A DNA stretch of 64,000 bases from Neocallimastix lanati (nom. inval.). Lineage: Eukaryota > Neocallimastigomycota > Neocallimastigomycetes > Neocallimastigales > Neocallimastigaceae. Both the position numbers and the translations under genes were made by a program. Positions 1 to 64,000 of the stretch are shown piece after piece; the stretch's first letter is position 1; each line of letters starts with the position of its first letter. The stretch is taken from contig JACVTC010000029.1 in assembly GCA_016946835.1 (NCBI GenBank), positions 333,501 through 397,500 of the forward strand, in the 5' to 3' direction. The notes beneath the pieces are model-generated. The model did not search any database and had not been told where the DNA came from. It was given only the letters and a program-made list of their open reading frames with translations.

Positions 1-715
1 ATGATGCAAAAGTATTAAAATAGTATATATAAATTGCATTTTATAATAATTTTATACATTTTTTATTTCAATAACAATAAATACTATTTATTTTTATAAT
101 AATTTTATAAATTTTTTATTAAAATAATAATGCTAATTAATATAATAATAATATATCAATATATCAATTGATAATTAATTTATCTTTATAATTAATATAT
201 TATCAACTAATATGTATAAAATAGGTTTAATTAGATTCTTGGTAAAATTTAACCAAAAAAATCATAATTAAATGAAAAATTAATATATATGAATATATTG
301 TTAATATATAAAAATTAATATATATTAATGCAACATAATACTATTGATTGATTCTTTCAAATTTTTATTTAATAGCATAAAATGATATAAAAGTATAAGA
401 TTTATTATAATCTAAAATATTCTTCTTTTTAAATACAATTTTAAATATTTATTACGTTACAATAAATATAGAATTAGAAAATAGTTATTTTATTTTCTTT
501 TAAAATATAAGTAGAGTAATCTTATATCTTTAAAGCAAAATTTAACTAATATAATTTTAGAATTTCATAAAAAAAAAAAAAAAGAAGGAAGGAAGGAATT
601 GAGTTAAAATAATTGTTTAATTCGAATTAAAAAACACTTATTAAAGTATTAAAAACTTTAACTAAAAATCAAAATTAATATTTATTAGGGTAATTGATTG
701 GAATAAGTTTTAAAA
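1..715. other. A/T-rich intergenic sequence
   Basis: No open frame of note, no RNA gene and no structured repeat were seen on either strand. The segment is plain A/T-rich sequence with a poly-A run near 569-583 followed by a short GGAA-rich patch. It presumably holds the promoter and 5' leader of the TTL-family gene starting at 716, but no specific element can be singled out against this composition. Confidence 0.6.
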
Positions 716-2323
716 ATGTTATTTAAGAATTATTCGAAATTAATTTTATTTAGTTATTATTTCGTGGTAAATTCAAAAGGAAGTAATTTTAATCAAGAGA
801 TTCCAGAATTTCCAAGTGGAATTTCCCAAAATTTTGTTTCAATATCTCCATTGAGTTATTGCAAATTTAATAGAGATAATATCTATTTAGAATATCCACA
901 AAGAATAAATGAAGAAAATGGAAATATTAATGAAATTTCTGGTGTGAATCCAAAGTATGATATTTCTTCTCAAAGTTTATATATGCTAAATCCTTCGAAA
1001 TATTGTAAATGCCATCAGAGGACAGTTTATTTCCAAAGTCCGGATTCAGAAATAAATACTGAAAATGTTAGTAAAATTAATATAGAAAGCGAAGAGTATT
1101 TTGTCAATGCTTATACAAATAAAAGTGGTTTAAGAATACCACGATGTTTAAAGAATTTATTTGTAAATAATGAAATTCAACTTTTTAATTATAAAGATTT
1201 TAATATTACCGATAGTACTTTAGCCTTAAATGTTTATTGGAAGGAATTATCAAATAATTTACATTTAAATAATATTAATAAATATCAGAAATATAATCAT
1301 ATGTTAAAATATAAGCAATTATCTAATAAAAAACACTTTTATGATAATTACAATGTTTTAAAAAAAAAATTCCCAAAAGACTATAATTATATGCCAAACA
1401 CTTATACATCTTTAGAAGAATTTAAAAAGGATTTTAAAGATTATAAAGTTAGTAAGGATAATTTATGGTTAGTTAAACCAAATTTTTCTACCTATGGTAT
1501 TGGAATTCATTTTTTAAAAGATGTTAATAAAGTAAGACGTGGTGATATTGTCACTAAATATGTTTCCAATCCATTATTGATTAATAATAAAAAGTTTGAT
1601 TTTAGAATTTATGTTTTAGTTACTGGACATGATCCTTTAAAAATTTACTTAAATGAACAATGTTTTGCAAGATTAGCCACTGCTGATTATGATATTGACA
1701 TAAATAATTTAGACAATACCTTTAAACATTTAACAAATATTCATGTACAAAGAAAAAATAAAGAGAGTAAGGCAAGTTATGTTATGACTTTAGATGAAGT
1801 AAAAAAGCATATTAAAGAAAACTATAATATTGAATTTTCAGATATATGGAAAGGCGTGAAGGATTTAATAATTAAATCATTTATTGCTGTAAATAGAGTA
1901 GAATTAGAAGCCCAAAAAGAATTTAACTTAGCTTCAAATAGTTTATTCCAATTATTTGGATTAGATGTAATAGTAGATCAAAATGCAAAACCATGGCTTA
2001 TTGAAATTAATGGTCATCCTTCATTAAGTGATAAAGAAACTGCTTCTTTAAATGATCAAAATGTTAAGGATATTTTAAATATTGCAGGATTAGTTCCATT
2101 TTCTCATTTCACTGGTACGGCTATGGAAGGAGAATGTGAATACAAAGATTCAGTAGATGAAGCGGTTCAACAAAGTATATGTGAATTCACAAGACCAACC
2201 GGTAAATTTGAAAGAATTTTCCCAACTAAAGATAACATCGATTATTATAAGCAGTTCTTTGAAGAAGTTACAACAAATAATCAAGCCTTATGGGATGAAA
2301 TTAAAAACAATGATTTTGAATAA
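716..2323 (+). CDS. Tubulin-tyrosine-ligase (TTL/TTLL) family protein
   Basis: Single-exon 535-residue protein. The TTL ATP-grasp core lies at about residues 255-455: WLVKPNFSTYGIGI (ATP-binding Lys and glycine loop), KFDFRIYVLVT, FKHLTN and LDVIVDQ..KPWLIEINGHPSL (metal-binding Asp/Glu/Asn). Enzymes of this family add Tyr, Glu or Gly to tubulin C-terminal tails using ATP; which amino acid this one adds cannot be told. The Arg usual in the glycine loop (RGxGI) is replaced by Tyr. The first 250 residues have no recognised domain. The N-terminus (LILFSYYFVV after two Lys) looks like a weak signal peptide or membrane anchor, odd for a cytosolic tubulin ligase. The start is the first in-frame ATG. 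The 3' end is followed by an imperfect 40-bp-offset duplication (see findings). It may be a divergent, gut-fungus-type member acting on something other than tubulin. Confidence 0.85.
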   Translation: MLFKNYSKLILFSYYFVVNSKGSNFNQEIPEFPSGISQNFVSISPLSYCKFNRDNIYLEYPQRINEENGNINEISGVNPKYDISSQSLYMLNPSKYCKCHQRTVYFQSPDSEINTENVSKINIESEEYFVNAYTNKSGLRIPRCLKNLFVNNEIQLFNYKDFNITDSTLALNVYWKELSNNLHLNNINKYQKYNHMLKYKQLSNKKHFYDNYNVLKKKFPKDYNYMPNTYTSLEEFKKDFKDYKVSKDNLWLVKPNFSTYGIGIHFLKDVNKVRRGDIVTKYVSNPLLINNKKFDFRIYVLVTGHDPLKIYLNEQCFARLATADYDIDINNLDNTFKHLTNIHVQRKNKESKASYVMTLDEVKKHIKENYNIEFSDIWKGVKDLIIKSFIAVNRVELEAQKEFNLASNSLFQLFGLDVIVDQNAKPWLIEINGHPSLSDKETASLNDQNVKDILNIAGLVPFSHFTGTAMEGECEYKDSVDEAVQQSICEFTRPTGKFERIFPTKDNIDYYKQFFEEVTTNNQALWDEIKNNDFE

Positions 2324-2360
2324 AGTATTATGGAATGAAATTAAAATTTATGATTTTGAA
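2288..2360 (+). repeat. Imperfect direct duplication across the TTL-gene stop codon
   Basis: The 33 bases at 2288-2320 (the codons for LWDEIKNNDFE at the protein end) recur at 2328-2360 with about five mismatches, offset by 40 bases. Because 40 is not a multiple of three, the second copy reads LWNEIKIYDFE in another frame and continues as DMERYIPK. The stop codon lies between the copies. Confidence 0.75.
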
Positions 2361-3100
2361 GATATGGAAAGATACATTCCAAAAAGTTTAATAATTTTAT
2401 TTTATATATATATTATTTATTTAGCCATATTATTTAATTTTTTTATATATGAATTTGATTTACATTAAATTATTAAATAATAATTTAAATATTCTTTTTA
2501 TATTATTTAAAATATCTATTATAAAATAAATTTTATTATTAATATAATTTTGTTGTATTTTTAGTTATTTTAAAGACTTAATATAACGGGTTAAGTCATA
2601 ATAGTTAAAATATTTAAAATATTAAAAATTGTATTTTGGACATATATTTATTTTATTATTATAAAAACAAACTTTTACTATGTTTTAAGATCAAATAAAA
2701 TATTATAATACATATTATTTTTAAAAACCATTTTTATCCTAATATTTTATTTTTATTATGTATTTATATTTATATTTTTATTTTTTATTTTTATTTTTAT
2801 ATTTATTTTTATTTTAATTCTTTTAAGTTTTATTATTAGAATTAATGAAAAATATTAAATTATTGCTTAATAATTACATGTTTAGTTATTGGTGTAAGGG
2901 AATGCTATATTTTAATTACAAATTTAATTATAAAAAATAAAACTATTAGAAATAATTTAGTAACAATTATATTAATATGGAAATCTACTTCATCCAAAGA
3001 GTTAACTATAATAATAATACGAATTATTTGAAGGTTATTTTATATAATTACATAACGCTTAACTTATTAAAAGAATAGATACTCAATATTTTAAACCTCT
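2361..3100. other. A/T-rich intergenic sequence
   Basis: Downstream of the TTL-family gene. Apart from short T-rich (TTTTTA)n-like runs near 2750-2815 nothing was recognised: no RNA gene and no coding-like segment. Confidence 0.55.
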
Positions 3101-3104
3101 ATAC

Positions 3105-3444
3105 CAGATGGAGTATTAATGGTTGAAATTCTGAAAAACGTGACGGACATATTCATTTTAATTCCATCTTTAGTCCTCTTTGTATTTGTCTTCAAGAAGT
3201 CGGTAATAGTTCATTCCTAAATTCTTTCTTTCTTTAATTCCTATCTATTTTTCAATCATTATGGAACAGTACTGAGAGGTGCGGACATGAAAATCCCTGG
3301 TATTACTTGGTCTAACGGTGGTAGAAAGTATTCTTGTATTGACTTTTTAGTTGTTAACAATAAATCAAGAGATTATTTGAATATTACTTCTGTATGAAAC
3401 TCTTTTTAATAATATCTTAGACCATTTATCACTTCATTCTTTCA

Positions 3445-3489
<45 letters not shown>

Positions 3490-3570
3490 ATCTCCTGATG
3501 ATTTTACTACGCTACCTCCTAGTAAGAAAAATTAAAACGATCTAGTCGAATTTGTAGGGTATAAATATGA
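3105..3570 (+). mobile_element. Decayed LINE (non-LTR retrotransposon) endonuclease fragment
   Basis: A richer-than-average stretch encodes pieces of an apurinic-type LINE endonuclease. In order: WSING followed by EKRDGHIHF (motif I region, about 3109-3165), CICLQEVGNSSF (the LQE metal-binding motif, about 3180-3215), then HYGTVLRGADMKIPG and ITWSNGGRKYSCIDFLVVNN (the TWxxxxxxSxID motif, about 3258-3362), and LDHLSLHSF (the SDH-like catalytic His motif, about 3417-3443) in a shifted frame. The roughly 100 residues that normally separate LQE from the TW motif are missing. Stops and at least one frame change interrupt the rest. A poly-A run at about 3449-3488 and a faint coding trace (SPDDF..LPPSKK) follow. 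No reverse transcriptase was found, so this is a truncated fossil. Confidence 0.75.
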
Positions 3571-4675
3571 AGTTAATTTCTCTCATAATAAATTCACTTG
3601 TAAATTAAATTTTATAATTAAAAATGTTAATAAATTTGTAATTTATATTTTTATAATTAAAAATGTAATTGATTATAATAAATTAAATAAATGAAATAAT
3701 TAATTAAAAAATTTGTATAAATAAAATAATAATATAAATAAAAATAATTTATTAAATAGAATAATTAACATAAATAAAATAAATAAAAAATATAATTATT
3801 TCTATTTTTTATTTTATTAGAATATATTATATTATTTTATTAATTATTCCCTTGTTTTCAACGTTCTGAATAAAATATTTGATTCCGTATAAATCAAGTA
3901 CATATTTAGTCTTAATAATTAATTAGAATTATTAATAAAAATAATTAGTTTTGAATAAAAACTTTTACTTTATATTTCAATATTTTAAATTAAAAGGAAA
4001 AAAATGATTTTTAGACACTAATAATTTTTTATAGAGAAATTGTTAAATTTATTATATATCTCAATGTATTAATGATTAATTTTAAATGAATTTATTGAAT
4101 ATTGAATAAATAAATAAATAAAAATTGATTGAATAAATAAATAAATTAAATTATTAAATAAATAAATAAAAACTAAATGAATTATTAAATAAATAAATTT
4201 AAAAATAAGTAAATGAATTATATAAAAAAAATTGGTTTAATTTATTTAAACCTTTACTAGAATATATTATTCAGCAAAAAGTCCTCTTTTATCATTCCAG
4301 AGATAGAAATAAAAATAAAAATTTTTATATATGAGGAAATTATACATCGTAACAATTCAGTATTATTTTATATTAAGTTATAGAATATATTAAAATAATT
4401 AGTAATGTTTATTAATTATTTTTATATATATTATTCAGGATTAAATATATAAAAATTATAATATTAATATTTTAATAATTAATAAATAATAAATAGAATT
4501 TATTCAAATTAATCATATTTTGAATAAACAATTGATTATTCAAGTATTATTTGAATTAACTCCTCTATCATTTTATTATTATTATTATTATTTTTTTAAT
4601 TATACTATCTTCTTCGGTTACCTCTTATTTCTATTTTTTATTAGTTCTGACTATTATTTATTACCTTGAACTTTT

Positions 4676-4714
<39 letters not shown>

Positions 4715-5080
4715 TTATAAATTTATTTTATTATTAAAAAAAGTGCTTTAATAAATATGTGAAGTAAAATCTAAAGCTGATTTGGAATTTTTTGTGGTTG
4801 TGGTAATCAAATTTTCAGGAGTTTCATGACTACTTAAATAGAAAAAGTTTTAATAATAATAGTGTTACTATCGTATTTTCAATAAAAATAAGTTTAATTT
4901 TTCATAATTTAGTTATTGGTTATTGATATAAACTGAATGTGATGCATTTCGCCTAATGGCGCGTTACTTAAATTTTTATTCTCTATTAATAAATAAACAA
5001 AAAAACAAACATAATAAATAAATAAATAAATAAATAAACACATAAACGAATATAAAATAAAAATAAAAATATAAAAATAA

Positions 5081-5112
<32 letters not shown>

Positions 5113-5440
5113 GAAAAAAAATAATTCAATTCTTGTTTTTTAAAACTTATTTTATAATATTTATTTAATAATCAATACTATTTTAATATTATTTTTGCAA
5201 ATAATATATTTTTAATATGTTGTAAAATAGTAATAATTATTTATAATAGTTATTAAATATAAAAATAAATATTGTAAATAATTATTTTATTACTATTTTA
5301 CAAAATACTAAAATATATTTAAATTAAATATACTTTTATAATTAACTATTATTATTATTTATGGTAATTATTAACAATCAAAATTATTTATAAAAATATT
5401 ATTATTGATGTTTCTGTGATTATTGTTACTAATCATTTTC
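3571..5440. other. A/T-rich intergenic sequence with simple repeats
   Basis: Mostly (AAAT)n-like runs (about 4105-4215 and 5020-5105) and homopolymers (poly-A at about 4680-4710). The only distinctive spot is 4938-4966, a small GC-richer island with ATGCATTTCGCC then TAATGGCG, which shares the word ATGCATTTCGCC with the foldback array starting at 5441. No genes seen. Confidence 0.55.
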
Positions 5441-5960
5441 AATTGGCGAAATGCAATCTGGGGAAATGCAACTCTCCCAATTTCATATAATGAATTTATC
5501 ATTTAAGGGTTAGGATTAATGAAGGGTTAAGCTTTTAATAAGAATGTATTGTATTTAGGGGAGAGTTGCATTTCGCCAAATTGCATTTCGCCAATTTTTT
5601 TGAAAGCATGTGGCGTATTAAAAAATGTGGCATTTCACCAAATTGTATTTCGCCAGATTGCATTTCGCCAAATTGAAAATTATTAAATAAATAAATAAAA
5701 TCAATATTATTAATATCGCATAAAAACAATTTTAAAAGAAAATATTTTGAATTAATATTTATTTATTTATTCATTTATTTATATCAATACTCTACTTGTC
5801 GAAATGCAACCTGACGAATAGCAACTTGGGGAAATGCAACATTTTAATACTACGCCACTTGGCGAAATGCAATCTGGCGAAATGCAATTTGGGGAAATGC
5901 AACTCTCCCGTATTGTATTTAGTGTATTTAGGGGGGAGAGTTGCATTTTGGAACGTGGCT
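5441..5960. repeat. Nested foldback array of GAAATGCAA-word repeats
   Basis: The word GAAATGCAA (or its complement) occurs about ten times exactly, with several variants, usually inside TGGCGAAATGCAATC or GGGGAAATGCAAC. The copies form palindromes. The 38-base arm 5441-5478 is complementary to 5559-5596 with two mismatches around an 80-base loop. A second hairpin lies at about 5858-5960, with CAACTCTCCC facing GGGAGAGTTG and the same loop sequence (GTATTGTATTTAG). A larger inverted pair joins about 5608-5675 with 5796-5860. Its GC content stands out sharply from the surroundings. It looks like a MITE or foldback element, or two nested copies, but has no coding part. The short frames across it (reading LAKCNLAKCN-like peptides) are a by-product of the repeat. 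Confidence 0.8.
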
Positions 5961-7374
5961 TATAAATTAAAATTTAATTCATAAGTTAACGCCCTACATT
6001 TTTAATGTTGTTATTTTTTTTTTTTTTTTTTTAAATAATTACAAATAAATAAATAAAAAAAAAACTAGAAATAAATATAAATGATTTAAATTTCTTTTTT
6101 TTTTATAAAATTTGATAAAAATCTCAATACATGTATATGTACTGACTTTATTTATTTGAAACAAAATGCTTATTTTTTTAAGAATACATAATTTAATGAT
6201 ATTTATATATATAATAAAATACATTTGATGGATCATACATGCTTTAATACATTAAATACATGTTTTAATATTAATTATATAATAGAGGCTTATAAAAATA
6301 AAAAATTTTTGAACTATATTCAAAAAGGGAGTGGGTCATTTTGTAATAAAATAAAAATATTAATTAAAGTGTTAATTAAATTTATAAACTAAAAATACTA
6401 ATTTTCTTACAAATTTTAAGCATCAAAAAAAATTTTTTTCTCATAAACACTATATTTTTATAATTGTCACTTTTAAAAAAAAAATAATAAAAAATTAAAT
6501 TTAATTAAATAAATAGTAAATAATAAAAAATTAAATATATTTTATTTTTAACCATCATAAAATGGAAAAAAATCCAAAAATTGAAAAAAAGTGAAACAAA
6601 TAAAATAAAAAAACAAATGACTATAAATAAAAAAAAAATATAATTTATATCTTAAAAAAATATTATTTAATATTATTTTTTTATTTTTTATACAATAAAT
6701 ATTAAAATATACCTTTAAAATTAAATATTATTAAATATATTGATATTATATTAAAATATATCTTTATTTATTTAATATAATTTAAACCACCTTTACATGA
6801 ACGATTTATTTAAGCACGTCATATTTCATATAAAGCCGTTTTATGAAATACAACGTTCCGAAATATAGTACACTCTTTTATAGTTTATTTTACTTATACA
6901 TTAATTCAATACATTAAATTATTATATTTATTTTATTCAATGATATTTAATGTATCGAAATACAATCTCTTATGTTATTTTTTATTTTATTTTTTCCTTA
7001 TTTTTTTTATTAAGTTATTATTATTATTTTTTTCTTTTAGTATAAAACATTTTGATATAATTCTAGGAAGTATTTTCATATATATTTTTATATTAGTAAT
7101 ATATATATATATTAATAAATTTGTCTAAAATTTTACATATAGATAAGATGAAAAAGTGATATTAAAATAAATAGTTCAATATATATTATACTATATAATG
7201 CCATAGAGTCTAGTATAGAATAATATATATTATTTAGTTTTATTATTATTTTTTTCATCAATTTAGATAGATTGCTTTTTCTTTATTTTTACTTTTTTTA
7301 ATGAACTAGTCAATATATATGTATATAATATAAATTCAATAGTAATAAATAGTAATAAATATATATTATTAGTA

Positions 7375-7416
<42 letters not shown>

Positions 7417-7444
7417 CTTTTTATAATATTAAATATTTTCATAA
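5961..7444. other. A/T-rich intergenic sequence
   Basis: No gene recognised. It holds homopolymer runs, notably a 36-T run near 7381-7416. There is one slightly GC-richer patch at 6812-6872 (AAGCACGTCATATTTC ... CAACGTTCCGAAAT) that loosely recalls the neighbouring foldback array, but the match is too weak to call a copy. Confidence 0.5.
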
Positions 7445-9058
7445 TTACTTTAATTGGATTTTTTTTATTTCTTTATAATTAAGTATCTTACTATAATTCT
7501 TTTCATTACTAAAATATTTCAATAAAAATAGTTCATGATCATTTGTTCTTTCATTTACTACAAATGAATTATCACCTGCTGTTATGTTTTCTTCAGATTT
7601 TTTTGAATCGTTTTTATTTATATTATTTAAATTGTATTCTTTAATATCTATTATAAATAAATATATGAAACAATATGATATTTATTTTTATAATTATTTT
7701 TTATTAAATTTTATTTTAGTTTAGTATGATATTTATAATATGTTTAATATATCAATAATTTTATTTTATTATGTTCGTAATTATCAATAATATTAATAAT
7801 AATAATAGTAATTATAATTTTTTTTTATAAATAATATATAAATTAATATTTACTATAATCTTCAGTTATATAATCTCTTTTTTGATTATAAAACATTACT
7901 CTATCTGGTGCATAAAAACTTAGCCAATCCTAATATATTTATTATGGTTGATAATTTAAGAATTTTTAAATCATATAAATTGCAATGCATTAAATATTAA
8001 TAAAAAATTTAAAAATAATTATTATATTTTTATTTTCGATTAATCGTAATAAATAGAAAAATTATATATAAAATATATTATTACATACCAATGTACTTTG
8101 ATATAGTCCTTTTTTTGTATACCTAATAGTTTTAATTAATATTTAATTATTACTATTGTTATTTTTTTCTTTTTAATAAATAAAATAAAATAAAATAAAA
8201 AAAAATAAAAATATAGCTTGCTTTAAACATACGCTAGTTGCCATCCATAAATTCCAAAATTTTTTACCATTAATCTGAAATAAGATATAAAATTTGGACT
8301 AAGAAAGTTCCATTCATTATTATTATCTAAAAACCACACCTGCGGTTTTGATCTTACTAAATAATAAAAGAAAAATAAATAAATAAAAAAAAAAATTATT
8401 AGATTTAATATTACTAGTATAATATTAATTATATTTAATGTATGTTATAAAATTTGTGGATTGTTTTATACAATTATTGTTATTGTTACTATTATTATTA
8501 TCATTATTATCACTATCTATAATTTATATAATTCTAATGTTAAAAATTTATGATTTTATTTTATTAAAATAACACTTATATATGTACATTTTGAATGATA
8601 AAGAAGAATTACTGTTCCATATGATTTACAATCATATAATAGATAACCACTCATAATATTACCATTGGTAATGTAATCGTGTTGATAACTATATAAATCA
8701 TCATCATAATTGGAAGATAAAATGCATGATGAAGTAGCATCATAATAGTTACTCTTATTATTTTTTCTATATTTAATATTTTTATTTTCAGTGGTATCAC
8801 TATCTTTATCAAGATTCTTTGTATCATCATCAATCGAGAAATATTTATTAAAATGAATCATTAATCTTTCATTCATAGAGATATGAATTTTTGTTAATTT
8901 CTCTAATGAATTAACTTGCATTTGCCCAAGAGGTATTATTGAGTTTTCTTAATTTATTATTAAGTTTAATGTATAAAAATCATTATATAAAAAAATAAAA
9001 AAAAAAATAAATGATTAATATAAAAGTATAAAATATAAGTCTTAAGATGTCATCAAGT

Positions 9059-9132
<74 letters not shown>

Positions 9133-9638
9133 TATTATTGAGAAAATTATTTATTTATATGAACCTTTAAATTGTATATTCCAATTAATTAATAAACCAT
9201 CAGAAAAACAATAAAATGATTTTAAGTCATTTGGTAAAAGAAATGGTGAATTAGCCTTTTTTGATTTTTGATTTTCATTTTTATAAATTATTATTGATTA
9301 TATTAAAAAAAAAAAAAAAAAAGTATTTTATTAATAATTAATTTATATGTATATCAATATATTTCGAGATAACTATATGAAGTATATACATTTTCCCAAG
9401 CTTTAATTTGATTTTCAGATATGCTCATTCGACTACCAACTTTTACTTCACATATTCCCGGACACGATTCTAATGATGTATATATTTAAATAGATTAAGT
9501 ACCTAGAACTTTTTTTTTTTTTTATTAATGCATTTAAACAATATTAAAATACAATATTTATTATTAATTACTTAAGTAATTAATAGTTCCACTAAATATA
9601 TCTTCTAGCCAAGCGTATCGTTTTGTATTTTCAGTATT

Positions 9639-9641
<3 letters not shown>
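7445..9641 (-). CDS. TPGS2: Tubulin polyglutamylase complex subunit 2-like (TPGS2)
   Basis: Eight exons, read by phase and motif: 9641-9572, 9469-9390, 9255-9165, 8947-8588, 8356-8229, 8122-8089, 7929-7854, 7647-7445; about 346 residues (animal TPGS2 is about 300). Segments matching TPGS2 in order: SCPGICEVKVGSRMS, NQIKAWEN, FLLPNDLKSFYCFSDGLLIN, WNIQFKENSIIPLGQMQVNS, QVWFLDNNNEWNFLSPNF, ISYFRLMVKNFGIYGWQLAY and DWLSFYAPDRVMFYN. This is the SMI1/KNR4-like fold. In animals the subunit supports the TTLL1 polyglutamylase complex that adds Glu side chains to axonemal and neuronal tubulin. Exon 4 carries an extra Asp/Asn-rich insert (about 8650-8850). Exon 6 holds an A7 run in which one base fewer would keep the frame into exon 7, so that junction is uncertain. 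The last 60 residues are low in conservation. A TTL-family gene lies 5 kb upstream and a beta-tubulin gene 10 kb away. Confidence 0.82.
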
Positions 9642-9691
<50 letters not shown>

Positions 9692-10862
9692 TCGTTATTT
9701 ATATTCAAAAATAAAATTTTTTTTATAAAACTTTATTTTTTTTTAATGATTAAAGTTTCAAATATTTTTCTTTAAAAAAAAATTATTATCACTAATTAAT
9801 TATTCGTCGGAGATACTTTATTAAATTAATGTTTAAAAAATTTTATTAAAGATGAAATTTTAAAGTAAATAAATACATAAATAATACATAAATAAATAAA
9901 ATAAAATAAATAAGTAGATAAATAAGTAAGTAAATAACTATGTAAACAATAAGTAAATTAAAAAGTAAATAAATACATTAATACAATATTATATTATTAT
10001 ATAATGTTTCCAAAACTATAAATTCTAATAAAAATACATCAATAGTAATTTTAATTATATAGTAATTAAATATTAATATAAATACATATTTTTTCAAAAA
10101 TATTAATAACCATTCTAATACAATATGAAAATAAATTTACAATACCATTACAAATTAAACTTGGAATTAACATTCCAATTTTATTAAAATAAAAAGAAAC
10201 GAAATTATTAAAATATTAATTATAATTATATATTACTCTTTTTTATTCTCTTAGAGGTTTAAAGAAAAATTTTTAAAAAAGAAAAAAATTAATTTTTAAT
10301 GTTTTTATGTTAAAAAAAAATTATATATATATATATATTATTTATTTATTTATTTGTATTTTTATTTTATTTTATTTTATTTTTTTTTTTTATTTTTTTT
10401 TTTTACCCTTTTCATTTTTATTTTTAATATTATTTTATTATGAATTTACTATTGACATTTTTATTCTATATTATTTTTATTATAAATGTTAAAACTTTTA
10501 ATTTTATTTTATTTCCTTTATTATAATTTTAGGAATTTCCATGGTGGATATATATTTTATAGAAAAATGATTATTTATCTATGATTAGTGTTTTTCGCTT
10601 TAATATATTTATACGTATATTGATTTAGTGATATTGGTAATTACATTTATTTTTTTTTTTTTTATTTTTTATTTTTTATTTTTTTAATATTAGGATGTTT
10701 TAATTTGCTTATATAAAATGAATATATACATTTATATCTATTTTATATCATAAATAAACAATAATTGGTTTAAATAATATTAATATCTCCATATTTAATT
10801 GAAAAAATATACAAATATATATATTTTATTAATTACAATTTTATTTTTTTGAGTAATATTGC
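9642..10862. other. A/T-rich intergenic sequence
   Basis: A long T run abuts the TPGS2-like start (9641-9686), followed by (AAAT)n/(AAGT)n-like stretches at about 9865-9980 and T-rich sequence at 10370-10405. No gene, RNA or structured repeat recognised. Confidence 0.5.
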
Positions 10863-11846
10863 TTATAATTCACCAGCTTCAGATGCTTTCTTTGGTTTTT
10901 CAGTTTTTTCTTCGGCCTTCTCTTCGGTTTTTTCTTCGACTTTTTCTTCCTTTTCTTTTTCAGCATTATCCTCTTTCGTATCATCTACTTCTTCTACCTT
11001 TTCCTTCTTTTCTTTGTTTTCTTGAGCTTCTTGTTCTCTCTTTTCATTTTCTTCTTTTTGAACTTCTTTAAGAATTTCATTATAATTTATATTTTTACTA
11101 TTTTCAGCACTAGCATTGGCATTTTTATTAGATTCTTTCATAGCTTCTTGCTTACGTGCATCAAATTCTTTATAACAATCAATATCAATATCACGTAAAG
11201 GTAAAATTCTTCCTAAAAAGGATGTTTCAGCACTGTCCTTACGAAGGGATTTATAGAATTCTTCTCTTTCTTTGAAAATATCATGGTAATAATATGGACA
11301 TTCACCACATAGAGAATCTTCCGTCCAATTAACTACTGGCTTTCTTTCTTCTTTTTCAAATAATTCATCCATGACGACTTCACAGTATTTGTCATGCAAT
11401 TTATCTTTAGCACAAAGAATAGAATTTACAGATGATAAAAAGTACATATCGTAAATCATTTCTTTTGGAGCATTACTACCACAAGCTTTAACCATTGGAC
11501 TACCGAGTCTTAAATATTTTGTTAAACATGAAGAACAGAAATAATCACGGTTTTTAAGGTCCATAGTATAATCACCTTTATAGCCATTTTCGTCAGCATA
11601 TTCTTTACTATAAGTACATTTAGGATCTTTTTCTATATCAGAATAGACTGATTGTAACAATTGATAACCTTGTTCGCATTGTTCTTTTGTTCTATGACCA
11701 GTATCAATTTTTGGTTCTTTGAAGGCCTTTTCTGCTTCTTCTTTAAAATTAACATTTTCATTGGTATTTTCTTCTGACTTTGTTTCATCTGCTAAAGAAA
11801 AAGTAACAAAAGCAGAACAAACCAATAAAATTTTTAAGAATTTCAT
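10863..11846 (-). CDS. Secreted cysteine-rich protein with charged C-terminal tail
   Basis: Single-exon 327-residue protein of no recognised family. Residues 1-19 (MKFLKILLVCSAFVTFSLA) are a clear signal peptide with cleavage likely before DE. The mature Cys-rich region (about residues 55-230) has ten cysteines, including two CxxC pairs (CSSC and CGEC), an even number compatible with five disulphides, plus Asn-glycosylation sequons NWT and NAS. From about residue 240 the chain becomes a Lys/Glu-rich, probably helical tail with EKxEEK-type repeats ending in AGEL. That ending is only loosely reminiscent of an ER-retention signal and is not counted as one. It is likely secreted, wall-associated or lumenal. 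Codon use resembles the neighbours. No function is inferred. Confidence 0.85.
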   Translation of the reverse strand: MKFLKILLVCSAFVTFSLADETKSEENTNENVNFKEEAEKAFKEPKIDTGHRTKEQCEQGYQLLQSVYSDIEKDPKCTYSKEYADENGYKGDYTMDLKNRDYFCSSCLTKYLRLGSPMVKACGSNAPKEMIYDMYFLSSVNSILCAKDKLHDKYCEVVMDELFEKEERKPVVNWTEDSLCGECPYYYHDIFKEREEFYKSLRKDSAETSFLGRILPLRDIDIDCYKEFDARKQEAMKESNKNANASAENSKNINYNEILKEVQKEENEKREQEAQENKEKKEKVEEVDDTKEDNAEKEKEEKVEEKTEEKAEEKTEKPKKASEAGEL

Positions 11847-11972
11847 TTTGTTATACTATACTTTATTAAAATAATATTAAATTTTATATATATTAATACT
11901 TTTTAAAATTTTTTTTTAATTTTTTTTTTTTAATTATTATTATTAATATTATTATCATATTATCATCAATAT

Positions 11973-12003
<31 letters not shown>

Positions 12004-14363
12004 TGTTTAGTAATATACATATATATTTATTAATAATTAAAATATTAAATATTTGAAATTTAATTAGTATAAAGTATTTATAATCAATTTCTGTTTCTTT
12101 ATTTTTGTTTATTTAAAATATTTGAATTGTACCAAATAATTTTTAGTTAATCTTCTTATAATTCAAATATAATTATTATAAAATTATAAACTTTACATTC
12201 AAAATGAATCTATGCTTATGTATATATTTATATATATATTTGCTTTATTTTTTTGATTTGTCTTGTTTTGTTTGTTTTGTTTTTCAGTTACATTGTAATT
12301 TATTACTTTGGAGCAGAGTAATTAATTTATTTTTAATTATTTTCTTTTTTAATACTATTTTTTAGTCATAATAATTCTTCTGCAATTTATCTATTCAAAA
12401 TTAAAATCAAACAAATCCATTTTTTATATAATTATTATTTATATTATTACTTACATTTTTATATAAATAAATTTATATAAAAATTTAAATAAAGATATTT
12501 TCGCTTTATATATTTAAAATTTAAAAAAAAATAATGAATATTTGAACATTTTGAATTATATAGATTTTTAATAATTTTTTAATAAATAATTTATATTAAA
12601 TCAAAATTAATTATAAATATATAAATAGTAATAATATTATATTTAATATATAATAAATACGATTTCTTGTATATTATTATTCCAAAATAAAATTAATATT
12701 TAAATTTGAATATCAATTTAATTTTAATATATATTATGATTACATAAATTTTCATTTATTGAACTGTTTTAAAAAAAGGTTATTGTGTATTTAATTACTT
12801 GCTTTTTTTTTTTTTTTTTTATAATTTTATAATATATATTATTATTATTACAATTATTGAATTCGCAAAATTTAATATAATATACTCTTAAGTTTAATCT
12901 TTATAATGAATCACTACATGTACTTTTATTATTCCTTAAATATTGTAATAATAATTACAATAATTATTATATTAATAGTACATGGAAGTTATTTTTTGTG
13001 GATACAATATTAAATATTTCAGTTCAAATCTTGATAGTAAAAGAAATTGAAATAAATATGAATAAAGCCTATTTTTCTTTGTATAATTATTATGATTTCT
13101 TCATTAATATATAAGAGATTCATAAAGAAAAAATAATTATTGATAATTATAAAAAATACAGCTATGCATAATAAACTATTTGTTTTATTAAATAAAAATC
13201 TTATTGCTAAGCTTATGGTATAAAATATAATTCATATATTAATTGGTATTTTAATTAATCTAATATTATTTAATAAAATTTTATAATTTATGCTTATTAA
13301 AAACAAGAAAAAAATAAAATTATAACGGAACAATTCTTTATTAAAAGTATGATATAAATATATTTTCTTTAATACAATATATAATATAATATAATATAAT
13401 ATAATGTAATACAATATATAATAATTTAAATATTGAAAAAAGGATACATCAATTCTCCATGAATATATTTATAGCATGACACATAATAAATTTATTTATT
13501 ATATGTTATTATATGTATATAGAAAACTTTAAAAAATAATAATTTTAAATATATATATATAAAAAAAAAGTTTATGTACCAAACTTTAAATATTTTATAT
13601 TCATAAATTTAATTTTAATAGAATATTGATATAAAATAATATAGTTTAAAATCCAATAAAATTCCATATTATTAAATTTTGTATATTTATTTACTATTAT
13701 CATTTATAATTTATTTAAAATTATTATTTATTTATAAATACCATTGCTATGTTTGTCAATGTAGTATTAATAAATATATATCCAAAAAAAAAAATTAATA
13801 ATAAAATAAAAATAAACACCGCGTGTGGATTAATTTAAAAAATAAAACAATATTTTTTTATATTCTGAAAATGACAATAAATATCATTAAAATATAATAA
13901 ATTAAGTTTATTTTTTCTTAATAAACTATAATAATTTACTTATAAGATATAAAGAGATATATGTCATACATCAATAATTAATTTTCATGTATTAATCAAA
14001 AGTATCTTCTTTTTTTTAAAATTAAATTTAATATTTTACAAAGTTTGAGTATATATTAAAATATAATAAATATATAAATAAATATATATATATAGATTTT
14101 TTAATTTAAAGATAAAATAATAGTTTTATATATAAGTTATAAAATAATTTTCATAATTGTTTTATATTTAATGGAAAAAAATTTTAATACATAATATTGA
14201 TAATACATGTATATATGTTAGCTATTATTATTACCTGAGAATGGATTATCCACCGATAATGTCATAAAATTTTTATTAACATTCTTTATATCTATCTCTA
14301 CTTGGAATATCACTCTCTAATCTAATTATTATAATATAAATACTTCAATATTATTATTTTTAT

Positions 14364-14425
<62 letters not shown>

Positions 14426-14918
14426 GTATTTATAATAATCGTAACCACTTTTTTTCTGGGTTATCAAATTTATTAATTATTTAATTACTATATGAAAAAC
14501 ATAATAAAAAATAATTAATTCTTCTAAATACAAAATATATAGTAAATATTATATTAAATATATTAAATATATTATTAATGATTATCAAGATATCATGTAC
14601 ATTAACAATAAAAATGAAATTTTCTTTGGCTTCAATACTTTGGTTTATATGTATTTTTATTATAATACCTACTTATATTTATTAATATTATTGTGTTAAT
14701 ATTTATAGTTTATAATTATTACTTTTCTCTAAGTTGATTTACTAATGTATATGACTTTTATAATTTTAAAATATTATAGTAATTCATTCTCTTTATTAAT
14801 ATCAGTTGAAAAATGTATATAAAGATTTTAATTTTTTTTATTTTTATTTTTATTTTTGTAAAAATTTTTTTATGAACTTTTTTTATATGTAATATTTATT
14901 AATATATAATATAATGAA

Positions 14919-14958
<40 letters not shown>

Positions 14959-15340
14959 AAATAAATAGATTAATTAATCATTTAATTAAAAATTTTTTTC
15001 TTAAAAAAAATAATAAATAATAAAAGAATAAAAATAAAAACTTTATTATTAAATATTATAATTTATTAATATAAATATATATATGGTTAGTTATAAATAG
15101 AGATTAAGTAATACAAAATATATAAAATATTAATATTTATACTTTATAATAAATTAAAATTAAATATAAATTTATAATCGAAAAAAAAAAAAAAAAAAAA
15201 AAAAGATATATGATAAAAGAAAAGAAAATAAATTAAGATGAAATCATAATAAAAAATGTATAAAAAAATAGATAAATATATATTCTCTAATTTTATAATA
15301 TATATAATATAATAATTAAGATCTATATTTCAAATTTAAG
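11847..15340. other. Long A/T-rich intergenic region
   Basis: About 3.5 kb between divergently transcribed genes. It contains dinucleotide TA runs followed by long T runs (14370-14426), an (AAAT)n tract at about 14915-14960 and a poly-A run near 15180-15204. A slightly less A/T-rich patch at about 14230-14325 (CCTGAGAATGGATTATCC...) has no readable protein or RNA similarity. No tRNA-like cloverleaf was found. Confidence 0.5.
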
Positions 15341-15800
15341 ATGGCAGCTAAAAAAAAAAATGGAAATAAGAAAGGAAATAAAAAATCCACAAATAATGCA
15401 AAAGAACATGAATTTACACCTTCTGAGGTTTCCCTTATTATGACATATTTATTGTAAATAACTAATTTTTTTTTTTTTTATTTTAATATACATATAAATA
15501 TATTTTTATTAATAAAGATTTGTTTTATATATTTAATTATACTTTTATTAAAGGGTTTATTCAAAATCAAAATCGTTAATGTTTTTTAAAAAAACATATA
15601 AAGAACTGTAAGACGGTTTTAAATTTAAATTTATTAATATAATGAATTATAATCAATTAAATATAGAATATTTTCAATTTATAGAAAAATTTATATATAT
15701 TAATGTATTTTTTTTATATATATGCATATAAATTTTAGAAAAGAAGATGTGAAAAAAGAAACTTTGAATTTGAATTCAGAACAAAAACAAAATGTAACCC

Positions 15801-15832
<32 letters not shown>

Positions 15833-16327
15833 ATTTTCAAATAATATAAAAGATAAAATTATTATAATTAGTAAATATAGTGAAATATTTAATTAAATAA
15901 TTATAAAAATATAATTATTAAATAGTATTAATTTCTATTTTTTAAATAAAAGTATGAATATGTTCGAGCATTACAAGAAATAAATGATCAATTATTAGGT
16001 GAAATTACAGATAATAATATATCTAAAAAATTACCAATATATATGAGTATGAATGAAGCATTTCATTCTTCATGGAAACTTCAAAATGATGAATTAACTA
16101 ATAATAGAAATGAAGCTATTAAACATAAAAAAAGAATTAAATCAAAAGAATCAAATACTGAAAAAACTATAAGAAATATGTATAAATACAAATATGAGGA
16201 ACAAGTACGAACTTTGGATCGAAGTATACAAGAGACAATAGAAAAAATAATTGGTAATAATAGATAATTAATTAAATAATTAAATAAACTAAACTAAAAT
16301 ATTATAATATATAATATAATATTATAT

Positions 16328-16397
<70 letters not shown>

Positions 16398-17902
16398 GAA
16401 ATGAGAAAATATTCAGTAAAATTGAATAAAGAAGAAAAAGATTTAGATAATCAAATAGCAACAATTAAATCGAAATTAAATCAAAAATTAGATGGAAAAG
16501 TAAAAGAACTTAATGAAACATACGCAACCTTAATTGAACAAAATAAAAATGAGATAAAATATCTTTACGAATCAAATAATAGAAGTGCTGCTGTTTCAAA
16601 ACGATTTGCTGAAGAAAAAATGTGTAATATTGAAGATACCGCAAATATGGTATATTTAAAACAATATTAATTTCAACTTTTAGATAAATAAATATTTTAA
16701 AAAGAATTAATTTGATAATTATATTTAATATTAAAAATTTATATTACATATTACATTTCATATTGATAATAAATAAATAAATAAATAATAAATAAATAAA
16801 TAAATAATAAATAAATAAATAAATATATATATATTTTTAATTTCAGATGCAATTTGAATCATTATCTAATAAAAAGAAAAATATATATTTAAGAAATAAG
16901 TATCTTCATCAACTATACACATCAATTCTAGAAAATATTCAACAATTGCATAATTATAATATCAGATTGGCAAAAGAAAATGAAATCTTAATTAATCATT
17001 GTATTAATATAGATTATAATGGAAAATACTTAAATTATGATGAAAATAAATTAAAAGAAGACATTATGTTATCTTCTAAATCTTTGAATAAAAATAATGA
17101 TGAAATAAAAAAGATTAATTATGAAAAAGTTTCATCAACAATTGAATCTATAATAAATGAAGAATTTAATGAAAATAAATTAAATTCAGAAAATGTTAAA
17201 TCAGGCAATTTTGATGAAAATAAAGAAGAAAATAATATTAATATGGATTTATATGAACGTAGTGAAGAAAAAAATAATAGTACTAATGCTAGTTCACATG
17301 ATAATATAAATTTTAATAACCATATATTAGAAGAAACTGAAATCAAAAGAAATGAAGAGGATGAAGAATTAAAATCACAAGAAGTAATGAAATTAAGTAA
17401 GGAAGAGTTATTAGAACAAAAAAAAGCAATATATGATGATAATGATAATTCGAAATCTTCTTCAACTATTAATTATAATGATATGAGTAATACTGATAAT
17501 AATAAAGGTATTGGAAATACAGATAATTATGATAATAATATTGATATTAGAAATAGTAACTGTAATATAAAAAGTGACATTTCTGATGTTAATTCTGTAA
17601 ATAATTCCAAATTAAATGTGTTACATAATAATCATAATAATGATGATGATAAGGATAGTCAAATTGAATGTATTAGTAATAGCAACTACAACAACAACAA
17701 TAATAATAATACGGATAATAATATTTCAAGTAATATAAATAATAAAGATAATAACGATATTGATAATAATCAGATTGATAATAATCAGATTGATTATAAT
17801 AACAATATAAGTAATGAGAAAGAAAATGTAAATAATGAAGAAGATGATGAATTAATATTTACACTACTAAAAAAAAAAGGTAATGAAAGTTTTTACATTT
17901 AA
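15341..17902 (+). CDS. Lys/Asn-rich coiled-coil protein, possibly flagellum-related
   Basis: Six exons with matching phases: about 15341-15453, 15556-15608, 15739-15797, 15953-16253, 16398-16651 and 16847 to 17878 or 17902. The protein starts MAAKKKNGNKKGNKKS. A helical, heptad-rich middle follows (YEYVRALQEINDQLL, LNKEEKDLDNQIATIKSKL, FAEEKMCNIEDTANM, LHQLYTSILENIQQLHN). The last exon ends in an Asn/Asp-rich low-complexity tail. The basic Lys/Gly start and helix layout vaguely recall BBOF1/DUF4515 basal-body coiled-coil proteins, but this is a weak resemblance. The final exon either stops at 17902 or uses a donor at 17879 (AAAG|GTAATG) to join the segment at 18160 in phase. The intron before exon 5 carries an (AAT)n run. 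Confidence 0.7.
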
Positions 17903-17979
17903 AGATTTTTTTATACTAAATATTAAATTTATATTAATATAATTAAAAAATAAATAAATAAATAAATAAATAAATAAAT

Positions 17980-18134
<155 letters not shown>

Positions 18135-18159
18135 TTACCTAATATTAAAATATATTAGA

Positions 18160-19560
18160 AATGAGGCAAAAAGATTATATAAATGAATCATTATCATATC
18201 CTGAAGACAAGATCGATAATAATATATATTCCAAATATAAATTAAAACGTTTTAAGTTTACTTCACCCAATGATATATATAAAAACTTAAATTTAGATGG
18301 AGACGATAAAAACATGTGTACACGTTTAGTTAAATTAACAAATTTTAAGCTAAATTCTTTAGAACAGTATCAAAAAAAGATGGATAAAATGGATACTTAC
18401 ATGATTGTTAAGAGATATCTTGATATTATGAATAAACAAACTAAAAAAGAAGAAGAATTACAGAATAAAATTAAATGGAAAATCAAAAAACCTGAATACC
18501 CAAAACAATCATTTTTATCAGAAAAAATTGAAATAACTAATGATTCAATCAATGAAAAAAAAACTGATAATTATTATGACTTTATAGATGTTAATGATAT
18601 TACTAAAATCGATGATATTAATCGCTTAACTGAATTGACAATTGCATCAGATGATTATTATAGAAAATTTAATGACATTTACAAGAGAAAAGAAAAATCT
18701 AATTATCGTAATACTCCAAATCTTCGTTTGTATAATAAACATTATGGTCACTTAGTCGATTTTAAAAAAATGGATATTGAAGATCATAATATTAATTCTG
18801 AAAAAGATAAAAATAAGTATGAGAAATAAAAATAAAAAAAATTTTTAATTACTTTATATAAATATTTATTTTATTTTTTTTTTTTTTTAAATATATATAT
18901 ATATATATTAAAATATATTAATTAAATAAAATATATAGAAGTGAATATGTAACAAAGGCTCTTTTGGATGAAAATGAAATTGAGAGATTAGAATTAAAAA
19001 AAAAATTACATAAAGAAAAATTATATAATGATAAATTAATAAGTTATCCTGTGATGTCAATATCTGATAAAGCTATTGTTCAATATAAAAAAAGAAAAGA
19101 ATTTAATGATATTGATATACAAAGGCTTTTAAATTATAAGATTTCAAAGACCAAAAAGTATAAACCAGAAATTCATAGTATTACTCATTATAATAATATA
19201 AATGATATTATAGAGAATAGAGGAAAGAAAGAAGATATTCTCTTAAGTTCATATAGTAATTTAATCAAAGAAAATAATAAGATATTAGATGAAAAAGATA
19301 CAAACCTTTATGATTCAAATGGAAAATATAAAAATATTTTAAATACTATTGATCCATATAAAAAATATTGTAAGTTAGATCCTATAATTGAATTTGAAAT
19401 TAATAAAGCTCTAAAAGATAAAACATTTAAAAATAATGAGTTCTTTTGGTTTAAAAGTGAAAAGAAACCCATAAAAAAAATTGATATTATGAATGATGAA
19501 AAAAGGGAATCATTTGTACCAGAATTAATGAAAAAATCAAAAATTATAAAACCATCATAA
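18160..19560 (+). CDS. Hypothetical charged protein (or 3' exons of the preceding gene)
   Basis: Two coding segments, 18160-18813 and about 18942-19560, joined by an intron with donor AA|GTATGA and acceptor TATAG, in phase (…DKNK / SEYVTKALLDENEIE…). Total is about 420 residues. It begins MRQKDYINESLSYPEDK if translated from its own ATG at 18161. The base just after the upstream acceptor (ATTAG|AA ATG) also fits the phase-1 donor at 17879, so it may be the end of one long protein with the upstream exons. The sequence is rich in Lys, Asp and Ile with helical stretches (TRLVKLTNFKLNSLEQYQ, YKKRKEFNDIDIQRLLNYKI). No domain was recognised and no function is proposed. Confidence 0.7.
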
Positions 19561-20147
19561 TAAAAATTTTTTAATTATACTTTAATTATATAAAGAGACT
19601 ATCATTTGTAAAATATTATATCTTAAAATAATCATAAAATAATTTCAAATCAATTATAAAAAATAATATATTTTTAATTTTTGTTTAAAATTATGTAATT
19701 TTATTGTATTTATAAAAAACATTTTTTTTTATCTAAAAAGTATTTGTATAATTTCAGTTATAAAATAGAGAAAGAAAAAAATAAATACAATTATAATAAA
19801 TTCAAGGAAAACAGTGAAAATAAAATTATAATTTGAAAAAAAAAATGAAAATATATTACATTGTATTAAATAATAAAATAATTAAAATAAAACTCTATAT
19901 ATGTATACGTATATATATAAATATAAATATTTATAAGTTATTAAAATATATTAAATAATTAAAAAAATATTATTTATGTGATTAATAAAAAATATAAAAA
20001 TATAAATAAAAATAATAATAGTTTTAAAATTGAATTTTATTTTTTTATTTTTTTATTTTTTATTTTTTTTTTTTATAAAAAAAAAAAAAAATAATTGAAA
20101 ATATTTATTTCTAATGTAAAATTAAGAATAAGGAATTAAAACTATAA
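19561..20147. other. A/T-rich gap between convergent genes
   Basis: Separates two convergent genes. It contains only A/T-rich sequence with T- and A-homopolymers near 20040-20095. Terminator or poly-A signals cannot be singled out at this composition. Confidence 0.5.
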
Positions 20148-23100
20148 TTAATAGTTTCTGTAATTAGGTTGTTGGTTGGAATTATAATGAGTATTAAATC
20201 CTCCATTATCCTCCATCATATTCATATTTTTAGTAGAAACTGGATACATTTGTTCTTGACTACTCATTTGATAGAAATTGTTATTATTTAGTGATTGATA
20301 TGAATGTGATAACTGTGTTTGCATATTATTGGTTGGTTGATGAATGGTATTAAATTGATTAATATTTAAATTATTATTAAATTGTGATGAATTGAGACTT
20401 CCCATACTATTTCTATTATTTAATTGATTAATTGGTTGTGAATTATTAATTAAGACATTTCTATTGTATTCTTGTTGCGTCATATTATTATTTAAAGTAT
20501 GATTATATTGAGATGAGTCCATTACACTATTATTTATTGAATTATTATTTGAACTATTATTTTTATTAATGAATTCTTCATTTATCGATAGATTTGAATT
20601 ATATTGCTGTGATATATTAGAATTACTACTTCTCTGACTGAATTGCTGTGGTTGATTCATATTCATATAAGAATTACTATTTCTATTACTGTCACTTAAT
20701 TGATATTGATCTATATTTATATTATTATTACCATTTCTGTAACTTAATTGCGGTGGTTGATTCATGTTCATATTAGAATTACTATTTCTGTTACTGTTGC
20801 TTATTTGTGGTTGACTCATATTTATATTAGAGTTACTACTTCTGTTACTATATTGTTGTGGTTGACCCATATTTATATTGGAGTTACTACTTCTGTTACT
20901 ATATTGTTGTGGTTGATTCATATTTATATTGGAGTTACTACTTCTGTTACTATATTGTTGTGGTTGATTCATATTTATATTGGAGTTACTACTTCTGTTA
21001 CTATATTGTTGTGGTTGACCCATATTTATATTGGAATTACTACTTCTATTACTATATTGTTGTGGTTGGCCCATATTCATATTAGAGTTAATATTTCTAT
21101 TACTATTACTTATTTGTTGCTGACTCATATTAATATTATTAAAGCTATTACTTATATTCCTATTTAATTGTTGATTGCTACTTAGGCTATTATTACTTGA
21201 TTGCATTTGTCCTATATTCATATTTGAATTATTACCTCCATTTCTATATTGTTGTTGTTGGTTCATACTGGAGTTACTACTTCTATTACTATATTGCCTT
21301 TGTTGATTCATATTTGAATTGCTATTACTATTTGAATGTGCTAATCTACTAAATGAATTATTTATGTTATTATAAGATGAATGAACTGATTGATTGTAAT
21401 TTTGATTACTATTGTTATTACTATTATTAGAATATGAATTTTGTTGTTGTTCATTGTAATTTATATTATTGAAAGAGGAATGATTGCTATTACTATTTGA
21501 AATACTATTACTACGACTATTTTGTTGCATTGGATTATTATTTATATTCATATTATTCATTTGATATGAAAGATCATTTTCAGAATTATCTATACTACCA
21601 GGACGATCAATATTATTAATTGAGTTACTATTAATTTGTTGACTATTAATACCATTATTAGATGAATAAATTCCATTATTTATATTATTAATTGAACCAG
21701 AATTTCCACGAGAATGTTGCTGTAAGTTATTATTACTATTTGATACACTATTACTACTATGAATACTTTGGTTACTTCTTCTAAATTGTGGTGGTACATT
21801 TCTATAATTATTATTAATTGAACTATTCGAATTACTTGAATATCTATTTTGCCCTGTGAATGAATTATTAGACTGGTCATAAGTATTTAGATCATCATTA
21901 GTGAAATTATTCATTGGTTGATTATTATAATTATTATTATTCATATTATTAGAATAATTATTTTGATCATTATAAGTAAAGTTTTGATCATAGTTTTGAT
22001 TATCATAATTATTATTACCGACATAATTATTTTGCATTACATTTTGATTTGATCTTGAATTATATAATGGAGGTAAATTATTGTTATTATTAATATTATT
22101 GTTACTACTATTCATTCTATTTTCTGGATAAGTTGATACCTTTTTGGCTTTTAATGATAAATTACTGTTTGAGGTTGAATTTTGTGAACCCTCATAGTAT
22201 TCAGATCTACCATTTGAAGAATTTATTGTATTATTAATTTCATTAATATTAGGTTGTTGTTGTGGTGTTATACCATTATACATTTCATTCATAGAATTTC
22301 TTATGCTATTGTTATTACTACCTTTTTCAATTGAAGATATACTATTAATAATATTTTGATTTTGAATTGGTTCATTTTCATTATTCATGAGACTTGACAT
22401 ACTATTTGATTGAGATTTTCTAGTAGGAGAATACATTGCTTTTTGTTCTCCATTATTATCATTATCATTACCTTCATTAACATTTTGATATATTGAATAT
22501 TGTTGTCCATTACCTCCATTTCTAAATACTGTTTGACTTCCGCCGACTTGATATCCAGTATGATTAATGCTATTATTACTTCCCATATTATTATTACTTC
22601 CCATATTATTATTACTTCCAATACTATTATTACTTCTCATGTTATAGTTACTTCCCATACTATTGTTACTTCTCATGTTATAGTTACTTCCCATACTATT
22701 ATTACTTCCCATGTTATTATTATTTCTCATATTATTGTTACTTCCTATATTATTGTTACTTCCCATATTATTGTTACTTCCCATATTATTGTTACTTCCC
22801 ATATTATTGTTACTTCCCATATTATTGTTACTTCCCATATTATTGTTACTTTGCATGTTATAGTTATTTCCCATATTATTGTTACTTCCCATATTATTGT
22901 TACTTTGCATGTTATAGTTATTTCCCATATTATTGTTACTTCCTATATTATTATTACTTCCTATGCTATTGTTACTTCCCATATTATTGTTACTTCCCAT
23001 ATTATAATTAATTCCAACATAATTATTACTTCCTATGTTATAACTTCCCATATTGTTGTTATTTAAATTATTAAAGCTATTATTAATACTTCCGTTTCCA

Positions 23101-24499
23101 CTGTTATTTCCACTATTATTATTAAAAGATCTTTTTCCTATTCCTGAATATGTTGCTAGAGGAACTCTAGGTGGTAATCCAGAGTTTAGCTCATTATTAC
23201 TACCATCTTCAAAAGTATTTTGAGTGTTTGATTGATATAGATGTTCATTACAACTAATAGATACTCTTTTTGGACCACTATAATAATCAGTAGGAATATA
23301 ATTATTAGAACTTTTAAGAATAGAGGCTCTTCTTTGAGAATTAATATTTCTATTATAGGATGGACGAGCTATATCTTGACTTCCATAACTAGTACCTCTA
23401 TTCAATTGGGTCAAAGAATTATTTCCACTACTACATACTGTACTTAATTTTCTTCCATAGACATGCTCGTCATATTCACTTAGTTCTTCTGCATCAAATA
23501 ATTCATGGGCTTCTTGGAAATCAAATTCAATTGGAATATCTTGATATTGTTGATATTCATTAATTAAATCAGTAACGTTGTTATGGGCTTCTGTAAATTC
23601 CATTTCATCTAAACCTTCACCAGTGTACCAATGTAAGAAAGCCTTTTTACGAATCATTGCACAGAACTGTTCTTCAATTCTTTTAAATGGCTCCTGTATA
23701 GCTGTTGTATTTCCAATAAACGTACTTGAAAGTCTATATGATTTAGCTGGAATATCACATACACTAATTTTTATATTATTTGGGATCCATTCTACAAAAT
23801 ATGGACTATTCTTTTCTTGTGTTTCCTTAATATGTTGCTCAATTTCTTGGGTTGATAATTCTTTTCCTCTAAACATACAAGCAGATGTCATATAACGACC
23901 ATGTAATGGATTATATGCAGTCATTAAATTTTTAACATCAAACATTTGATTTGTTAATTCTTGTATGCTTAATTTGGTATAATCTACTGAATCTTCTGGA
24001 CATAGTGGAGCTTGTCCGAGAGTAAAGAAATGTAATCTTGGAAATGGAACCATATTAACAGCTAATTTTCTTAGATCAGAATTTAACTGACCTGGGTATC
24101 TTAATGAAGTGGTAATTCCAGACATAACAACAGAAATTAAATAATTAAGATGCTGATATGATGGATTTTTAAATTGCAAAGTTCTTAAACATATATCATA
24201 AAGAGCTTCATTATCAATACAAAATGTTTCATCAGAAAACTCTGTTAATTGTTGAGTACTTAATATAGCATTGTATGGTTCTACAACTGTATCACTAACT
24301 TTTGGTGATGGAATAATACTAAAGGTACATATCATTCTATCTGGAAATTCTTCTCTAATTTTTGATAGTAATAATGTTCCAAGACCTGAACCAGTACCAC
24401 CACCTTTTTTTTATTTTTATTTTTTTTTATATGTTATATTTATAATTAATTATTAATATTGATTTATTTAAAAGATTTTGTATTATTAAAATAAATGTC

Positions 24500-24532
<33 letters not shown>

Positions 24533-25126
24533 TATTAATTTTTTAAATATTAATTTACCTAGAGAATGGGTTAATTGAAAACCTTGCATGCATTCACAAT
24601 TTTCTGCTTCTTTTCTTATAGCATCCATTATTTGATCAATTAATTCAGCACCTTCTGAATAATAACCTTTAGCCCAGTTGTTTCCAGCACCGGTACTTCC
24701 TAATAGAATTTTATATAAAATTTGATATTTTATATATTTTTATATATTTTTATATATTTATATTTTTTTTATTTAAAATTCAATAAAATTGTTAAATAGA
24801 TTATTACCGTTAATAAAGTTTCCTGGATGGAATAGTTTTCCTATAGGACCACTTTTTATTGAATCAAGAGCCCCTATATTTAATATAATATTTATTAATA
24901 TTTATTTAATAATTAATCATTTTATCTCAATATTTACTAACCTGGTTCAAGATCTATCATAATTGATCTATATATAAATTATATTTTTTTAATATAAAAC
25001 AAAACTTTAATTAATGATTCAATTATTAATACATTTATTAAATAATAAAATATATATTATATTATTATTAATATTATTATTATTATTATTCTTTTTTTTT
25101 TTTTTATTATTTATTTTTATTATTTA

Positions 25127-25175
<49 letters not shown>

Positions 25176-25412
25176 TTTTTTTTTTTTTTGATATAACTAT
25201 AACTAATTTAAAATATAATTAAAATACCTTGGTACATATCTACTTTGCTGTGATTCATTATAATATACGTTAATTCTTTCTTTTTGATAAGAATTATTAC
25301 CAATATATCTACCAAGTTCATCTATTCCATGTTCTTCATTAATTGTTTCCCAAAATCTTGTACCAATTTGATTACCACATTGCCCAGCTTGAATTGAAAC
25401 AATTTCTCTCAT
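20148..25412 (-). CDS. Divergent beta-tubulin with giant Asn-rich C-terminal extension
   Basis: Five exons: 25412-25228, 24967-24942, 24873-24808, 24699-24559, 24403-20148, all GT-AG and in phase; 1,557 residues against about 445 for normal beta-tubulin. Core hallmarks: MREI start (the tubulin autoregulation motif), [36 protein letters not shown] at 140-146, [30 protein letters not shown] (fungal benzimidazole-type Glu198/Phe200), [13 protein letters not shown] (Lys254, so beta type), [19 protein letters not shown] and EYQQYQD. The M-loop is unusual ([14 protein letters not shown]). An acidic tail ([21 protein letters not shown]) is retained and then runs in the same frame into about 1,100 residues rich in Asn, Ser, Gly, Gln and Met, built partly from 6- and 17-residue tandem repeats. 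The linker has RRAS and KRVS motifs. This is probably a specialised paralogue; a conventional beta-tubulin gene should exist elsewhere. Confidence 0.93.
20745..21130 (-). repeat. 51-bp coding minisatellite in the tubulin extension
   Basis: Tandem 51-bp units, about six to seven copies, encode the 17-residue repeat [17 protein letters not shown] with changes such as G/N/S after NM. The edge copies are more diverged. The reading frame is preserved throughout because the unit is a multiple of three. Confidence 0.9.
22565..23050 (-). repeat. 18-bp coding minisatellite in the tubulin extension
   Basis: About 25 tandem 18-bp units encode the hexapeptide GSNNNM, with M/I/S variants and some GN/QS/RN substitutions. 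Groups of units are themselves duplicated (the motif containing [10 protein letters not shown] appears twice), which indicates recent slippage or unequal exchange. Confidence 0.9.
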
Positions 25413-26380
25413 ATTTTATATATTATAAGAAATATATAAAAAAAAATTTTTTTTTTAATCTTTACTTATTTTTAGAAATAGTGTAATATACAGATCAAAC
25501 TTTATATTGTTAAAATATTTATAAAATATGTATATTCTTAAAGAATTCAAATATATGCTTTATTTTAAATTTTGATCGAATAATTTATATATTTATTTCT
25601 CTTTGTTAAAAATAAAAGATTAAACAATAACTGACTAAATAAATAATATGAATTAAAAATGCTTATATTAGTTCTAAAGCATTTATTATAATGATTATAG
25701 TAATGATAAAAAGAAGAAAATGTTTTTTTGTATTTTGAAAAAAAAAATTTTTTTTTATATATAGTATTCAAAGTTATTTAAAATGAAATCTATTCAATAT
25801 ATATATTATAATATATTAATTCATTGAAAAATATATATAATATTCTCTGTAAAAAGTCCTCGGAAAATTTGGATTTCAAACAAAATGTTTTGCAAAAAAA
25901 TAGTTTAATAGTAGCGTAAAAGTTTATTTAATATAAAGTTATAACAATCGTGTACAAATAAACTTTAAAATAATTTTTCATCTTTAACTTATAAAATTTT
26001 AAATATATTAATTAAAAAATACATATTAAAATCATTATGTTAATATTGGTTAATTATTAAATATTGAAAAGAAAACAAAAAATAAATAATACATTTAATA
26101 TTAATCAATATTTAAATATAATGATATATAAAAGAAAAAAAAAAATTTAATTTCATATTTTTAAAATTTTGATTTTATTTATTAAATAAATATATAAGTT
26201 TACCATACATTATGTGTATATATGTGAAAATATAATTATTATATCTTTATTTTAATAAAAAGAAAAATATAAAGTAATAATTTTATTTAAATAATTAAAA
26301 ACATATTTTATTCGATTAGTATTTTAAATGTGTAATAATAACAAAAAAACATATACAAAATTTTGTTTTAATAAATTTAA
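25413..26380. other. A/T-rich intergenic sequence, probable tubulin promoter side
   Basis: Lies upstream of the beta-tubulin-like start and downstream of the kinesin relic. No gene, RNA or ordered repeat was recognised. A poly-T stretch sits about 30 bases before the tubulin ATG on its strand. Confidence 0.45.
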
Positions 26381-26384
26381 TTCA

Positions 26385-28800
26385 TGATTTTCTTTTGTAG
26401 ATCATTTTTTGTTTTCAAATAAGTATCAATATCATTTTTTATTTTATTAGTAACATTAAAATATTAATGAAAAATTATGTTGTTATTTATCATAGGAGAA
26501 GATAATAACTTATCATATTTCATTAAATTTAAATTATACTGAATAATAGTAGGATCAATTTTATTTACAAGAGGATTAGATTTTAATTTCTGACTACTAT
26601 TTATTGTCTTAGATATTATTTCACTCGTAATTCTTGAATTTGAGTATGATATAGATAGATGACTCAATATTGTGATAAATATTTATTGTCATCATATTCA
26701 TTATTACTACTTTTTTAATGATAGTTTGAAGCTGATGATTACACTTTATGATTATCATTGTCATTGATGATATTTTTTGCTTAATAATTTTCGACTCTTA
26801 TCAAACAGAATAGATTCTGAACTAGAATTATAAAGTATAGATTCATTTACTAATTTCTCAAAGAGAGTTTTATTAGATCCTATTGAATATTTATTTGAAA
26901 TTTCTCTAGATCTTATTTTGCTATTACAATCGTTATTAATAATTTTAAATGAATTCATTTCTTCTTTATTAGTTTTTGAAATTTTATCAATACTATTTTG
27001 TTAATGTAATATATAGATTATAATAAAGAATTATATTATTAACAATTATTTATATTAATATAAATATATATATATATATGCACCTTTCTTTATAATTAAT
27101 TAATAAATATTAAATAGAGAATAAATACTTTTAAATGATGTTTGATGTCTTAAATATATTACTATTAGTGCTATAAGTATTTACAATTTAATAGCCATAA
27201 TCTTTTTTTAACCTATATCTTGCTTTCTTAAGTAAAGTTGTATATGATTTATTTTTATCTTCATTTCCTTTTTGTATTTATATAATTTTTGATACGGATA
27301 ATTGATTTGATTAAAATATTATAAGTTAAAATAAACATTCTGAATTTAATTATATATATTAATATACTTTGATGCAAATTCTGAAGCATCATCTTTATTT
27401 TTCATTTTTTTTCCTCTGATATTAAGGTATCAACACGATTTATAAACTTTGCATTCAAAAATTCTAGTATTTTCATAATTGTAAAAATAAGTTAATTAAA
27501 TGAATATGTAATAATACATATTAAATTTATTCTTTAAGATATAAATATATATTACTTAATATAATTCTATAACTTTTCGTTGTTTCTCTTAATTGTTTAG
27601 CTTCACTAACTTTCATATTAAAAAAGCATATCTTATTTTTCAGTAACCTTTATAAATCAATTTATTTTCAGAAAAATTATTTAAATAAGTATGCACATCT
27701 TGTTTTATTTATTACTATAATATATATGTATATTTGTAAATTTAATATTTAAATATAAATAAAAATTTATTAAATTAAAATCAATTTTCAAAATATTTAT
27801 AGGATTACTTTTTTTTTTTATAATCTGAAAATTTTTCACTTGAATCTTCTCTTTCACTTCTTGCTATAGATAATTCTATTTTAAATCGAACAATTTCATA
27901 TTAATACTTTCAATAACTAATTATGGATCAATATTTCAAAAAAATACTTTTATTAGAAGTAAGAGAAACTCGTCTTGCAAATCAACATATTGATATTGAT
28001 TCCTAATTATTATTAATAATTAATAATTATTTATATTTAAAATATATACTTTTATATAATAATAAATATTTTTATAATGTATAATTTTAATTATATCTAT
28101 TATTTACTTCAATTAATTCAGGTTCTTCTACAATAATAGCAATTATCACAGTTTTACAATTACTATCAAGAAAATTCCTAAAAATATTTGTCATTATTAT
28201 ACATCTATATGTGGGATATGTTGTCTTTTTCCTAAAGCTTTTTTATATAATGTAATAATTACTTATTCTAAAGTAATGAAGTGATAAATTAATAATTTTT
28301 GCTTCTTTTAACAAAACTCCTCTAATTTGAATTGTTGCTATTTTCTCGGAACTTTTTTATATATACAAATAGCTATATTTCAGTATAAAAAAAGAAAAGC
28401 TAAATATATAATTAGTATTACATATTAATAAAACATATATTTATTAGAAATCAAAATGTCTTTTATCTATAAAAATATGAATATTTTTTTATAGTTTATC
28501 ATATTTACCCAACTAAATCTATTAAATGTAGTTTTACTTTTTCTTATAGAGTCATGTTATGGTCTTTTGCAATAGCAATTATAATAAAATGCAGAGACTA
28601 CCGGATGATTTCGGGATTAGATGGGGCTTCTGAATAATTCTATTAGTATCACCTCGAGTTTCATTATGTAGAATTCAAAATTCTATTTTTGGTAAATGTT
28701 TATCATTTAGTAACTTTATTTTTAGACGTCCTTATTCTGGAATAAGTTTAATTGTTGAAACAATCTCTTATGTGATTATCATTAATGTCATATTCGCCAT
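26385..28800 (-). pseudogene. Kinesin-9 (KIF6/KIF9-like) pseudogene, 5' truncated
   Basis: Reading the minus strand downward, pieces of a kinesin motor appear in the correct order: ETRGDTNRIIQKP (about 28660-28615; compare the GDTNR motif of KIF6), VKLHLIDLVG (about 28535-28508), SEKIATIQIRGVLLKEAK then IINLSLHYF (about 28356-28272), GKRQHIPHIDV (about 28240-28203), NCKTVIIAIIVEEPELIE (about 28170-28112), SISIC/FARRVSLTSN (about 28003-27955) and LVIESINMKLFDLK. C-terminal traces follow, SEAKQLRETTKSYRI and LLKKARYRLKKDYGY, matching the conserved KIF6/9 tail. Stops sit at conserved Arg positions (SIC*FARR and DP*LVIE) and before VKLHL. A frame change interrupts the IINLSLHYF/GKRQH junction. 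The ATP-binding half of the motor (GQTGxGKT) is absent. Kinesin-9s work in the flagellar axoneme. Confidence 0.82.
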
Positions 28801-29891
28801 TTTTAATTTCGTTTTTTTTTTTTTTTATTATAATCTATAAAATCGTTTACAATTATCATTATCTATCATTATCATCATTTTTTTTTGAATTTTAAGGAAT
28901 TAACATCATTTAAATATATCATTACTTTTTTTTTTTTTTTTTTTTTTTTTGATATATCTGTCTGAGAGATACAATTTTTCAGTATATATATCTTATTTAT
29001 AATTGTATTATATATAAATATTTTTTCTTATAATAATATAAAACAAATTTCTATTATGCAGAGATGAATTTTTAAAATTAATATTCTATGTAGATTATAG
29101 AGATTATTGAGTATATTACAGCAAAAAGACTATTGAATATTGAATATTTATTATATTTTATTTTAATTTATTATATTATTTATTATTATTATGTATATAT
29201 ATCTCCATTGTTAATTTTAATTATGATAAAAACCTTATGAATTTAATAATCAATATTAATTTAAAAAAAAAATTTTGAATTTTATTATAATAAAAATTCT
29301 TTTTTTAAAAAAAAAAAATTCTAAATTTTTAATAAAAACGTGTAATATTGTGTATTTGTATATAATTAATATAATTATAAAGTATTATAAAAATTTTCAT
29401 TATAGTTTTTATTTTTTTTTTTTTTTTTTTTTTTTTATTTTAAATTATTAAAGTTTTATTGACAGTAAAAATGTTTAAAATAATATACATAACCAATTAA
29501 AATCAAATAAAAAAATCAAACTTTAATAATAATAATAATGATAAAAATCAAACTTTAAAATTAAAAAGTTATAATTTACTAATGAATGATACAAAAAAAA
29601 AAAAAACTAAATAAAAAAAAAAACAAAATATACAATAAACAATTTAACTATCAAAATTTTATATTTTCAAAGATTTTATAATAAGCTTAATTATAATATA
29701 AAAATAAACAATTTTGGTTTATTAATTTTAAAAAATTATAATTTTATTTCTATTAGAAAATAACATATATATTGAATTATATAACAATAATTAATAATTT
29801 AATTTATTTTAATTAAATTCAAATATCATATTTCATATTGTTAATAATTAACATTTTTTGTAAATCATAATAATTTTTTTTAATCAAAACA

Positions 29892-29931
<40 letters not shown>

Positions 29932-30237
29932 ATTATTTATTATTAGAAATTCAATTTTAATTGTAATTTCTTTATTTTTAATCGTTTAATATTTTCTTAT
30001 TTTTATTTCTACATTTTATAATTTTTTAAAATATACCTATTACTACTTTTTATTTCTACTTTTTATTTTTTTTTAAAATATACCTATTTACATTTAGATT
30101 TATATTTAATTACTTCTACTACCAAAATAAAATAATAATAAATATTATATTTAAATTATAATTTTTAGAAAAACAATAAATTTAAAGTGATTAAATATAA
30201 CGATTATATAAAAATATAATAATTTGATTAAATTATA
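28801..30237. other. A/T-rich intergenic sequence
   Basis: Several long T runs (28927-28950, 29408-29436, 29892-29927) and otherwise featureless A/T sequence. The missing 5' half of the kinesin relic was looked for here on the minus strand and not found. Confidence 0.5.
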
Positions 30238-31737
30238 ATGTTAAAATTTGGATTTGGGTTGGGAAAGAAAAATGCCAAAAAAGATGAATCTACTATGAAA
30301 AAAAATGAAGTAATATATATATATATATAAAACTAATACTAAAAAATAATTGTATAATAATAGTAAAAAATATTTAGGTATTTAATAAAAATATTAATAT
30401 ATATATTATATTCCATAATATTTAAATTATAGAAAAAAAATACACATTTAAAGTATTTCGATCAATTAACTGTCAGTGATATACATATATTTAATTTGAA
30501 TGATTTAATATTTGAAAATGCATTACACATAGCTATTCTTAATGATAATAGAGAAAAAATTGATACACTCCTTCAATCAAGAAAAAATAATATAAATAAA
30601 AAAGATTCTATAAAACAGTATACACCATTACATTTAGCTGTTTATTTAAATGATATTGACTTAACTAATCAAATTTTAACAATAAAAAATTTAAATATAG
30701 ATGAAAAGGATGCAGATAATAAAACAGCATTGATTATTGTATGCAAAAAGAACAAATAATTATATGAAATAATATGATTTTTTAGTTTCAAATATCATTG
30801 TGCTTAATTAATATTCTTTTATTTTAATTATTACTTTAATCTTTAAATATAAAAATTTATCTAAAAAATTTTTTATAGGCTTCCATGATGGGTAATAGTC
30901 AAATTGTTCAGACGTTGTTAAATCATAAATCTTCTATAAATTGTACAGACAATATTGGATGTACTGCACTACATTATACTATATTAAATAATGATAGAAA
31001 ATCTTTTAATTTAATACTTGAGAGAAAACCAAATTTGAATTTTATTGATAAAGTATTATATATATATTCAATTTATGAATAAGAATATAAATAAAATGCT
31101 AAAACGTTTAATTTATTAATCAAAAATTTATTTAAAATAATATTCATTGTAGTCTGGGTATTCATATTTACATCATGCTATTCTTCTTAAAAGATATGAA
31201 ATGTCAAAAGAATTAATAGAAGCGAAAATTAATGTTAATATAGTGGATAAAAATGATCAGTTAATATCAATATTATTAAATCATTTATAATATAAATCAT
31301 ATTATAATTGTATATATCAAAATTTTATTATTAATATAATTTATCTATAAATATAAATATAAATATAAATATAAATATAAATATATTTAAGGATTCCATT
31401 GCATCATGCATATATTCAAAATCAAAATACAATAGTTAATTTATTATTAGAAAATGGAAGTTATACAAGAAAAACTGATTTATTTGGTAAAATTCCATCA
31501 GATTATAAAAATTTAAATGGAAATATAAAACAAGAGTCAAATTCTTTTGAATCATCAAATGTAAATACACAAATAAATGAAATAAAATTATTATTATGTT
31601 ATCTCTATTATATTTTCATAATTATATAAATAAGTATTTAATTTTAAAATATTTTTTTTTATTATTTATTATATATTTTTATTATATTTTTATTATATTT
31701 TTATTTATTTTTATTTTATTTTTATTTGTTTAATATA

Positions 31738-31816
<79 letters not shown>

Positions 31817-31894
31817 TTATTTGCATTTTATTTTTAAAATATATTATTTATTTATATATTTATTTTTATTATGAAAATTTAATTAAAATTAATT

Positions 31895-31931
<37 letters not shown>

Positions 31932-34900
31932 GAATCAGAACAATATCAATTAGAAAACACTGATGAAGAATATAATGAAAGTAATTATGATGATTCAAGT
32001 ATAATTTCTTTTGAGAGTTCTCAATTAACTCCAAAAATTACTGATAATAAACAAAATAGTAAAAGAAAGATAAAAGAAAATAATAATGAAAATAAAAAAA
32101 ATAAAAATAGTAGCAATAATAATAAAGATAGAAAAAATTCGAATAAAAGAAATAATATAACTGATGATAATTATTTAACTACAAATTACAAGGTTAGTTA
32201 ATAATATTAAATGAATAAAGTCTTAAATACAATATATCATTAATAATTATTATTAATAATAACATTATTTTTTTTATATATAGGATAATAATATCATAGA
32301 TAAACTTAATCAACCAATTATTAAAATTATTTCACATAAAAAAAAGAATAATCTTGTAGTTCCTGTGGATCATAATGTATTAATTTTTATATATAACAAA
32401 ATTTCATTAAGATAAATTATATTTAAATAAAAAAAATATATATTTATTAATATCTATAATTTATAATAAAAAAATATATATTTATTAATATCTATAATTT
32501 ATAATAAAAAAATATATATTTATTAATATCTATAATTTATAATAAAAAAATATATATTTATTAATATCTATAATTTATAATAAAAAAATATATATTTATT
32601 AATATCTATAATTTATAATAAAAAAATATATATTTATTAATATCTATAATTTATAATAAAAAAATATATATTTATTAATATCTATAATTTATAATAAAAA
32701 AATATATATTTATTAATATCTATAATTTATAATAAAAAAATATATATTTATTAATATCTATAATTTATAATAAAAAAATATATATTTATTAATATCTATA
32801 ATTTATAATAAAAAAATATATATTTATTAATATCTATAATTTATAATAAAAAAATATATATTTATTAATATCTATAATTTATAATAAAAAAATATATATT
32901 TATTAATATCTATAATTTATAATAAATTAAAATATAAAATATTTTTCATTGTTAAAGACCCATGATAATGATAATTTAACAAGTGATCTTTCAATTAGTA
33001 CCTTTTCATATTCTACTAATATATTAAACGAGGATGATGACGATATTGATAAGGATACAAGTTATTCCTCAGAATTATGGAATGAATTTAGTGTTTTAAA
33101 TAAAGATAAAAGAATATTGTCAAATGGTAATACTCTGGAAGAAAGTAAAATGAGCGTTACTGCTGAAATTAAACATGTCTTAAATGATGAATATGAAGAA
33201 TCTTATAACGATGTATGATATATAAATTTTTATATTATATTTATTAGTTTTATTACATATATAATTAATATTTAAAAATATATATTTTATTTTTAGCTAT
33301 CTCTAATGGATGAAGATAAACAAATACCTGAAATATTAAATGTACCACAAAATGTAATGGATTCTATTGATTATTTACATGAAAAAAATAGCAAAAATAT
33401 ATCAGCAAAATTAAAAGCAAAGAATGAAAATAGTAAAAAGGACCCTTATATAGCAAAGAATAAAATGAAAAATATAAATAATAAATATAAAAATTCTAAA
33501 TCAGATGATGAAGATATATCTGATAATTCTATTTTAGAAATAACAGACGATGATTCATTTAATATAAAAAAAAATGAAAAAAATAAAAATAATAAAAATA
33601 AATTATCTAAAACAAGTAATATTAAAATTTTTATTAATAATATATTTTAATAATTGATAATCAATTAAAAAATTAATCATAAAAATAAAATAAAATAAAA
33701 TAAAATAAAAATAAAAGTAAAAAAAAATTAATAAATAATAATATTATTACATATTATAATATTTTTTTTTTAAAAAATATTTAATGGTTTAATAGGCGAT
33801 GAAATTAGTCTTTCGGAATCCTCAAGTTTATCAATTGATGATGAAGAAGAAAATACAGAAAGAAATTATAAAAATAAAAAAGATAGAGATAATAGAAAAA
33901 ATAAAAGGAAAGAGGAAGAGAAAATAAATAATATTCAAATTCATGAAGTACATCTCTCTGAAGATAATAATGAAAATGATGATAGTAGTATTGATTTTTC
34001 AAGTGAAATTATTATGCCAGATAATAGCAATATGAATAATAAGGATATACACATTGAAAAAAATAAGTCAAATAGATCTAGTAAAAAACAAAGCAATAAT
34101 AATAGAAATTATTTGAAAGACAATTCTGAAAAGTACAGTACAATTAAGAAAAATCCAATATCGAAAATTCTTTTCAATGATGATTTAGGAATGGATATGA
34201 AAAATAAAAAAACAATAAATCATAAAGAAATAAGTTATCATAAAGTAATTAATAGAGATGTTAATGATAACAATAAATATATAGGTGAAACTAATTATAA
34301 TGAAATTGATGATAATTTATCTATTCCAGACGACGATAGTTTTTCTATCTCTGATGGTAATGAATATCCTAATAAAATTCATAATAAAAAAAAATACAAT
34401 ATAAATACTAATAATAAAGATGATATATCATTATCAGAAGAAATAATAAGTAATAATGATCAAGAGCTTAATAGTAATGATTCAAATAGTTTAATTAAAA
34501 GTAAACTTGAATATGAAGAATTAAAAAGGAAAGGCTTGCTGTTACAAAATGAAATACATAAAGAAGAAGAATTATTAAAGAATTCAAAGAAAGATGAAGA
34601 AAATCTAAAAAATATTCTTATTGGAAGATTTATGAATAAGAATTCTACTAATTTAAATGATGAAGTTTCTAAACAAAGCCCTAATATGAATGCTAATATG
34701 AAAAACGAAATATCTAGTAATTTTGACGAAACTGAACCTCTTTCAACTGAAATAAATGATTCCAAAATCACAGAGTCTGTTTATATACAGAAAAATGAAG
34801 TTGATAATACTTATTCAGGAAATAATGAAAATTCTGAACTAAATAAAAGTAAAATTATTGATTCTATTGGTGATATAGATATTACTGATCATTTTGAAAA

Positions 34901-37900
34901 TATTTCTAATAATTTAACTAATATAATAGAAGAGTGTAATCAAATGTCAAAAGAAGAAATTATTAAAAAGTTAAAAATTGCTTTAGATGAAAATAATCAA
35001 ATGAAAGAAGTACATAAAAATGATATTAAAAAAATTAATGAACTTAGAAATAATGTATCTAAAAAGTTAGATGATTATTATGAACTTTATGATAAATATC
35101 AAGAATTACTTAAAAGAAAGCCTGAAGATAGTAGTGTTTCAAAGAAAAAAGAGGAATTAAATACAGAATCAGAATTCGAATCCTTATTTAATGAAGATTT
35201 AACGAGCAAAAGCATGAATTATGAAGAATCATTAAAATCCCAAAATAAAAAATTGAAATTAAAAATTAAACACTATGAAAATTTATTAAAAGATAATAGT
35301 ATTGAAATCACCGAAGAAGATATTAAAGATATAGAAAGTGTTAAAGATGAAACTGATATATTGTCTTTTTCTATTACCAACAATAAAACATACGAAGTAG
35401 ATGACACCATTGATATTTTAAATAATGCCATTAATGATAAAAATGAATTCATAGAAAATTTAGAAAAGAAAGTTAAGGAACAACAAAAAATTATTAATGA
35501 TTATGAAGTGATCATGGAAGAAAATAGTAAAGAAAAAAGACAATATATTTCTAATCTTACAAAAGATTTAGACGAAGCCAATGAGAAAAGTCAAAATTTA
35601 ATGGAAAAAATAAATGAATATGAATTTCAAATGGATGAAAAGAACAAGGAAAATGATGAATTATTAGAAAAAATCACAGAATTAGAGAAAAAAAGCAAAG
35701 ATTCACAAAACCAATATGAAGATTTAGATATGAAATTAGAGAAGACTCAAAATAAATTAGAAGAACTTCAAAATGAAAATAATGATCTTAGTAGTAATTT
35801 ACGTGAAGCAAATGATAATATATCCTATTTAAAGAATGAAATTAAAGATTTGATTGAGAAAAAGGAAGATATGACAAAGGAATTAATGAATTATCAAGAA
35901 AATAATAAGTATTTAAATGCTGAATTAGATGAATGTCGTATGATTAATGAAAATTTAACTAATAAACTTAAAAAATACAATGAAGGTAATGAAAGTTTAA
36001 GTACAGATCTTAATGAAAGCAATGAACTTATGGACAGTTCTTCTTTGAAAACTGAAGAAGAAGAAGAAGAAGAAGAAGAAGGAGACGTAAGAGAAGAATC
36101 TGAAAATTCGACTGTAGATAATGAAGCATTATTCCAAAGATATAGTGAGAAAAACATAATCGAATTACTAGAAGAATTTAAGTCTAATCCACCACAAAGA
36201 ATTGAAGAAATATATTGTTTGACTAGTATTATTATTAATCAATTAGAAAATGACTTGAAAATATCTAAACAGCAACTTTTGGAAGAGATAAACTTAAGAG
36301 AATGTATCAGTAAGAAACAAAATAGAAACATAAAATCTATTAATGAACTTGAACAAAGTCTTTCTGAAATTCAGAATCTCTATAAGGAGCAAATGAGTAT
36401 TAATCAAGAAAATGAAAATAAAATTAAGAACCTTCTTAAAACACTATCATATTCCAGTACTCAAATTGAGGATATCCAAAACAAGCTTACAAATCAACAA
36501 GAAAAAATAAATAGCCAAAAGATGATTTATGAAAAAACTAAAGCTTTAGAACAAAAGAATAAAGATTCTCAAATACAATTAAATAAACTTAATAAAATTA
36601 TAGAAGATAATCAAAGTAAGAATGCATTTATTGAAAGAAAATTTGATGAATTCTTCAAAGTATTTAATGAAAAATTAGCCTCTTATGTTAAAACATTCTG
36701 TGAAATTAATATTAAGGAAACATTGGAAAAGAAGAAAGATAATTATCATGTAGGTGTTGATGAAGAAGATATCAAGTCAATAATAAAAGAAAATTCAGAA
36801 TTAAAGAGTAAGCTTGAAATTCTTTCAAGTAATACTAACCACTTTGAAAATCATGATAAAGATGATGATGATGATGAATCTATGAATGAATCAAAGATAA
36901 TGAACACGAAGGAAGAATATAATTCCATGTCAAAGGATGATGTTATTGATCAACTTATAGTCATATTGGGAAAATACAAGGATATCAAGAAGCAATTTGG
37001 AAAGTTACAAGTTTCATATTCTAATTTAGAAAAGACCTATGAAATATTACAAAAAACACATAATAAGCACAAAGAAAAATTAAATGAAAATGAACAAGAA
37101 AAGGTCAATTTATTAGATCGTATTCAACTTTTAGAAGATAATCTAATTAAAGAAAGAAATTACAGTGCTGACTATGACCATTTAAAGAATGAGATTATTA
37201 GTAAAGATAAAGAGCTTGAAAATTCAATTCATTGTATTAATGATATGAAGCGAACTCTTGAAACCATAACCTCTAATTCACATGGTATTCAAAAAGAATT
37301 AGATGAAAAGAATTCACTTATTAATAATTATACTCAAAAGATTAACCAATTAAATAATGAGATAGAAATGAAAAACAAATCTAATGAAGACATTAGAATT
37401 TCCTATGAAACTGAAAATACTAAAAAAATCAAGGATATAGAAAATCTTAAAGCCATTCAATCTAATCTTACAAAAGAATTAGATACCTTGAAAAAGCAAT
37501 ACAATAATCTGCAAGATGAGTATAATCAAAGTATTAAAGATAACAGTAATTCACTTCTTAATGCCGAAAAACAAAAATCTGAAATTGAACTTAAGATGAA
37601 TGCACAAATAAATGAAAATGCAGTATTATCTGCTAAGAATGATTCATTAGAAAGCATTATTAAGAAACAAGAACAAGATATAGAAGAAATCAGTAAGAAG
37701 AAAGAACAATTAAGTGTTAAATTTAATGATGAACGTTTAGCTAATGAAAAATTAAATGGTGAAATTAAAAAGTTAATGATTGAAATAGAATATGGAGAAA
37801 ATGAAAGAAAGAATATTTATAATTCTAAAACTCAAATAGACATTGAATATTCTACATTAAAAAGCGAATATGATACAGTAAGTCAGAAATTAAAAGAATT

Positions 37901-40007
37901 CCAAGATGAAAACAAAAGAATTAACCAAAATCATTCTGAAGTAGAAAGAAAAGCAGGAAAATTGAATAAACAACTTGAAGAAACTAATCAAAAATATATT
38001 GATTTAGAAGCCAAATATGAATCTATCAAAACATCATTTGATCAAATGAGTCAAGAAAATGAGAATTTAAAGAATTCATTAGAAGATTTTCTTCTTTTAG
38101 ACAAAAACGATGAAAATGATTTAAAAATGTTACGTGCTAAATCTTTAGATGACATTAAAGATACAAAAGACTACTTCAAATATTCAAGAACTATTTCAAA
38201 GAAAATAGAAAAAGAAAGAGATGAATTGAAGAATAAAATTGATAAAATGCAAGCTACTATCAGTGATATAACAAATGAAAATGATTCAATCAAGAAAGAA
38301 TTATCTGATTCACAAACTCGTTTAGAAGAATTAGAAAAAGAAAATGATAAAATAAAGAAAGAATCCGAAAGTATGTATCATCAAGAAAAGGAAAAAAGAG
38401 ATAAGGAACATAAAGAATTGAATCAAAACTATAATGATTCTATTAATGAAAAGGATAAGGAAATAAAAGTATTAAGAGAATTCCAGATGAATTCACAAAT
38501 TGATATGAAAAAATTAAAGAATGAACTTCAAAGATCGAAATCCGATTTAGAGGAAAGTCAAAAAAGAAATAAAGAAATGGAATTAAGTTTAAATGAATCA
38601 TTACAAAAGATTAACATTTTAGTGAATAAAGAATCCAAGAGTCAAACCGATATTGATTTCTTAAATAAAGATATTGAAGATCGTGAGAAGAAATTACAGA
38701 AACAACTTGAAGATATTGAAGAAATTAAACAGGAAGCATTAAAGTATAAAAATCAAATAAAGGAATTAAAAGAGCAGATGGATATAATAATAGATGAAAG
38801 AAATAACCTCGAACAAAAATTAAAGCTTGAAATTCATGAAAATGAAGTTAACCTAAAAATTGAGAAAAGCAAAATTAAAGAATATGAAAAGCAAATGCAA
38901 AATTCTAATTTAAAGAACGATGAACTAATTAAAGATATTAATGATAAGTATGAATCTCTTAAGAAAGAATATGAGGAATTAGCTAATACCTATAATAAGC
39001 AATGCTCACAAATTAATTTGATATGGAAAAGTCTTTCTCCAACCGAAGATATCTTTGATAATAAAGATCTTCTCTCACTGAAGGAATATCTTGAAAATGA
39101 ATTATCTCAAAAGAATAGTAAGATAAATCATCTTCAACAAACTTGTGACTGTTATCAAGAACAGAAAGAAAACATAACCAAAAATTATAAGAATATTTTA
39201 CAACAATTCAAAGATAGTTCAATTAAACAAATTGAAGAAAAATGCAAAGAAAATGAAAGATTAAAGAAGAATTTAAATGAAATTAAAGAAGAGTATGATG
39301 AAAAGGAAAAGAAATTAGTTAAACTATTTGATGAAAAAGTGAAAGAAATAGCAGAACGTTTACAACAACAAACAGAAGAACGCAAAAAGGTTGAAGATAT
39401 GAGAGATCAGCAAGTAAATGAAATGAAAGAAAATTACGCTCAAAAAATACAAACTTTACAACAAAAAATATATAGCCTAAAGGAAAATCTTCATACTTTA
39501 AAAGAGAACAATAAACAAGAAAAAAGAGAATTAGAAAATTTTATTTCTAATACAAATAATAATAACTCTTTATCTAAATGTTCATCATCACAATTATCTT
39601 TAATACCATCTCCATCACAATTAAATTTATTAGATATTGAAAAGGGAGATCTTAATCATAACAAAGAAAAGAATACTATTAAAAAACCAAACAGTAATAC
39701 TCATCAATCTTGTCTTTCTGAAGTGAATGAAAATAATTTAAGAGAATTAAAACTTCAAAAAGTTTTTAATAGTAGTTTAAAATTAAACATTCAACCTAAT
39801 TCATTAAATAGAAGTTTAAGTAACGAAATACAAGAAATGAGACAAAGATTAAATAAAAATTCAGATAATGATAGTGCTATCAAAAGAAAATATCTATTAG
39901 AAAAGGATAGTTATTATTTACTTGAAAATAATGATATGATGGAAGGCTTCAAAACTACAGATATGCTTAAGAAAAAACTTTTAGAATTTGAAACTAAATA
40001 TACCTAA
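30238..40007 (+). CDS. Giant ankyrin-repeat plus coiled-coil protein
   Basis: About ten exons with consistent phases: about 30238-30309, 30433-30738, 30879-31050, 31152-31255, 31392-31560, 31932-32190, 32284-32378, 32958-33213, 33298-33620 and 33795-40007; around 2,650 residues. The N-terminus (MLKFGFGLGKKNAKKDE) is followed by five or six ankyrin repeats, with one helix pair per exon: NALHIAIL, YTPLHLAVYLND, GCTALHYTILNND, YSYLHHAILLKRYEM, IPLHHAYIQNQNTIVNLLLENG. A Lys/Asn/Asp-rich disordered linker leads into about 1,700 residues of nearly unbroken heptad coiled coil (LEKKVKEQQKIINDYEVIME is typical). An acidic run (EEEEEEEEEG) interrupts it near 36055-36085. The architecture resembles vertebrate ANKRD26-type centriolar proteins and large golgin/tether proteins, but orthology cannot be claimed. 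The last exon's own first Met is at 34014, well inside the protein. Confidence 0.85.
32422..32928 (+). repeat. 38-bp minisatellite inside an intron
   Basis: About 13 near-identical tandem copies of a 38-bp A/T unit containing TTATTAATATCTATAATTTA. It lies wholly within the intron between the exons ending near 32378 and starting near 32958 of the ankyrin/coiled-coil gene. Copy-to-copy identity is very high, suggesting a young expansion. Confidence 0.93.
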
Positions 40008-40268
40008 ATTTTTTAGCAAAAACAAAAAACAAAAAACAAAAAAACAATAAAACAAAAAAAAAAAATAATTCAATTATATACATATTTTAGACTTTAATTT
40101 GAATATTACTATTTATTATCTTTCTATAAATTATTTTTACATATTACAATAGTTCTTTTATTTATTTAATTATTAATTAATTTCATATATAATTTTTTTC
40201 CCTAAATTTATTGTATACACACAATTTTATAGTATATTGAATAATTAATAAATAAAAAAATAATATAA

Positions 40269-40299
<31 letters not shown>

Positions 40300-40378
40300 G
40301 AAAATTTAAAAACATAATATTAATAATCAATTAATATTTATTTAAAATTAAATATATTTTATTTAATATTTTATTAAT

Positions 40379-40418
<40 letters not shown>

Positions 40419-40602
40419 TAAAATATAAAAATCATTTGGTATTTATGGTATATATATACATATATAATTATAATATAATTTTTATATTGTAGTAAACAAA
40501 TAGTAAATCTATTGATATTGAATTTGGTCTTTTTTTTTTTTTTTTAAAAAAAATTAATATGTTACAATAATATTATAGTAGTTAATATTCAATGATTTTC
40601 CT
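40008..40602. other. A/T-rich gap between convergent genes
   Basis: Contains an A run (about 40275-40299) and a T run (about 40381-40416) about 85 bases apart, which could pair. It is otherwise featureless and presumably holds the 3' ends of both flanking genes. Confidence 0.5.
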
Positions 40603-42235
<1,633 letters not shown>

Positions 42236-44332
42236 TTTATATCACTTCTATATTAAATAATAAATTTTATAAAACAATAAATAATATTTTGGTTAATATG
42301 ATTATACAATAATACAATATAAGTCTTAGCAATCCCTTAAAACATATATTTATTCATTCATTAATTTATATTTTAATTAAATTATTGTTTTTGTTTACCT
42401 TTATTTTTATGAAAATTAATTATTAATAAACACCTTATAATATCTTTTCTTTATTATTATTATTATTATTATTATTATTTTCTTTATAAAAAAAAATAGG
42501 TAATTATTATATTAAAAAATAAAGCAGAAAAAAAAAAGGTATTTTTCGGTATTTTATATAAATTTTATATAGTTCAAAAATAATTTTATATTTTAATATG
42601 ACCTAAATAATAACTAAAGAAATATAAAGAAAATATTAAATATACATATATTATATTATCACAAAAAATAAATTAAAATATAAATTTCAATTTAATAATA
42701 TTTAATATATTACCTAATTTATTGATAATTTTTAATTTATTAATGATCAATTATTAATATTTAGTAATTCTTACTAATACTGATGAAAAAAAATATTATA
42801 TATTTATTTTTTATTATTTTTTTATCATTTATTATTTATTATTTATTTATTTATTTATTTTTTATTTATTATTTATTATTATTTATTATTTATTATTATT
42901 TATTTATTTATTTTTTATTTATTATTTATTATTTATTATTATTTATTATTTATTATTATTTATTATTTATTATTATTTATTATTTATTATTATTTATTAT
43001 TTATTATTTATTATTATTTATTATTTATTATTTATTATTTATTATTTATTTATTTATTATTATTTATTATATTATTAAGTATATATCAAATAATAAATAA
43101 TAATAATTATACTAAATATTTATTCATATATATTATGTAATTTATTAAAGTGTATTAATATTTATTTTTTATGTAAATTAACACATTTATTTTATATTGT
43201 ATAAATTTATGTTATATCATTTTAAATAATCTGTGTAACTTATATAATTTAATAATATTTAAATAAAAGAATTATTATTAATAATATTTATATTTTTAAT
43301 AACATTTATATTTTTATATAATTCTTTTGTTAATAGCATTTAAATAAAAGAATTAAAATCATAAAATCTAACCATTATATGATTTATTTAATTATTCACT
43401 TAATAATTAATTTAAAAATTGAAATAACAAATTAATACAATAAAATAATATTATGTAGCATAATATAGCTATAGCCACATATTTATATACATCACGTGAA
43501 AAAAATTGGCGTTATGCAACCTCCCCCTTATATAAATAATTTATTCACGTGATATATATTCTATTTATAATATTTATAATATCATTAGTACATTATCCAC
43601 TTCTCTCCTAATAGCTCTGTATTTTTAATTATTATTATTATTTAGATATACATAATAATATCCATTTTAAATGAGTAAAATCAGATTTTTTTAAATGATG
43701 GGCTAGTAAAAAATATAAATAAAATTTCAATTATTATTTGTATAAAAGTTAACTTTTTTTTTATTTTTCTACAAAAAATAAAAAACATAAGACATTAATA
43801 AAATTATTTTTTTAGTATTAATATAATATTTAAAAAAGAATATTAATAAATAGTTATTTAATGTAATAAGTACTATGGATTATCTTTTTTTCTGTCTTTT
43901 TTATGGTATTGAAAAAACTAATAAAAAATTTTTTTTAATCTTTTTAGATTTAATAATATTTATTTAATGTATCTCATAAATAAATGCTATAAAAAGTTAT
44001 TATATATCATAGTAACTAAAAAAAAATATTCAATTAATATTTGCTTTGATGCTTCATCAATGATAAAAAAGTTATGATTAAAAGGAAAAATGGTTCAGTA
44101 ACAAATTCAAAGTACAAATTTAAAATATATATATATATATAAAATATATACAATTTATTTTATTAAATTGAAATCCCTATAGAATTAATTTTATAAATAA
44201 TTTTGCTTAATATTTTTTTATTTTCATCTTTAATAATAAATATAATGAATACTTTTGACATTTGATAAATTTTATGATATTTAAAAGAAAACTTTCTTTG
44301 ATTTATATTTTAAAAAAATAAAAAATAAAAAA

Positions 44333-44407
<75 letters not shown>

Positions 44408-45290
44408 ACAATAATTAAATAATTAAATAATAAATAAATAAATAATAAATAAGTAAATAAATTAATAATAAATAAATAAATTAATAAAAGTAATATAAGA
44501 ATAAAACTATAATTATATTTATTAATAAAATATTTAATTAAATTTATATATTAGAATTTGGTCATTTATATTTTTATAATATATTTAATATTGAATTTAT
44601 AACATTTAATATACATAATATAGTAAAACATAGTATAATAATAATATATTATTTTAAAATCTTTTTTTTTTTTATTATAATAAACTTAAAAAAAGAAAGT
44701 ATAATTTATAATAAATATGGAATATACAAGAAAAATCATGCTTATACATTGGATAATAAAATAACACACTTTTATAATTGCTCTTAATACAAAAAATCTA
44801 AATAACTAATTTAAATAATCATTAGTTCTATATATAATTTTTATATTTTTTTATATTAAATTTTTTTTTTATTATTTTTTTATTACACATTTATTTGTTT
44901 TATTTATTTATTTTTTTTTTTTTATTACCTCCTTTTTTTTTTTTTTTTTTCAATTTTTAATTATACGTATATTAACAATAAAGAAAAAGTCCATATATAT
45001 AATAACATATACATATGTATATGTAATATATGTAATATAAATAGTATTCAAATATTAATAAAATTAAAATAAAAACGTCTTCAAATCAATATTTTGTATA
45101 TTCAAAAAGGAAAGGTATTTTATTTATTTTTATTTTAATTAAAATTTTGTTTTTATTAAGAATGAAATATTAAATAGATAAATTTGAAAAAAAAAAAAAA
45201 GTAAATATAACAAAATCATATAATAAAGTGAAACAAAAAAAAAAAAAAAGAAAAAGATTTTAAATTTTCAAAATAACATAATAATAAAAT

Positions 45291-45340
<50 letters not shown>

Positions 45341-45521
45341 ATATATATATAAAATATTAGATTTTTATTTAACATTCTTATTATTTATATTATTTATATA
45401 TTGTAATTTTTATATTTAATTTATTTTAGACAAATATATAAAATTGTGTATTTATTAAAATAACAATTCTTATTTTATATAATAAATATTATATATATAT
45501 ATATTTTCAATAATTTTTGGA

Positions 45522-45561
<40 letters not shown>

Positions 45562-45852
45562 TTTTTCTAAAATATAATTATATGAAGAATATCAATATTT
45601 AAGAAATCCTAATTTATATATTTCAATATAAATATGAATTATTATCATTTTTTTTATAAGAAAAAAAATATTAATAAACATACTTATAACTAATAAACAC
45701 ACTTATAACTCTTTTGTTTTTCTTGAACAGAAATTAATTAAATTATTATTTAATAATTAATATTTTTATTTTAAAATCTAAAATTAATAAAGTTATTCAT
45801 AACATAATAACGCAATTAGAATTATTTGTAATTAAAAAAAAAAAAAAGGACA
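42236..45852. other. Long A/T-rich intergenic region with satellites
   Basis: About 3.6 kb with no gene. It contains TTATTATTTATT-type satellite at about 42790-43075, a GC-richer hairpin island at 43491-43553 listed separately, an (AAAT)n run at about 44328-44410 and several long T runs (44935-44950, 45294-45336, 45544-45566). The final kilobase is the likely promoter side of the YTH gene. No RNA gene was recognised. Confidence 0.5.
43491..43553. repeat. Short hairpin element with CACGTG ends
   Basis: The ten bases ATCACGTGAA at 43491-43500 are the exact reverse complement of TTCACGTGAT at 43544-43553. The interior carries TTGGCGTTATGCAACCTCCC, which resembles the TTGGGGAAATGCAACTCTCC word of the 5.4-5.96 kb foldback array. 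It is much GC-richer than its surroundings. Confidence 0.6.
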
Positions 45853-55060
<9,208 letters not shown>

Positions 55061-55704
55061 GATAAAAAATAATAAAATAAAATAAGGAAAAAATGGAAGG
55101 AAGGGGATGATAAATGATATATTTTTTTTATTTTAATATTACAATTTCTATTTTACTTTTATTTTAATTTAATAAAATAAATAATTATAAATAGATAGAG
55201 ATGGATAAATTTAAATTTTATATAATTTATAAAAAAAAAAATAGTAAAAAAAAATTTTTTTTTTACCGTTTACTAATTTCTTTTTTAAACTTTGAATATT
55301 AAAAATAATTTAATATATATATATTATTTTTACAATTTATTTCTTTCTATTTTTAATAGTATTTAAATATTCTATTATTTTATTATTTTTAACTAAAAAA
55401 TTAAAAATGTAAATATTTATATAACATAATTTAAAAAGAGAAAAAAAAAATTTTTTTTATTAAACATATTAGTGATAATATTAAATTACCTATCTAATTT
55501 CTTTTCTTTTTCTTTTTTTTTTTTCTTTTAATATTTTTTTTTTCAATATTATTTTTATTTATTTTAAATTTTTTTTTCCCTTAAAATTTACTTTATTATT
55601 TTATTTTATTCCTTGTTTCTTGCCATATTCTTTTTTTTTTTTATTCAATTATTTAATATAGATAAACTTTCAAAAAATACAATATATATATAAAAAATAA
55701 ATTC

Positions 55705-55735
<31 letters not shown>

Positions 55736-55786
55736 TAATAAATAAAAATTCTATTAATATTTATTAATAATTATTTTTATATTTCA

Positions 55787-56090
55787 TTGTTCATTTTTAA
55801 TTCATTTAATCATTTTTATATTTCATTGTTCATTTTTATTTCATTATTCATTTTTATTTCATTTGATTATTTTTATATTTCATTATTCATTTTTATTTCA
55901 TTTAATTATTTTTATATTTCATTATTCATTTTTATTTCATTTAATTATTTTTATATTTCATTATTCATTTTTATTTCATTTAATTATTTTTATATTTCAT
56001 TATTCATTTTTATTTCATTTAATCATTTTTATATTTCATTATTCATTTTTATTTCATTTAATTATTTTTATATTTCATTATTCATTTTTC
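55787..56090 (+). repeat. 39-bp intergenic minisatellite
   Basis: About seven to eight tandem copies of a 39-bp unit containing TTCATTTAATTATTTTTATA and TTCATTATTCATTTTTAT. The open frame through it (FISFNYFYISLFI repeated) is considered accidental because nothing else in the surroundings looks coding. Confidence 0.9.
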
Positions 56091-56229
56091 AATTGTTTTT
56101 AAAGCCACTTTTTAATTTTCTTCTTCTTCTTCTTATTATTATTATTATCATTCATTATTATAATTATAATTTTATTATTACTATTACTTCTATTATTATA
56201 TATATTTTTGTTTTCCATTTTTAATTTTT

Positions 56230-56262
<33 letters not shown>

Positions 56263-57434
56263 CTTTATTTATTAATTTATTAATATTATTATTTATTATT
56301 TATTATTATTATTATTTATTATTTTTTTCCATCCATAATTTAATTTATTATTTGTTTTTATCTCTTTTTTAATTATTTATTTAAAATTATGAATAGATAA
56401 ATAATAAAAATCTCACTTCAAGGGGTGTGATAATAATTATACTATGTATATTTATTCATATTTTCTTATATATATTTATTTATGATTAAATTTATTAAAA
56501 AAGTGTATTAGTTTATACGTTTATGTTCTTTTTCAATACTTTGTGTAACTTGTATCTACGTAACACGTGATATATGTTCTATATAAAATGTCATGAATGT
56601 ACTAACCATAATACTTAATGAATTATTATATTAAATAAACAGTATATATCATTAATAATAAAACTGATATATAAATAATATATACTATAATATGTCTATA
56701 ATATGTATCTTTATACTTTTTAAATTTATATTTATAATTTTATATATTTTTATATATTAATAAAATATTTAAACAGATATTAATATTGTTTTTATATTAA
56801 AAAAAAAAAAGAGAGAAAGGAAAATAGAAAAAAGAACATAATAAATTAAATTAAATATAATCCAATAATATTAAAAATTCATTTATATTAATATAATTAT
56901 TAATAATAAATATTATATATGTTAAAAAAAACAAATAAATAATAATAAATACTTATTATAGTATTAGAACCTATTTTTTTTTTTTTTAGATTTTTGATTT
57001 ATTACATCATACAATGGATACATTATATCAACGTACATAAATATACATGTATATGTATATGTATATGAAAATTGACATATATTTACATCTGTAAAATATA
57101 TATATGTACATATATGTACAAACGTAAACGTAAAAACGAATTGCAAAAAGAAACATCAGTTTAAAAGTATTTGATAATGTAAATACAAATGTTGGTAAAT
57201 AATCAATTTACAATAAAAATTAAAATTTATATACATTATAAAATTGAAATAATGTATTGTACATACGTTTTAATATATATATTTTGAATTTTGTTAAAAT
57301 CATCACATATATCTTTTTTTTCATTTATATCAAGCATTAATAAATAGGTTTTTTGTTATTGAATAAAAATTCATTTTTCTTCTTTTTTTTTTTTTTATTT
57401 TTAATTACCGAATATGTCAATATGCTAATAGATC

Positions 57435-58030
57435 ATTTATTATTTATTATTTATTTATTTATTTATTATTTATTATTTATTATTTATTATTTATTATTTA
57501 TTATTTAATTATTTATTATTTATTTATTTATTATTTAATTATTTATTATTTATTATTTATTATTTATTATTTATTATTTATTATTTATTATTTATTATTT
57601 ATTATTTATTATTTAATTATTTATTATTTAATTATTTATTATTTATTATTTATTATTTAATTATTTATTATTTATTATTTAATTATTTATTATTTAATTA
57701 TTTATTATTTATTATTTATTATTTAATTATTTATTATTTATTATTTATTATTTAATTATTTATTATTTATTATTTATTATTTATTATTTATTATTTATTA
57801 TTTATTATTTAATTATTTATTATTTATTATTTATTATTTATTATTTTATTCATTTATTATTTATTATTTAATTATTTATTATTTATTATTTATTATTTAT
57901 TATTTATTATTTATTATTTATTATTTATTATTTATTATTTTATTCATTTATTATTTTATTCATTTATTATTTAATTATTTATTATTTAATTATTTATTTA
58001 TTAAAGAATACTTTTATTATTTAATTATTT
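57435..58030. repeat. TTATTTATTA satellite
   Basis: About 0.6 kb of interleaved TTATTTA and TTATTTAATTA units in irregular order, with a few TTATTTTATTCA interruptions. Non-coding. Confidence 0.92.
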
Positions 58031-58689
58031 ATTTATTCATTTATAAATTATTAATAAAAGAAATGCACTTTCAAAGTGAATTAATTACTTTCAATGAATT
58101 TAAGTTCAAATAGAAATATCAAATAGAATAAATATAATATAATATATTTTAATATATTATAATATGAATAATTTAATTAAAATGAATAATTTATTAATTT
58201 ATACAAAATGAATATATTATATAATATTGAAAGTTTAAACAAAATTTTTTTTTTTATTTTAGTATAATTAAAACACATTTTAATTATTGAATATTTAAAG
58301 TTTTATTGGATAAAATAATTAATAATTAATTATATATATATGCATTTTAAATATACACGAATAATAAGTAAATGAATAAAATTTTATATATATTATATGT
58401 AAATTATTTATTATTTTACTTATTTATATATTATAAATTATTTATATTATTTCATATCATTTATACTATTATTTTGCTTTTAATTAGTGTAATTATAATA
58501 ATGAAAAAATGAATTGGTGTATATGCTAAATTCATTTAATTTATAACCATAACCATTTTTATAATTATGAAAAATTTATTGAAAATTAATTTCATTATAT
58601 ATTACTTTATTATTAATAATAAATAATATATGTTTAATTCAAAATTTCATGGGAATAAAATAAATTAATAAATAAATAAATAAATAATG

Positions 58690-58955
58690 TATAAATAAAT
58701 AAGTAAATAACAAATAATAAATAATAAATAATAAATAATAAATAATAAATAATAAATAATAAATAATAAATAATAAATAATAAATAATAAATAATAAATA
58801 ATAAATAATAAATAATAAATAATAAATAATAAATAATAAATAATAAATAATAATTAAATAATAATTAAATAATAAATAAATAAATAAATAATAGGTAAAT
58901 AAATAAATAAATAATAAGTAAATAAATAATAAATAAATAAATAAATAAATAAAAA
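58690..58955. repeat. TAAATAA satellite, complementary to that at 57.4 kb
   Basis: About 0.27 kb of AATAAATAAT-type units. These are the reverse complement of the TTATTTATTA satellite lying about 0.7 kb upstream, so the two could pair as the arms of a very large hairpin. Confidence 0.9.
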
Positions 58956-60438
58956 AAAAAGAGAGATGGATTATTTTATGCTTAAATGATATATTAAATA
59001 TTAATTAATGATAAAAATTTATATGATTAGAAAAAACAAATAAAAACAATAAAAATTAATATTATTGTTAATAATATTATTAATAAAAATTTTTTTTTTA
59101 TATTTTCTTATCTTTCATTAATGAATATAGAAAAAAAAGTTAAATTATTTATTTATAATATATTTTCATTAAATAATTAATTAAAAGGAAATTAGAAATA
59201 AAAATTAAAAAGGAAAAGTAAAAAAATATAAAAAATAAAAAAATAAAAGGGAATGAAATAAGAAGTAATAAAGAAGAAAGAAAAAAAAATAAGAAAACTT
59301 AAAATAATAAAAACAATAAAATGAAAATATAAAGAAAATTATTTGGAACTTATTTGATTGATATTTAAAAATATTACATTAATAATAATAATTTAACGGA
59401 ATCAAGGATTGAATAAATATTAAATTTATCAAAATAATAATAATAATAATAATAATAACAATCAATTATTTTAATAATCTAATAGAAGTAAACTAAATAA
59501 TATAGAAACAATAATAAATCATCCATATCAATAAGCAATTATTATTATTACTAATCCATTTTTAAAATTAAATAGTAAATATTTGATTTATTTAATATTT
59601 TTTTTTTAATATTATTATTATAATTTATTTATAAAGTATATTTATCTTTATTAGTATATATTTAAAATTAATGTAATATATATACAATAATATATATTTA
59701 AAAATACTTCATAAAAAAAAGAGAAAAGAAAAAAAATATATATATATAGAAAATTGAATATAAATAAATAATTAAAGTCTAAAATTAAATAAAATATATA
59801 TGTAATAGTTAAGTCGTAATTTTATATGTATATTTTTTTAAAAAATAAGCGAAATCTAAATTAAATATAATTATATCAGCAAAAGAACAATTTATAGTAT
59901 CATTTTATTTTATTCTTTTTTTTTTTTTATTTTTTTTATTATTTAATCAAATAATAATATTATAGAATATTATAGAATATATTATTATTAATATAATAAA
60001 TAAATAAAAATAAATAAAATATATATATATATTTGATATACGAAAGTTAAAAATAAAAATAAAGTATTTAAATATATAAAAACAATCTTTTTTTGTTTAT
60101 AAAGTTAGAAATTATATATTATATTTAAAATTAAAAAAAATATAATGTAAGTATTTCTTGAATATAATATTTATTCAATAATAATAATATTTAAATCATA
60201 TTTATCTAATATTTATATATATATATATATTTTTTCTTATAATATTTTAATATATAATGTAAATTGTTCATTATTTGAAGAAATAAAAAAGAAATAAAAT
60301 AAAGAAGAAATTTTATTTATTTATTATATACTTTTAATTTTTTTTGTATATATAATCTTATAGATAAATTAATAGTTGAATAATAAATAAATAAATAAAA
60401 AAAAAAATCTAGTTTAAATATAATATAATATATTCAAA

Positions 60439-63274
60439 ATGGTTTTAATGACATTAAGAATTAAAAAAGTTTATATAGCGCGAGCAATATTAATAACATT
60501 TCTATTAGTAATATCATTTTTAAGTTTAAAATTATATTCTTCAACATTAGGTAATTATCTAAAAAAAAATATTCATATATATTTGATATAATTGCCTTTT
60601 TTTACAATAATAATATTTAAAAAAAAAAAAAAAAAAAAAAATTAAGATTTTTCAATTGAATATAAAAACAAAATATATATATAATTATTATTATATATTC
60701 CTTAAATTAATGGATTAATGCATATGTTTATTTTATATTATAGGACATAGTAATTTTTCATTTGGAAAATTAAGATCATATAAATATGAAAATTTAACAA
60801 AATTCTTTAAGAGATTACCATTTGGTCATACTACAGATAATGTAGTAAAACAAAATGAAGTTAAAGATTATAGCAAACTTATGATAGGGTTGGAGGAAGT
60901 TGGAGATTTAGGCACTCTAAATAAAGATAGTTATAAAGTCATTAGAAATCAATTACAGGAAGAAGCTCAATTAATAGTGGATAGTGAACCAAGATTTTTT
61001 AACAAAGTAGAAAGAGGTATTGATCGTTTAGAGTTGGAATTTTTCATGCAATATGCTAGAGATGTTGAACAAGGAAAAAGAGGTGGTGAACTTGAACCAG
61101 AATGGGAATGGGCTAAAGATATTTCAATTGTATATACATGGATTAATGGTACGGATGAAAAACTATTGGAAAAGAAAGCAAAATTTAATGGAGGAATTAA
61201 AAAAGTAGATCAGCGTGATCGTTGTATTGATGAATTACGTTACTCAATTCGTTCAGTTTGTAAAAATTTACCATGGCATAAAGGTAAAATCTTTATTGTC
61301 ACTCCATATGGTCAAACCCCTTATTGGTTAGATACTTCCAATCCAAGAATAAAAGTTATAGATCAATATGATATACTTCCAAGATTAGATGGTAATGGAA
61401 AAAGTGTAGAGCCCACTTTTAATTCATTTTCAATTGAATGGTTTTTAGATCGTGTTCCAGGTGTATCTGAACAATTTATTCAATTAAATGATGAATACTT
61501 TTTCCGTAGACCGGTTCATCCATCTTTCTTCTTCTACGGTGGTGGAGAAGGTTATAAAAATCAAAAGGTAGTCGAGAAGTATCGTCAAGATAATCCTAAT
61601 AAAAATAAAAATAAGAATGTTAATCATAAACATAATTATAAAAGAAGTACTGTTGAAGATAAGAATGTGAATAAAGATGAGGAAAAAGATAAAAATGAAG
61701 ATGAAAATGATAATTATTATGTTCATGGATTAAAAATTGACAAAGATATTCGTCAATTATTAGCTGAGGAATTAAAAGACTCAGAAAATTTAAATAAGAG
61801 AGATATATTCTTAGGAAAAAGAAAAGCTAAAATCGAAGAAGAAATAGAAGAAGGTGAAGAACAAGATATTGAAGATGTCAATGATAATGATGATACCAAT
61901 AAAAAGGGAGATGCCGATGATAATGGAGAAGAAAATGATAATGAGGGTGATGATGATAATAATGGAAATGCCAGTGATAATGAAGGTAATGATGATACTA
62001 ATGGAGATGCTAATGATAATGAGGGTAATGATAATGATAATGGAGATGCTGATGATAATGAAGGAGATGATGATGATAATGGAGACGATGATGATAATGA
62101 AGAAGTTGATGGAAATGAAAATACCAAGGAACAAGGAAATAATGAAGAAGTTGATGGAAATGAAAATACCAAGGAACAAGGAAATAATGAAGAAGTTGAT
62201 GGAAATGAAAATACCAAGGAACAAGGAAATAATGAAGAAGTTGATGGAAATGAAAATACCAAGGAACAAGGAAATAATGAAGATTCATCGGAGGAAAGAG
62301 CTATGAAAAGAGAGAAATTCTTAAAAAATAAGATCGAAAGAGAAAAAGAAGAAGAGGAATTTAATAAGAAATCAGATCCAGGGGAACAACAGGATAATGA
62401 AGATGAAGGCATTGGCATTATTCCAAAGAATAGTAAAAATATTAATGTTAAAGTTTTAAAAACAGAAGATATAGAATTCAGACCAGATAATAGTACAATT
62501 ATTGTTAAAAGAGAAAAGCTCAAGTCCAAGAGACCTCTTGTTCATCATTATATTTATCCAAATGCTGCTCAACACTATCGTTTTACAAATATTTATCTTT
62601 CTGATCAATTTTTAGCTAGTGGATTTAATAAGGCTCGTGATGTAGCTAGAAAACCTTTCTTCAAAACGTCATGGATGGAAAAATTTTTTGGTGCTATGGC
62701 CATGACAAATGCTTGTATTGGTGAAGATTTAGGTAAATCCACCTTAGTTAATATGTTAGAACATGCTCCTTACGTATGGAATCGTGATCTCTTTGAACTT
62801 GCTCGTAGACGTTTCAAGAAATATGTCAATTTAACCCTCACTCATAAATTCCGTCATTCCTTAGATTTTGTTCCACCTTACGCCAATTTCTTTTACCTTC
62901 GTCACTATGCTTCCCAAAAAGGATTTGAGGATGAATTTGATAAATTTTATAATACCACCTATGTCTATGATGTTGATGTTGATGATAAAAAGGAATCAAA
63001 AGATCAAAAAACACGTAGTATTATGAAATTTGGTTTCCATATTGTTGATTTTAATGTTCGTAAAAAAATATTAACTTTTGGTGCAGTATTTGATGATCCT
63101 CAAAGAAATGCTAGAACTTTCAAAAATATTATTGAACATAAAACTTTACTTTTCTTCAATATTAATGATGATTATAATGATTCAGAAGCTGGTAAACAAT
63201 TCCATCAATTTATGGAATTTCTTTATCCAGAACCTTCCATTTTTGAAAAAAAGGAATTCGTAGGTTCCCCATAA
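60439..63274 (+). CDS. Stealth-family sugar-phosphate transferase (GNPTAB/Xpt1-like)
   Basis: Two exons (60439-60550 and 60744-63274) give 880 residues. Residues about 13-33 (ARAILITFLLVISFLSLKLY) form a single membrane anchor after a short basic tail, so this is a type II Golgi-type protein. Stealth regions: CR1 DISIVYTWINGTDEKL (about 163-178); CR2 RDRCIDELRYSIRSV, KIFIVTPYGQTPYWLD and QFIQLNDEYFFRRPVHPSFF (about 196-300); CR3/CR4 HYIYPNAAQHYRFTNIYLSD, AMAMTNACIGEDLGK, EHAPYVWNRDLFELARRRFK and HSLDFVPPYANFFYLRHYAS (about 630-790). The family transfers sugar-1-phosphate to glycans, for example GlcNAc-1-phosphotransferase in animals and Xpt1 xylosylphosphotransferase in Cryptococcus. A 320-residue acidic low-complexity insert separates CR2 from CR3, where GNPTAB also carries its insertions. 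Donor sugar and acceptor are unknown. Confidence 0.9.
62098..62280 (+). repeat. 45-bp coding repeat in the Stealth insert
   Basis: Four almost identical tandem 45-bp units encode the 15-residue acidic motif EEVDGNENTKEQGNN. The preceding sequence is an Asp/Asn/Gly-rich run (GDADDNEGDDDDNG type) of the same low-complexity insert. Confidence 0.93.
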
Positions 63275-63311
63275 AAAAAAAATTGAAAAAAAAAATAGAT
63301 AGATGGAAGGG

Positions 63312-63348
<37 letters not shown>

Positions 63349-63386
63349 ATTAAATATAAATTAATCATTAAAACTATAAAATTTAT

Positions 63387-63419
<33 letters not shown>

Positions 63420-63556
63420 TAAAAAATTTTTTAATTTTTTTTTATTTTAAATTAATCTTATCTAATTATTTTAATTATTAGAAAAAAAAATTTTTTTTAT
63501 CTATATCAAAAATTAACAATACAATACAATATAATATAATAATATATAATAATACT

Positions 63557-63591
<35 letters not shown>

Positions 63592-63626
63592 CAAGAAGAA
63601 AAAGAAAATGATACCTAAATAATAAT

Positions 63627-63657
<31 letters not shown>

Positions 63658-64000
63658 TAAAAAAAAAATAATCATATAATAATAAAAAATATTAATAATA
63701 ATAATATTAAATAATAAATAATAATATAAAGGAAGAAAGATTAAAAGAATTATAAAAAATAAAAAATAAAAAAAAAAATTAAAAAAATTAGAAAAAAAAA
63801 AAAAAAAAAACATTAAAATTAGAATATACAATATATATATATATACACATAAAAAGTTAACAATTGATAACATTTCTTTATTTAAGAAAAAAAAATAAAA
63901 AATAAAAAAATGTTATTCTTTGTTAATCATTTTTAAATAAATACGCTTTTTTGCTTTTTATATTAACTTTAATTTTATTTTATTTTATTTTTATTTTTTT
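63275..64000. other. A/T-rich sequence at the window edge
   Basis: Downstream of the Stealth gene. Poly-A at about 63308-63347, (AAT)n and (AAAAT)n-like runs, and nothing that looks coding or structured. Confidence 0.5.

What the first reader, a model, noticed from the sequence alone, without database searches (positions are those of the whole stretch)
20148..25412. Beta-tubulin carrying an Asn/Ser/Gly/Gln-rich extension of more than 1,100 residues
Seen: a complete beta-tubulin core ([18 protein letters not shown]) continues in a single open exon through an acidic tail into a prion-like, repeat-built domain, giving 1,557 residues. Known: beta-tubulin tails are normally about 20 acidic residues on the microtubule surface. 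Inference: the extension would project from the lattice as a long bristle that could space, bundle or phase-separate microtubules, perhaps in a zoospore or rhizoid-specific structure.
Basis: partly seen in the sequence, partly recalled or inferred. Interest (0 to 1): 0.88.

Follow-up and report, generated by a model that had tools for sequence, protein, structure and literature searches.

The report
Beta-tubulin with giant disordered tail
An anaerobic gut fungus carries an unusual form of the microtubule protein beta-tubulin whose tail is roughly fifty times longer than normal, and two gene copies have kept this tail under selection, which suggests that it does something, although what it does is untested.

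Summary
On the minus strand, 25412-20148, five GT-AG exons encode 1,557 residues: a full beta-tubulin core (about 430), an acidic stretch, then about 1,100 residues rich in Asn, Ser and Gln. The core is split over five exons; its later part and the whole extension share the last. It is not a misjoin: the same genome holds a second copy on another contig, in a collinear duplicated block, with the same exon layout and the same extension (1,632 aa). Between the copies omega is 0.08 in the core and 0.39 (0.32-0.48) in the extension, like four neighbouring ORFs (0.19-0.51). Conserved islands, some with basophilic-kinase-type motifs, alternate with fast-changing Asn-rich arrays. An Anaeromyces robustus relative, deposited at 473 aa, ends in what looks like an out-of-frame reading of the first island. 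No other public protein with this extension was found. The core is a divergent beta class (about 66% identical to the genome's ordinary beta-tubulins), GTP signature intact, M-loop altered, no EGEF axoneme motif. Best reading: a specialised, probably non-axonemal beta-tubulin isotype whose tail is a phosphorylatable disordered brush, a built-in MAP. Gene and tail: strong evidence. Function: inferred. Asn-rich sequence as such is ordinary in this genome.

The parts
25228..25412 (-). Exon 1 (185 nt): [17 protein letters not shown]..., residues 1-61 and two bases of codon 62
   Evidence: same length in the C190 copy
24942..24967 (-). Exon 2 (26 nt): SIMIDLEP
   Evidence: same length in the C190 copy
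24808..24873 (-). Exon 3 (66 nt)
24559..24699 (-). Exon 4 (141 nt): GAGNNWAKG region
20148..24403 (-). Exon 5 (4,256 nt): rest of the tubulin core, acidic stretch and complete extension, stop TAA at 20150-20148
   Evidence: Pfam PF00091 and PF03953 in the core; no Pfam family at E <= 0.1 in 968 residues of the extension (window 20148-23054)
23454..23531 (-). Acidic stretch, residues 431-456 ([26 protein letters not shown]): 10 acidic and no basic residues; no EGEF motif
23067..23453 (-). Island region 1, residues 457-585: [46 protein letters not shown]; omega 0.38 over residues 431-585
   Evidence: a query from this region matches only the window and the C190 copy in the genome
22571..23061 (-). 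Tandem array of about 27 units of 18 bp (M-G-S-N-N-N)
   Evidence: in the C190 copy about 63 units of 18 bp, better described as about 32 units of 36 bp
22032..22562 (-). Island region 2, residues 754-930: [49 protein letters not shown]; omega 0.48
20613..21138 (-). Tandem array of about 10 units of 51 bp (around [18 protein letters not shown]); not detected as an array in the C190 copy
20151..20624 (-). C-terminal region, residues 1400-1557: [28 protein letters not shown]; omega 0.65 (0.39-1.09), the least constrained of the three non-repeat parts tested

Best explanation
A divergent beta-tubulin isotype of anaerobic fungi, a third beta class beside two ordinary ones found in this genome. Shown by sequence: a complete tubulin core with intact nucleotide signature; an acidic stretch; a roughly 1,100-residue low-complexity extension made of short conserved islands (some with [RK][RK]xS-type sites) separated by quickly changing Asn-rich spacer arrays; maintenance of all this in two duplicated gene copies, and signs of at least its first island in Anaeromyces. 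Inferred: the protein pairs with alpha-tubulin and co-assembles into a particular, probably non-axonemal microtubule array. The extension hangs off the outer lattice surface as a disordered brush. The islands just after the acidic tail, with clustered basic residues and serines, contact neighbouring lattice surfaces or partner proteins and are switched by a PKA-like kinase. The N-rich arrays act as spacers whose exact length matters little. In effect the subunit carries its own MAP projection domain. The cellular structure (for example the microtubules around the clustered flagellar bases of the multiflagellate zoospore) is a guess.
For: Gene structure and frame. Second copy in a collinear block with the same five-exon layout and islands. 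Purifying selection: omega 0.082 (0.050-0.123) core, 0.392 (0.317-0.478) extension, 0 of 1000 bootstraps at or above 1 in either; four neighbouring ORF pairs (of ten that match) give 0.19-0.51. [RK][RK]x[ST] sites: 4 observed against 0.48 expected in the window copy and 5 against 0.35 in the C190 copy, 0 of 1000 composition shuffles reaching either; six [RK]xx[ST] starts aligned in both copies. The first 110 residues after the acidic stretch have net charge +7 in both copies. Array lengths differ (27 against 63 units) while islands stay. Divergent class: window gene, C190 copy and A. robustus P0137 form a 100/100 clade on a stem of 1.23; 237 of 292 columns invariant in 15 canonical beta-tubulins are kept, and 44 of the 55 changes are the same residue in all three members. 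The two ordinary beta classes have ordinary acidic tails, one with EGEF. Precedents for divergent beta isotypes with separate arrays: Tetrahymena BLT1 and BLT4 (65% and 56% identical to canonical beta, substituted M-loops, no EGEF, not in cilia; PMC3382179, passages).
Against: No transcript, protein or localisation data were available. No other public protein with the extension was found: none of 1,030 candidates scored E <= 10 against residues 432-605, although Neocallimastix californiae proteins are in that database (P0215). The 473-aa A. robustus model ends before the extension, so a short isoform may exist there. A donor-like GTATGT lies at the start of the extension in both copies (about 23438). 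Asn-rich stretches are common in this genome and may be tolerated rather than used. The narrower motif R[RK]xS is enriched clearly only in the C190 copy (4 against 0.17, 0 of 1000), less so in the window copy (2 against 0.31, 33 of 1000), and broad [RK]xx[ST] is not clearly enriched in the window copy (16 against 10.9, 64 of 1000). Basic clustering alone could give such motifs. Charge after the acidic stretch is only +17 and +8 over 1,101 and 1,176 residues, so a strongly cationic tail is not supported. M-loop changes could impair assembly.
Confidence: 0.55

Rival explanations
1. The tubulin is real and the extension is translated, but it is a tolerated low-complexity accretion typical of an A+T-rich genome, with little function beyond a few residues next to the core.
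For: Four other stop-to-stop ORFs of the window (16841-17899, 45832-47568, 49318-51906, 54176-55057) have 24-39% Asn; the arrays change length freely; the far C-terminus has omega 0.65 with an interval reaching 1.09; no relative of the extension was found in public proteins.
Against: The extension as a whole is under purifying selection comparable with four neighbouring ORFs. Islands far from the core (residues 754-930, omega 0.48, 0.31-0.72) are conserved, and [RK][RK]x[ST] sites exceed composition shuffles. Both duplicates kept the tail.
Confidence: 0.25
2. The main product is a short isoform: splicing from the start of the extension removes or frame-shifts the tail, giving an ordinary-length divergent beta-tubulin, with the long form rare.
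For: The deposited A. robustus protein P0137 stops at 473 aa; its last 20 residues can be read as the +2 frame of the [12 protein letters not shown] island, 15 of 19 positions against a maximum of 13 in 200 shuffles. A donor-like GTATGT is present in both copies here.
Against: The putative intron sequence is protein-like: omega 0.38 over residues 431-585, and the extension DNA is 75% A+T against 91-96% in the four predicted introns. A constantly removed tail would not keep a 1,100-codon frame in two copies. By eye no AG sits at the place corresponding to the inferred A. robustus acceptor in either copy. A wrongly predicted intron has been reported in a divergent beta-tubulin model before (Tetrahymena BLT4; PMC3382179, passage).
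Confidence: 0.12
3. The protein no longer builds microtubules; the tubulin core serves as a GTP-dependent scaffold or tubulin-dimer binder that brings the low-complexity tail to microtubule ends.
For: Long stem branch (1.23); 55 of 292 canonical invariants changed, including position 72; altered M-loop sequence.
Against: Core omega of 0.08, intact GTP signature and LRKLAVN, and overall identity similar to Tetrahymena BLT1, which does enter microtubules.
Confidence: 0.06
4. Assembly or gene-joining artefact.
For: None found.
Against: Same structure on a second contig in a collinear block, with neighbours of similar divergence.
Confidence: 0.02

Closest known systems
Canonical beta-tubulin (best-scoring solved chain 12rt_B, tubulin beta-3)
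   Same: Whole core aligns, residues 1-434 with chain residues 1-433; MREI start, [14 protein letters not shown]; Pfam PF00091 and PF03953 above cut-off.
   Different: 65.5-66.9% identical, over the pieces aligned, to this genome's own beta-tubulins L001, L002, L005 and L006; one-residue insertion after FRG; M-loop region (name recalled) TSRGSQQY of L005 is CPEDSVDY here; about 1,100 residues follow the acidic stretch instead of an end after about 20.
Divergent ciliate beta-tubulins BLT1/BLT4 of Tetrahymena (PMC3382179, passages)
   Same: A divergent beta isotype beside canonical ones, similar identity (65%, 56%), altered M-loop, no EGEF axoneme motif; position 72 substituted in both; BLT1 also has a one-residue insertion (at another place).
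   Different: BLT1 has 471 and BLT4 458 residues, so no long extension; common descent was not tested.
Naegleria mitotic beta-tubulins (PMC9081340, passages)
   Same: Divergent beta-tubulins, 62-66% identical to the flagellar beta-tubulins of the same organism.
   Different: The passages seen do not mention a long extension; not compared by sequence here.
Anaeromyces robustus 'class V beta tubulin' (P0137)
   Same: Same clade, 94% identical over 445 positions, same acidic stretch up to EELSEYDAH.
   Different: Deposited at 473 aa; its last 20 residues look like an out-of-frame reading of the first island.
Projection-domain MAPs (tau, MAP2; seen only in a search listing)
   Same: Working analogy only: a disordered polymer on the microtubule surface with phosphosites.
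   Different: No sequence relation claimed; here the polymer would be part of the tubulin subunit, and it is not strongly cationic.

Membership tests
Beta-tubulin | Tubulin GTPase and C-terminal domains | tested here: met
   PF00091 224 bits (cut-off 33), PF03953 105 bits (cut-off 26.6)
Beta-tubulin | MREI start, GGGTGSG signature and lysine in LRKLAVN (T7 loop; beta type, recalled) | tested here: met
Beta-tubulin | Closer to beta than to alpha tubulins | tested here: met
   65.5-66.9% identity to beta loci L001, L002, L005 and L006, about 38% to alpha loci L003 and L004
Beta-tubulin | Short acidic C-terminal tail ending the protein | tested here: not met
   An acidic stretch is present (residues 431-456) but 1,101 residues follow; this is the variation reported, the domains and signatures of the family being met
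Beta-tubulin | Assembles with alpha-tubulin into microtubules | not testable with these tools
   Inferred from the intact GTP signature and core omega 0.08
Axonemal beta-tubulin | EGEF motif in the tail | tested here: not met
   Absent from the window protein, the C190 copy and P0137; present as EGEFDEEE in the tails of L005 and L006
Prion-like domain protein | Asn/Gln-rich, low-charge composition | tested here: inconclusive
   Asn 29.8%, Ser 17.6%, Gln 8.9% over residues 431-1557, but Asn-rich ORFs are common in the window; no prion predictor was run
Prion-like domain protein | Forms condensates or self-propagating assemblies | not testable with these tools
   Needs experiment

The most novel reading that the evidence does not exclude
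Anaerobic fungi have evolved a tubulin that carries its own MAP: a lineage-specific beta-tubulin whose 1,100-residue, phospho-regulated disordered tail coats a dedicated microtubule array and sets its spacing or partner recruitment from within the lattice, with tail density set by the ratio of this isotype to ordinary beta-tubulin.
Probability: 0.35. Interest if true: 0.87.

Novelty: new variant of a known kind. Interest (0 to 1): 0.68.

Why it matters
Tubulin tails carry the 'tubulin code', yet they are normally only about 20 residues long. A natural beta-tubulin with about 1,100 further residues, kept in duplicate, suggests that evolution can graft a MAP-sized polymer directly onto the lattice. 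It would be a natural tool for asking how much mass and disorder a microtubule can carry, and how isotypes sort to separate arrays. It may also mark a structure particular to the multiflagellate zoospores of these fungi, and it shows that deposited gene models can hide such tails, as the Anaeromyces model seems to.

Tried and rejected
Orthologue searches. By residues 432-605 (query cut to 972 aa): none of 1,030 candidates at E <= 10. By residues 1-480 (query cut to 654 aa): 7,785 hits among the 7,972 scored, 120 listed, which gave P0137. Of the 221 proteins held, 15 have 100 or more residues after the end of the tubulin alignment; in none is Asn among the four commonest residues of that part. 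The 15 were not checked one by one.

Scans of viral contigs and genome contigs (the latter bacterial and archaeal, so a fungal hit was not expected) gave no relatives: 15 and 19 pattern hits, none confirmed. Rfam found nothing in the window at gathering thresholds. The structure model of an exon 5 fragment was poor (mean pLDDT 36.6) and is not used for anything.

Considered and rejected: chance open frame, assembly join, and the C190 copy as a mere allele: core dS 0.52 and neighbour dS 0.37-0.63, extensions of 1,127 and 1,202 aa counted from residue 431. The alpha and ordinary beta tubulins that I compared also come in pairs (dS about 0.2); whether those are duplicates or haplotypes was not resolved. 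Other tubulin-like hits (C246, C445, C53:314168) were not classified.

Papers: nine searches. I saw titles and the starts of abstracts of 15 of 31, 15 of 15, 1 of 1, 12 of 23, 8 of 8, 4 of 4, 4 of 4, 10 of 15 and 0 of 0 papers; none of those seen announces a tubulin with such a tail or a study of Neocallimastix beta-tubulin isotypes. This is a limited open-licence library. In PMC13358043 (12 of 28 places shown) canonical tubulins of the fungal flagellum are named and this isotype is not mentioned in the places shown. PMC9081340, PMC8480134 and PMC3382179 were seen as passages only.
Full report
What is there. The gene lies on the minus strand, 25412-20148. Five exons (25412-25228, 24967-24942, 24873-24808, 24699-24559, 24403-20148) join with GT...AG introns of 68-260 nt and 91-96% A+T, and give 1,557 residues. 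Residues 1-430 are a complete beta-tubulin core (Pfam PF00091 and PF03953; best solved chain tubulin beta-3). An acidic stretch follows to residue 456 (10 acidic, no basic residues), then 1,101 residues. From residue 431 on the protein has 30% Asn, 18% Ser and 9% Gln. An open frame of that length is not chance (about 5e-61 with independent bases at the exon's composition).

Which organism. The genome held has 199 Mb in 762 contigs. One ordinary beta-tubulin in it (L001) is identical over 450 of 450 residues to the Neocallimastix californiae protein P0215, and 150 of 150 scored CBM_10 (fungal dockerin) candidates pass the cut-off, out of 1,440 found in the first look. It is therefore a Neocallimastix or a very near relative. 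Zoospores of Neocallimastix bear more than 16 flagella (PMC8480134, passages).

It is not a join of two loci. Contig C190 carries a second copy with the same layout (exons of 185, 26, 66, 141 and 4,481 nt) and 1,632 residues. Ten window ORFs around the gene (15950 to 33215) match C190 in the same order, so a whole block was duplicated. Core dS is 0.52 and the dS of four of these neighbouring ORF pairs is 0.37-0.63, that is, a similar age. Two stretches of the extension used as queries find these two loci in the genome and nothing else of note (one search also lists a chance-level match at E = 0.69).

The extension is selected as protein. Omega between the copies is 0.082 (0.050-0.123) in the core, 0.392 (0.317-0.478) over the 915 aligned codons from residue 431 on, and 0.497 (0.370-0.658) over its non-repeat parts; the four neighbouring ORFs give 0.36, 0.51, 0.19 and 0.47. 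The last 158 residues are weakest: 0.65, interval to 1.09, with 5.8% of bootstraps at or above 1. These are Nei-Gojobori estimates from one pair of sequences; alignment within the repeats is uncertain. What persists is a string of short islands, such as [95 protein letters not shown] and QMYPVSTK, identical or nearly so in the two copies. Between them are arrays that change quickly: an 18-bp unit occurs about 27 times here and about 63 times in the other copy, and a 51-bp array of the window copy is not detected in the other.

Motifs. [RK][RK]x[ST] occurs 4 times against 0.48 expected, and 5 times against 0.35 in the C190 copy, with 0 of 1000 composition shuffles reaching the count in either. 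The narrower R[RK]xS is enriched clearly only in the C190 copy (4 against 0.17, 0 of 1000; window copy 2 against 0.31, 33 of 1000). The broader [RK]xx[ST] is enriched in the C190 copy (18 against 7.7, 0 of 1000) and not clearly in the window copy (16 against 10.9, 64 of 1000). That such motifs are sites of PKA-like kinases is recalled, not tested, and clustering of basic residues could produce them.

A third member. The best relative in the protein database is a 473-residue 'class V beta tubulin' of Anaeromyces robustus, P0137, whose core is 94% identical to the window gene and 91% to the C190 copy over 445 positions. It follows our proteins through EELSEYDAH and then ends with 20 unrelated-looking residues. 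Asking whether these could be another reading frame of an extension-like sequence: the +2 frame can match [19 protein letters not shown] of the C190 copy at 15 of 19 positions, and the window copy at 14 of 19 at the corresponding place, the best places over the whole extensions; 200 shuffles of the peptide, tested on the first 180 extension residues, reach at most 13 and 12. The simplest reading is that the first island exists in A. robustus and that the gene model, or a real splice form, leaves the frame. The DNA itself was not available to me, and no statement can be made on the rest of the tail there. No other public protein with the extension was found, although N. californiae proteins are in the database; whether its gene models omit this tail I could not check.

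What kind of tubulin. The core is 65.5-66.9% identical, over the pieces aligned, to the ordinary beta-tubulins of the same genome (L001, L002, L005, L006). Window gene, C190 copy and P0137 form a 100/100 clade on a stem of 1.23 changes per site; its place among beta-tubulins is unresolved and the alpha outgroup is very long (22 rows). Of 292 columns invariant in 15 canonical beta-tubulins, 237 are kept; of the 55 changed, 44 are changed to one and the same residue in all three members. The GTP signature and LRKLAVN are intact; position 72 (T to A), position 223 (G to Q) and the M-loop region are changed. L005 and L006 have the EGEF axoneme motif in the tail; the long ones do not. This pattern resembles the divergent Tetrahymena isotypes BLT1 and BLT4, which have 65% and 56% identity, changed M-loops and no EGEF, and which were not detected in cilia (PMC3382179, passages), and in degree of divergence the mitotic beta-tubulins of Naegleria (PMC9081340, passages). 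That is a likeness of kind, not shown descent.

How it may work. Shown: gene, frame, conservation, [RK][RK]x[ST] enrichment. Inferred: co-assembly with alpha-tubulin, outward-facing tail, phospho-switching. The place of the beta tail on the outside of the lattice is established knowledge. After the acidic stretch the tail is only weakly cationic (+17 over 1,101 and +8 over 1,176 residues), with +7 in the first 110 residues of both copies, so I do not claim a strongly basic, tau-like tail; partner recruitment by the islands is at least as likely as lattice bridging. The main rival is that the tail is a tolerated accretion of an A+T-rich genome: other ORFs in the window with 24-39% Asn show that such sequence is common here. 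Conservation of distant islands at a level comparable with neighbouring genes speaks against pure tolerance.

Verdict. A real and unusual gene: a new variant of beta-tubulin, with strong evidence for the long tail as coding sequence and no direct evidence on expression or function.

Noticed in passing
window 707-2320 (+): A tubulin-tyrosine-ligase family ORF (PF03133, 188 bits) lies about 18 kb from the tubulin gene; probably coincidence, but TTL-like enzymes modify tubulin tails.
   Followed up: no
window 60719-63271 (+): ORF with Stealth_CR1, CR2 and CR3 domains.
   Followed up: no
window 49318-51906, 54176-55057, 45832-47568 (+): Other Asn-rich open frames (32%, 39% and 24% Asn) without Pfam matches.
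   Followed up: partly
L001/L002, L003/L004, L005/L006: Ordinary beta and alpha tubulins also come in pairs with dS about 0.2, lower than the 0.52 of the long pair; the genome may hold duplicated or uncollapsed segments.
   Followed up: partly
window 15950-33215 against C190 (L012, L009, L013): Collinear duplicated block: ten flanking ORFs in the same order on both contigs.
   Followed up: yes
P0137 C-terminus: The deposited Anaeromyces robustus beta-tubulin model appears to end in an out-of-frame reading of extension DNA; a candidate for re-annotation.
   Followed up: partly
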